Shown: piece after piece, positions 1 through 44,167 of the stretch
How positions within the stretch are numbered: position 1 is the first letter of the stretch
How the letters are laid out: each line of letters begins with the position of its first letter
Source: Thermoflexus hugenholtzii JAD2
GTDB lineage: Bacteria > Chloroflexota > Anaerolineae > J036 > Brachytrichaceae
DNA: 44,167 bases
Direction of reading: 5' to 3'
NCBI GenBank assembly: GCA_945877855.1
Contig: CAMDWA010000018.1
Location: 1 to 44,167, forward strand
Notes under the pieces: model-generated
What the model was told of the DNA's origin: nothing
The model's database searches: none
Seen by the model: the letters and a program-made list of their open reading frames with translations, nothing else
Translations under genes and position numbers: made by a program

Positions 1-306
1 TAGGATCGAACGAATGTGTGTTACTTCTTTTTCGGTCAACCGCCGACTTGGGGCAAAAATAACTTTGAATGTGAGTCTGACTTTGCTTTGATCTTGCTGT
101 TTCCACTTTTCTAACGAGATTTCATGTATCTTTCCACGTGGATCAGTAATAGTAAATTTTTCACCTTTATACGTATCTATGATTTCTCGTAATGATTTCC
201 CAGGGTTTCCAAATTGTTTTGTGCCTGAATCCTCTAAATTGATTAATTCAATTCGATATTCACCGGGTATATTTTTATAAGCTTCTTCTAATTTTTGATG
301 AAACAT
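1..306 (-). CDS. Unknown cytosolic protein, C-terminus cut by window edge
   Basis: The frame is open from the ATG at 306 to the window edge (102 codons seen). It begins MFHQKLEEAYKNIPGEY and has no signal peptide or membrane segment. It is charged and AT-rich, with a late stretch reading FAPSRRLTEKEV. The start is set by an AAGGAG sequence that overlaps the stop of the Tat peptide gene upstream, so the two are probably translationally coupled. I do not recognise the family. Base composition is clearly lower in GC than the genes from 873 onward, which suggests a separate origin. The pairing of a cytosolic protein with an exported Cys-rich peptide could mean maturation, chaperoning or regulation of the peptide, but nothing in the sequence proves it. 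Confidence 0.6.
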   Translation of the reverse strand, partial: MFHQKLEEAYKNIPGEYRIELINLEDSGTKQFGNPGKSLREIIDTYKGEKFTITDPRGKIHEISLEKWKQQDQSKVRLTFKVIFAPSRRLTEKEVTHIRSIL

Positions 307-318
307 ATGTCAATCTCC

Positions 319-552
319 TTAACAGTAATTAGTTACAAAACAATTTGATGAAATTTCGCAAGTCTCTGTGTTATAACAAATCAAACACTTCATCTTGTTA
401 CAAAGATCGATCCAATTTTCTGACCACCAGCATTGCCATGGCGATTCTGCATTGGCTGATTTTGGCGAAGTTATTAGATTTGCCCTTGTTCCTAAAAATG
501 CAAAAAGACTTCCTAATATTGCCTTGACAAAACTTCTTCTGGATGTTCTCAT
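319..552 (-). CDS. Small Tat-exported cysteine-rich peptide (77 aa)
   Basis: The N-terminus carries a twin-arginine motif, TSRRSFVKA, followed by a hydrophobic stretch (ILGSLFAFLG) and a plausible cleavage region near SANAES, so export in folded form is predicted. The mature part (about 40 residues) holds seven cysteines, including a CLIC pair, and three tryptophans close together (WQCWWSENW). A good ribosome site (GAAGGAG) lies 8-13 bases before the ATG at 552. The next gene starts 12 bases beyond the stop. No family is recognised. A metal- or disulfide-stabilised exported peptide is the simplest reading; a modified peptide precursor is possible but there is no maturase in view. Confidence 0.6.
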   Translation of the reverse strand: MRTSRRSFVKAILGSLFAFLGTRANLITSPKSANAESPWQCWWSENWIDLCNKMKCLICYNTETCEISSNCFVTNYC

Positions 553-872
553 AAATATTTCTCCTTCATATGTCGTGTTGAATTTATTCTAAGTTTATTA
601 TTGTGACTCCCCTAAAGTAGAGACTAAATAAACAAATTAAAATTACCAGAAAACATCACATATCACAAGGTCCCCCCTACTATAAATTCATAGTAGGGGT
701 AACTATGCCACCAACCCACGATGCAAAGCGCGATACTTGGCCTCGACCCGCGAATGCACAGCCATGCCAATACGTTTGTGCCTTATGCGGAAAAAAGACC
801 GCCCTGCGCCGTTATTTCCCCTTCTCGCACCTTTATTTGCGGCTATACTGAGCGCATATAAAAGGCGTAATT
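553..872. other. Intergenic region between divergent gene pairs
   Basis: This 320-base gap lies between the minus-strand Tat peptide gene and the plus-strand pheA. It should hold both promoters. A TATACT box at about 843-848 is a possible -10 for pheA; its -35 is not clear. A perfect 10-bp hairpin sits at 674-699. I see nothing else coding in it. Confidence 0.4.
674..699. repeat. Perfect 10-bp inverted repeat (hairpin)
   Basis: Arms CCCCTACTAT (674-683) and ATAGTAGGGG (690-699) flank a 6-base loop. There is no T-run, so it is not a textbook terminator. The GTAGGGG end resembles the ends of the palindrome at 17614-17661. Confidence 0.6.
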
Positions 873-1715
873 ATGTCATTAACCATTGCATATCAGGGCG
901 AACCGGGGGCTTATAGCGAGCAAGCCTCGTTCGACTTTTTTGGCCCAAATTGTGTGCCGCAGGGCAAAAAACTGTTCGATGATGTGTTCGATGCCGTTGC
1001 CAGCGGCAATGCCGATCACGGCGTGGTGCCGGTCGAGAATACCTTGGCGGGCAGTATTCATCGCAATTATGATTTATTAGTGCGGCATCAACTGCACATC
1101 ATCGGCGAGGTGATGGTTCCGATCAATCACCAGCTGCTCACCTTGCCCGGGGTTGCGTTGGCCGATGTAAAGCGGCTCTATTCGCATTGGCAGCCGTTGG
1201 GGCAATGTGAGCATAACCTGCGTAAGCTTTTGCCCACTGCCGAGCGAATTGAGGTGTATGATACGGCGGGTAGCGCCAAGATGTTGGCTGCCGAGCAACG
1301 GCGCGACACCGCCGCCATTGCCAGCCGTCGTGCTGCCGCCATTTATCAATTGTCTATTTTGCGCGAGTCAATCGAAGATGACCCTTCGAATGTGACGCGC
1401 TTTGTGGTGTTATCGCGGCAACCAGCGCCACAAATGCCCGCATCGGCCAAGCCAAAAGGCTATAAAACGTCGATCGTGTTTACAGTTCCAAATATTCCCG
1501 GCTCGTTATATCGGGCGATGGCATGTTTTGCCTTGCGTGATATTGATTTGTGCAAGATCGAGTCACGTCCGGTGGCGGGTTCGGCGTGGGAATATTTCTT
1601 TTATATCGATTTTATCGGGCATCCCGACGAAATAACCTGCGCACGGGCATTGGCGCACCTTGGCGAATTTGCCTCGATGTTGCGGGTATTGGGAAGTTAT
1701 GAACGGGCAAATTAA
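873..1715 (+). CDS. pheA: Prephenate dehydratase
   Basis: This monofunctional enzyme converts prephenate to phenylpyruvate in phenylalanine synthesis in the cytosol. The 280 residues match the family length. The catalytic domain (about 4-180) has the opening YQGEPGAYSEQA, the PVENT segment (53-57) and the TRF catalytic triplet (175-177). A C-terminal ACT domain (about 198-275) carries GSLYRAMACFA and the ESRP motif (230-233) that forms the phenylalanine feedback site. There is no fused chorismate mutase domain. It is followed after 21 bases by the c-di-AMP receptor gene on the same strand, so the two are probably co-transcribed. Ribosome binding before the ATG is weak (AAAGGCG). Confidence 0.95.
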   Translation: MSLTIAYQGEPGAYSEQASFDFFGPNCVPQGKKLFDDVFDAVASGNADHGVVPVENTLAGSIHRNYDLLVRHQLHIIGEVMVPINHQLLTLPGVALADVKRLYSHWQPLGQCEHNLRKLLPTAERIEVYDTAGSAKMLAAEQRRDTAAIASRRAAAIYQLSILRESIEDDPSNVTRFVVLSRQPAPQMPASAKPKGYKTSIVFTVPNIPGSLYRAMACFALRDIDLCKIESRPVAGSAWEYFFYIDFIGHPDEITCARALAHLGEFASMLRVLGSYERAN

Positions 1716-1736
1716 TGAAGTAAGGAGAAAAACAAC

Positions 1737-2057
1737 ATGAAAATGATACTGGCCATTGTGCAGGCCGATGATGCAGGAAAGACCATGAGCGCGTTGGTGG
1801 AGAAAGGCCACCGTGTGACGCGGGTTGCGACCGAAGGTGGTTGGCTGCGCCGCGAAAACGTCACCCTATTATTGGGTGTTGAAGACGAAAAAGTCGAAGA
1901 AGTGATGGCGATTCTCAAGAAAACAGGCCGCCGCCGCACCTCATATATCAGCGTGCCGCGTGAAGTGCCGGGTGCACTCAATGCCCAAGTCATCGACGTT
2001 GAAGTGGGTGGCGCTACGGTATTTGTTTTGCCGGTCGAACGGTTTGAACACATGTAG
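1737..2057 (+). CDS. Cyclic-di-AMP receptor, PII-like (DUF970/DarA/PstA family)
   Basis: The 106-residue protein has the features of the DarA/PstA family, small trimeric PII-like proteins that bind c-di-AMP in the cytosol: MKMILAIVQADDAGK at the start, the TEGGWLRRENVTLLLGVED segment (32-50) and a C-terminal beta-strand region ending PVERFEH. The family consensus has a TGGF-type loop; here it reads EGGW. An AAGGAG site at 1722-1727 sets the start. It lies directly behind pheA, and in other bacteria these genes sit in varied contexts, so no link to phenylalanine metabolism is implied. The target controlled by the ligand-bound protein is unknown here. Confidence 0.88.
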   Translation: MKMILAIVQADDAGKTMSALVEKGHRVTRVATEGGWLRRENVTLLLGVEDEKVEEVMAILKKTGRRRTSYISVPREVPGALNAQVIDVEVGGATVFVLPVERFEHM

Positions 2058-2145
2058 AAGGAAAGGATGTAGGAAGAAAGGATAAAGGATGAAGGATGAA
2101 GGATGAAGGATGAAAAAATCACCCTTCATCCTTCATTCTTTAGCC
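2058..2145. repeat. GGATGAA-type degenerate heptamer repeats forming a hairpin
   Basis: A run of GGATGAA-like heptamers (about 2062-2113) is followed by the complementary CCTTCAT run up to about 2145, so the transcript can fold into a long hairpin between the convergent genes at 2057 and 2126. Similar blocks lie at 6822-6912 and 13816-13856. Confidence 0.75.
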
Positions 2146-4858
2146 TTTCAATCGCGGTTCTCAACGCAAGCGCAACCGCGTTGGCGTTGCGTTGTAGGCG
2201 GGTGCGGGTGAAGTGATAAGCGTCGCTGTTGGGTGTGTGGGCGGCTAAATCTTTGACACAAGCGAGGGTGGGCAAGTGCGGCTGACCGAGGGCCGGATCA
2301 TGATCAAATTGCCCAGCACGGGTATAGGTGATGGGGATGAGGATGCGGCTTAACTGCATCAAGGTGCGATTGGTGGCGCGAATGGTTTCGGGCGTGGCTT
2401 GATCGATATTGGCTGCTAAGTTGCTGATTGTGGCACTGAATTGCTCGATTTCGGCTTGCAAGGTCTTGGCGCGTTGTCGCAATGGCCCAAAATCAAAATG
2501 TGATGTAGCAATCTGCTGATAGTCGGTTAATGTGGCAACAATATCGTTGATGACCGGCCTAAAATCCATTGGCAACAAGGCCGAGCGCAACAAACGCCAA
2601 ACCGTGCTGACATAAATGCGTGTGTCGAGCGCCAGCACCGCCAAATCAACTTTGTCGAGCGTGTCATCGACCGTATGCCACCACCACGGCATTTTGCCGC
2701 CAAACAATGCGCCTTGGGCCTGCGACACATAATCGGTATCGCCCTCACGCATGGGCACTTGACTGAGCGACATAAACAGGGCCGGAATGCCGATGCCGTT
2801 GAAGCTCATATCACCCGCCCGCACGTGGCGATGGGGGTGAGCAGATTGTTGGGTATGTTGTTGAATGACGCTGACGCCCAATTCGCCGAGTTCGAGGTTG
2901 GCCGGAAAGCTGCCATAAAAAGTGGCCCCACGTGCGCCGGTCGAATCGATATTGACGTGGGCGACGCAATGATCATGCAAGCCCTCCCAATGGGTGTCGG
3001 CATACCACGTTGAGCCAGAATAGCGCCCATGACTATGCCCGCTCCACATCGCCAAACGCAAGCCGCGTCGCAATTGCTTTTGTTGGCTGGCGATTACCCG
3101 CGCCACCTCCAGCATGGTGCTGTTTGCGCTGCCGTTGTCCATTGCGCCATAGTCCCACGAATCGAGATGCCCCGAAAATAGCACCAAATCATCCTCGCCA
3201 TTTGGCGCGGTCAAATCGGCAATCAGAATGGGGGTGTTTTTCCATTCACGCAACACGTGTGTGCTGATGACCACCTGCACCAGCCCGGTGGCACATTGGG
3301 CGCGTAATGCGTGCCCATCGGCCTCACGCACCGATACCGAAGGCGTGTTGGGCAACTTGGCCGCACTTTCGGGGGTGGGGGTTCCCCAGATCGGGCTGAC
3401 AATCATGTAATGCAAATGGGCATCGTTGATGAAAATTTGGCCGATGCTACCGGCTTGCTCGGCGGCCAATACGGCGCTGGGCGAGGCGAGGCCATTGACC
3501 AACACAATTTTGCCGCGCACCTCATGGGCGGCATAATCGGCGGGGCTGCCATAGCCAACATCCACTAAATCGCCGACGAGGCCATCGACACTTTTGCTAT
3601 AGGCGGTGCCGAGGCAGGCGATGGGCGCGGTTTGCCCAATCACATGTAACGTGGCTGAAAGCGGCCAACTGACCAAGGCCGGATGTTCGAGGATTTGGGT
3701 GGTGTAGCCATAGTCGTTGAATTGGCTGCGGCAATAATCGAAGGCTTGGCGTTCTTCGGCAGTGCCAGACAAACGCACATATTTGGCAATTTCGCTGTTG
3801 GTGCGCCACAACCAATCGCCTGAGACTTGCTGGCACAAATGGGTTTCGGTCAGGGCATCGAGGTTGGCGCTGCACATCGGGCGTTGGCCGTTTTCGATCT
3901 CGCGCAGCATGGTGATCATGTGATCGAGCAGCGGGGTGGCGATGCCATGCGCCCGCCCGCGCTCGGCGATGATGGTCATCTGCGGGTCAAGCTCGGTTTT
4001 GCGTTTGCGAATGGCGAGGTCGCGCCAGATGCCGCTGTGGGTTTTCTTGTCGCGTTTACGCAGCGCCACTAACGCATTGATCGATTGATCGAGCGCGGCG
4101 GCGTTGGCTTGGCGGTAAAGGTTGGGGTCGTAGCCGTCGAAGCCGATCGATTGCACCCCCTCGGCATCGGCGATGGCGATGATTTCGTGTGCCAGTGCGA
4201 TGAGGGTGAGGCGATACTGGTCGATGGCGTCGGCCATGCTCAGGTTGCTGAGGGCGGTGGCAAATAACATCGCGCCATAGCCCAATTTGCCCCACAAATA
4301 CCCCCAAATGTTGGTGGTGGTGCGCACCGGGCCGTCGCCCCAATGCGCTAAGGCGTCGCGCAAGGCGCTCAGGCGTTGGCTGTCACTGCCGTCTAATTCA
4401 CCAATAAAAAACGCGCCCGGCCCGCCAAAATGAATAAGGCCGGGTGATAGGTAATCGGCAGAAAAATTGACAAAACAGCCGATGGTGCGCTCGGCCCCGA
4501 CCATGTCTTTGATGGTTAATTCGTTTAGGCCATTTTGGGCCGAGAGAATGTAGCCGTTGGGGGCGAGATAAGGCTGAATCATCGCGGTGGCGGCGCGGGT
4601 GGCTTGGGCCTTGGTTGCCAAAATAACGCGGGTGAGCGAGGCCGGTGCAAAGGTGTTGGGCAAGTCGGCGGGGGTGATGGCGCGGGCGGCGACCGTAAAT
4701 TCTTCGGCATAGCCGTGTATGGTTAGGCCGTTGCGGTTAATGGCCTCGACATGGGCGGGGTCTTGATCGACAAACAGCACCTCTTCGCCGCCGCGTTGCA
4801 TATATGCGCCAATGGTTCCGCCGATGGCTCCGGCTCCGATGATGATGTAGGTGTTCAT
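2126..4858 (-). CDS. Fusion: ketopantoate reductase-like domain + M28-type peptidase domain (910 aa)
   Basis: Residues 1-340 read as a PanE/ApbA-type oxidoreductase: a Rossmann GAGAIGG loop (8-14), a K83 in LATKAQ and a K191 in WGKLGYG at the places of the two lysines of that family. Residues 345-910 read as an M28 aminopeptidase: a PA-like insert (about 400-530), the metal-site segments SGHLDS (H564, D566) and MDNGSAN (D574), NIDSTG (D638) and WWHTVDD (H728), then a helical tail. The pair of glutamates that normally follows in M28 (base and zinc ligand) is absent; that place reads MWSGHSHGRYSGS (605-616). No signal peptide is seen, so it should be cytosolic. It follows the peptide-type permease genes on the same strand, suggesting cleavage plus reduction of an imported amide-linked compound. 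One unbroken frame makes an assembly artefact unlikely. Confidence 0.85.
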   Translation of the reverse strand: MNTYIIIGAGAIGGTIGAYMQRGGEEVLFVDQDPAHVEAINRNGLTIHGYAEEFTVAARAITPADLPNTFAPASLTRVILATKAQATRAATAMIQPYLAPNGYILSAQNGLNELTIKDMVGAERTIGCFVNFSADYLSPGLIHFGGPGAFFIGELDGSDSQRLSALRDALAHWGDGPVRTTTNIWGYLWGKLGYGAMLFATALSNLSMADAIDQYRLTLIALAHEIIAIADAEGVQSIGFDGYDPNLYRQANAAALDQSINALVALRKRDKKTHSGIWRDLAIRKRKTELDPQMTIIAERGRAHGIATPLLDHMITMLREIENGQRPMCSANLDALTETHLCQQVSGDWLWRTNSEIAKYVRLSGTAEERQAFDYCRSQFNDYGYTTQILEHPALVSWPLSATLHVIGQTAPIACLGTAYSKSVDGLVGDLVDVGYGSPADYAAHEVRGKIVLVNGLASPSAVLAAEQAGSIGQIFINDAHLHYMIVSPIWGTPTPESAAKLPNTPSVSVREADGHALRAQCATGLVQVVISTHVLREWKNTPILIADLTAPNGEDDLVLFSGHLDSWDYGAMDNGSANSTMLEVARVIASQQKQLRRGLRLAMWSGHSHGRYSGSTWYADTHWEGLHDHCVAHVNIDSTGARGATFYGSFPANLELGELGVSVIQQHTQQSAHPHRHVRAGDMSFNGIGIPALFMSLSQVPMREGDTDYVSQAQGALFGGKMPWWWHTVDDTLDKVDLAVLALDTRIYVSTVWRLLRSALLPMDFRPVINDIVATLTDYQQIATSHFDFGPLRQRAKTLQAEIEQFSATISNLAANIDQATPETIRATNRTLMQLSRILIPITYTRAGQFDHDPALGQPHLPTLACVKDLAAHTPNSDAYHFTRTRLQRNANAVALALRTAIERLKNEG

Positions 4859-4860
4859 AA

Positions 4861-4953
4861 AAGTGCTGAGTGCAAAGTGTAAAGTGTAAAGTGAAAAGTA
4901 GAAAGGCCAAAAATCTGCTACTTTCTACTTTCTACTTTCCACTTTGCACTTTC
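4861..4953. repeat. AAAGTG-type spacer repeat, purine arm plus complementary arm
   Basis: Copies of AAAGTGC/AAAGTGT/AAAGTAG-like units run to about 4905, then the complementary CTTTCTACTTTC units run to the next gene's stop. Other members: 11648-11745, 23824-23957, 26080-26153, 26907-27025 and a short one at 28374-28400. Confidence 0.75.
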
Positions 4954-5871
4954 TTATGGCGCTTTTTGGGCGCTGCGCGGGTCGAGGGCATCGCGGACGG
5001 CATCGCCGAAGAAGGAGAAGCCGATCATGACGATGGAGAGACAAATGGTGGGCAAAATGCCGAGATGCCAATAGCTTTGAATGTAGTTGGCGGCCCCGCC
5101 GACCATTTTGCCCCAGCTTGGGGTGGGTTCGTTGATGCCATAACCAAGAAAGCTGAGTGAAGATTCGAGAATGATGACGGATGGGATGCTAAAGGTGATG
5201 GCGACGATGAGCGGATTGAGAATATTGGGCAGCACGTGGCGCAAGGCAATTTCGGTGGTGCTGCTGCCTAGGGCGTGTGAGGCCTCAACAAACTCGCGGC
5301 CACGATAACCCAATACTTGTGCTCGCACCAAACGCGCCAATTCGGGCCATGCTAGGAGCGAGATGGCGAGGATGAGGTTGGTAATGCCGCCGCCCAACAC
5401 AATGACAACGAGGATGCGGAATAATAGCGCTGGCAAAGCCACAAAGACTTCGATTAGGCGGTTGACCACAAAATCGATCCACCCGCCAAACCAACCGGCG
5501 CTAAAGCCAAGCACCAACCCCAACACCAGCATGATGGCTTGGGCAGCCAGCGATACGATAAGGCTGGTGCGCGCGCCCCAAATTAGCCGCGAAAGCACAT
5601 CGCGGCCCGACTCATCGGTGCCGAGCAAATATTCGGGCGATTCGCCGGGCGCTTTGTAGGCGTTGATGGCGCTGGTGTTTTGATAGTCGTGGGGTGAGAT
5701 GATGGGCGCAAAAATGGCACATAAGACAAAAAGTGCCACGATGACAGTGCCGATTAAGCCGAGCCGATTGCGCGAAAATCGGCGCAAGGCCAGCCGCGCC
5801 GGTGAAAGGGGTTTGCCGATGACGACTTTGGCGTTAGCGGCCTTAGTGGGAATAGAGGATGTCATTTGCAT
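4954..5871 (-). CDS. Peptide/opine ABC importer permease, DppC/OppC type
   Basis: This inner-membrane permease (305 aa) has the N-terminal OppC-type segment with RLALRRFSRNRLGLIG, a first membrane helix, then LLGTDESGRDVLSRLIWGAR, which is typical of DppC. The ATPase-contact loop is present as EASHALGSSTTEIALRHVLP (about 199-218). Five to six membrane helices are seen. The partner permease begins three bases upstream (5875), and the lipoprotein gene lies at 7775. No DppD/DppF ATPase genes are in the cluster, so it must use ATPases encoded elsewhere. Substrate cannot be read from sequence; the neighbouring peptidase fusion hints at a peptide or amide. Confidence 0.92.
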   Translation of the reverse strand: MQMTSSIPTKAANAKVVIGKPLSPARLALRRFSRNRLGLIGTVIVALFVLCAIFAPIISPHDYQNTSAINAYKAPGESPEYLLGTDESGRDVLSRLIWGARTSLIVSLAAQAIMLVLGLVLGFSAGWFGGWIDFVVNRLIEVFVALPALLFRILVVIVLGGGITNLILAISLLAWPELARLVRAQVLGYRGREFVEASHALGSSTTEIALRHVLPNILNPLIVAITFSIPSVIILESSLSFLGYGINEPTPSWGKMVGGAANYIQSYWHLGILPTICLSIVMIGFSFFGDAVRDALDPRSAQKAP

Positions 5872-5874
5872 GGT

Positions 5875-6816
5875 TTAAGATTTTGAGCCATCGATACGAA
5901 TGCGGGGATCGGCGACTGTATAGAGCAAATCGGTGAGCAAATAGGTGATGCCCCACAACACCGCCACAATCAGCACGGTTGCCATAATGACGGGGTAATC
6001 GCGGGCTTGGATGCTATCGATAAAATAGCGCCCGACGCCCGGAATGTTGAACATTCTTTCGAGGATGGCTGAGCCGGTGAGGGCGTTTGGAATGAAGGGG
6101 CCGATGACGGTGAGGATGGGAATGAGGGCATTGCGCAGGGCGTGTTTGAGCACCACAACCTTAAATGTTAGGCCTTTGGCGCGGGCGGTGCGCACATAAT
6201 CTTGGGCCAATACTTCAAGCATCCCGGCGCGGGTATAGCGGGCAATGGTTCCGAGTGGCAATAGGCCGAAGATGATGACGGGCAAGACCGCCGTCAATGG
6301 CTCATTGACCAAATCCCAGCCGGTATAGGGCAGTAGTTTCCAGCGAATTGAAAATAAATAGAGGCCGAAAATACCCAAGGCAAACACCGGCACGGTGATG
6401 CCGACGACTGAGATTAATGTAACCACATAATCGATCAGCGTATTTCGTTTGATGGCGGCCCAGACCCCCAAGATCAACCCAAGCGGGATGCTCCATGCCA
6501 ATGACAAAGCCCCAAAAATAAGGCTGGCTCCCCAATATTTGCCAAAGAGGGTGACGATTTTGTCGCCCTCGGCGACATAAGAGGTGCCAAAATCGCCTTG
6601 TACGGCGTTGACGACATAGCGCCCCCACTGCACATAAAATGGTTGATCAAGCCCATATTTGCGCTTGATATTTGCCATCGCTGCCTCGGAGAGCGGTTGT
6701 TTGTTTTGATCAAACGGCCCACCGGGCACGTTATACATGAGTGCGAAGGTTAGAAATGACACAACTAGCAAGACGAAGGCCATGCCGCTGAATCGGGTAA
6801 TGAGAAATCGGGCCAT
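5875..6816 (-). CDS. Peptide/opine ABC importer permease, DppB/OppB type
   Basis: The protein from the ATG at 6816 has 313 residues: MARFLITRFSGMAFVLLVV opens with the usual first membrane helix of OppB/DppB, followed by the NIKRKYGLDQPFYVQWGRY segment, and the contact loop around DYVRTARAKGLTFKVVVLKH. An upstream in-frame ATG at 6897 would add 27 residues (MKDESSILNPSSF and onward) that are simply the translation of the GGATGAA spacer repeats, so I reject it. No strong ribosome site precedes 6816. It is paired with the DppC-type gene immediately downstream. Confidence 0.92.
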   Translation of the reverse strand: MARFLITRFSGMAFVLLVVSFLTFALMYNVPGGPFDQNKQPLSEAAMANIKRKYGLDQPFYVQWGRYVVNAVQGDFGTSYVAEGDKIVTLFGKYWGASLIFGALSLAWSIPLGLILGVWAAIKRNTLIDYVVTLISVVGITVPVFALGIFGLYLFSIRWKLLPYTGWDLVNEPLTAVLPVIIFGLLPLGTIARYTRAGMLEVLAQDYVRTARAKGLTFKVVVLKHALRNALIPILTVIGPFIPNALTGSAILERMFNIPGVGRYFIDSIQARDYPVIMATVLIVAVLWGITYLLTDLLYTVADPRIRIDGSKS

Positions 6817-6821
6817 TTTTA

Positions 6822-6912
6822 TAGAAGGATGAAGGATAAAGGGTGAAGGGTGAAGGGTGAAGGATGAAGGATTGAGGATTGAGGATTCATCCTTCATCCT
6901 TCATCCCTTATC
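6822..6912. repeat. GGATGAA-type spacer repeat hairpin
   Basis: About ten GGATGAA/GGGTGAA units are followed by CATCCTT units, forming a long imperfect hairpin between the dioxygenase gene and the permease gene. The end of the dioxygenase frame comes just before it. Confidence 0.75.
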
Positions 6913-6914
6913 CT

Positions 6915-7691
6915 TCAAAAGGGTGGTTTTGCATAGCCGACACCAAAGGGTTCTTCGGGGCGGTTCCATTCGCCGAGCAGGGCGCGGCGTAGCGGGGTGG
7001 TGCGAGCCATAAAATCTTTGTCGTTGCCAAAGCGGTCTGATTTGATCAGCCAAGGCGGGGCATACACCATGTGCATGGTGAAGCGATCCCAATCCATCTC
7101 ATTTTTGTGTGAGCGATGCCACACCCCTTGATGAAATAATAGCGCGGTGCCGGGCTTGCCGCACACCACTTGGGTAATGGGAAAATCGGTATCTGGCTTG
7201 ATGCTTTTTGGCAATGGCATCGATACATTGTGGCTGCCGGGGATCATCGCCATGTTGCCTTGATTGGGCTGCGATTGATCGGTGAGGTAATAGCCGATGC
7301 GCAATTGCATGAGCGGTGTCGGCAGGGCCAAGCGTCGAAAATCATACACGCTTGAGCCGTCTTGATGCCATCCCCCTGATTTGCCGCCTGCCGGTTGCAC
7401 GGTGCACCATGTGCTTTGCAAAATAAAATAATCGCCCATGATGGCGCGCACTTTGGCGAAGGTGGATGGATGGTCGATCAATGCTTCGATGGCTGGCTCA
7501 GTTTCGTATAAATGACCGAGTTGTCGCCATTCGCCTTTGGGGTAAGGGGCGTGGGCACGTTGTGAGGCATCTAAACAGGCTGCGACTTCGGCGGGGCTGA
7601 GTGCATCGGGGATGATGAGATAGCCAAATGTCTCGAACATAAACCGTTCTTCTTCGGTTAATGGGCCGGGTTTTGCAATTGGTTCAAGCAT
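6915..7691 (-). CDS. Phytanoyl-CoA dioxygenase (PhyH) family Fe(II)/2-oxoglutarate oxygenase
   Basis: The 258-residue protein shows the cupin-fold iron site of the PhyH family: the HxD pair in GGWHQDGSS (H109, D111) and a distal histidine in GVWHRSHKN (H192 or H195) with a nearby arginine for 2-oxoglutarate. The GNMAMIPGSHN segment (145-154) is also typical. It should hydroxylate a small molecule in the cytosol. It is preceded by an AAAGGG ribosome site and by a strong hairpin, and stands between the binding lipoprotein gene and the permease genes of the same importer, so it probably acts on the imported compound or a product of it. The natural substrate cannot be named. Confidence 0.88.
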   Translation of the reverse strand: MLEPIAKPGPLTEEERFMFETFGYLIIPDALSPAEVAACLDASQRAHAPYPKGEWRQLGHLYETEPAIEALIDHPSTFAKVRAIMGDYFILQSTWCTVQPAGGKSGGWHQDGSSVYDFRRLALPTPLMQLRIGYYLTDQSQPNQGNMAMIPGSHNVSMPLPKSIKPDTDFPITQVVCGKPGTALLFHQGVWHRSHKNEMDWDRFTMHMVYAPPWLIKSDRFGNDKDFMARTTPLRRALLGEWNRPEEPFGVGYAKPPF

Positions 7692-7710
7692 TTTTACCCT
7701 TTCGGTATAA

Positions 7711-7752
7711 CATAAAACGTGATGGGCTTGGCGGCACGCATCACGTTTTATG
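7711..7752. terminator. 14-bp perfect stem between lipoprotein gene and dioxygenase gene
   Basis: Arms CATAAAACGTGATG (7711-7724) and CATCACGTTTTATG (7739-7752) enclose a 14-base loop. It lies just past the stop of the binding-protein gene and before the dioxygenase start. It may reduce read-through so that the binding protein is made in excess. The AACGT symmetry could also be an operator. Confidence 0.6.
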
Positions 7753-7774
7753 CTTTATTTAGGTGTTAATTGGT

Positions 7775-9652
7775 TTATTTGGGCGGGGTTGGGCGTAGGG
7801 CGGTCACATCTTTGGTGACATACACGGTTTGAATGGTGCTGCCCATGCTCGAGTTGACGGGGAATGACATCCCGCGTGACTTGTTGACTTTGCCACCCTT
7901 GAATTCATCGCCGGTGAGGTAGGGGCGCCACAAGGCCACATCGGTTTGGGTGTGTGACCAAATGGCGGGGGCCTCTTCGACCAAGAGCTTTTCAGCTTGG
8001 CGATACATTTCATTGCGCTTGGCGGTGTCGGTCATTGGGCCGGCTTCGTCGAGCAATTTCTGGAAGTTTGCATTGTTCCAGTTATGGCGACCATTGCTCT
8101 TGAACACGCTCAGCATGTTCGATTGATCGAGATAGTCCATGCCGTAGCTGATCATGCCAAAATCCATTTGGGTGGGTTTGGCGTTCAAAGCATCCATGAA
8201 TACTTTCTGCTCAACGATCTTAATTTCGACTGGGATACCCAATACTTTCTTGATTTCATCGCCAAATACTTGGGCGACGGCTTTGCGCACTTCGTTATAC
8301 GATTGGTTGCCTTCGTTGCGCACTTGCAAGGTCAGCTTGTCTACCTTTTGGCCCGATTCAGCATAGAGCTTCTTGGCGAGTTCTGGGTCATACTTTTGAA
8401 TGGGGGCCAGTTCTTGCACGTTTGAGCCGGGGAAACCGGGGGCGAGGAAGGAGACCGCTGGCTTGTTGGATGGCTCTTTGATGATGACTTTTGAGAGTGA
8501 ATCACGGTCGAGCAAATGTGACAAGGCTTGGCGGAATTTCACATTGTTATAGGGAGCCTTCGACATGTCGAAGAAGAAATAGTTGGTGCGGAAGTCGCCA
8601 ACATCGGTCGAGATGTCTTTGTTTAACTTCGGATCATCGAGGGCGAGCTTGAGGTCAGCAACGTTGGCTGGCACGGCATAGTCAATTTTGCCGGCTTGAT
8701 AGGCCTGAATTTGGCTCTCAAATGGCAAGGCGATGATCTTATTGAGATAAGGCTTGAGGTCATCTGGCAAATTCTTGTTGGCCGAGGCGACGTAGCGGGT
8801 GGGTGACCATTCGGTGACGATGAATGGACCAGACGAGACGGCGGTCTTGGGGTCAGAATTGTAGGTTGGGCCATACTTCTCGAGCGCGGCCTTTTGCATT
8901 GGCATGAAATAGAGCAACAAGCTGGGCAAATAAGGCGTTGACTTGGTGGTCTCGATAATCAATTCTTTGGGGTTTGCACCTTGGCGAATACCGATGTCTT
9001 CGAGTTTGCCTTTGCCAGCGGCGGCTTCAGAATAGCCTTTAATATTGCCCTCTTCCAGATACCATACAAAGTCCCAAGCGGTTTTGGGGTTGGCGGTGTG
9101 CTGTAAGGTGGCAATGAAGTCTGCGGCGGTCACAGGTGTGCCGTCCGACCAGTTCAAATCTTCGCGCAACAAGAACGTCCATGTTTTGCCGTCGGCGCTG
9201 GGTTTCCAGCTCTTGGCTGCACCCGGAATGGTCTCAAAGTCTTTGTTGAGGCGGGTGAGCGAAATGGCATACAGGTCTGACAAACCACCACGGTTATAAA
9301 CGCTGGCGGTGATATCAGCAAATTTTGAATCTTTTGAAGCGCCTTGGGCTGGGATGACCATCACTTGTTGGTCGCTGGGGGCGGCATCGGCGGGTAGCTT
9401 CTTGCCAATGCTGTTCATGCCATCGGCGGCGGGTGCTGGGGCGGCTGTGGCGGCGGGCGCTGCCGTTGCAGCAGGTGCGGCGGGTTTTGTGGGTGCGGGT
9501 GCAGCCGGGGCCGTTGTTGCGGCAGGCGCTGCTGTTGCAGCAGGTGCTGCAGGTTTGGCTGGCGCGGCGGTGGGTGTTGGCGACGCACAAGCCGTTAGCG
9601 CAAGGGCGAGCACAACGCTTTGGGTAATGGTATTTGCAAATCGATTTTTCAT
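7775..9652 (-). CDS. Peptide/opine ABC importer solute-binding lipoprotein (SBP family 5)
   Basis: From the ATG at 9652 the protein has 625 residues. It opens with a lipoprotein signal, MKNRFANTITQSVVLALALTAC, in which C22 is the lipid-anchored residue. A low-complexity Ala/Pro/Thr linker of about 55 residues follows, then a family-5 binding domain with GKTWTFLLREDLNWSDGTPV, a hallmark of DppA/OppA-like proteins. A ribosome site AAGGAG lies at 9658-9663 and fixes this start; the longer frame from 9745 has no such site and would bury the signal. It is the first gene of the importer set. It captures the substrate outside the membrane. Confidence 0.92.
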   Translation of the reverse strand: MKNRFANTITQSVVLALALTACASPTPTAAPAKPAAPAATAAPAATTAPAAPAPTKPAAPAATAAPAATAAPAPAADGMNSIGKKLPADAAPSDQQVMVIPAQGASKDSKFADITASVYNRGGLSDLYAISLTRLNKDFETIPGAAKSWKPSADGKTWTFLLREDLNWSDGTPVTAADFIATLQHTANPKTAWDFVWYLEEGNIKGYSEAAAGKGKLEDIGIRQGANPKELIIETTKSTPYLPSLLLYFMPMQKAALEKYGPTYNSDPKTAVSSGPFIVTEWSPTRYVASANKNLPDDLKPYLNKIIALPFESQIQAYQAGKIDYAVPANVADLKLALDDPKLNKDISTDVGDFRTNYFFFDMSKAPYNNVKFRQALSHLLDRDSLSKVIIKEPSNKPAVSFLAPGFPGSNVQELAPIQKYDPELAKKLYAESGQKVDKLTLQVRNEGNQSYNEVRKAVAQVFGDEIKKVLGIPVEIKIVEQKVFMDALNAKPTQMDFGMISYGMDYLDQSNMLSVFKSNGRHNWNNANFQKLLDEAGPMTDTAKRNEMYRQAEKLLVEEAPAIWSHTQTDVALWRPYLTGDEFKGGKVNKSRGMSFPVNSSMGSTIQTVYVTKDVTALRPTPPK

Positions 9653-9892
9653 ATATTCTCCTTTTGATGTCTGATAGGATTTAGTCGATTGACTATAGGT
9701 AATTGTATGCGACTTTTTCATGGCTAATTTAATTCTTATTGCCACATGAGTAAGGTATTGAATTTATGTTAGTTCGTAATATTGCCGCGATACCGCAAAT
9801 TCATCCTATCTCTTTGGGTTTTATGCTTGTAGAGATACGATGAATTTATCTTAATACTGGAATTTATTTTAAATCTTAAATATCTATTTTTT

Positions 9893-10232
9893 GTAAGGGT
9901 CAAGATGCTATCGGAACCATCAAATCGGTATTTTTGCCTAAACTTTTGTCATTTCGAAATTTAAAGACGCAGAGCGCTTGCGCGGTGCGTCCAACAATGT
10001 AAATGAACTAGCTTGTCACCCCGACGCGAAGCGAGGGGTCTTTGCATAACATACCGTTATAGCGTATCTTAAGTAAAGATTCCTCCTCGTTCCTCGTCGG
10101 AATGACAAGTATGATATACAATAAATCTAAGTTCATGAGCAGCAAAGCGAGAAATCTTTGCGTAAATTGAGGCTGAAAGCGTATGTTATGCAAAGATTGA
10201 AATGAAGGTTTCGTTATCATCTTAACCCCTAC
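9893..10232. mobile_element. MITE-like element (family 2) with nested insertion
   Basis: Imperfect terminal inverted repeats of about 34 bp begin GTAAGGGTCAAGATG at the left and, read from the right end on the other strand, GTAGGGGTTAAGATG. A shorter relative lies at 37685-37853. This copy is longer because about 189 bases (9952-10140) interrupt the core after GTCATTTCGA; the core resumes with AGCAAAGCGAGAAATCTTTGC. No transposase is encoded. It fills most of the 9746-10242 gap. Confidence 0.7.
9952..10140 (+). repeat. Dispersed repeat (family 3), forward copy nested in family-2 element
   Basis: It runs from TTTCGAAATTTAAAGACGCAG to AAATCTAAGTTCATGAGC. The reverse complement of 32136-32340 matches it closely at both ends (about 60 bases on one side and 50 on the other) while the middle differs. 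It contains the GTCACCCCGACGCGAAGCGA core. Confidence 0.7.
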
Positions 10233-10242
10233 ACAATTTGCG

Positions 10243-11646
10243 CTATTCGGTCTTCAACGCCAAAATGGGGTCTAGCTGCGTGGTGCGCAAGGCTGGGTAT
10301 AAACCCGCCACTACCCCGATTAAAATTGAGAATAAGGTGCCGGTGATGAGCAACCACACTGGCGTAATAACGCTAAAACTGGCACTGGGTGTTGCGGCTG
10401 CGCCAGCCGTTGTGGCAGTGCCTTGGCCCAAAAATTGGCTGATGATGACACTGAGCACTGCACCTGTTGCCAGCGCAATCAAATTGCCCACCACGCCCCC
10501 AATTAACCCAATGAGACCGGCCTCGCCCAAAAACATAAACATCACATCACGGTTGGTGGCCCCCACCGCCTTCATCAGCCCAATCTCGCGTGAGCGCTCG
10601 TAGATTGCCATCATCATGGTATTGGCGATGCCAAACCCAGCCACCAGCAAGGCAATGCCCCCAATGGCGCTCAGCACAATTTGAATGATGCGAAATGACT
10701 GGTTGAGTTGGCGAATGATGCTGATGGGCGATTGCACGGTGTAGCCCATTTCGAGCAAAATGGTTTCTAGGCGCTGCGCGTCTTGGGGCGAATTGACGCG
10801 CATGATGGCTTGATTATAGCCGTCTTGTTCGGGGTTGGCGCGGTTGCCACTTTGCCAGGTGTTCATTTCAATCACCTCGCGCACTGGCAAATAGATCATG
10901 CGATCTTGGCTGCTGCCGGTTTTTTTGAGCACCCCTGCCACCAAAAAGGTCCATTGTTGCTGCACTGGGCGGCGGTCGGGGCCGATTTTGTTACCCATAA
11001 ATTGAATACGCTGATCTTGTAACGGCTGGGGTTCGGGGGTGCTGATGGCTGGCGCATTGGCGGCGGCGGCTGAGCCAGCCGCGCCCGGGCGGGCGGGTTG
11101 CCGTCGGGCGCTGGCATCAAAAAACAAACGCCCGACCTCGGCCCCCACCACAATTTGGCCGGGGCCTAATTCGGCATTGCCGCTCTCAAGCTCATAGCCG
11201 AGGCTATCGAATAAATCCGGGTCAACCCCCACCATTTCTTGGGCAAAGCCATCTAAGCGATTGAGCCGCAGCCGAAAACTGTTTTGTAAATTTAAGGTCG
11301 GTGCAACCCCTTTCACGCCGGGCAGCGCATTTAATTCATCGAGCGCGGCTTGTTTGATTTTAGGCGTGAATTGGGCTTGGTTTAACGTAAAATCAGTGGC
11401 TGCTTCGGGGTCAGTGCTGGCGCTCAAGGCGCTCTGCACATCCAAATTGGGGGTCAGGCGCATCTCGGTCAGGTCATTCGAGCTGCTCATGCTCTTGATG
11501 GCGCTTTCTTGCAAGCCCACGCCCAACGATACCAATAACACCACCGAGGCCGTGCCGATCACCACGCCCAAGGCTGTCATCAGCGCCCGCACTTTCATGC
11601 GTAGCAAATTAAACACAATCATGCGGATGAGTTCGAGAATATTCAT
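10243..11646 (-). CDS. MacB/FtsX-type ABC transporter permease
   Basis: The 467-residue protein has the layout of MacB-type permeases: one membrane helix near the N-terminus (KVRALMTALGVVIGTASVVLL), a large external MacB periplasmic-core domain (about 50-335), and three C-terminal helices (about 340-460) including IQIVLSAIGGIALLVAGFGI and the family segment MMMAIYERSREIGLMKAVGA. There is an Ala/Pro-rich insert in the external domain near residue 190. It should move envelope molecules or peptides out of, or within, the membrane, using the separate ATPase at 13817-14518. It is last in a four-gene set with the CARDB and Yip1-like genes. Confidence 0.9.
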   Translation of the reverse strand: MNILELIRMIVFNLLRMKVRALMTALGVVIGTASVVLLVSLGVGLQESAIKSMSSSNDLTEMRLTPNLDVQSALSASTDPEAATDFTLNQAQFTPKIKQAALDELNALPGVKGVAPTLNLQNSFRLRLNRLDGFAQEMVGVDPDLFDSLGYELESGNAELGPGQIVVGAEVGRLFFDASARRQPARPGAAGSAAAANAPAISTPEPQPLQDQRIQFMGNKIGPDRRPVQQQWTFLVAGVLKKTGSSQDRMIYLPVREVIEMNTWQSGNRANPEQDGYNQAIMRVNSPQDAQRLETILLEMGYTVQSPISIIRQLNQSFRIIQIVLSAIGGIALLVAGFGIANTMMMAIYERSREIGLMKAVGATNRDVMFMFLGEAGLIGLIGGVVGNLIALATGAVLSVIISQFLGQGTATTAGAAATPSASFSVITPVWLLITGTLFSILIGVVAGLYPALRTTQLDPILALKTE

Positions 11647-11647
11647 A

Positions 11648-11745
11648 AAGGTGGCAGGTGAAAAGTGAAAAGTGAAAAGTGAAAAGTAGAAAGTGCAAAG
11701 CCGCAGTTATTACTTGCTACTTTTCACTTTTTACTTTTCACTTTC
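11648..11745. repeat. AAAGTG-type spacer repeat hairpin
   Basis: AAAGTGAAAAGTGAAAAG units (about 11660-11700) are followed by complementary CTTTTCACTTTTTAC units (about 11720-11745), between the CARDB gene and the permease gene. Confidence 0.75.
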
Positions 11746-13746
11746 CTAGCTTCCTAACCCCAATAACCCCTTGAGCAAGCGGATGATAAAGCTGTCTGGC
11801 TGGGTTTGATTTTGGGGTTGGGTAGTTTGGGGGCGATTGTTGGGGTTGGCCGGATTGGGCGCGTTTTGGGTTTGCGATACAACGATGGTGCGGCTGACCT
11901 CGATGGGTATTTTTTCGATGATGGCTTGTGGCTGGTTAAACTCGTCGAGATAATTAAGACGCACCTCTAAAATTTGTGGGCCGGGTGCTTGTGGCACCAC
12001 CACCGTGTCAAAGGTATTGATGCCGCCGCCGTTGATGGGGCCGAGATAGCGCGAGGGTAGCCGCACCTGCATTTGTTCGCTCGCCACATCAACCGTGCTG
12101 ACATTGACACTTTGGCTGCTCAAATTGAGCATTTCGAGCGACACCGGCACGGCTTGCCCAACGATCGCGCTGGTAATGGCGCGGGTGGTGCTGATGCGAA
12201 AGACCGGTCTGCGCCGCACTTGCAGGCTGATAAATTGTGATTCTTTATATTTTGTGCCTTTTGGGTCTTCGTAATTTAGCGCCACCTCAAGGTTATATGA
12301 GCCGGGTGTGGCGTTGCCATCAATGAATAACGATTGCGATAGATTGGCGTTTTTGCCCACTTCTAAGTTTGGCACAAATTGCACATTGCTTGCGCCAATA
12401 GGTGAAAATGGCTTAAGTGATGCGCCGGTATCGCCACCCAACGCTACCGACATGCGGTTGGCCGCACTGCCGCCCACATTTTGCAAGCTCAAATTCAGGG
12501 TAAAAGGTTGCCCAACATACAGCGGTTGCGGGCTTGCGCCAACATTGCCCAATACCATTTGGGGGCGTGCTAAGGTGCTGGCGAGCACATCAATGCCAAT
12601 TTGTTGGGTCAAGTTATACACTTGCCCCGCCGCATCCACATAATCAAGCGTCACCTCGATGCCTTTGCGCCCGGCTGTTACGGCGCGGTTAATGGTAAGC
12701 GGCTGATACATTTCGGCGTTTTCGCCCGCGCCGATCACATTGAGGCTGGTGATATTGCTGTCATCAGCCGGGGCCACCACGTCGGGCGAGCCAAATTTCA
12801 CCAAAATGTTGGTGGCGGCCTTGTTGCCGCGATTGGTTAATTGCAAGGTAACGGTAAAGGTGTCGTCGGGGCCGAGTTCCTTTTTGGGCGAATCAATCTT
12901 GACACGGCTGATGACCAGTTGTGGCTTGCCAGCCGGTGTGGGCAAGGGGGTGGGGGTGGGGCGCGGCGTTTCAACTTCAACCGGCACGCTGGCGTTAAAT
13001 GTGTAGTGTTTGCCCTCAAAATCGTTGGCCCCAAGGTTAATTTTGACTTCTTGAATGCCCCCTTGAATATTATCGGGCGCACGCAAGCGTTGGCGCACAC
13101 CGGTGCTGGCGTTGATATTGACCAAACCCATCAAATAGCCATTCGACGCGCCCACCGGCACAAATGCCCCGCCCGCAAACGAAATGAGCGTATTTTCGGC
13201 CCCGCGGCTGCCGGTGTTATAAAACAACACCGACACTTCAAATTCTTCGCCGGGTTTGACCTTGCTGGGGCTGATGGTGTAATTTTGCAGCGTTAGCACG
13301 GGTTGGCCGGGCACCGGGGTGGGGTTGGCTGGGGTTGCGGTCGGCACGACGATGGGCTGGGTGACGGTGATTTTGCTGAACAGGTTAGAACATTCACCCG
13401 TAGCCGTGTTGCGCACCACCAAATTGTAATCGGCGGCGGGGCGGCTGGTGGGCACGGTGGCGCGTAATAAGGTCGAGGTGATAAATTCGGTGGCAATTAG
13501 CCCAACCCCGACCATATCGACCTTCGAGCTGGCGGTAAAGCCATAGCCGTAAATGGTGAGCGCCGTTTCATAGCTTTGCGCTGCCAAGCGTGGGGTGACA
13601 TCATCGATACGAATGGTGGGCGGGTTGGGGTTTGGGCAGCCAATTTGCAGCGCTGGCGCGGCCCATATTGCACCCACATTGCCTTGGGTAGCCCCCATCA
13701 GTCCCAAAATGATGAAAATTCTTATAAAAATAATAAAACGTTGCAT
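11746..13746 (-). CDS. Exported multi-domain CARDB-repeat protein (ABC partner)
   Basis: A signal peptide (MQRFIIFIRIFIILGLMG) leads into an IPT/TIG-like domain (about 43-130; TPRLAAQSYETALTIYGYGF), then three to four immunoglobulin-like CARDB/COG1361 domains separated by Pro/Thr linkers such as PTPTPLPTP. Each repeat has the phrase pattern of a growing external beta-sandwich protein (for example VKPGEEFEVSVLFYNTG). The last 15 residues (SFIIRLLKGLLGLGS) form an amphipathic or membrane-binding helix. It sits between the ATPase and the permease genes, so it is likely the extracytoplasmic partner of the MacB-like transporter in a cell without a normal outer-membrane channel. That role is inferred from position only. 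Confidence 0.8.
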   Translation of the reverse strand: MQRFIIFIRIFIILGLMGATQGNVGAIWAAPALQIGCPNPNPPTIRIDDVTPRLAAQSYETALTIYGYGFTASSKVDMVGVGLIATEFITSTLLRATVPTSRPAADYNLVVRNTATGECSNLFSKITVTQPIVVPTATPANPTPVPGQPVLTLQNYTISPSKVKPGEEFEVSVLFYNTGSRGAENTLISFAGGAFVPVGASNGYLMGLVNINASTGVRQRLRAPDNIQGGIQEVKINLGANDFEGKHYTFNASVPVEVETPRPTPTPLPTPAGKPQLVISRVKIDSPKKELGPDDTFTVTLQLTNRGNKAATNILVKFGSPDVVAPADDSNITSLNVIGAGENAEMYQPLTINRAVTAGRKGIEVTLDYVDAAGQVYNLTQQIGIDVLASTLARPQMVLGNVGASPQPLYVGQPFTLNLSLQNVGGSAANRMSVALGGDTGASLKPFSPIGASNVQFVPNLEVGKNANLSQSLFIDGNATPGSYNLEVALNYEDPKGTKYKESQFISLQVRRRPVFRISTTRAITSAIVGQAVPVSLEMLNLSSQSVNVSTVDVASEQMQVRLPSRYLGPINGGGINTFDTVVVPQAPGPQILEVRLNYLDEFNQPQAIIEKIPIEVSRTIVVSQTQNAPNPANPNNRPQTTQPQNQTQPDSFIIRLLKGLLGLGS

Positions 13747-13778
13747 GATTTATTTGTTCTTTTAGGGTTTAAAGTGAA

Positions 13779-13817
13779 AAAACTGCCTGAAGCGCTCAAA
13801 GCGCTTTCGGCAGTTTT
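13779..13817. terminator. Hairpin between ATPase gene and CARDB gene
   Basis: Outer arms AAAACTGCC (13779-13787) and GGCAGTTTT (13809-13817) close over an inner AAGCGCT/AGCGCTT stem. On the minus strand it ends in TTTT after the hairpin, so a terminator or attenuator between the two genes is plausible. Confidence 0.55.
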
Positions 13818-14518
13818 CATCCTTCATCCTTCATCTTTTCTCCTTCCTCCACTACTTTGCCATCTTTCAAGCGCATCACGCGTGATGCAAACGCAATGAC
13901 GGCGGCATCGTGCGATACTAACAACACGGTGCGGCCCTGTGCATGTAGCCCTTGCAGCACTTGCATCACATCTAGCCCCGATTTGCTGTCGAGGTTGCCG
14001 GTGGGTTCATCGGCAAAAATAATGGGCGGGTTGTTGACCAAAGCGCGGGCAATGGCGACGCGCTGTTGTTGCCCGCCCGACATTTGCCCGGGTTTGTGCG
14101 CAAAACGATGCGCTAACCCCACCTGATCCAGTAGCGCCTGCGCCCGTTTCTGGCGTTCACGCGCTGGCACACCCGCAAAAATCATCGGTAGCTCGACATT
14201 TTGTTGGGCGGTCATGCTCGAAATGAGGTTGAAGCCCTGAAAGACGAAGCCGACATCTTGCCGCCGATAGCTGGCGAGTTCGTTTTCGTCGAGCAGGGCA
14301 ATGTTTTTGCCCTGCACCCAAATCTCGCCACTGCTGGGGCGGTCCATGCCGCTTAATACATATAGCAGTGTGCTTTTGCCCGACCCCGATGACCCCGTGA
14401 TGCCCAAAAATTCGCCTGTTTGCACCGTAATATCTACGCCGTCAAGGGCACGCACAACGTCGTCGCCCAAAATAAATTGGCGGGTGATGGCGCGGCCATA
14501 GATGATCGGGTCGCTCAT
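13817..14518 (-). CDS. ABC transporter ATP-binding protein, LolD/MacB type
   Basis: The 233-residue cytosolic ATPase has all motor motifs: Walker [11 protein letters not shown] (41-50), Q-loop at FQGFN, signature [13 protein letters not shown] (146-158), Walker [14 protein letters not shown] (166-178) and switch histidine H203 in LVSHD. The PTGNLDS form is typical of the LolD/MacB/FtsE group, which pairs with FtsX-like permeases, and such a permease lies at 10243. The last residues (GEKMKDEG) are encoded by spacer repeat sequence, showing that repeats have eroded the gene end. It starts 9 bases after the stop of the Yip1-like gene. Confidence 0.93.
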
Positions 14519-14527
14519 AACCGATAA

Positions 14528-15436
14528 TTAACCCAGCGCCCCATTCATCAACATGGGCACTGCCGTAAATAGGGCAAAGAGCAATACGATGACGGCGACA
14601 GTGACGATCGCTTGGCGTAAGCGCAGCCGTGCAATCACCATCATGCCGATGACGATTAAACCCAAATGCCAAATTTGAAAGACATCGGCATAGGCCAACA
14701 GCGCCCGCAAAAATGCGGTCGTGAATGAGGTGCTGTTTTCGGCGGTGAGGGTGATTAACCCCGAAAGCCCAGCTTGCCCAAGCGTGCCGGTGCTGGCTCC
14801 GATCAGCAAATAGAGCAACTGTCCAACCCCACGCAAAGCCAGTGGCAAGGCTGCTGTTAACATCAGCTTAAACAAAATGCCAAAGGTGGCACGCCCACCG
14901 CCGATGGCGCTGCCGAGCATGAGCGCTAGGCCCCATACCGACCACAACAACAATTGCCCAGCAAAGCCAGCCGCGGCGCTTAAAATGGGAATAGCTTGGG
15001 TGGGAATAATGCTAGGTAATGCTAGCGACCCCAGTTGTGAAAGTGAGCCTAAGGCCCCAGAGGGCGTGGCTTGCGCGGTTCGTTGGTTGGGGGTGCGGGC
15101 CGCCGCATTGCCCCCAAAATTGGGTACAGCATTATTTTGATTTTGTCCGCCGGTAGTTGGGGCATTCCCAAAGTTGGGGGTTTGGCCTTGGGGGCGGGCT
15201 GTTTGTTGTTGGGCGCGTTGGGCGCTAAAGGCAGCCGCGCTGCTTTGCCGCCGCCCACTGCTCAGCGCCGCTGGCGTAATGATAAGCAGGGCCAGTAAGG
15301 CCAACAAAACCCACCACACCCAGCGCGATTGTTGCGGCAAGGCCGCAAATGCGGCTTTGGGGCGGCGTAGCACATTGACAAAATAAGCCATGCCGATGCT
15401 TTCATTGGCACGCGGGGCACTCATATCTAAGGTCAT
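14528..15436 (-). CDS. Yip1-like polytopic membrane protein
   Basis: From the ATG at 15436 the protein has 302 residues; the AAAGGAG site at 15441-15447 fixes this start over an in-frame ATG at 15451. After a cytosolic N-terminus with RRPKAAFAALPQQS, typical of Yip1-domain proteins, there is one helix (WVWWVLLALLALLIITPAAL), a long Gln/Asn/Pro-rich external segment (about 65-130; reads QQQTARPQGQ, GGQNQNN), then four to five helices. It heads the four-gene set with ATPase, CARDB protein and permease. A scaffold or regulator of the transporter is inferred; no enzymatic motif is seen. Confidence 0.75.
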   Translation of the reverse strand: MTLDMSAPRANESIGMAYFVNVLRRPKAAFAALPQQSRWVWWVLLALLALLIITPAALSSGRRQSSAAAFSAQRAQQQTARPQGQTPNFGNAPTTGGQNQNNAVPNFGGNAAARTPNQRTAQATPSGALGSLSQLGSLALPSIIPTQAIPILSAAAGFAGQLLLWSVWGLALMLGSAIGGGRATFGILFKLMLTAALPLALRGVGQLLYLLIGASTGTLGQAGLSGLITLTAENSTSFTTAFLRALLAYADVFQIWHLGLIVIGMMVIARLRLRQAIVTVAVIVLLFALFTAVPMLMNGALG

Positions 15437-15447
15437 AACGCTCCTTT

Positions 15448-15483
15448 GCACATACGTTGGTTAAATTTAACCTGAGTATGTGC
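15448..15483. promoter_or_regulatory. 36-bp interrupted palindrome upstream of the Yip1/ABC operon
   Basis: Outer arms GCACATAC (15448-15455) and GTATGTGC (15476-15483) enclose GGTTAAATTTAACC (15459-15472), itself perfectly palindromic, with equal 3-base gaps. It touches the ribosome site of the first gene. An operator bound by a symmetric regulator or an RNA hairpin is likely. Confidence 0.6.
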
Positions 15484-15486
15484 TGA

Positions 15487-15535
15487 GTAACATTTTATGA
15501 CATGTCGGCGGCTTGAACGTAAAAATTTTGCAAAA
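15487..15535. repeat. 49-bp direct repeat, copy 1 (flanks phosphotransferase gene)
   Basis: It runs from GTAACATTTTATGACA to ATTTTGCAAAA. Copy 2 at 16478-16526 matches at 43 of 49 positions in the same orientation. Confidence 0.8.
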
Positions 15536-15658
15536 ATCGGGAGATGAGTGGGGCTGTAATCTGCGTATCAATATCCTTTCTGGCATTTTCCGACCCTTTC
15601 AGCTATACCTTCACGTAGTGTAAAAGGATATGGATGTCCGTTGCCAGCCAGTTTTTTG

Positions 15659-16447
15659 TCACTTGTTCAGAATGTTCTCAATAATCCGCCGCTTGTTATT
15701 GTGAAATACTTCGGCCTCCCTACGCCAATGGCTTAGGTGACCTTCCGCCATCAGCTTTTCAGTTGCTTGATCACCAATCATTTTTCGGATGTGTTCCTCA
15801 TCACCCATCTGCCACAAAACCGCTTCTATCATCTCGATCAACTCAGTTGTAAGCGGGACGCCGTATTTCGAGCACAGCAATTTCAACCGCCTACTTTCAT
15901 TTGCCAAGTCTTTTTCAGCATATGGAATCTGGTCGGCGCTATTAAGTGACAACGGGGTTAACCAATACGCGGCATAAGCCACATCTCTCAGGCGAGGCCC
16001 CGGCCCCGCGAGGTCAAAATCAATGATTCCTACGGCTCGCTTTTCGGCATAGACGAGGTTGTATAGTCCAAAATCGTTGTGACAAATAACCTCGTGCTTT
16101 GTGACATCAGGATACACAAACGCCCAGTTATTAATATCTGCCCGAAAATCAACGGTGGAATCGTGATACTGGCGAAGAAGTTGGGCTGCTGAGGTGAGAG
16201 ACTCCTCATTTTCCCAAGCAAATGTTGGGATTCCGACCTGCCCTTCTAGGAACGACAAAATCTCTCGATTCTTTTCGTCATAGCCAAGAAATCGTGGGCT
16301 GCCGACAAACCCTTTTGCCTCCAAGTGTTGCAATAGGCTGTGAATTGAATGGCTTGAGGGTGAGGGATTACGCCGAACCGTATTGCCAATCCGAAAAACA
16401 CCAGCATTGACGTTTCCACCGGATAATGGGATTTCGTCATCAGTCAT
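15659..16447 (-). CDS. Aminoglycoside/choline-kinase-fold phosphotransferase (APH family)
   Basis: From the ATG at 16447 (MTDDEIPLSGGNVN) the protein has 262 residues. It shows the APH-fold catalytic loop HNDFGLYN (123-130), with the catalytic Asp, and the metal-binding IIDFDLAGPGPR (141-152). The opening GGNVNAGVFRIGNTVRR is common in a COG0510/APH-like group often annotated as phosphotransferase enzyme family. It phosphorylates a small hydroxylated molecule in the cytosol; drug resistance is not shown. An upstream ATG at 16474 would add nine residues with no ribosome site. The gene lies between two 49-bp direct repeats and interrupts two unrelated operons, so it looks like an insertion. Confidence 0.82.
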   Translation of the reverse strand: MTDDEIPLSGGNVNAGVFRIGNTVRRNPSPSSHSIHSLLQHLEAKGFVGSPRFLGYDEKNREILSFLEGQVGIPTFAWENEESLTSAAQLLRQYHDSTVDFRADINNWAFVYPDVTKHEVICHNDFGLYNLVYAEKRAVGIIDFDLAGPGPRLRDVAYAAYWLTPLSLNSADQIPYAEKDLANESRRLKLLCSKYGVPLTTELIEMIEAVLWQMGDEEHIRKMIGDQATEKLMAEGHLSHWRREAEVFHNNKRRIIENILNK

Positions 16448-16477
16448 GGCGCATAGAGTACCATTCGTGGGCACCGG

Positions 16478-16526
16478 GTAACATTTTATGACACGTTAGC
16501 GCCCTGAACGTAAAAGTTTTGCAAAA
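16478..16526. repeat. 49-bp direct repeat, copy 2
   Basis: The partner of 15487-15535, with six mismatches. It lies between the phosphotransferase start and the stop of the double-SnoaL gene. Confidence 0.8.
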
Positions 16527-16545
16527 CCTGTGAGCAGCCCTTCAT

Positions 16546-17592
16546 TTATACAATGCGCAATTGCGCCATCAGGGCCAACTCGTCGAACACCGTCCATTCC
16601 TCGACAAAGCGCCCATTTTTGACGGTGTGGTGGGTCATGCCAAGCACGCACACCGGCTTGCCGGTGGGTGCGCCATAAATGCCGATGCCCTTGTGCGTGC
16701 CAACGAAGCGCCAACGGGTGGCGGTGCGTTGGCTACCGTCGGGGTTTGGCACGGCGCAAAAATGGTCAACGCTCAATTTGCCATCAGGGAACGCCCCAAG
16801 CCAATCGGTGACAAAATTCATATAACCATCGTGCCCAAACAAATTGCGCCCGCTGGCGCTGCGGCATTCATAGTTATACACATAGCGCTGGTAAATTTCG
16901 CTCAGTTGGCGGCAATTCCACAAATTATGCAAACTGCTGCGCACGAAATCTTCGATATCGCTGGCGGCAGGCGTGCGCAATTTGGGCGGTTGCTCGCGGT
17001 GCAATTGATCGAGCAAGGCGCGGGCCTCATCGGCAAAGCTGGGCGGTAATTTGGTCGCAATCGCCGCCACGACCGTATCAATATCAAAGCCAAGTTGCTG
17101 AACAATATGCATCTCGTCGCGCACCAGCCATTCTTCGATGACGCGGTTTTCATGACACAGACAATCGGCGATGACTTTCCAGCGCAAACGTTTGTGGGTG
17201 GGCGGGCCATAGCTGCTATACCCCATATTTGTGCCGGTGCTGCTGATGCGATGCGACGAGTAATAGCCGACATTTTCATCGCCGCCCCATATCACGTCGT
17301 CGGCAATGAGTCGCCGATCGGGGAAGGTGTGCAGCGTTTGCACCGTGCCGCTCACCACATTTTCTACGCCCACACTGTCGCCGCGTGAGCCATGCACCAC
17401 ACAATCGGTGCCGTAATAATCATAAATCTTGTGAATATTGCGCTCTTCCCAAATACGGTGCGTGATACGCACAATGTAATCAACAATGTCAATAAATTCA
17501 GCGTCGAAGCCGTGCATCGGCTGACGGCGTGGTCCAGTTGGGTGAAGCAACACGCTTAGGTCGTTGCCATGAATTGTTGTAATAGGGTTCAT
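16546..17592 (-). CDS. Double SnoaL-like (NTF2-fold) domain protein A
   Basis: Two tandem NTF2/SnoaL-like alpha+beta barrels are visible (about 30-160 and 200-345 of 348 residues), with typical phrases such as HRIWEERNIHKIYDYYGTD, WLVRDEMHIVQQLG and, in the second half, GHDGYMNFVTDWLGAFPDG and FVEEWTVFDELALMAQL. SnoaL-like proteins act as cyclases, isomerases or hydrolases, or bind small ligands. I start it at 17592 (MNPITTIHGND): the longer frame to 17646 only reads through the palindrome at 17614-17661. It lies downstream of the LacI gene and is a more divergent relative of the two double-SnoaL proteins at 19875 and 21026. Substrate unknown. Confidence 0.8.
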   Translation of the reverse strand: MNPITTIHGNDLSVLLHPTGPRRQPMHGFDAEFIDIVDYIVRITHRIWEERNIHKIYDYYGTDCVVHGSRGDSVGVENVVSGTVQTLHTFPDRRLIADDVIWGGDENVGYYSSHRISSTGTNMGYSSYGPPTHKRLRWKVIADCLCHENRVIEEWLVRDEMHIVQQLGFDIDTVVAAIATKLPPSFADEARALLDQLHREQPPKLRTPAASDIEDFVRSSLHNLWNCRQLSEIYQRYVYNYECRSASGRNLFGHDGYMNFVTDWLGAFPDGKLSVDHFCAVPNPDGSQRTATRWRFVGTHKGIGIYGAPTGKPVCVLGMTHHTVKNGRFVEEWTVFDELALMAQLRIV

Positions 17593-17613
17593 TTTGTTGA
17601 TAGGCGATTGTGT

Positions 17614-17661
17614 AGTAGGGGCACGGCATAGCGTGAGATTACTCACGACCGTGCCCCTACT
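17614..17661. repeat. Palindromic element (terminator-like), related to window end
   Basis: Arms GTAGGGGCACGG (17615-17626) and CCGTGCCCCTAC (17649-17660) enclose a smaller CGTGAG/CTCACG stem. It begins three bases after the LacI stop, as a terminator would. A half copy, GTAGGGGCACGGCATAGAGT, starts at 44141. Confidence 0.75.
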
Positions 17662-17663
17662 GA

Positions 17664-18668
17664 TTATTGTTTTCGCGTCGAGCCACGCTCGACCAAGGTC
17701 ACATCTGACAACACATGCAATTTGCCGGGTGGCGGCGGGTCTTGGTTAAACGTGTTCACAATCTCAATTGCAGATGCAATCATCGAGTCCACCGGCATTC
17801 GAATGGTCGTTAACTGATACGCATCCCAACTGGTCATCGGGATGTCGTCAAAGCCAATCACGGCGATGTCGTCGGGCACACGTTTGCCCATGCTGCGAGC
17901 GGCATCTAACGCCCCCAAGGCAATAATATCGCTGGCGCAAAAAACGCCATCCGGCGGATTCGGCGAGCGCAGCAAGCGCTGCATCGCCGCATGACCATCG
18001 GTATAGCCATAACGCGCTTGCTCTTTCATACAATCAAACCCCAATTGCTGCAATTGCCCGATAAAGCCTTTGCCGCGATTTTGGCTGGTGCTGGTATTGT
18101 CATTACCGGCGATGAAGGCGAAGCGTTTGTGCTGGGTTTTAACCAGCAACTTAGCCGCCAAACTGCCGCCACCCACTTCGTCGCAGCACAACATTTGGGC
18201 GGTGCTGCCCGGCATGACTCGGTTAAATAGCAGCATCGGTACACGCTTGCCACAATCTTCGATGGTTTGCGACCACAATGGGGCCGAGGTGATGATGAGT
18301 GCCTCGACCTGATATTGCAGTGCTTGCGACAGCACATCGTCCACATCTTCATCGCGCGCCGCGTCAAACACCAATGCCTGCCGCCCGCTATTGTGCAATT
18401 GCGCCACAAATTTTTCGAGCAAAATGCTTTGAAACGGGCTGGTAATGCTCGCCATCACAATGCCGACAATTTGCGTCTTTTGGGTAATGAGGCTGCGGGC
18501 CAGCGCATTTGGGGTGTAATTGAGTTGCGCTGCAACCCGCAAAATGCGCTCGCGCGTCCCCTCGCTCACGCCAAGATCACCTGCAAAGGCGCGTGACACA
18601 GACGATTGGTTCACCCCAGCCGCAAGGGCGACATCTCTGGACGTTGGGCGGTGTTTGATTGTCATCAA
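17664..18668 (-). CDS. LacI-family transcriptional regulator
   Basis: The 334-residue protein has an N-terminal helix-turn-helix (about 9-29; DVALAAGVNQSSVSRAF) with the hinge helix NYTPNALARSLITQ, then a periplasmic-binding-like sensor domain that begins IVGIVMASITSPFQSILL and ends with PDDIAVIGFDDIPMTSWDAYQLTTIR, all typical of LacI/PurR proteins. It should bind palindromic DNA with a central CG and release it on binding a sugar-like effector. Two matching palindromes, at 25381-25394 and 28326-28339, stand before the binding-protein and hisD-like genes of the same cluster, so it most likely controls that cluster. This assignment is inferred from proximity and site type. Confidence 0.93.
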   Translation of the reverse strand: MMTIKHRPTSRDVALAAGVNQSSVSRAFAGDLGVSEGTRERILRVAAQLNYTPNALARSLITQKTQIVGIVMASITSPFQSILLEKFVAQLHNSGRQALVFDAARDEDVDDVLSQALQYQVEALIITSAPLWSQTIEDCGKRVPMLLFNRVMPGSTAQMLCCDEVGGGSLAAKLLVKTQHKRFAFIAGNDNTSTSQNRGKGFIGQLQQLGFDCMKEQARYGYTDGHAAMQRLLRSPNPPDGVFCASDIIALGALDAARSMGKRVPDDIAVIGFDDIPMTSWDAYQLTTIRMPVDSMIASAIEIVNTFNQDPPPPGKLHVLSDVTLVERGSTRKQ

Positions 18669-18699
18669 CGCGCTATTTTATGAGATGCTGTATTTGGCC

Positions 18700-19869
18700 T
18701 TATGATGTTGCCCACAATCGCTGGCTAGCGATGTGCGCACCTTGTGCCATTGCGCCAATTTTCTCGAAGGTGATGCTGGGGTGCACCGCGCCAAAGCCAG
18801 CAAATGTGCCAAAGCCGCAATCGCTGCCCGCCATCACTCGTTCGCGCCCAACCACATTGGCATAGCGCTCGATGCGCTCGGCGATAAGATTAGGATGCTC
18901 GACAAAGTTGGTGGTGGTGTCGAGCACCCCGGGTACGAGAATTTTGTGATCGGGGATATCAGCTTTGCGATCTTGCCACACGGCCCATTCGTGAGCATGA
19001 CGCGGATTACACGCCTCGACCAAGACAGCTTGTGGTTTGGCTTTCATCACCACATCAAACACACGCTCAAGGCCAATATCGCAGGTGTGTGGGCCTTCAT
19101 AATTGCCCCAACACAGGTGCATACGCAGCCGGTCTGCCGGAATATTGACACACGCCGCATTCAAGGCCTCGACTTGTAGCTCGGCTTGACGCAAGAAAGC
19201 CGCATCGTCGAGGTCGCGGAAGCGGATGTGACGACCCATCGCCAAATCGGGGCAATCAATTTGCAAAATCAGGCCAGCATTGACGATGGTTTCATATTCC
19301 ACGCGCATCGCGTCTGACAATGCGGCAATATAGGCCTCGTTGCTGGGGTAATACTCATTCGGCTGAAAAACCGCGATCACCCCCGGCGAGGCCGCATTCA
19401 TAAAGCCTTCGTCGTAGCCATGCGCCGCCATTGCCGACTTAAAATTGGCAATATCTTGGTGCAAGCCCGACAAGTCGCGCACGGTAATGGGGCCGGTGCA
19501 AATGGGGCGATGATATTTGGGGGTGCCGCCCCGTGCTGCCAGCGAATCGCGAAATTCGGGGTGTTCGTCGAGGTCACGCGGGGTGGCGCGGGGTGGGGGC
19601 TTGGTGCTAATCTCGAAGCCATTGAAACGGTGGCGAATATAGGTGGCGTAGCTGATTTTGCTCATCTCGCCATCGCTGGGAATATCTACGCCAGCCGCCT
19701 TTTGCTTGCCGACGATGTCATGCACCGCCTGCGTCATCACCGCGTCGAATTGGGCCTGATTAAATTCAGGTTTGCTTTGGTCTTGCGCAAACAGTTGGTC
19801 TACCACCGCTTGGCTGCGCGGCAAACTGCCGACATGGGTGGTCAAAATTCGGTTTTGAGAGGTTTTCAT
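18700..19869 (-). CDS. MetE-like zinc methyltransferase (cobalamin-independent methionine synthase family)
   Basis: From the ATG at 19869 the protein has 389 residues, about the length of the MetE C-terminal half alone. It starts ILTTHVGSLPRS, the substrate-binding opening of the family, and keeps every zinc ligand: H251 and C253 in MHLCWGN, E285 in LVEACNPRH and C351 in GSDCGFGTF. Such single-domain members include methionine synthases, epoxyalkane:CoM transferases and uncharacterised demethylation enzymes. Its place in a catabolic cluster rather than with methionine genes suggests transfer of an alkyl or methyl group from the imported substrate to a thiol. The stop of the preceding gene is 6 bases away, so the genes are tightly linked. 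Confidence 0.85.
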   Translation of the reverse strand: MKTSQNRILTTHVGSLPRSQAVVDQLFAQDQSKPEFNQAQFDAVMTQAVHDIVGKQKAAGVDIPSDGEMSKISYATYIRHRFNGFEISTKPPPRATPRDLDEHPEFRDSLAARGGTPKYHRPICTGPITVRDLSGLHQDIANFKSAMAAHGYDEGFMNAASPGVIAVFQPNEYYPSNEAYIAALSDAMRVEYETIVNAGLILQIDCPDLAMGRHIRFRDLDDAAFLRQAELQVEALNAACVNIPADRLRMHLCWGNYEGPHTCDIGLERVFDVVMKAKPQAVLVEACNPRHAHEWAVWQDRKADIPDHKILVPGVLDTTTNFVEHPNLIAERIERYANVVGRERVMAGSDCGFGTFAGFGAVHPSITFEKIGAMAQGAHIASQRLWATS

Positions 19870-19874
19870 AATAT

Positions 19875-21002
19875 TTACTTTTCGGCAGTTTGCCGCGCTA
19901 CCATCCATTGGCTAACACTGATGGGGCGATGTTGGCGGAATTGGTGGCGCATACGACCAAATACATCCACGCCCATTTGCAACAACAAATGCGGTATATC
20001 CATCGGGATCCAGTTTTCGACAATCGTTACGTCATTACAATTGTAAAAATCCATCACACGCATTGCCACGCGCTTGTTGGTGGGTGGCACGCCCAAGAAA
20101 TCGCCGCCAGTGTGGGTGGCTTGCAAATAGCCCCAACCGCCAGTGACGGCAAAATAACCATCGCCGATGCGAATAAAATGCCCAACATCAGACCCCGCAC
20201 GATCTGGAAAAGCGACTAAAAAGGGAATTTGATGATAATCTTCAAATCCTTTCAGCCTGCGAGTCGTTCCAATACCCGATGGACCGTACCACATAAAGTT
20301 GGGATGCCAATGTTTAATCATCTCCATCTTATCGAGCACAGCGCGGCTGGGTGGGTTGCCATCATACAAACCGAGTGCATTATGCATTCTCAAGATGCAT
20401 TCGATCGTGCGTTTTGAAATGGCATTGTCTTGGTGGCTGAGCATGTCGCCGTTGTTTGGCAAGGGTGGCAGCCATTGAATTTCTGAGCCAAGGCTGGGCG
20501 CAATCGGCCAAAAACCGGCTTGGCGCATTAGGTTGAGAAAATCAATAAAGACGTAGCTTTTGACAATTTTGCCGTCGCGTATCTCATGCCCTTCGGCGAA
20601 TCGAATCGCTACGACCCCGCGGGTGGCCGGAATATCAACCCAATCGTTTTCAAACGTGCCGACATATTTGCCAAAACAGCCCACCCAATCGGCATTATTA
20701 AAACGCCCAGCGGCGATAAAGTCGTTACGCCGTTCAAGATCAGGCAAGGCATGACGCAGTGGCTGCCAATATTGCGCCCCAACTGCCTCTAAATTGCTCA
20801 GCGTATTGATGGGGTGAGTAACATTTACTTTGGCATCGGGATGATAGCAATCGCCAATGGCCTCGTTGAGGGTGGCCTGTGGCGCAGAGATCATGTGCTG
20901 CATGATCTCGATTACCCGCCGTTTGTTGGCGATATTATGGGCTTGGTCAATGGGTTGAAACTGAAAAGTTGAATTGCGGTATTTGTCTGGTTGGGTACTC
21001 AT
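19875..21002 (-). CDS. Double SnoaL-like domain protein B
   Basis: The 375-residue protein contains two NTF2/SnoaL-like domains (about 25-170 and 195-355). It shares with protein C (21026) the phrases LPDLERR, a WLDIPPTK/WVDIPATR segment, WYGPSGIG, KGFEDYHQIPFL, and DVFGRMR near the end, so B and C are clear paralogues. It begins 23 bases after the stop of C. Large hydrophobic and aromatic residues line the predicted cavities, consistent with small-molecule binding, but no catalytic set can be assigned. Confidence 0.82.
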   Translation of the reverse strand: MSTQPDKYRNSTFQFQPIDQAHNIANKRRVIEIMQHMISAPQATLNEAIGDCYHPDAKVNVTHPINTLSNLEAVGAQYWQPLRHALPDLERRNDFIAAGRFNNADWVGCFGKYVGTFENDWVDIPATRGVVAIRFAEGHEIRDGKIVKSYVFIDFLNLMRQAGFWPIAPSLGSEIQWLPPLPNNGDMLSHQDNAISKRTIECILRMHNALGLYDGNPPSRAVLDKMEMIKHWHPNFMWYGPSGIGTTRRLKGFEDYHQIPFLVAFPDRAGSDVGHFIRIGDGYFAVTGGWGYLQATHTGGDFLGVPPTNKRVAMRVMDFYNCNDVTIVENWIPMDIPHLLLQMGVDVFGRMRHQFRQHRPISVSQWMVARQTAEK

Positions 21003-21025
21003 TGGGTTATTTTGTTAGTGTGCGA

Positions 21026-22045
21026 TCACTGTCGCGCATAAGTCAGTTCGCGCATTCGTGAAAATACATCAATGCCGAGTTGATGATAGACATGCAAAAG
21101 GTCAATTAACACCCAGTTTTCACGAATCAGGCCATTTTCGCAGCGCCAAAAATCGAAACTGCGCATGGTTATGGGGGTGTTAGATGGCGCAATGCCGAGC
21201 CAACCGTCGCCGGTCACCGTCATTTGCATATTGGGCCAGCCCGCCGCGCCGACATAATCGCCATCACCAAACATCACGCCTTTGCCGTGCATATACACTC
21301 GTCGGTCGGGCAGGGCTTTTAAGAATGGAATTTGATGCCACTTGCGGAAACCGCTCACTTGGCGCATACTGCCGATGCCCGACGGCCCATACCAGCACAT
21401 TTTGGGGTGCCAAAATTTCTCTAACTGCATGATTTCGGGGCCGCCCTGCGTAGGGTGTTTGCCCATCTCGGTCAACATTTCGACCACCCAATTGAGGCTG
21501 GCGTTCGACCTTGTTGGGTCATACGGCGCGGTCAAAATGCCATCTTGGGTGGCGGGGGCGGGCGCGAGCCAATCTGTGCCGAGACTTGGCGTAAGCGGCC
21601 ATGCACCCGCTTGCACCATCAGACTTGGGATGTCCCACACGGCTTGCATTTCGACCACTTGCCCATGTTCGACGCGAAAAAACTCATGGTAACGCATCGC
21701 CACTATTTTCTTGGTTGGGGGAATATCGAGCCAAGGGCGTTCAAACACGCCTATATACATGCCCGCACACCCCACCCACACGCTTTCGTTGGCCGGCCCT
21801 GCCATCACGATATAGTCGCGGCGCTCAAGATCGGGCATGGCGGTCAATAACGGTTGGTAAACGCGCTGGATGAGCGTATCACAGCCGGTCATTTCTTCAA
21901 ACGGATGGGTAAAGCGAAACTCGCAGTTCGTTGCAAACACCTCGGCAAATTGCGATTTTAGACAGCTTGCGTCACAGTCATACATCGCGGCCCGAAATTT
22001 TGCAATGAGGGTTTTGTGTTGTTGATAAATATCCATTAAAAACAC
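21026..22045 (-). CDS. Double SnoaL-like domain protein C
   Basis: The 339-residue paralogue of protein B has two SnoaL-like domains (about 10-150 and 180-330) with MPDLERRDYIVMAG, PWLDIPPTKKIVAMRYHEF, WYGPSGIGSMRQVSGF and VFSRMRELT. The start could be the ATG at 22045 or the in-frame ATG nine bases later (MDIYQQHK). Neither has a strong ribosome site. It follows the sugar-type permease genes across a 22-bp perfect hairpin (22051-22104), which may lower its expression relative to the importer. Confidence 0.82.
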   Translation of the reverse strand: MFLMDIYQQHKTLIAKFRAAMYDCDASCLKSQFAEVFATNCEFRFTHPFEEMTGCDTLIQRVYQPLLTAMPDLERRDYIVMAGPANESVWVGCAGMYIGVFERPWLDIPPTKKIVAMRYHEFFRVEHGQVVEMQAVWDIPSLMVQAGAWPLTPSLGTDWLAPAPATQDGILTAPYDPTRSNASLNWVVEMLTEMGKHPTQGGPEIMQLEKFWHPKMCWYGPSGIGSMRQVSGFRKWHQIPFLKALPDRRVYMHGKGVMFGDGDYVGAAGWPNMQMTVTGDGWLGIAPSNTPITMRSFDFWRCENGLIRENWVLIDLLHVYHQLGIDVFSRMRELTYARQ

Positions 22046-22050
22046 ATCAT

Positions 22051-22104
22051 GCCGAAATCACCATTGTGTGTCTCACATGGAGGACACACAATGGTGATTT
22101 CGGC
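22051..22104. terminator. 22-bp perfect inverted repeat between permease and SnoaL genes
   Basis: Arms 22051-22072 (GCCGAAATCACCATTGTGTG, then TC) and 22083-22104 are exact complements around a 10-base loop. On the minus strand it is followed within 15 bases by GTTTTTA. Terminator or attenuator is the simplest role; a mobile palindrome is the alternative. Confidence 0.7.
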
Positions 22105-22127
22105 GAAAATTGATTAAATTCTCATGA

Positions 22128-22964
22128 TTAACCCTTTACCGCGCCGAAGGTCAAGCCGCGCACAACGTATTTTTGAGCAAACAACACCACCAACACAATT
22201 GGTAATGCGACGCTAACACCAGCGGCGGCGGTGATGGTCCACGCTTGCAAATCTTCGGCCACGCCAAATTGGGCGATGACAACGGGCAAGGTGCGTGATT
22301 GGGTGGCAGTCACCATCGCTGCCAGCAAATATTCGTTATAGGCCAACAACAACGAGAAGATGCCTGCCGTGATGATGCCCGGCCCCATCAACGGCATAAT
22401 GACGCGCACAAACGCGCCTAATCTCGAACAGCCATCTACCATCGCGGCTTCTTCTAGCTCTTTCGGAATCTCCATAAAAAAGCTACGCAGCATCCAAATG
22501 GTGAAGGGTTGATTGACGGTGACCAGCACCAAGACCAACAGTAATTTGGTGTCATACAGCCCTACCCATTGTCCGACAATAAAATAGGGCAAGGCGAAGG
22601 CCATGCGCGGCAACGAGCGAAAAAGCAAGGCCGCAATGAGAATGACAAAGCCGCTCATCCCGCTGTAGCGTGCCAAGCCATAACCCGCCAAACAACCGAT
22701 GGTGATGGAGATGGTGACGGTTGAGGCCGCCACGATGGCGCTATTGAGCAAATATTCGGGGAAGCGCTCGCGCCCCCACAATAATTCATAGGCTTCGGTG
22801 GTCGGCGTAAAAATAAATTTGGGCGGCACGGCAAAGGCGTCTACCACCTCTTTAAATGAGGTCGCCAGTGTCCATAAAAACGGCATGATGCTCATGAGGA
22901 GCCATACCAATAACAATACGTGAATAATGATACTGACCCACAATCGTGGTTTTGCTTCGCTCAT
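22128..22964 (-). CDS. Sugar-type ABC importer permease, MalG family
   Basis: The 278-residue inner-membrane protein starts with a cytosolic tail and a helix (IIIHVLLLVWLLMSIMPFLW), then the MalG-type TSFKEVVDAF segment. Six helices are seen, and the ATPase-contact loop is present as ELEEAAMVDGCSRLGAFVRV (about 167-186). The sequence ends at VVRGLTFGAVKG, the usual MalG ending. Its first codon overlaps the stop of the MalF-type gene by four bases (ATGA), showing translational coupling. The cluster lacks its own MalK-type ATPase. Confidence 0.93.
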   Translation of the reverse strand: MSEAKPRLWVSIIIHVLLLVWLLMSIMPFLWTLATSFKEVVDAFAVPPKFIFTPTTEAYELLWGRERFPEYLLNSAIVAASTVTISITIGCLAGYGLARYSGMSGFVILIAALLFRSLPRMAFALPYFIVGQWVGLYDTKLLLVLVLVTVNQPFTIWMLRSFFMEIPKELEEAAMVDGCSRLGAFVRVIMPLMGPGIITAGIFSLLLAYNEYLLAAMVTATQSRTLPVVIAQFGVAEDLQAWTITAAAGVSVALPIVLVVLFAQKYVVRGLTFGAVKG

Positions 22965-23815
22965 CGTGTCTCCCGTTGTTCTTTATAGGTGCGGCGCAAA
23001 AGCGGTATCAGTACCACAAAAATACCCAATACCATCAACACACTCACAGCGCTGGCGCGGCCCAAATTCTGCGAACCAAACGCCACTTCGTAGTTGTAAT
23101 ACATAATGCTTTCGGTCTTAAACAAACCTCGGGTCATGACATACACGCTGTCAAATACCCGATACGCATCCATAATATTGATCATGGTGACAAAGGTGAT
23201 GAGCGGCATGAGATGGGGAATGACGACATAACGAATGCGTTGCCACGTCGTTGCGCCATCCATAATGGCCGCTTCAATCGGCTCATAGGGCATGGCTTGC
23301 AAACCAGCATACATCACTAAAATCACAAAAGGGGTCACGCTCCAAATCCCGTGCATGATCAACAACGTCTTCATCGGTATTTCGCTGGCATACCATTTAA
23401 TATCTAACCCAACTTGGGCAAATAGATAGGAATAAAACCCCCATTTATCTTTAAAAAGCCACGAAAAAACCAGCGTTCCGACCACAGGTGTGACAATAAA
23501 TGGCAATAAATAGCCGCTGACAAACGCCCCGCGCAAAAAACGGGCTTGGGTGAGGAAGGTGGCAATAACATAACCCAGCACCAACTGCACCGGCAAGGTA
23601 AACACAATATATGTCAAGGTCCAGCGCACCGAGTTCCAAAAACGATCATCCGTCAGCACATTGACATAATTGGTAACGCCATGCCAAGTTGGGGTTTGCC
23701 CAAAACTAAAGCGTGAAAAGCTCAGCCCGATCGTGATCATCAATGGCACAACCATCAGCAACAGCATAATGGTGACACTTGGCGCGACAAAGGCCGCAAA
23801 TTCGTGGCGTTTCAT
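22961..23815 (-). CDS. Sugar-type ABC importer permease, MalF family
   Basis: The 284-residue protein has the MalF-like six-helix layout: AAFVAPSVTIMLLLMVVPLMI, the external loop with FSFGQTPTWHGVTNYVNVLT, and the contact loop EPIEAAIMDGATTWQRIRYVV (about 187-207). It is coupled to the MalG-type gene by a 4-base overlap. The gene for the matching binding lipoprotein lies upstream across a spacer repeat. Confidence 0.93.
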   Translation of the reverse strand: MKRHEFAAFVAPSVTIMLLLMVVPLMITIGLSFSRFSFGQTPTWHGVTNYVNVLTDDRFWNSVRWTLTYIVFTLPVQLVLGYVIATFLTQARFLRGAFVSGYLLPFIVTPVVGTLVFSWLFKDKWGFYSYLFAQVGLDIKWYASEIPMKTLLIMHGIWSVTPFVILVMYAGLQAMPYEPIEAAIMDGATTWQRIRYVVIPHLMPLITFVTMINIMDAYRVFDSVYVMTRGLFKTESIMYYNYEVAFGSQNLGRASAVSVLMVLGIFVVLIPLLRRTYKEQRETR

Positions 23816-23823
23816 TCTTTTTT

Positions 23824-23957
23824 ATAGTGAAAAGTGCAAAGTAAAAAGTAGAAAGTAGAAGGTGCAAAGATTGTTTTTTACTTTCCACTTTGCACTTTCT
23901 ACTTAGCACTTTCTACTTAGCACTTCTTACTTAGCACTTCTTACTTAGCACTTCTTA
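23824..23957. repeat. AAAGTG-type spacer repeat with 14-bp tandem units
   Basis: AAAGTGC/AAAGTAG units are followed by complementary units and then three or more copies of AGCACTTCTTACTT (about 23912-23957), directly before the stop of the binding-protein gene. Confidence 0.75.
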
Positions 23958-25346
23958 CTTAAGGAATCCCTTATCCTTCAACTCTTTGGTCGCTTCGTCG
24001 GCAGACTTGTTAAGTGCAGCCGCCAAATCGCCTTTGGTCGCCAGCGCATCGGCGACGATGTTGCCGACGGGTGTGCGCCCAATGCTGAAGTATGGCACGA
24101 GCGGGCCGCTCTTTGCGCCTTGCTTAATGGCTGTTAAAACCGCCTCAGTATATGGGTTGGCTTTAACCACCTCTGGCTCTGCCGCCACATTGGCACGTGG
24201 CACAAAACCCAGCCCGCCGCCGCTGCGTTGATTCTCGGCAGTGGTGGCTTCCATAATCATCTTAAATACCAATTCGGGGTCATTGGCGCTGTTTTTGGTG
24301 ATGGCATAAAAGTCACGCGCCCATGTACCACCCGGCACGCCACCGACCTTCGAGCTTGGGGCGGGCGCATAACCGACTTTGCCGACCACTTTGCTCTCTT
24401 TGGGGTCGTTAATGCGTGCGCCGCGGGTAATCCAAATGTTCACCATCGCCACTTGCTCTTGTTGAAAGGCAATCATCGCGCCGTTGGTGTCCATATTGAG
24501 GGTATCGGGCGGCATATATTGCAACACTTCGGCCATCTTCTTCGCTGCGGCTACGCCCTTATCGCTGTTAAAGGTGGGCTTGGCATCTTTGTCAAACCAT
24601 TCGCCGTCATACGATTGGAGCCAGTTGCTAAATTCTGCCGAGAAGTCGCCGCCCTTCTTCCACACGGCTGCGTAGGCGTAGGGGGTCTTCTTCGATTCCA
24701 TGAGCTTCTTGCTCACTTCGATCAATTCGTCATAAGTGGCAGGCGGCTTCAGTTTCAACTCATCGAAAATGTCTTTGCGGTAATACAACACTTGCATATT
24801 TTGCAGCAAAGGCACGCCATAGATTTTGCCATTGTAGCTGGCAGCGGCCCAAATTGGATCTGGAATATCGCCAAGTTTGTATTGATCTTTGTATTTGTTT
24901 ACGAGCGGGGTAAGATCGTGCAGCCAACCTTTGGCGGCATACTCAACAAAGCGGCTATCGGGCGGCTGAATAATGTCGTAGGGCGATGTGCCTGCCGACA
25001 TCGAGGCATTTTCCTTGGCGGTCAAGTCAGCACCTGCCAGCCATTCAACGTTGACTTTTAGGTTCGCATTTTTGCAGGCTTCTAAGGCACGGGCATAATG
25101 CTCCATGATGCCGAATTTGTTGCCCAAGAGCGACACGGTTGTGGCCTTGCTCACTTCGGGTGATTTGCATGTCACGGCTGGTGCAGCCGCAGGTGCGGCA
25201 GGGGCAGCGGTTGGGGCAGCCGCAGGCGCAGCGGGTTTAGGTGCGTCGGTTGGCTTAGGGGCCGCAGTTGGGGTCGGGGCGGCACATGCAGCCAGCAATG
25301 TGCCAACAAGGGCGAGGCCTTGCAATTTAGTTTTGTTGTTTATCAC
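23955..25346 (-). CDS. Sugar-type ABC importer solute-binding lipoprotein (SBP family 1)
   Basis: The start is a GTG at 25346, preceded at 25353-25358 by a perfect AGGAGG; the longer ATG frame from 25385 would cover the operator and has no ribosome site. The protein (463 aa) opens INNKTKLQGLALVGTLLAAC, a lipoprotein signal with a lipobox cysteine, followed by an Ala/Pro/Thr linker and a family-1 binding domain (DIIQPPDSRFVEYAAKGWL, YNGKIYGVPLLQNMQVLYYRKDIFDEL). It captures a sugar or polyol-like substrate outside the membrane for the permeases downstream. A LacI-type operator lies 35-48 bases before the start. Confidence 0.92.
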   Translation of the reverse strand: MINNKTKLQGLALVGTLLAACAAPTPTAAPKPTDAPKPAAPAAAPTAAPAAPAAAPAVTCKSPEVSKATTVSLLGNKFGIMEHYARALEACKNANLKVNVEWLAGADLTAKENASMSAGTSPYDIIQPPDSRFVEYAAKGWLHDLTPLVNKYKDQYKLGDIPDPIWAAASYNGKIYGVPLLQNMQVLYYRKDIFDELKLKPPATYDELIEVSKKLMESKKTPYAYAAVWKKGGDFSAEFSNWLQSYDGEWFDKDAKPTFNSDKGVAAAKKMAEVLQYMPPDTLNMDTNGAMIAFQQEQVAMVNIWITRGARINDPKESKVVGKVGYAPAPSSKVGGVPGGTWARDFYAITKNSANDPELVFKMIMEATTAENQRSGGGLGFVPRANVAAEPEVVKANPYTEAVLTAIKQGAKSGPLVPYFSIGRTPVGNIVADALATKGDLAAALNKSADEATKELKDKGFLK

Positions 25347-25380
25347 TTTAATCCTCCTGAAATTTACTAAAAATGGGTGA

Positions 25381-25394
25381 TGCATACGTATGCG
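25381..25394 (-). promoter_or_regulatory. LacI-type operator before the binding-protein gene
   Basis: On the minus strand it reads CGCATACGTATGCA, a palindrome (GCATACGTATGC) with the central CG typical of LacI-family sites. The minus-strand hexamer TATAAC (25394-25399) abuts it, so a bound repressor would block the promoter. The same core occurs at 28326-28339. Confidence 0.78.
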
Positions 25395-25433
25395 TTATAT
25401 TTAATCAAATAGGTTACTCCTTAAATATAAAAA

Positions 25434-26069
25434 TTACAGCGCAATCGCGGCGGTGTCTGGCTCAAGCGCAACCAATTGCGTTTCAAGCTCGCGCCGAATT
25501 TGCGTATACTCCTTTGGTTTAATCATTTTACCGGTTGCATCGGCTTTAAAGCCAACATTTTCGGCTAGGCGCTCAATATAGGGCGACCAAATCGGGTCTT
25601 TGCTTGCAAAAACGGGGTGCGGGTCAAGCACCGCAAACCACCAGCCCTTGCGTTTGCTGACCACTTCAAAACTGCGGTAAATGCCGGGCGGCAGCGAGAT
25701 CATGTCCCATTTCCCCAAAATCACCTCGCCATCGGGTTTGCTGGGATCATCGTTATAACCCCATTGATAGCGCCACTTGCCCTCTAAAACCAAAAACATT
25801 TCGACATAATCATGCGTGTGCCATGCTGGGCCGCAGCCAGTCGGCGCGTAACCCATGCCAATTTGGAACTTGTGTGGCTCTTCGATCGCGGGTTTAAATT
25901 CGGGGTTTTCGCTGGCGGTGTCACCCAATACCGCATAGTTCATGCGCATATGGCCGGGCAATACACTGTCTATAAACATGGCGGGAATGCCCTGTTTTTT
26001 GAGGTCTTTGAAGCGCACTACCCGCTTCATCATCATTTCATTGGTATAAATTTGATGTCCGTTATTCAT
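25434..26069 (-). CDS. Cupin-domain protein
   Basis: From the ATG at 26069 (MNNGHQIYTNEMMMKRVVRF) the protein has 211 residues. The longer frame to 26153 begins with translated spacer repeat and is rejected. A single cupin barrel is visible: motif 1 GPAWHTHDYVEMFLVLEG with the two His and the Glu, and a second motif around ISLPPGIYRSFEVVS in which the usual His is replaced, leaving a three-residue metal site at best. It is probably an isomerase, lyase or dioxygenase of a small substrate. It stands between the SDR gene and the importer genes, so it likely acts in the same pathway. Confidence 0.8.
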   Translation of the reverse strand: MNNGHQIYTNEMMMKRVVRFKDLKKQGIPAMFIDSVLPGHMRMNYAVLGDTASENPEFKPAIEEPHKFQIGMGYAPTGCGPAWHTHDYVEMFLVLEGKWRYQWGYNDDPSKPDGEVILGKWDMISLPPGIYRSFEVVSKRKGWWFAVLDPHPVFASKDPIWSPYIERLAENVGFKADATGKMIKPKEYTQIRRELETQLVALEPDTAAIAL

Positions 26070-26079
26070 AATTATTTTT

Positions 26080-26153
26080 ATAAGTGGAAAGTGCAAAGTG
26101 CAAAGTGGAAAGTGAAAGAGTTGCATTTCCACTTTCCACTTTTCACTTTGCAC
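26080..26153. repeat. AAAGTG-type spacer repeat hairpin
   Basis: GTGGAAAGTGCAAAGTGC units are followed by CCACTTTCCACTTTTCAC units. The SDR frame ends inside it: its last residues SAK come from repeat bases. Confidence 0.75.
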
Positions 26154-26904
26154 TCCCTAAAGGTCGTCCGCCATCTACCGGCACAATGCTGCCTGTAGAC
26201 GATTTAAGTAACATACACACCGCCAATACGGCATCGGCGACATCATCGGGCGTGGCGAGTTTTTTGAGCGGCGTGGCCTCGGTTTGGGCTTTGAGATAAA
26301 CCGGGTCAACTTTGGCCGCATATTCGCCCAATACCCAGCCGGGCGACACACTCATCACCCGAATATGCGGCGCAAGCGCCCGCCCTAACGAGCGCGTCAT
26401 GCTGTCAATGGCGGCTTTGCTGGCGCAATACGCCACATTGCTGCCCACGCCCGTCACACCCGCCACCGAGCTAATATTCACGATCACACTCGTTTCGCCG
26501 CTGGTTTGGGCCGTCGTCATCAATAATGGCTTGAGCGCCCGCACGCAAGCAAATGCCCCACGCCAATTGATGCTAAAAATACGGTCAATCCACGCATCAC
26601 TCAGCGCGTCTAAGTCGTGATGCGCAACCGGCGTGGTGACACCGTGACAATTCACTAACGCATTCAAACGCCCATAGGTTGCGCCAACCGCATCGGCCAA
26701 TTGTGCCAGCGACTGGCTGTCGGTCACATCCACTTGCATCGCAAGATGCTCTGTCCTCGGTAGTTTGCCGAGCAACGCCTGCGCCTTGTCTGCGCTATTG
26801 CGATAGCCCACCACGACCCGCGCCCCCGCTTGGGCCAGCCGCAAACAAATGGCGCTGCCAATCCCCCCTGTCCCGCCGGTCACCAATACAACTTTATCGT
26901 TCAT
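26143..26904 (-). CDS. Short-chain dehydrogenase/reductase
   Basis: From the ATG at 26904 (MNDKVVLVTGGTGGIGSAI) the protein has 253 residues, the classical SDR size. It has the TGGTGGIG cofactor loop (9-16), NCHGVTTP where NNAG is usual, the catalytic serine in VNISSVAGVTG, the YCASK pair (Tyr and Lys of the YxxxK motif) and the closing PVDGGRPLG. It should oxidise or reduce a hydroxyl/keto group using NAD(P). The frame to 26949 would add only repeat-derived residues. The HisD-like dehydrogenase lies upstream in the same cluster, giving two oxidation steps. Confidence 0.92.
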   Translation of the reverse strand: MNDKVVLVTGGTGGIGSAICLRLAQAGARVVVGYRNSADKAQALLGKLPRTEHLAMQVDVTDSQSLAQLADAVGATYGRLNALVNCHGVTTPVAHHDLDALSDAWIDRIFSINWRGAFACVRALKPLLMTTAQTSGETSVIVNISSVAGVTGVGSNVAYCASKAAIDSMTRSLGRALAPHIRVMSVSPGWVLGEYAAKVDPVYLKAQTEATPLKKLATPDDVADAVLAVCMLLKSSTGSIVPVDGGRPLGSAK

Positions 26905-26906
26905 GT

Positions 26907-27025
26907 TAGTGCAAAGTGCAAAGTAGAAAGTGCAAAGTGGAAAGTGCAAAGTGGAAAGTGGAAAGTAAAAAGTAGGAACTCAACACTTTCTACTTTCCAC
27001 TTTGCACTTTCCACTTTCTACTTCC
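26907..27025. repeat. AAAGTG-type spacer repeat hairpin
   Basis: About nine AAAGTGC/AAAGTGG units are followed by complementary CTTTCTACTTTCCAC units, filling the gap between the HisD-like and SDR genes. Confidence 0.75.
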
Positions 27026-28302
27026 TATTCCCCATACCGCCTTACCCGAATATCAGCCTGTTCTTTGTGGCCTGCAAAGCCTTCTAGCTCGCACAAACGT
27101 GAACAAAATTCGCCGATTTTGGCGCTGCTTTGCGGGCTGCGCACCTCTTGATAGGTGCAAGTTTTGAGAAATTTGCCCACCCACAAGCCACCGGTATAGC
27201 GGGCCGCGCCGCGTGTGGGCAGGGTATGGTTCGTGCCGATGGCTTTATCGCCATAAGCGACATTCGTCATTGGGCCGAGAAATAACGCGCCATAATTGCT
27301 CATGCGGTCTAAAAACCAACGCGGGTCGCGAGTAAGCACCTCGACATGCTCGCTAGCGATACGATCGGCTTCAGTCAACAATTCTTCGTCGGTGTCGCAC
27401 AAAATAATTTGCCCATAATCGCGCCACGCCACACCCGCCACATCGGCAGTCTTTAGCGTTTGCAGTTGGCGCTCAATTTCGGCAGGCAAGGCTTCGGCAA
27501 TAGTGTGGCTAGTCGTGAGACAAATCGAGGGCGAGGTTGGCCCATGCTCGGCCTGCCCCAGCAAATCGGTGGCGACCAGTTCGACATCACTGCTGTCGTC
27601 ACAAATTACCAAAATCTCGGTTGGCCCGGCCAGCAGGTCAATGCCCACTTTGCCGTAAAGTTGGCGTTTGGCCTCAGCAACATAGGCGTTGCCCGGCCCA
27701 GCGATGAGGTCACAAGCGGCGATGCTCTCTGTGCCCAACGCCATCGCGCACATGGCCTGAATGCCGCCCAGCAAATAAATTTCATCTGCGCCTGCCAAGT
27801 GCATGGCCGCAATGGTGGCGGCATGAGGCGCACCGCGTGTCGGTGGGGTGCAAGCAATCACGTGCTTCACACCCGCCACTTTGGCGGTCAAAATCGTCAT
27901 ATGGGCGCTGGCGAGCAACGGGTAACGCCCACCCGGCACATAGCAGCCTACGCGATTCACCGGAATATTTTTGTGGCCCAAAAACACACCGGGCAAGGTC
28001 TCGACCTCAATATCTTTGAGCGCGGCCCGCTGGTGCTGGGCAAAATTGCGAATCTGGGCTTGTGCCCATTTAATATCGTCAATTGCCTGTTGGGGTAGCG
28101 TGGCGATGATGTCTTGAATGGCTTGGGCCGACAATTTGAAATTTTCTGGCGACCAGCCATCAAATTTTTGAGAATAAGACCGCACTGCTGCATCGCCATT
28201 CTTGCGAATATCGGCGATGATATTTTCGACCGTGCTTTTCACCTGCGCGTCGATGCTTGCGGCAACGTCTTCTGTAATCCCTGCTTTGATAACTTTAATC
28301 AT
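27025..28302 (-). CDS. Histidinol dehydrogenase-family alcohol dehydrogenase (HisD/HpsN-like)
   Basis: The 425-residue protein keeps the complete HisD active site: Q250 and H253 in [11 protein letters not shown]318-H319 in SEHVEVL, D352 in [10 protein letters not shown] and H412 near the end, plus the [18 protein letters not shown] and [12 protein letters not shown] blocks. HisD oxidises an alcohol twice to a carboxylate with NAD and zinc. No other histidine gene is nearby. Family members in catabolic clusters, such as HpsN acting on dihydroxypropanesulfonate, are known. Here, with an SDR, a cupin, an importer and a LacI operator, a catabolic oxidation of an imported polyol or sulfonate is more likely than histidine synthesis. 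Confidence 0.88.
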
Positions 28303-28325
28303 GTGATTTACCGTTACAAACGTAA

Positions 28326-28339
28326 CGCATACGTATGCG
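28326..28339. promoter_or_regulatory. LacI-type operator before the hisD-like gene
   Basis: The perfect palindrome CGCATACGTATGCG carries the central CG of LacI sites. It lies 24-37 bases before the ATG at 28302, and a minus-strand TATAAT (28341-28346) adjoins it. The same AACGCATACGTATGC core precedes the binding-protein gene. Confidence 0.8.
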
Positions 28340-28340
28340 C

Positions 28341-28346
28341 ATTATA
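28341..28346 (-). promoter_or_regulatory. -10 box of the hisD-like operon promoter
   Basis: The minus strand reads TATAAT next to the operator. The -35 region is not clear. Together they suggest a repressor that blocks transcription directly. Confidence 0.45.
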
Positions 28347-28454
28347 CACAAATTTTGAGTTCTGAGTCTTGAGTGCAAAGTGCAAAGTAAAAAGTGCATA
28401 GGTTTGATTAAAACTCGAAGCTTTCAGCACTTATGTCGAAGGTCGAGCGCTGGG

Positions 28455-28958
28455 TTACGGCATCGGATATTGCGCAAGCGCCGCTTGCCAAGCCTGCGCT
28501 TGGGTATCCCCTTTCTCTCGAAGTGTTCTGGTCAACGTTGCACGCAACCCAGCCAAATCATCATAGGGGTTTTTCTGAAGCGTCAAGGCTTGTTCTTGTG
28601 CACATCGCTCGGCCCATTGCGGCGATATTTGCCCTAACAGTTCAGTTTGTCGCGCAAATATCATGCGCCGACAATCTTTGGCGGGGTCACGCCGCGCAAA
28701 TTCGTAGGCCACACCCATGCCAAAGGCGACATCCGAGCAAATCCAATACAAAAGCGCCTCAAGGTCTGTGGTCGTTCGTCGCTCCAATTCGCTGCCGCGC
28801 TCGCAACCAACGTAGTGATAGCCATCGCCGTCTATTTCAATATGCATTCGCCCACTTTGCTCGCTGTAGCCAAATGTCGGCAATGCACCTTTGCCCACAC
28901 CCATGCAGCGAACCCGCGCAAGCGCGGTCTCACGAATGTCGTCAAGACTTTGTAACAT
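28455..28958 (-). CDS. Imm63-like immunity-family protein
   Basis: From the ATG at 28958 (MLQSLDDIRETALARV) the protein has 167 residues. The segments GDGYHYVGCERGSELERRTT, LEALLYWICSDVAFGMG, DCRRMIFARQTELLG and SPQWAERC fit what I recall of the Imm63 family, named for linkage to polymorphic toxins but also found as free-standing genes. The longer frame to 29015 runs over the end of a peptidase E remnant in another frame and is rejected. No toxin gene is adjacent. The gene is short and stands alone, as in gene cassettes. Family assignment is from memory of the motif pattern, so moderate confidence. Confidence 0.6.
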   Translation of the reverse strand: MLQSLDDIRETALARVRCMGVGKGALPTFGYSEQSGRMHIEIDGDGYHYVGCERGSELERRTTTDLEALLYWICSDVAFGMGVAYEFARRDPAKDCRRMIFARQTELLGQISPQWAERCAQEQALTLQKNPYDDLAGLRATLTRTLREKGDTQAQAWQAALAQYPMP

Positions 28959-28965
28959 GGTGACA

Positions 28966-29103
28966 TCATAATTCAGGGCGCAAAGCGCCTCCAATGACTT
29001 CCGCGATAATTTCAATTGTGCCAGCCATCACCTTAATGGCGGTCTTGTCGTCCATTACATCACTGGGTATTGACAGCTTGATGGCCCATTTTCTGCATGG
29101 CTC
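28966..29103 (-). pseudogene. Remnant of a second peptidase E gene (C-terminus only)
   Basis: The minus frame reads WAIKLSIPSDVMDDK, then TAIKVMAGTIEIIAEV, ending at TGA 28966. It matches the C-terminal end of the intact peptidase E at 29960 (WAADIGIPAYAIDEQ, then TAIKVVNGTVEVISEG). A stop interrupts the frame just upstream of 29103 and the rest of the gene is missing, so this is a decayed or truncated copy. Confidence 0.7.
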
Positions 29104-29116
29104 ATCTGTTTATCTT

Positions 29117-29899
29117 TTATCTCAAGTGATGTTGAAAAAACAAATCCCACGATGCAATTTCTGCGGTTGGGATTTCGGTGTGGCCTCCCGGGTTGATATG
29201 CATTGATTTGTCAGAACTGCCAAATGCATTGAACAGCGCGAGACCATATTCGCGGCTACGAATTGTGTCATCCCACTGAAACGCAAAGCGCAGCGGAACC
29301 GTAATACGCGCGGCTGCATTCTTAAAGGCAACATGATCAGGATGCAATTGAGCGAGGCCAAACACTGCACATTTAAAGCGTTGGTCTTTGGCCAATAGCG
29401 GCACGCCAATCCACGTCCCTTGAGAAATCCCCCAGTATGCGACCGAATCAACGTCTGTGGCAAAAAACACGATGCTTGTATCAAGCGCCGCTTGCCATTC
29501 GGTTACTGCTTGGGTCGCCAGTTTATCCAAAAACGCGATTTTGTCGCCAGCACTTAAAGACGGCGCGGTCACATCGCCTCGTATCCGGCTTTGTGTTTTT
29601 CGGCTTTCTGCTTCCGCCTCTGATCGGGTAATGCGGTCACCGTGTTTTGGCGCGTCAATTGCAAGGCTGGTCCAGCCAAAGGTTGCCGCATAACGAATTG
29701 CCCGATCCCGAATTGACTGCGTCTTCTTGTGCTGCGATCCCCCGTGCCCCATGGCAATCATTACCCGCGATTTAACCGAATCACGGGGTTTCCAAATCAC
29801 ACATGGCACATCTTCACCAGCAACATCAATGCTGAATTCCACTTCGCAAATGTCATTTTCTAATTGGGTCATTTTGCTGATGAATGGCCTATGGTTCAT
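29117..29899 (-). CDS. Alpha/beta hydrolase (dienelactone-hydrolase-like)
   Basis: The 260-residue protein has the nucleophile elbow GISQG (S159), an acid at D210/D211 in FQWDDT and a histidine at H240 in NPGGHTEIP, in the right order for a Ser-His-Asp triad. An oxyanion-type MGHGGSQ (50-56) lies before the lid. No signal peptide is seen. It hydrolyses an ester or similar bond; the substrate is unknown. An alternative start is M10 (29872). It ends 14 bases before the peptidase E remnant and follows the intact peptidase E gene on the same strand. Confidence 0.82.
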   Translation of the reverse strand: MNHRPFISKMTQLENDICEVEFSIDVAGEDVPCVIWKPRDSVKSRVMIAMGHGGSQHKKTQSIRDRAIRYAATFGWTSLAIDAPKHGDRITRSEAEAESRKTQSRIRGDVTAPSLSAGDKIAFLDKLATQAVTEWQAALDTSIVFFATDVDSVAYWGISQGTWIGVPLLAKDQRFKCAVFGLAQLHPDHVAFKNAAARITVPLRFAFQWDDTIRSREYGLALFNAFGSSDKSMHINPGGHTEIPTAEIASWDLFFQHHLR

Positions 29900-29959
29900 A
29901 GATGTAATGATTTAGGGGACTCTATTTTTAGGGAGCATTTCACAAGTTCCCACACCCAA

Positions 29960-30622
29960 TCAGGATGGAAACTGCTTCCAATGGCCTTCAGAGATGACTT
30001 CGACGGTTCCATTGACAACTTTGATCGCTGTCTGTTCATCGATGGCATAGGCCGGGATGCCAATGTCGGCCGCCCACCGCGCTGCGTCAGCCAAGGTGTT
30101 CGTGGGGAAAGCGTCTAAGTGCGGGAAAATTGAAAAGTTGACGACTCCCAGAGTGCGGTCGTCCGGCGCGGATGGCCACTCGACAAAGTATGCCCCGATT
30201 CGCGGTGTCATCACCATGCTGCCAGCACTCACTCCCACCCAGACCATGTTGGGCAGCGAAGGCAGCAGATCAGCCAGCCCGGACGCTCGCATCCAATGGC
30301 ACAGATACGTTGCGTCGCCGCCATCAACCAAGAGCACGTCTGCCTCTCGGAGCCAAGGCACCCATCGCTCTGCACCGATGGTGGGTAGTGCAGTGAGTTC
30401 GAGGACACCGAGTGATGCCCAGCCTAAGCCGGACAGGTATCGGAATTCGGTTCCGGCGGCGATGAAACCGCGCACCGAGGCTGGGCCGCACATCGGGTGA
30501 CCCCACTGTGCGGTCGGGATGCAGAGGGCATGACACTCGGAGATCGGTTTACTCAGCAGGTTAACCAGTGCATCGTGGATGCTAGTGTTTGTGACGCCCC
30601 CGGATGTGAGAAGAAGTTTCAT
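29960..30622 (-). CDS. Peptidase E-like protein (S51 family, aspartyl dipeptidase type)
   Basis: From the ATG at 30622 (MKLLLTSGG) the protein has 220 residues, the PepE size. It shows VDGGDATYLCHW (99-110), the nucleophile in WVGVSAGS (S132) and the histidine in IFPHLDAF (H168). The family has a class I glutamine-amidotransferase-like fold and cleaves Asp-X dipeptides in the cytosol. The frame to 30685 adds 21 residues without support. The same family appears again as a remnant 0.9 kb downstream, suggesting duplication or serial capture. Confidence 0.8.
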   Translation of the reverse strand: MKLLLTSGGVTNTSIHDALVNLLSKPISECHALCIPTAQWGHPMCGPASVRGFIAAGTEFRYLSGLGWASLGVLELTALPTIGAERWVPWLREADVLLVDGGDATYLCHWMRASGLADLLPSLPNMVWVGVSAGSMVMTPRIGAYFVEWPSAPDDRTLGVVNFSIFPHLDAFPTNTLADAARWAADIGIPAYAIDEQTAIKVVNGTVEVISEGHWKQFPS

Positions 30623-30753
30623 GATGGCGCTTCTTGGCAATGGAATGAGGCCCGAAAGGCCCATCCAGCTTGAATTGTATAACAATCAACGCTTTCAATA
30701 ATAAAAGAGAAGTGCTATTGCTTCTCAGAGATTCTTTCTTTGCGATGTCTGCC

Positions 30754-30848
30754 GGTCAACGATTGTTTGTGCTGCGCACGTGACCGGTCAGAGTTCATAC
30801 AGGTGAAAAGCCGCTGGACATGGATGTCTGCTATAAGCCGTGTTGGGT
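30754..30848 (-). other. attC-like imperfect palindrome behind the DUF6713-like gene
   Basis: On the minus strand it starts ACCCAAC (fits RYYYAAC) and ends GTTGACC (near GTTRRRY), with a GACATCCATGTC hairpin inside. It lies 28 bases beyond the gene's stop, the normal place of an integron recombination site. The outer stem pairing is weak. Confidence 0.4.
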
Positions 30849-30875
30849 GCGCTTATGGATGCTCACTTCTCACAC

Positions 30876-31244
30876 TCAACCGATTCGGTTGAGAACGAGA
30901 TCGATCGCACCAGCTAACCCTGCACCAATAATCCATATCCATGACATCACTGTCTTGAATTCGTATTTTGGATGCCGAATGAACACGATATGCAGTAACA
31001 CATGAACAATCATGAATAGGTCTAGCGCGTCCATAGCGGCTCTGGCGCGTTCAGCTGAACCCCCTAATGCCCACTGAAACCAGACGAATAGTGGCAAGTG
31101 CAGCCACATAAATGCGTGAAATCCGAGTTTGTCTTCCATCCACGAGGTGATGGGTAGCACCCGCCACTCATGGCAGCGAACGGCATCCATCTCATGGATG
31201 ATCAAACAGGCAAATGCAACGAGGAAAAATGGATACTCATTCAT
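30876..31244 (-). CDS. Small polytopic membrane protein, DUF6713-like
   Basis: The 122-residue protein has four hydrophobic helices (about 5-20, 43-63, 70-90 and 98-118). Its first helix ends with LIIHEMDAVRCHEWRVLP, a His/Glu/Asp-rich signature I associate with DUF6713, a family of short inner-membrane proteins of unknown role. The conserved polar residues near the membrane surface suggest a metal or active site. No ribosome site is visible before the ATG. It stands alone between an attC-like site and a MITE. A short hairpin (CTCAACC/GGTTGAG) covers its stop. Confidence 0.6.
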   Translation of the reverse strand: MNEYPFFLVAFACLIIHEMDAVRCHEWRVLPITSWMEDKLGFHAFMWLHLPLFVWFQWALGGSAERARAAMDALDLFMIVHVLLHIVFIRHPKYEFKTVMSWIWIIGAGLAGAIDLVLNRIG

Positions 31245-31348
31245 ATGATGACCAACTCATGTCCAACATCATATTAGTCTTTGGACAAGTAGCCCGAAGC
31301 CTATCTGTAACCGCAAAAAACGCACAGCACATGTAGTATACATAAATT

Positions 31349-31510
31349 AAGGCTGTTCAAAAGTCGCCTCGTCATTCCCTCGAAAGAGGGAATCCATAAC
31401 GTGACAGGCACAAATCGAGTGGGTTGCGCCATTTTTTGCGTGCCTAGTTATGGATCTCCGCGTTCGCGGAGATGACGAGTTGAGCGCAGTGCTGACTTTT
31501 GAACAGCCTT
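31349..31510. mobile_element. 162-bp MITE, copy 1
   Basis: Perfect 17-bp terminal inverted repeats AAGGCTGTTCAAAAGTC enclose two internal hairpins (one on CTCGAAAGAG, one on CTCCGCGTTCGCGGAG). Copy 2, of identical length and about 80 percent identical by eye, lies at 40887-41048. It has no coding capacity. Confidence 0.85.
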
Positions 31511-31564
31511 ACCAGACGCGTGATGTGCCCCCCTAAAAGTGGAGTCACATCACGCTGATGAGCC

Positions 31565-31644
31565 GCCTAACGGCAGGCGTTACCGGCAAGGATGGGAATT
31601 GGCGGGAAAAGTCCCACACTTGACCGGCACACGCGGGATTGGGC
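31565..31644 (-). other. attC-like site behind cheY
   Basis: The plus strand begins GCCTAAC and ends ATTGGGC, giving minus-strand core ends GCCCAAT and GTTAGGC. Inside, GCGTTACCGGCAAG pairs imperfectly with the far half (GACCGGCACACGC), making an 80-bp bulged palindrome. It lies 62 bases past the cheY stop. Confidence 0.5.
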
Positions 31645-31706
31645 ACATTTTGCAAGACGGTTTTGAATACCAACTGCTGTATATTCGATGTCACCCTTGA
31701 AGCCAA

Positions 31707-32102
31707 TTAAACCACTTTCGCTAATTTTTCGAAAATTTTCGTCAGTTTTTCATCGAGTGTGGCAGCGGTAAATGGCTTGACTATATAGCCATTGGCACCG
31801 GCCTGCGCTGCGGCAATGATGTTTTCCTTTTTTGCTTCAGCCGTTACCATCAATACCGGCAACTTGGACAAAGCCGGATCGGCCCGAATGTTTTGCAACA
31901 TCGTTAATCCATCCATGTTCGGCATATTCCAGTCGGAAATGACAAAATCGAATGGCTCACCTCTTAGCTTGGCAAGTGCCATGTCGCCGTCCTCAGCTTC
32001 ATCAACATTGGTATATCCTAATTCCTTCAACAGGTTTCGGATAATGCGGCGCATTGTCGAGAAATCGTCAACAATTAAAAATCTCATTTTGATATCGATC
32101 AT
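31707..32102 (-). CDS. cheY: Chemotaxis response regulator CheY (proteobacterial type)
   Basis: The 131-residue single-domain receiver has D12, D13 and the phosphorylation site D57 in [10 protein letters not shown], the Thr in [11 protein letters not shown] and the Lys in VKPFTAAT. From [12 protein letters not shown] to the end it is strikingly close to the enterobacterial/proteobacterial CheY as I remember it (roughly two thirds identical by eye), including [14 protein letters not shown]. It would be phosphorylated by CheA and bind FliM at a flagellar motor. No cheA, receptor or flagellar gene is present here. An AAAGGAG site precedes the ATG. It is followed by an attC-like site and flanked by repeats, so it looks like a captured cassette. 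Confidence 0.93.
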
Positions 32103-32135
32103 TCGTTACTCCTTTGATTTTCTTATTTTGGTTAT

Positions 32136-32340
32136 GCTCATGAACTTGGATTTATTGTATATCATACTTGTCATTCCGACCCTTCGACAAGCTCAGGGTA
32201 AACTACGAGGAGGAATCTTTGCGTAAATTGGGTGTCGCACCGATTTACCGCAAAGACCCCTCGCTTCGCGTCGGGGTGACAAGCTAGTTCATTTAGATTG
32301 TTGGACGCAGAGCGCTTGCGCCCTGCGTCTTTAAATTTCG
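32136..32340 (-). repeat. Dispersed repeat (family 3), reverse copy
   Basis: The reverse complement matches 9952-10140 at both ends: one end reads TCATGAACTTGGATTTATTG on the plus strand, and the other ends AAATTTCG. The core has GTCATTCCGACCC and a GCAAAGACCCCTCGCTTCGC arm. It stands just upstream of cheY and may carry its promoter. Confidence 0.7.
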
Positions 32341-32470
32341 AAAGAAAAGCAGATGTCAACTGCCTTTAACATAGCATTTCCGAACGAAACCACTTTCTTT
32401 TCTGATGGTTAGCATCGTTGTTACAGATCGCTTAAGCTTAATCTTTGCCGACCACAAAAAAACATCACGA

Positions 32471-32594
32471 ACCTAATGGTTTGCGTTACTGGTTGGCGGG
32501 TGGGATGCTCTCTGCCAACGAAAACCAGGAATTTGCACCAATTTAGATTAGAACGCACACGCTACCCGCCAATCCAGTGCACGCTTTGTTGTGC
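32471..32594 (-). other. attC-like site behind the cupin gene
   Basis: On the minus strand it opens GCACAACAAAGCGTGC and closes AACGCAAACCATTAGGT, so the core sites are one or two bases from RYYYAAC and GTTRRRY. The arms CACTGGATTGGCGGGT and ACCCGCCAACCAGT pair across a 124-base site. It lies 122 bases past the cupin stop, at the boundary to the cheY unit. This is the best attC candidate. Confidence 0.6.
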
Positions 32595-32716
32595 ATTTTT
32601 GGGAGCGCGCGAAATGTGTATTTTATAGATTGCGTAAAAAATAAAATTCTACCATGGTCTCTATGCAACACGGGATAAATGTTGCAATGGGAGCTACTCG
32701 TATTTTTTTTTACATT

Positions 32717-33262
32717 TCAATGATGCGGGGCGCGGTATCCGAGCAAGCGACCTAACGCAGCGAGCAGAGATAGTCCCAGGCGCTGTAAAGGAATAGGTAT
32801 GCCAGCGCGGTATGTTTGGCTTGCGATCTCACTCCCAATGACAGCCAGATGCAACAGGTTTATTTCACCTTTGGCATTAGCCTTGCCAGCCTGGGCAAGG
32901 GTGAACATGGTCTCAAAAAAATAATCTGCGCCAAGGGCGGGACGAAAACTGTGACGCAGATGCAGTTCATCAGGTCCCGCATTCCAGCAGTTGACATGAA
33001 ACGCGCCGGGCGGCACGACTACAGAATCTCCTAAATGGGCTTCATGCTCCATTCCATTGAGGCGGTAGCGCGCCGTACCCGATACAATATCGAAACGCTC
33101 CTCCTGATTAAGTTGCACGTGTTCAGGGAAGACGGGCGTGGTACTGGGGGGCATATAATGATCGAACTCCACTACAGATCCATCCGTGTCTTTCTCAGTC
33201 TGTTGGAAAACGATCCGCTCCTTTGTGTTGGGGTTATTCAAAGCCTGACCTTTAATCGCCAT
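32717..33262 (-). CDS. Cupin-domain protein with hydrophobic C-terminus
   Basis: The 181-residue protein has a cupin barrel: PVFPEHVQLNQEERFDIVSG, carrying His and Glu, and VVPPGAFHVNCWNAG with the second-motif His. A hydrophobic amphipathic tail follows (IPLQRLGLSLLAALGRLLGY), which may touch the membrane. A ribosome site (AGAGGT) precedes the ATG. The membrane protein gene lies 91 bases upstream on the same strand without an attC-like site between them, so both may form one cassette or operon. Function unknown. Confidence 0.75.
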   Translation of the reverse strand: MAIKGQALNNPNTKERIVFQQTEKDTDGSVVEFDHYMPPSTTPVFPEHVQLNQEERFDIVSGTARYRLNGMEHEAHLGDSVVVPPGAFHVNCWNAGPDELHLRHSFRPALGADYFFETMFTLAQAGKANAKGEINLLHLAVIGSEIASQTYRAGIPIPLQRLGLSLLAALGRLLGYRAPHH

Positions 33263-33353
33263 ACCTTACCTCTGTATACATTAAGAAATATTTTTTCTAA
33301 AATAATTCGATTGTCGCGGCAGTATATCCTGATTGCTATGAATTCTTAATAAC

Positions 33354-34148
33354 TCAAAGCTGGTGGGATGCGAAAGCGCGGTTTGTTAAAAAGCCCAGCA
33401 TTAAGACGGCCAGCGTGAAACTTCCTAGCCATAGCCAATCGGCTGTGTCAGCGATAGAGAACAACTCCAGATGAATGATAGAAGCCAGCAATACAAATAC
33501 GGCGAAGACCAGCATGGCCGTTACGGCGACGCGAATCTCAAGCCATCTTTGACGGCGGGCAAGCATTAAACTTCCTATGCCATAAGACAGAAATGGAGCC
33601 GAGTACAACTGCGCCAGCAAAGGCGTGATCTTCCACGGCCATACGGTCACCATAAAATTGGGTAAAAACAGTAAGCCCAATGCGAGAATCGTGACAAGAC
33701 TGCCTTGTCCTAGCAAGTAAGTGTTTGCCCACTTTGGAAGAACGGCTCCAGTAGGCGACATATCGGTTGCGCGTTCTTGCCACATCAGCCAAAGGGCGAT
33801 GATCGGATAAAAGAAATAGGCGCTGAACCAAACCCACACTTGGGGGCGGCTGTAGTCAAATTCATTCAAGTAAAAAAGCGAAACGATGAACAACATCCCT
33901 GTCCAGATGGCGATCATCGGCAATATGACCCGCACTTCAGCCCAGCGGCGAGCAAGCATACACCCCACCATAAATGTCGCACCAGAAAAATACATCGCTC
34001 CGAGGAAACGCGCATGCAGGGGCGGCACCATCCAAGGGATCGCTTCATCTACATGGGTTGGGATAAAATAGCCCCAGATGCCTACCCATAGTGCTAACAG
34101 ACCAACTGCAGCAAAATATATTTTTTGTCCCCGAGTTACAAATGTCAT
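33354..34148 (-). CDS. Unknown seven- to eight-helix membrane protein
   Basis: The 264-residue protein has about seven to eight hydrophobic segments, starting YFAAVGLLALWVGIWGYF, followed by a conserved-looking loop PPLHARFLGAMYFSGATFM. No transporter or enzyme motif is visible. I do not recognise the family. No ribosome site stands out before the ATG. It is upstream of the cupin gene and downstream of an attC-like site (34235-34364). Confidence 0.7.
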   Translation of the reverse strand: MTFVTRGQKIYFAAVGLLALWVGIWGYFIPTHVDEAIPWMVPPLHARFLGAMYFSGATFMVGCMLARRWAEVRVILPMIAIWTGMLFIVSLFYLNEFDYSRPQVWVWFSAYFFYPIIALWLMWQERATDMSPTGAVLPKWANTYLLGQGSLVTILALGLLFLPNFMVTVWPWKITPLLAQLYSAPFLSYGIGSLMLARRQRWLEIRVAVTAMLVFAVFVLLASIIHLELFSIADTADWLWLGSFTLAVLMLGFLTNRAFASHQL

Positions 34149-34234
34149 AGGATTATCTCGTTTTTAACTTTAAGGTTTGTTTGATTGTGCGCGTCTGATG
34201 ACGTCTTTAATTCTACTTGGATATTGCGGCTGAT

Positions 34235-34364
34235 ATTGAACGGTTTTCAATGCATTTGTATATTGGCGGGCGTGGATTCTGTTCGAGAGTAGAAAAAACT
34301 CGAAGCCAGACAACTACTTGAAAATGGCACAAACTCACATACGTTGGCGCACGCTTTGTTGGGC
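34235..34364 (-). other. attC-like site upstream of the membrane protein gene
   Basis: On the minus strand it opens GCCCAACAAAGCGTGC, identical over AACAAAGCGTGC to the site at 32471-32594, and closes GAAAACCGTTCAAT, close to the AAACC-plus-core ending there. The inner stem is weak, so it may be a decayed site. The rest of the 34149-34547 gap shows no gene. Confidence 0.5.
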
Positions 34365-34497
34365 TGGGATTGAAGATGCAATTTTTTTTATTTTAACACT
34401 TGTTTAACACTTGCCACTTTTATAAACACACCTTATTCTTTCAAGGAAAAACGCCACTCATTGTGCTGAACTATTTTTTGAATTGCTCAGCGCCAGC

Positions 34498-34553
34498 GCC
34501 CAACACTGGCTTCAAGCGTTGTTGTGCCGTCATTGCGGCACTTTCTGTTACTG
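34498..34553 (-). other. Possible short attC-like site overlapping the DUF6886-like stop
   Basis: The minus strand starts CAGTAAC, where TAA is the gene's stop, and ends GTTGGGC, with a GTGCCG/CGGCAC hairpin between. R-box overlap with the stop codon is common in cassettes, but the outer arms do not pair well. Confidence 0.35.
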
Positions 34554-35084
34554 CGGCACTTTCGGCTCATATCCATCCACCGGCGCCGCCGCGTTCCTCA
34601 TCCGCGATATTGAAAACCGCAGCGTTGACTTTGCCACCTCATCTCTCAGTGGCCATAGCGACGGTAGCATCCGAAACTCGACACGGCTCTTGGCGAGCTC
34701 ACCCAATAGATCGTCTATTCGACGGCAGTTCGTGGGACGGATTGCCTCCCGTGACACATAGTAGGCAGCATGGACATCGTCCATCACAAACGTTTCGTTC
34801 GGCATCGCATACTCATACATAACGCACCGCCTCATTCGATCCAGCCATGCTGACTCAATCGCCACAACGCGTTCTGCTGCTGTTTGCGCCATCCAACGCA
34901 TCCGATCTTCTTGCGACGTGTATTCTGCGACCCCATACGTCACTCGCGGACAATCCCGCGGAACAAGAAAGTTCGTCGCTCCTTCTTCCGCGACCGCCCA
35001 GACAACTTCGTAAGTGTGATATTTACTTGCTCGCGGATGGAAGACTTGAATCCCGGGTTCTTCGCTGTAGTGAAATAGCTGCAT
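34548..35084 (-). CDS. DUF6886-like protein
   Basis: The 178-residue protein begins MQLFHYSEEPGIQVFHPR and continues VVWAVAEEGATNFLVPRDCPRV, which fits DUF6886, a family of small cytosolic proteins of unknown function. Further conserved-looking parts are VAIESAWLDRMR and YEYAMPNETFVMDD. A strong GGAGGT ribosome site lies 6-11 bases before the ATG at 35084. Having its own ribosome site and a recombination-like palindrome at its stop fits cassette structure. The ADP-ribosyltransferase-like look of the HYS opening is only a hint. Confidence 0.65.
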   Translation of the reverse strand: MQLFHYSEEPGIQVFHPRASKYHTYEVVWAVAEEGATNFLVPRDCPRVTYGVAEYTSQEDRMRWMAQTAAERVVAIESAWLDRMRRCVMYEYAMPNETFVMDDVHAAYYVSREAIRPTNCRRIDDLLGELAKSRVEFRMLPSLWPLRDEVAKSTLRFSISRMRNAAAPVDGYEPKVPQ

Positions 35085-35558
35085 CTGTTACCTCCAGTGG
35101 AGGTGCAGTTTCGCATGGGCATACTCCCGATCTCTCCGACAGGCACAATATATATATATTATGCATCAAGTGAAATGGAGAATATCATAAAATGTTTTCT
35201 AAATATCATTTGTTATAACCTCGTGTACGCTGTGTCATGACAAGTTTCACGCCAGCGAACTTGGGGCATTCGATATTCGTGATTATCTAATCTACCTCGC
35301 CGCATCGGCACCCAATTGGCTTATAACGGGCGATTAATGCAACCCCCAAAGCGGTGCGTAGATCATGCGCGCCAAATGCCCCAAGGCGACGGCCCGCCCG
35401 AGCAATAGGCATCCGTTTTCGTTCCATAATACGCTTATTCTCGCGCCGTATTGGCGGGGTGGGGCGACAAGCGTCATGGGAATTTGTCAAATTTCGCAGG
35501 GGATTTTTAGCGTATCATTGCCCCTATAGCCATGCCGCGCAAAATACAGGATAAATAA

Positions 35559-35720
35559 ATGGAGCACACTCAGATATTGCTTGCTGAATTGGCAAAATAC
35601 GAGGTGGCGTTTATCGCCAATGCCATTGCCGATGCTGAAATAAATCAAGCCAGCAGCGCACCCGCATCGCTTGTGCCAGCCGAATTATTAGCGGCATTGT
35701 GCGACCACCCCGGGTCTTGA
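35559..35720 (+). CDS. Small ORF or truncated gene (53 aa)
   Basis: The frame reads MEHTQILLAELAKYEVAF and ends LLAALCDHPGS. Composition is protein-like (helical, Ala/Glu/Leu-rich). Removing one G in the CCCGGG run would extend it with LEEVMRF, so it may be a frameshifted or truncated gene. No family is recognised and it is the only plus-strand frame in this stretch. Confidence 0.3.
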   Translation: MEHTQILLAELAKYEVAFIANAIADAEINQASSAPASLVPAELLAALCDHPGS

Positions 35721-35858
35721 AGAGGTGATGAGATTTTAGAGCAAATTCTGGTTATGTCCGTTGCTTAGACGGCTTATTTCCTGCCTAATTTGAAGCAAAA
35801 CACCTTGCGAAATTCTGCAAGTAGTGACTTCATTTTTAGAGGGTCACTTCCCTATACT

Positions 35859-35917
35859 TTACAACGACCAAAGCTCACCCGCCGATGAAGGAGGTCGCGT
35901 GGAGCATTTTGTTAGGC
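35859..35917 (-). other. attC-like site behind the 450-aa gene
   Basis: On the minus strand it runs from GCCTAAC (a perfect RYYYAAC) to GTTGTAA, 59 bases, about the length of a short attC. Inside, GCTCCACGCGACC pairs with GGCGGGTGAGC around a TTCATC loop with bulges. It starts 15 bases past the stop. Confidence 0.55.
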
Positions 35918-35931
35918 AATAAATGTTAGTC

Positions 35932-37284
35932 CTATAGCCCAAGTTGATTCTCGATGTATTTTTGTGGGACACCTGTTGCAATGTCTCCACCCTTCCGGGC
36001 AACCTCGATTAAGAACTTCTTTAATTTTTGACCTGCTCTCACCCTATCTGGCTTTGGTGCTCTTTTATCCTCGACTTCATAGATCGCAGTGACAAGCTCA
36101 TTGGCTCTTGTTTCGCCGTACTTCTGAACCAATTCAAGCAATTCTGGCCCTTGTGCCCCTAAGTTCTGATTGCCATTGATTTCTTGAGCTATTACACCAT
36201 TAACCGTTCCTACTATTTTCGGATTAATGTTAATAGTAATACTCGCCTTGTTATTGGTATCAATGTCACGAGAAGTACTTCCTATCATCAGAGAGGCGCC
36301 AGTTCCACTAAATGAGGGAACTGTAGCTTCAATAAGTTGGTTAACAGCTTTCCAGTCAATATCACCTGGTATTTCGTCAACTAGTTCTGATTCTAAGCGC
36401 TGCTTAATGCCTAATACTTTTCGTTCTCGCTCATGTTTTAAGTCAACATGAAGACGCTTTGCTTCTTTACTGTATCGTACGAGTATTTCGGATAACTTTT
36501 TTGCATCCATTGATTTAGACACCAATATTGCTTCGGCCGCGGATTGGTCTCGGACACACAGATCCAAAAAATGTGTGAAGTCAGCAAATTCTGCGCTTAG
36601 TCCATGCTCTCCTTTCGGTTCATCTCCATGAAATTCATAAATAATTCCTTTGTCTGTTCGTTGTTGATCAAGCCGAACGGCAATATGCCCCACAGTTGAA
36701 AGATATTCTCTAAATAGTTGCAACAGCCTATCCGTCTCGTTTGACCATATTCGGCCAGACGGAACATAGACCCGAAAAAGTAAGTTTGCTTCGGTATCTC
36801 GCAGAAATGACTCGGCAAGAACAGTTACCTGAGCATTTCTTTTATAAGGCATGATCTCCAGATCTAGATTCTCAATTACCTTTAGAACTTTGTCTAAATC
36901 TTCCTTCGATGGTCTCCAACTTAATTGATCCCATTCATCACTGCCAGCCACGCCTGTCAGCAGGTCTTCATAAACGAAAACCATATTTGGCTTTTTAGCA
37001 ATTCTTTGAAATAGCCTGCGACTTACTTGTTCGTAATCCTTAGAAGCGATTAAGGATATGACATGTGGATCTAGCTTTATTAATACACTAGAAATTTCAA
37101 AGGTGTCGAAATATTCAACTATGCTTTGCCAGTTTTCTGGTTTTGAATTCAGGAGCTTTTGCTTATATTGTCTCTTAGAAGCCTTAAGCAGACTGATTAC
37201 GCCTTCATGAGCAATGTTTCCTAAAAGCAAGACTAGAGGCTTATCGGTTTCTAGGTCAAAAGTATCTGTATCTGGGTCATACAT
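35932..37284 (-). CDS. Unknown 450-aa cytosolic protein, possible defence-type cassette cargo
   Basis: No family is recognised. The N-terminal third (PLVLLLGNIAHEGVISLLKAS, ending near VFVYEDLLTG) looks like an alpha/beta fold. A middle part (about 155-230) has LLFRVYVPSGRIWSNE and a charged helix follows (KRLHVDLKHERERKVL). After a low-complexity Ser/Thr/Asn stretch, residues 345-375 read INPKIVGTVNGVIAQEINGN, a Gly/Asn turn pattern like the short linkers of effector-associated proteins, then a helical C-terminal domain. Base composition is clearly AT-richer than its neighbours. It sits beside an attC-like site and next to the recombinase remnant, in the first-cassette position. Confidence 0.7.
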   Translation of the reverse strand: MYDPDTDTFDLETDKPLVLLLGNIAHEGVISLLKASKRQYKQKLLNSKPENWQSIVEYFDTFEISSVLIKLDPHVISLIASKDYEQVSRRLFQRIAKKPNMVFVYEDLLTGVAGSDEWDQLSWRPSKEDLDKVLKVIENLDLEIMPYKRNAQVTVLAESFLRDTEANLLFRVYVPSGRIWSNETDRLLQLFREYLSTVGHIAVRLDQQRTDKGIIYEFHGDEPKGEHGLSAEFADFTHFLDLCVRDQSAAEAILVSKSMDAKKLSEILVRYSKEAKRLHVDLKHERERKVLGIKQRLESELVDEIPGDIDWKAVNQLIEATVPSFSGTGASLMIGSTSRDIDTNNKASITININPKIVGTVNGVIAQEINGNQNLGAQGPELLELVQKYGETRANELVTAIYEVEDKRAPKPDRVRAGQKLKKFLIEVARKGGDIATGVPQKYIENQLGL

Positions 37285-37684
37285 AGTGAGTCTCTTTTTC
37301 GCTTAACATATGTATCATACATCAAACGAAGCAAAGTGTATTATAAAATGCCTTATAAATATGATTTTGTGTAATCTATATCATAGATATCTCCCATAAA
37401 TAATCCAAAACCACCTCCTAAACTACTGGGTCAAGTAGGTCAAATCATGCGTTTAAAACATATAAGCTTAAGTACTAGATTACATTCCGATTAACAATTC
37501 TGGACTTTCTAAGGCTCAGAAAAATTTATTCAGGTCATTTTTGACATTGAAGATGCTTTTGACCTCATCACAAGCTTTTGTAGTGCGTTTTAAGATATAC
37601 AAAATCATGTGTCACCAAAATTATTCAGAATGTAATCTGCTGCGCGTAGCTATGTCAACAATATTAAAAATTATCTTTTTTATT

Positions 37685-37853
37685 GTAAAAGGTCAACATG
37701 ATAGCGGAACCGTCATTTCGAGCGAAGCGAGAAATCTTTGCGTAAATTGAGGCTAAAAGCGTATGTTATGCAAAGATTTCTCGCTTCGCTCGAAATGACA
37801 GATGTTAGGCAAAAATGACAATTTTATGCTTCTACTAACATCTTGACCCTTAC
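37685..37853. mobile_element. MITE-like element (family 2), uninterrupted copy
   Basis: Ends are GTAAAAGGTCAACATGATAG at the left and, on the other strand from the right, GTAAGGGTCAAGATGTTAG. The core is a perfect 30-bp inverted repeat (37712-37741 with 37770-37799; GTCATTTCGAGCGAAGCGAG and onward) around a 28-base spacer. It adjoins the recombinase remnant. The remaining part of the 37285-37974 gap, up to 37684, is AT-rich and holds no recognisable gene. Confidence 0.8.
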
Positions 37854-37857
37854 AAAA

Positions 37858-37938
37858 ACAGCAAATATTGGCAAACATGCCAGTTGCCACACTTTTCGGC
37901 ATAGTTTTGCTATGCATTTGCTCGAAGCATGTTACATA
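37858..37938 (+). pseudogene. Fragment of a tyrosine recombinase, integron-integrase type
   Basis: The plus frame reads TANIGKHASCHTFRHSFAM and then HLLEACY. This matches the box II region of tyrosine recombinases (HTFRHSFATHLLE), with the catalytic His and Arg of HxxR; the preceding KHASC wording is what I recall from integron integrases. Everything before and after, including the LGH and tyrosine boxes, is missing. A MITE ends at 37853, immediately before it. The fragment reads away from the cassette-like genes, the normal geometry of an integron integrase. Confidence 0.65.
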
Positions 37939-37974
37939 TACCCCGATCCTCCCCACTATGGTAAATTACCCCCC

Positions 37975-39153
37975 ATGACAAACACAACCTCAATGGCGAC
38001 CAAGGCGGTGTGGGCAGGCGAGCAAGATTTGCTGCTGACCGGAGCCACCACCGTGCCGATTTCGTTGGGCGTGGCGCATGGCTACGCCGATGTAGACACG
38101 TGGCGCGAGGTGGCGCTGGGTGAAAAGCCGGGCTATATCTACGCCCGCAACACCAACCCGACCGTCGCCGCCTTCGAGCAAAAAATTGGCGCGTTAGAGA
38201 ACGCCGAAAGCGTGACCAGTTTTGCCACCGGCATGGCCGCCATCAGCAATATGTTTTTTGCTTTGCTCAAACCCGGGCAGCGCGTGGTGAGCGCCAAAGA
38301 CACCTATGGCGGCACAAACTTGCTGTTTTTGCACTTTTTGCCGCGCTGGGGCATCGAAGTGGCGCTGTGCGACACCACCGATGTGGCCGAAATTGAGCGC
38401 GAGGTCGCCAAGGGCTGCGATTTGCTTTATCTCGAAACGCCGACCAACCCGACGCTGAAGGTGCAACCCATCGCGCAATTGGCGGTGGTGGCGCATCGGC
38501 ATGGCGCGGTGGTGGCGGTCGATAATACCTTCGCCACCCCCATCAACCAAAACCCGCTGGCTTTGGGGGCCGATTTGGTCATTCACAGCGCTACTAAATT
38601 TTTGGGCGGTCATGCCGATGCGATGGGCGGGGTGTTGTGCGGCAAACGCGACTTGGTGCAGCAGGTTTTTCATTTCCGCGAAATCAATGGTGCCACGCTC
38701 GACCCGATGAGCGCCTATTTGCTGTTACGCGGTATGAAAACGCTGCATTTGCGTATTCGTCAGCAAAACGAGAACGCCATGCACATCGCCCGTTGGCTCG
38801 AAAAACAGCCGCAGGTGGCCGTCGTCAATTACCCGGGTCTCGAATCACACCCTCAGCACGACATTGCGGCTGAGCAAATGCGCGGTTTTGGCGGTATGCT
38901 CAGTTTTGCGCTCAAGGGCGGCTTCGAGGCGGTCAAACAAGTGCTGCCGCGTTTGCAATTGATGCATCGCGCCGCCAATTTGGGTGCAGTCGAGACGGTG
39001 GGTGGGCCACCCGCCACCACCAGCCATGTCGAATGCAGCGCCGAAGAACGCGCCGCGATGGGCATCCCCGAAGGGCTGATTCGCTACTCGGCAGGTATCG
39101 AGGATGTGGATGACCTGATCGCCGACCTCGACCAAGCTTTGGGCGGGGCTTAA
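37975..39153 (+). CDS. Cys/Met-metabolism PLP enzyme (cystathionine gamma-synthase / gamma-lyase family)
   Basis: From the ATG at 37975 (MTNTTSMATKAVWAGEQDLL) the protein has 392 residues. It has YIYARNTNPT (54-63), the phosphate-contacting SFATGMAAI, D183 in AVDNTFATP and the PLP lysine K208 in HSATKFLGGHADAMGG. It performs beta- or gamma-elimination or replacement on sulfur amino acids in the cytosol. The exact reaction (methionine gamma-lyase, cystathionine synthase or acyl-homoserine sulfhydrylase) cannot be decided. The longer frame from 37843 adds the recombinase fragment and is not part of the enzyme. No ribosome site is obvious before the ATG. Confidence 0.9.
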   Translation: MTNTTSMATKAVWAGEQDLLLTGATTVPISLGVAHGYADVDTWREVALGEKPGYIYARNTNPTVAAFEQKIGALENAESVTSFATGMAAISNMFFALLKPGQRVVSAKDTYGGTNLLFLHFLPRWGIEVALCDTTDVAEIEREVAKGCDLLYLETPTNPTLKVQPIAQLAVVAHRHGAVVAVDNTFATPINQNPLALGADLVIHSATKFLGGHADAMGGVLCGKRDLVQQVFHFREINGATLDPMSAYLLLRGMKTLHLRIRQQNENAMHIARWLEKQPQVAVVNYPGLESHPQHDIAAEQMRGFGGMLSFALKGGFEAVKQVLPRLQLMHRAANLGAVETVGGPPATTSHVECSAEERAAMGIPEGLIRYSAGIEDVDDLIADLDQALGGA

Positions 39154-39241
39154 TGGTTGGGCAGTCAAGCAGTCAGCACTGCCTTAGGTTGTTATTTTGT
39201 ATCTTGGGAATAAAAAAATTCTTAACCGTTCAGGTCTGATT

Positions 39242-39414
39242 TCACGTCTACGTTTACGTTCACGTCTACGTTTACGTTTACGTTTACATTCACGTCTACG
39301 TTTACGTTCACGTCTACGTTTACGTTCACGTCTACGTTTACGTCTACGTTTACGTTTACGTTCACGTCTACGTTTACGTTCACGTTTACGTCTACGTTTA
39401 CGTTCACGTTTACA
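39242..39414. repeat. Hexamer tandem repeat, YACGTY, about 29 units
   Basis: Units TACGTT, CACGTT, TACGTC and CACGTC follow each other with one TACATT exception. Each unit contains the self-complementary ACGT. All frames stay open across it (RLRLR-, NVNVDV-like translations), an artefact of periodicity. Confidence 0.9.
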
Positions 39415-39496
39415 AAATTTCGTCGAAATCACGATAGGGTCTTTGGAATCAGGCGCTTTGCCCTTGCTCCTAAAGACCCTATCAGTATGAAGACCG

Positions 39497-39522
39497 CCTA
39501 AAGCGCTTCAAGCGCTTTAGGT
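39497..39522. terminator. Hairpin between convergent genes
   Basis: CCTAAAGCGCTT and AAGCGCTTTAGG pair around a single base, giving a strong bidirectional hairpin just beyond the glycosidase stop. A T-run is not clear. Confidence 0.5.
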
Positions 39523-39543
39523 GCTATCTTCACCTCAGATACG

Positions 39544-40872
39544 TTATTCTCGTTTAAAAATCAGCCACAAAGCCGCCGGCCACGAGAAATCAATGGAACC
39601 ACAGCCGCTGCCATCACGCGGGTCATAATATTCATAAAATCCGGTTTTTTCGATCAAGGCCAACGTATCTTGTTTGATCTTTTGATAAATCGGTTCATAG
39701 CCATAACGCCGGAATCCCTGCGCCAAGACCCAATTTAAAATAGGCCAGGCCGGGCCGCGCCAATAACGTTGCGCCTGCCATTCTGGCTCGTTGCGCGCAG
39801 TCGTGCTGATGCCATAGCGCAGCCCACCCGCGCCAAGGCTGCCGGTGGGGGTCGCTGGGTCAAAGTCATATTCGTTGGGGTTGTGCAAATGGGCCAATAA
39901 ACGCTCGGCTTGTTCGCGGCTGGCGAGACCGGCGTAAAGGGGCGCAAAGGTCATGGCGGTGTTGACCTCAAGCCGACAGCCCGCCCGCATATCATAATCA
40001 AAATATAGCCCCCGTTCAGCATCCCAATGCCGTGCATCAAAATATTGGCGGGTTTGGCGCATCCATGCGGCAATCTGGTCACTAGGGTTGCCGGTTTGCG
40101 TCGCAATCCACAGCAAATCTTCGTCGGCACGCTGCAAAATTGATGAAAAAAGCACATCTTGCGCCAAAAACGGCGAATGGGTTAGCAGTTGATCATGTTC
40201 ATAATTGTTACGCCGAAAAACATCAATTAAATGCACATAACGCTCATATTCATGTTTGGTTGGGCGAAAAATGGCATTGACATGCACCGTGTCTTTACGT
40301 TGATAAGGCGGCACATTGATCGGATGAATACGCTCGAAGGCCTTAAGCCAACGCGGCGAGTCGTCGGTGCCGCTTTCCCACGGGTGAATGAGGCAGCACA
40401 TGCCACTGCCATCGGCATCACGGGCGGTGTGCATCCAGTGATGCCAGCGCCACAAGGCTGGATAAACTTCGCTCAAAAATTGTTTGATTTCAGCCGTGTC
40501 GCCCGTTAGCTCGGCAATTTTGCGCACCATGGTCGCCAACAAAGGCGGTTGGGTAATGCCCGATGTTTGCACACTGGGCGCATGGCGGCTGTTGTTGGTT
40601 TGCCAAAAATCGGGGTCTGGAAAATAATCGGATGGGCCAGTGTGATAGATGACATGCGGGATCATGCCATCGTGCCATTGCCCCGCAATCAAGCCACGCA
40701 CCTCCGCCATTGCACGAGGTAAATCAAAATGGGCTAATCCCAGTGCCACAGTGGCACTGTCCCAATTCCATGAATGGGGGTATTGGCGCGGGCCGGGCTT
40801 GGTAAAGATGCCATTGACATCGTTGGCGCGTAAGATGGCGATAGCGCGGTGGTAAGTATCTGATAAAGTCAT
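39544..40872 (-). CDS. GH63-type glycoside hydrolase (mannosyl-/glucosylglycerate hydrolase-like)
   Basis: The 442-residue protein shows the (alpha/alpha)6 barrel motifs of the GH63 branch that contains mannosylglycerate hydrolase: SWNWDSATVALGLAHFD (34-50), GQWHDGMIPHVIY (64-76), HPWESGTDDSPRW (163-175) with the likely catalytic acid, and a late FYEYYDPRDGSG with the likely base Glu, then FSWPAALWL. No signal peptide is seen, so it acts in the cytosol on a small glycoside, in line with the sugar importer upstream. A MITE ends only 14 bases before the ATG, so its native promoter region has been displaced. Confidence 0.82.
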   Translation of the reverse strand: MTLSDTYHRAIAILRANDVNGIFTKPGPRQYPHSWNWDSATVALGLAHFDLPRAMAEVRGLIAGQWHDGMIPHVIYHTGPSDYFPDPDFWQTNNSRHAPSVQTSGITQPPLLATMVRKIAELTGDTAEIKQFLSEVYPALWRWHHWMHTARDADGSGMCCLIHPWESGTDDSPRWLKAFERIHPINVPPYQRKDTVHVNAIFRPTKHEYERYVHLIDVFRRNNYEHDQLLTHSPFLAQDVLFSSILQRADEDLLWIATQTGNPSDQIAAWMRQTRQYFDARHWDAERGLYFDYDMRAGCRLEVNTAMTFAPLYAGLASREQAERLLAHLHNPNEYDFDPATPTGSLGAGGLRYGISTTARNEPEWQAQRYWRGPAWPILNWVLAQGFRRYGYEPIYQKIKQDTLALIEKTGFYEYYDPRDGSGCGSIDFSWPAALWLIFKRE

Positions 40873-40886
40873 TATGTGTATTGATC

Positions 40887-41048
40887 AAGGCTGTTCAAAA
40901 GTCGATTCGTCATTCCCGCGAAAGCGGGAATCTATAACCAGACAGGCATAGGTTGACTGGTTTGCCGCAATTTTGACCTGCCACGTTGTGGATCTCCGCA
41001 TTCGCGGAGATGACGGGTTAAGTCGCGTGCTGACTTTTGAACAGCCTT
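40887..41048. mobile_element. 162-bp MITE, copy 2
   Basis: The 17-bp perfect terminal repeats AAGGCTGTTCAAAAGTC are identical to copy 1. The 9-base sequence TGTATTGAT occurs just outside both ends (40877-40885 and 41051-41059) and may be a target duplication. Confidence 0.85.
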
Positions 41049-41121
41049 GTTGTATTGATAGCAAATTCCGACAAAATAAAAGATGCCGCCGCCATTAGAA
41101 ATGGCGCACTGGGCATATAAA

Positions 41122-41201
41122 GCCTGTCTTCACAGGCGAAGCATTTAGACCACGAAGGTGGTCTTTGTGTATCCAGCGCGGGATTTTAATCCCTGCGCTG
41201 G
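41122..41201. terminator. Three consecutive hairpins behind the sugar ABC ATPase gene
   Basis: Stems are GCCTGT/ACAGGC (41122-41137), GACCAC/GTGGTC (41148-41163) and CCAGCGC..GGGA with TCCC..GCGCTGG (41173-41201). They lie just past the ATPase stop at 41226 and probably end the operon; a structured RNA is also possible. Confidence 0.5.
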
Positions 41202-41225
41202 GCTGTCATCAACTCGGAATCTGCC

Positions 41226-42236
41226 CTAAGTGAGCCAGCATTGCTTGCTCGGCATGATTTGTAGCCAAATTGAGGTGTTGGGCGCAAAATAATCATCGGG
41301 GCGGGTATTCACTTTGACCATTTGCCCATGCGCTTGCACGGTCAATAGATTATGCGAGCCAAGCGGCTCAGCGACAATCACTTGCCCTTGTAATGCCCCG
41401 GCAATTGGCGCAGCATGGGTTTCAATATTCTCGGCACGAATCCCGAGCAAGGTCGCGTTTGACGGTGCGTGCATCGTTGCCATAAATTCGGCAGGCAGTT
41501 GGCTTATTTTTAGCAAGTTCATGGGCGGGTTGCCAATAAAACCTGCCACAAATGGGTCGGTGGGGTGTTGATACACTTGCAGCGGGGCATCACATTGCAA
41601 AATATGACCCTGTTTCATCACCGCAATGCGATCACCTAGCGATAACGCCTCAACTTGATCGTGGGTGACATAGACGGTGGTCATTTTTGCATCATGCAGC
41701 AATTTCTTTAACTCGGCACGCATATCCATACGTAATAGGGCATCGAGGTTGCTGAGGGGTTCATCCATTAACAACACATCGCTGGGCATGGCTAGCGCCC
41801 GCGCCACAGCAACCCGTTGGCGTTGCCCACCACTCAGTTGGGCGGGGTAACGCCCTAAATAGTCGCCAATGCGTAGCAATTCGGCGGCATTATTCACCCG
41901 GGTTTTAATTTCAGCCTCGGGCATTTTTTTCATTTGCAAGCCAAATGCAATATTGTCGCGCACCGTGAGGTGAGGGAAAACCGCATAGCTTTGGAAAACC
42001 ATGCTGATGTTGCGTTTGCGTGGGGGTTCATTGGTGACGTTTTTTCCGCCAATGCTGACGGTTCCCCCGTCAATTTCGTCTAAGCCAGCGATGGCGCGTA
42101 GTAAAGTGGTTTTGCCACAGCCGCTTGGCCCAAGCAACACCATAAATTCTTGATCGCGAATGGTCAAGCTGATGTTGTTGGTCGCGATGGCTTTGCCATA
42201 TTTTTTGACGATATTTTCAAGTTTTATTTCAGCCAT
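41226..42236 (-). CDS. Sugar ABC importer ATPase, MalK/UgpC type
   Basis: The 336-residue cytosolic ATPase has Walker A GPSGCGKTT (36-44), the Q-loop VFQSYAVFPHLTV, signature LSGGQRQRVAVAR, Walker B VLLMDEPLSNLDA and the switch His in VTHDQ. A C-terminal regulatory OB/TOBE region (about 235-336) has PFVAGFIGNPPMNL and LLGIRAENIE, as in MalK and UgpC. Its own partners are the permeases at 42442 and 43242. Because the other sugar-type importer in the window (22128-25346) lacks an ATPase, this subunit could also power that one, as multitask MsmK-like proteins do. Confidence 0.94.
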   Translation of the reverse strand: MAEIKLENIVKKYGKAIATNNISLTIRDQEFMVLLGPSGCGKTTLLRAIAGLDEIDGGTVSIGGKNVTNEPPRKRNISMVFQSYAVFPHLTVRDNIAFGLQMKKMPEAEIKTRVNNAAELLRIGDYLGRYPAQLSGGQRQRVAVARALAMPSDVLLMDEPLSNLDALLRMDMRAELKKLLHDAKMTTVYVTHDQVEALSLGDRIAVMKQGHILQCDAPLQVYQHPTDPFVAGFIGNPPMNLLKISQLPAEFMATMHAPSNATLLGIRAENIETHAAPIAGALQGQVIVAEPLGSHNLLTVQAHGQMVKVNTRPDDYFAPNTSIWLQIMPSKQCWLT

Positions 42237-42271
42237 AATTTTGTGATGCTCAATGCTTAATGGTATAAAAA

Positions 42272-42397
42272 TTAGGATTTACGCAAAATTTGATTTTTAC
42301 CCCAAAGCACACGAAGAACTCAAAGATTTGCATCGTAAAATCTTTCTTATCTTTGTGTTCTTTGCGGTGAAATATTTTTAATGCACGCAAGTCCTAA
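42272..42397. repeat. 126-bp inverted-repeat element between ATPase and permease genes
   Basis: Ends are TTAGGATTTACGCAAAA and, from the other side, TTAGGACTTGCGTGCA. Inside, ACCCCAAAGCACACGAAGAA pairs imperfectly with the TTTGTGTTCTTTGCGGTGA arm. A further GGTATAAAAA/TTTTTATACC pair surrounds it. This looks like a small MITE. Confidence 0.6.
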
Positions 42398-42441
42398 AAA
42401 TATTAGTTTTGCCGATGTTTTTATACCGCTTAATGGGTATA

Positions 42442-43245
42442 TTAACGACTCACACGCCCCCAGAGGGTGAATAAATATTTGCGAATGAACAACATAAAAA
42501 TCATTGAGGGGACAAGCAAAAAGAAGCCACCCGCATAACGATAATTGATGGGCGAGCCATCAAGCTGGGTCAGTAACAAGGCGGGCAATGTGCGATTACG
42601 GGTGGTCAAGATCACCGAAGCAAACACTTCGTTCCAACTCAACACAAAGGTAAACAGGGTCGCTGCGGCCAGGCCGGGCAAGGCCAATGGCAACACCACT
42701 CGCACAAATGCTTGCAAGGGTGAGCATCCCAAGGTCTCGGCAGCCTCTTCCAGATCTTTGGGCACACCCGAAAACACACTGCTGGTGACCAGCACGGTAA
42801 ATGGCAGCGCCAAGGCACAGTGCATCAGCGCAAGGCTAAATACATTGTCATTAATATCGAGTTGGATAAAGGCAACGGCGATCGGAATGGACAAAATGAC
42901 AATGGGGAAAGCGCGGGTGCTGACAATAACAAGCCGCAAAAGATCACGTCCGGGAAAGTTAAACCGCGCCAAAGCATAGCCCGCTGGTGCCCCGATCAAT
43001 AGCGAGAAGACAATGGTGATGAGCGCCACCGTGACACTGCGCCCGGCAGCCGGTAAAACGCCAGTTGCGCCCAAGAAAAATTCCATTGTTTCGATGGTCG
43101 GTGTTGCTGGCACGAAAGGTTTGGGAAAGGTAAAAATACCCGTCCGAGTGCTAAAAGCTTGGGATGCAATTAGATAAATGGGCAGCAAAATCCAAATGGC
43201 CAATAGCACGGCTAGCACATAAGTTAATAAGCGTGAAAGTTTCAT
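42442..43245 (-). CDS. Sugar ABC importer permease, MalG family
   Basis: The 267-residue protein begins with a helix (LLTYVLAVLLAIWILLPIYLI) and has six helices in all. The ATPase-contact loop is KDLEEAAETLGCSPLQAFVRV (about 158-178), and the following PLALPGLAAATLFTFVLSWNE is typical of MalG-type proteins. It overlaps the MalF-type gene by four bases (ATGA), so the two are translationally coupled. Confidence 0.93.
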   Translation of the reverse strand: MKLSRLLTYVLAVLLAIWILLPIYLIASQAFSTRTGIFTFPKPFVPATPTIETMEFFLGATGVLPAAGRSVTVALITIVFSLLIGAPAGYALARFNFPGRDLLRLVIVSTRAFPIVILSIPIAVAFIQLDINDNVFSLALMHCALALPFTVLVTSSVFSGVPKDLEEAAETLGCSPLQAFVRVVLPLALPGLAAATLFTFVLSWNEVFASVILTTRNRTLPALLLTQLDGSPINYRYAGGFFLLVPSMIFMLFIRKYLFTLWGRVSR

Positions 43246-44099
43246 TTCTTCACCTCAAGTTCTGGCGAACGCAACCCAACCAAAAACACAATCGTGGTTA
43301 AGATTGACAACAATAAAATGACACTGGCATAGGCGGCGGCAACGTTGGGGTTGCGAATGTCGTAATACCAGCGATAGGCCTCGCCTGCGAGCAAACTCAT
43401 GCCAGTGCCTGCAATCGCCAGCGCCACCCCAAACACCTGAAACGCCAAAATCGCCCGTAAAATGAGCGCAACCTGTAAACTGGGTTTAAGCATGGGGATA
43501 ATGACGCGCGTCACCCGTTGCCAAAGACTCGCGCCAAACACTTCGGCGGCTTCCATATAATCATTTGGGATTGATTGCAACCCGGCGACTAAAATGACCA
43601 TGATGATGCTGGTGGCACGCCATGCTTCGGCTAGCACCACTGCAATCATCAGCCAGCCCCAATTTTGATAACTGAGAAATAGAAAGGGGCGCTCGAGAAA
43701 ACCTAATGAGATGAGCAAGCTGTTTAAAAAACCACGATCGGTAAAAATATTAAACCAAACGATGCCAGCCGCCAATTCGCTGATGGCGAGCGGGATGGCG
43801 TAAATATAAAGAAAAATACTGGCCCCTTTTAATTTAGCGTTGACGACCAGCGCCATGACTAGCGCCAAGGCGAATTGCACCGGAATGATAATTAAAATGA
43901 GCCAAATGGTGGTTTGGAGTGCCGGTGAAAATTGCACATCGCTAAACATTTTGGCAAAATTTGCCAATGTAAACGCCCCAGTATCGCGATCACGCAACGC
44001 CAACCCAAATGCTTCGACCATTGGATAAGCAAAGAACAAGGCCATAAAAATAATTGATGGCGCGATAAGGATGTAGGGGGTGAATGATCGTTTTTTCAT
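43242..44099 (-). CDS. Sugar ABC importer permease, MalF family
   Basis: From the ATG at 44099 (MKKRSFTPYILIAPSIIF) the protein has 285 residues and six membrane helices. The contact loop is DYMEAAEVFGASLWQRVTRV. The longer frame to 44150 adds MPLRLETCSRLKVANLC, most of which is read from the palindrome end at 44141 onward, and is rejected. The gene for the binding protein is not in the window and should lie just beyond its right edge. Confidence 0.92.
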   Translation of the reverse strand: MKKRSFTPYILIAPSIIFMALFFAYPMVEAFGLALRDRDTGAFTLANFAKMFSDVQFSPALQTTIWLILIIIPVQFALALVMALVVNAKLKGASIFLYIYAIPLAISELAAGIVWFNIFTDRGFLNSLLISLGFLERPFLFLSYQNWGWLMIAVVLAEAWRATSIIMVILVAGLQSIPNDYMEAAEVFGASLWQRVTRVIIPMLKPSLQVALILRAILAFQVFGVALAIAGTGMSLLAGEAYRWYYDIRNPNVAAAYASVILLLSILTTIVFLVGLRSPELEVKK

Positions 44100-44140
44100 A
44101 CACAAATTTGCCACTTTCAACCTAGAGCAGGTTTCGAGTC

Positions 44141-44167
44141 GTAGGGGCACGGCATAGAGTGAGATTA
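44141..44167. repeat. Half of the palindromic element seen at 17614-17661
   Basis: It starts GTAGGGGCACGGCATAGAGT and continues GAGATTA to the window edge. It differs by one base from the same stretch of the earlier copy. The other half should lie outside the window, upstream of the importer permease gene. Confidence 0.7.

Follow-up and report, generated by a model that had tools for sequence, protein, structure and literature searches.

The window analyzed here is a stretch of 44,167 nt from contig CAMDWA010000018.1 of an Anaerolineae-type draft genome (G000), whose assignment to the Chloroflexota comes from named relatives that are nearly identical to it. We compared it with three genomes of the same genus (G001, G002 and G003) and with another Anaerolineae genome (G096). 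Nine larger open reading frames lie between 28455 and 37284. All share the minus strand, and each belongs to a different family or to none, in agreement with an earlier, sequence-only reading that described single unrelated minus-strand genes. The rightmost (35932-37284) encodes a 450-aa protein without a Pfam family, some relatives of which are fused to TIR, caspase, CHAT or receiver domains. This protein is 79% identical to a protein of a Nitrosomonas MAG, and among 298 class genomes it is found at E ≤ 1e-40 in G000 only. To its left lie a DUF6886 gene (34548-35084; Pfam E 1.6e-56) that five of the 297 other class genomes share at E ≤ 1e-15, a gene for a 264-aa membrane-like protein with no Pfam family (33354-34148), and a cupin-like gene (32717-33262) that scores 26.6 bits with Pfam Cupin_2, just under the 27.2-bit cut-off. 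These are followed by a CheY gene of betaproteobacterial type (31707-32102; NCBIfam CheY equivalog, 229.7 bits against a cut-off of 189), whose product is 90% identical to Massilia CheY, and by a DUF6713 gene (30876-31244; Pfam E 8e-21). The DUF6713 unit (30807-31347) has a 94.8% identical copy at another locus of G003, with dN/dS of 0.09. Judged by sequence likeness, the 450-aa protein and the betaproteobacterial-like CheY are foreign cargo. A DNA search with the array scored 40 of 254 first-look candidates in G001 and 40 of 99 in G003, so that absence of single genes from G001-G003 is established only for DUF6886, for DUF6713 (G001 and G002) and for the 450-aa gene (with five of six candidates scored in G001). 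Scanning the window against Rfam at gathering thresholds and for tRNAs gave no match, nor did PADLOC on eight of the nine array proteins, and promoter-like sites in 35050-37950 were not in excess over shuffled sequence.

Fragments of integron-type integrase genes lie on the plus strand. The search for them used 137 integrase queries, an E-value limit of 0.05 and no sum statistics, and 100 shuffles at equal settings served as a control. The sequence-only reading had noticed a tyrosine-recombinase fragment at the right end, and this fragment (37840-37935, with an HTFRHSFA motif) proved to be the C-terminal piece of a first integrase relic. It matches positions 250-275 of TIGR02249 at 27.7 bits, under the family cut-off, is hit by 132 of the 137 queries (best E 1.4e-9), and shares 78% DNA identity over 69 bp with a full-length integrase gene on contig C158 of the same genome. 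An N-terminal piece of this relic, followed by a stop, lies at 37396-37476 (84 of 137 queries, best E 1.9e-4). It is homologous at the DNA level to an N-terminal intI relic at locus L068 of G001, which is hit by 125 of the 137 queries (best E 2.5e-8) and lies upstream of the same metB gene. A second relic, corresponding to about residues 39-62, is found at 35230-35301 (79 of 137 queries, best E 3.5e-5). All three pieces outdo every one of the 100 shuffles (best E 6.1e-4, at most 63 queries), with the caveat that they are short (23-32 residues) and that 65 of the shuffles yield some match at E ≤ 0.05. A proposed middle piece of relic 1 (37505-37675) was withdrawn; alone it has no match at E ≤ 0.05, and its earlier BLAST significance came from linkage with its neighbor. 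Between the two pieces of relic 1 there is a MITE-like palindromic repeat (37712-37799; self-inverted, 85%) with copies in G001 and G003. At the locus, intI is present only as relics, at 35230-35301 and 37396-37935. Most of each gene is missing, the part for the IntI-specific extra domain is absent from both, and there is no intact intI.

Each relic adjoins an attI-like leader on the minus strand. Leader 1 (37301-37395) carries a GTTRRRY-type crossover motif, GTTAAGC, at 37301-37307. Its homology to the G001 leader ends at this crossover (GTTGGGC in G001), beyond which the sequences are unrelated and different cassettes begin. Leader 2 (35143-35241) is 85.6% identical to the G001 leader over 90 bp, and its crossover motif has decayed to ATTGTGC (35143-35149). 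These leaders, relic 2 and the N-terminal piece of relic 1 had been missed in the sequence-only reading; its statement that the cassettes read away from intI holds, as the genes are on the minus strand and the relics on the plus strand to their right. The double leader-plus-relic arrangement suggests that two integrase copies stood in tandem, which would have arisen either by duplication or by a second arrival.

The sequence-only reading had listed six palindromic intervals as possible attC sites, together covering 0.6% of positions on both strands, and had proposed an attC model as a check. We ran two models, R1 and R2, both built with sites from other genomes, on both strands of the window. 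The top two R1 matches and the top three R2 matches (31565-31644, 35861-35917 and 32471-32594) all coincide with intervals of that list and lie on the minus strand. Site D (31565-31644) scores 25.6 bits with R2 (E 1.3e-4) and 16.2 bits with R1 (E 0.031); its R' box GTTAGGC is in consensus and its R'' box reads GCCCAAT. Site A (35859-35917) scores 18.4 bits with R1 (E 0.0073) and 18.5 bits with R2 (E 0.011), and combines a consensus R'' box, GCCTAAC, with a degenerate R' box, GTTGTAA. Site C (32471-32594; R'' GCACAAC, R' ATTAGGT) reaches 14.9 bits with R2 (E 0.1); over 119 bp it shares 86.6% identity with an intact G002 attC whose distance to an intact integrase is about 1.2 kb. Neither model matches site B or site E in the window (R2 up to E 10 for E), and both are backed by homology. 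In site B (34235-34364; R'' GCCCAAC, R' GTTCAAT), the stretch 34265-34320 has homologs in attC-like sites of G096 (E 4.6e-6 and 1.9e-4). Site E (30754-30848), whose 3' arm has diverged, has a 5' arm homologous to the attC that ends the same DUF6713 cassette in G003 (R1 15.3 bits, E 0.087; R2 25.1 bits, E 3e-4). The sequence AACAAAGCGTGC and the AAACC endings that had been reported as common to sites B and C are visible in the alignment. Five of the six palindromes lie behind cassette genes in the same orientation and are backed by model (A, C and D) or homology (B, C and E). Of the two intervals that had been called weaker, site E is retained by homology only, and 34498-34553 is unsupported as an attC (R1 8.2 bits, E 6; no R2 match up to E 10). 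No R2 match lies between the 264-aa protein gene and the cupin-like gene. Likewise, R2 has no minus-strand match behind the three leftmost genes (29960-30685, 29117-29899 and 28455-29015).

Whole-genome R1 and R2 scans scored 150 first-look candidates per genome, which is not a full attC list. In G000 (150 of 1804 for R1, 150 of 1192 for R2) they listed none of the window sites, and the R2 scan missed a G003 site on C302. An R1 match of 18.5 bits elsewhere in G000, on C11, lies inside an open reading frame judged by eye to resemble a pseudouridine synthase, so that at genome scale an R1 score such as site A has proves little. Beside homologs of DUF6886 and DUF6713 elsewhere in the class, R1 matches were never better than E 0.12, G003 excepted.

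Folding of each site as a free-standing single-strand hairpin, which had also been suggested, gave a divided answer when compared with 200 shuffles. Sites D (z -2.63, 3 of 200 shuffles as good) and C (z -1.79, 12 of 200) stand out, but A (z 0.24), B (-0.63) and E (0.22) do not. Three intact attC sites from relatives fold with z scores of -4.3, -5.1 and -6.8. At least one R box is out of consensus in each of sites A to D. The array thus lacks the intact R' and R'' boxes and foldable bottom strand of a functional integron, and with its eroded R boxes and weak single-strand folding it is probably inactive now.

We then considered how the same loci look in related genomes. G001 shares the attI-intI relic upstream of metB and carries a different cassette at it, encoding a GNAT protein, with an intact attC behind this cassette (37.6 bits, E 1.3e-7). 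G003 has no array at metB, and its DUF6713 cassette and attC are found elsewhere. The same-genus genomes therefore do not hold these genes as a conserved block, and both refutation tests posed in the sequence-only reading thus turned out to favor it. The metB neighbors differ among G000, G001 and G003, and the hisD neighbors differ between G000 and G001. G000 itself has one full-length integron-type integrase gene, on C158 (TIGR02249, 328 bits against a cut-off of 265). The catalytic half of this integrase contains an insertion, and the contig has no R2 match better than E 0.84. On contig C199 there is a lone cassette (DUF4386) with attC boxes in consensus. These two findings would fit cassettes inserted off-target by an integrase located elsewhere, with the integrase fragments at metB being an unrelated remnant, and off-target insertion is one proposed route to clusters of attC sites lacking integrase (CALINs; PMC8618304). 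We consider this very unlikely, because the leaders and integrase relics occupy the canonical position and orientation beside the first cassettes, and because in G001 a cassette is joined at the crossover motif of the same attI-intI relic.

Mobile-element sequences also occur within the array, namely three MITE-like repeats and one IS3-type insertion sequence end (35765-35850) that adjoins site A. Positions 35780-35850 are 91.5% identical to the end of a G001 insertion sequence with HTH_Tnp_1 and rve transposase open reading frames, and seven of the eight matches listed in G003 stop at the same base, the other stopping a base earlier. Only two matches to this end (at most 7 mismatches in 27) occur in the window, each within about 20 bp of site A or D, and one G001 match lies 4 bp from GTTAGGC. 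Targeting of attC by the element is unsupported: none of the eight ends, in seven G003 stretches, has an R2 match within 45 bp, and one lies about 260 bp from an attC. Such repeats, together with the variable metB and hisD neighbors, might suggest a genomic island of the ordinary kind, pieced together at a hot spot of rearrangement, its palindromes derived from MITEs and insertion sequence ends and not from attC. Yet the MITE palindromes and the attC sites lie at different coordinates, and the latter match models from the arrays of other genomes or have attC homologs, so that this explanation is exceedingly improbable.

The region most likely represents what is left of a chromosomal integron platform after decay, a reading to which we assign a probability of roughly 93% and which upholds the original proposal of a decayed integron in a non-proteobacterial genome. 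At this locus, integrase-gene fragments at two places and two attI-like leaders accompany five worn attC-like sites between unrelated genes; the fragment order, strand geometry, attC matches and attI junction are direct observations. An integron in Chloroflexota is not unexpected, because intI genes are reported there in the survey of Nemergut et al. 2008 (PMC2426708), and because intI scores above cut-off in 28 of 99 class genomes, G000 included. By analogy with the family, an integrase at the right end would have inserted cassettes one by one at attI, so that they read leftwards. The integrase genes may then have been lost through deletion and small-repeat insertion, after which the attC sites would have drifted, damaging the R boxes and single-strand folding. 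The array would no longer recombine on its own, with the cargo genes remaining open.

Both the element and its mode of decay, in which the integrase is lost and captured genes are kept, are most likely of a known kind. The sedentary chromosomal integrons of Xanthomonas with inactivated integrase, as outlined in PMC12444791, share a fixed place, a truncated or deleted intI, a remaining array, and cassettes that vary between relatives. The window differs from that outline in its uncultured Chloroflexota lineage, in tandem integrase relics at two places, and in the erosion of the attC sites themselves. The locus may also be compared with CALINs as described in PMC9024848 and PMC9668308, which have at least two attC less than 4 kb apart and no intact integrase: here five attC relics lie within 5.2 kb, separated by gaps of <4 kb, and no integrase at the locus is intact. 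In contrast to those descriptions, it keeps recognizable integrase remnants and attI, and only site D scores strongly with a model, at a low E-value. Integron-integrase pseudogenes are also shared with PMC2426708, where nearly one third of surveyed intI genes are given as pseudogenes and Chloroflexi are named among the divisions with intI; compared with the pseudogenes described there, most of each gene is missing here, not only interrupted by a stop or frameshift. Within the genus, locus L043 of G002 has a homologous attC but differs in its intact integrase, with a different N-terminus, and in lying at another locus. L068 of G001 shares leader, intI relic and metB neighbor and differs in its cassette and intact attC. 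What is new here is that integrase relics occur at two places, not one, each with an attI-like leader.

It is also conceivable, albeit doubtful, that the integron of this genus has broken up into dispersed parts, with the unlinked C158 integrase serving scattered single cassettes and the metB array being the fossil source of some of these. Such cassettes comprise DUF4386 on C199 and, in relatives, CHAT and GNAT in G001 and DUF6713 in G003.

Taken as a decayed integron platform, the locus adds to several integron states found side by side in one uncultured Chloroflexota genus. G002 has an intact integrase and intact attC, G001 an integrase relic and intact attC, the window an integrase and attC that are both decayed, and in G003 the locus is without an array. 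Between attC relics of a Chloroflexota chromosome there is also cargo of betaproteobacterial type (CheY). If these states are stages of one process, as we infer, the order and speed of integron decay would be measurable outside Proteobacteria.

The window comprises the complete 44,167-bp contig C18 of a draft genome (4.43 Mb, 246 contigs, 78.7% complete). Between positions 28455 and 37284 it carries nine larger ORFs, all on the minus strand and belonging to different families or to none. As listed, these encode Imm63, a 260-residue protein without a family, peptidase S51, DUF6713, a response regulator (CheY), a cupin-like protein, a 264-residue protein, DUF6886 and a 450-residue protein. The description of this region as single unrelated genes in one orientation, made from the sequence alone, is thus borne out. 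The array is flanked on the left by hisD, named by eye, and on the right by a Cys/Met-metabolism PLP enzyme, here called metB, whose product is 99% identical to a protein of 'Chloroflexi bacterium isolate REEB501' and 97% identical to one of 'Anaerolineae bacterium isolate AQU-02'.

Models of attC were built from other genomes. TIGR02249 matched above cut-off in 28 genomes out of 99 in the class, ours among them, and 20 stretches adjoining TIGR02249-positive integrases were taken as the source of sites. Of the 35 candidates listed, 34 came from these stretches and one from the same-genus genome G001. Model R1 was built from alignment A4, which holds 15 of the 35, all on stretches with a stop-free integrase match. 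Model R2 was built from 38 sites, all in other genomes; four lie off integrase-bearing stretches (three on G022 C202, one on G001 C137), and three of the integrases beside the others contain a stop (G022, G084 and G043). The E-values of both models are rough. The two best R1 matches in the window, which was scanned without filters, both lie on the minus strand, at 35861-35917 (18.4 bits, E 0.0073) and 31565-31644 (16.2 bits, E 0.031), followed by a 12.5-bit match within metB. R2 placed 31565-31644 first (25.6 bits, E 1.3e-4), then 35861-35917 (18.5 bits, E 0.011) and 32471-32594 (14.9 bits, E 0.1), with the fourth-best match at 13.5 bits. Three of the palindromes singled out by the sequence-only reading, for which a scan with an attC model had been proposed, rank first in the window: two of them are the top matches for R1, and all three are the top matches for R2.

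None of the four sites A-D has both boxes in consensus. The R'' and R' boxes are GCCTAAC and GTTGTAA in site A (35859-35917), GCCCAAC and GTTCAAT in B (34235-34364), GCACAAC and ATTAGGT in C (32471-32594), and GCCCAAT and GTTAGGC in D (31565-31644). Bottom-strand folding gave z values of 0.24 (A), -0.63 (B), -1.79 (C) and -2.63 (D); for comparison, three intact relatives reached -4.3, -5.1 and -6.8. Homologs of several sites were found in other genomes. Over 119 bp, site C (32472-32590) shares 86.6% identity with a site in the same-genus genome G002 whose boxes are GCCTAAC and GTTAGGC; the G002 site flanks an intact integrase on its cassette side, at a distance of one cassette. A search of 28 family genomes, ours among them, recovered this attC in our genome and in G002, and a partial match of 35 bp in G022. 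Two sites in G096 can be aligned with site B, and one of them likewise begins with AACAAAGCGTGC. The DUF6713 unit recurs at a different locus in the same-genus genome G003 (94.8% identity over 541 bp), where it ends in a site scoring 25.1 bits with R2 (E 3e-4). Site E (30754-30848), the window copy, has its 5' arm in common with this G003 site, and its 3' arm has diverged.

A tblastn search with 137 integrase queries identified three pieces on the plus strand: 37840-37935 (132 queries at E<=0.05, best 1.4e-9), 37396-37476 (84 queries, best 1.9e-4) and 35230-35301 (79 queries, best 3.5e-5). The first confirms the tyrosine-recombinase fragment noticed earlier at the right end on the opposite strand. 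The 3-kb region was also dinucleotide-shuffled 100 times and searched with the same settings; 65 shuffles gave some match, with a best E of 6.1e-4 and at most 63 queries agreeing on one spot. A leader precedes each N-proximal relic, and both leaders are homologous to the G001 sequence (identities of 85.6% across 90 bp and 73% across 185 bp) that precedes an intI N-terminal relic upstream of metB (matched by 125 of the 137 queries, with E down to 2.5e-8). In alignment A10, this homology ends at GTTGGGC in G001, GTTAAGC at 37301-37307 and ATTGTGC at 35143-35149, with none beyond. Past this limit start the units of the GNAT gene (G001), the 450-residue protein gene and the DUF6886 gene, respectively. 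Leader homology that stops where cassette units begin is the trace that integron insertion at attI would leave. Both boxes are in consensus in the attC behind the G001 GNAT gene, and R2 scores this site at 37.6 bits (E 1.3e-7). Between relic 2 (35230-35301) and site A, positions 35356-35478 match G003:C1:1973-2106 at 74% (E 1.1e-15).

Mobile and repeated sequences lie among these features. A palindromic repeat sits between the pieces of relic 1 (37396-37935), the G003 alignment with metB starts at 37928, at the end of that relic, and only 8 bp separate site A from an IS3-type end. The IS3-type terminal repeat has only two matches in the window (35824-35850 and 31522-31548), about 20 bp or less from sites A and D; IS3-type ends in G003 showed no such preference for attC proximity. 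MITE-like repeats occur at 31346-31510, 32135-32343, 37712-37799 and 40884-41048, and the families of the first and third have many copies in G001 and G003. A long ACGTTT/ACGTCT/ACGTTC hexamer run occupies 39222-39430, in the gap separating metB from the gene that follows. Short AGTGCAAAGT-type repeats recur at 28372-28401 and at 4867, 11671, 23826, 26090 and 26908, as well as in G001 (L069) and G003 (L091).

Elsewhere in the genome, contig C158 (L007) encodes a full-length integron-type integrase of 379 residues (5999-7138), which TIGR02249 matches at 328 bits in two segments separated by additional residues; an R2 scan of this contig gave nothing better than E 0.84. The integrase gene stands next to a DUF6855 gene and to genes identified by eye as ligA and uxaA-like, and a 97% identical protein occurs in another data set. 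On contig C199 (L097), at 599-1503, a lone DUF4386 gene is accompanied by an attC that conforms to consensus in both boxes and scores 35.9 bits with R2 (E 2.2e-5). This attC starts with AACAAAGCGTGC, as do sites B and C, and no integrase match was found on the contig. Further single attC matches with R2 lie at G003 C302 (L197) 303-360 (28.6 bits), at G001 C247 (L093) 727-804 behind a GNAT gene (21.1 bits) and at G001 C137 (L092) 4735-4794 behind a CHAT gene (60 bits).

According to published sources, intI occurs in Chloroflexi and intI pseudogenes amount to nearly one third (PMC2426708), Chloroflexota are listed among integron-bearing phyla (PMC9668308) and are among the hosts of an integrase-linked gene (PMC12772301), and CALINs are degraded integrons (PMC9024848) that arise by routes discussed in PMC8618304. 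Published work also describes widespread integrase inactivation in Xanthomonas (PMC12444791) and integron loss in Treponema (PMC3607928). A limited literature search found no published account of a decayed integron in this genus.

The cargo has varied relatives. CheY scores above NCBI's CheY equivalog cut-off. Among the best 120 of 8000 matches scored, nine are 97-100% identical, the window's own included, and the 12 with an organism name are all Pseudomonadota at 87-91%, Massilia being first (90%). DUF6886 was found in five and DUF6713 in six of 297 other class genomes. With dN/dS between our genome and G003 of 0.09, compared to 0.013 for metB, DUF6713 looks to be under purifying selection. 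The 450-residue protein (35932-37284) is 79% identical to a Nitrosomonas MAG protein; in a search of 298 class genomes at E<=1e-40 only our own gave a match, and PADLOC gave none. Its family is mostly stand-alone and spread across phyla, with single longer relatives bearing TIR, caspase (PF00656), CHAT or receiver domains. This protein looks like a sensor or adaptor, as yet undescribed, within an effector system.
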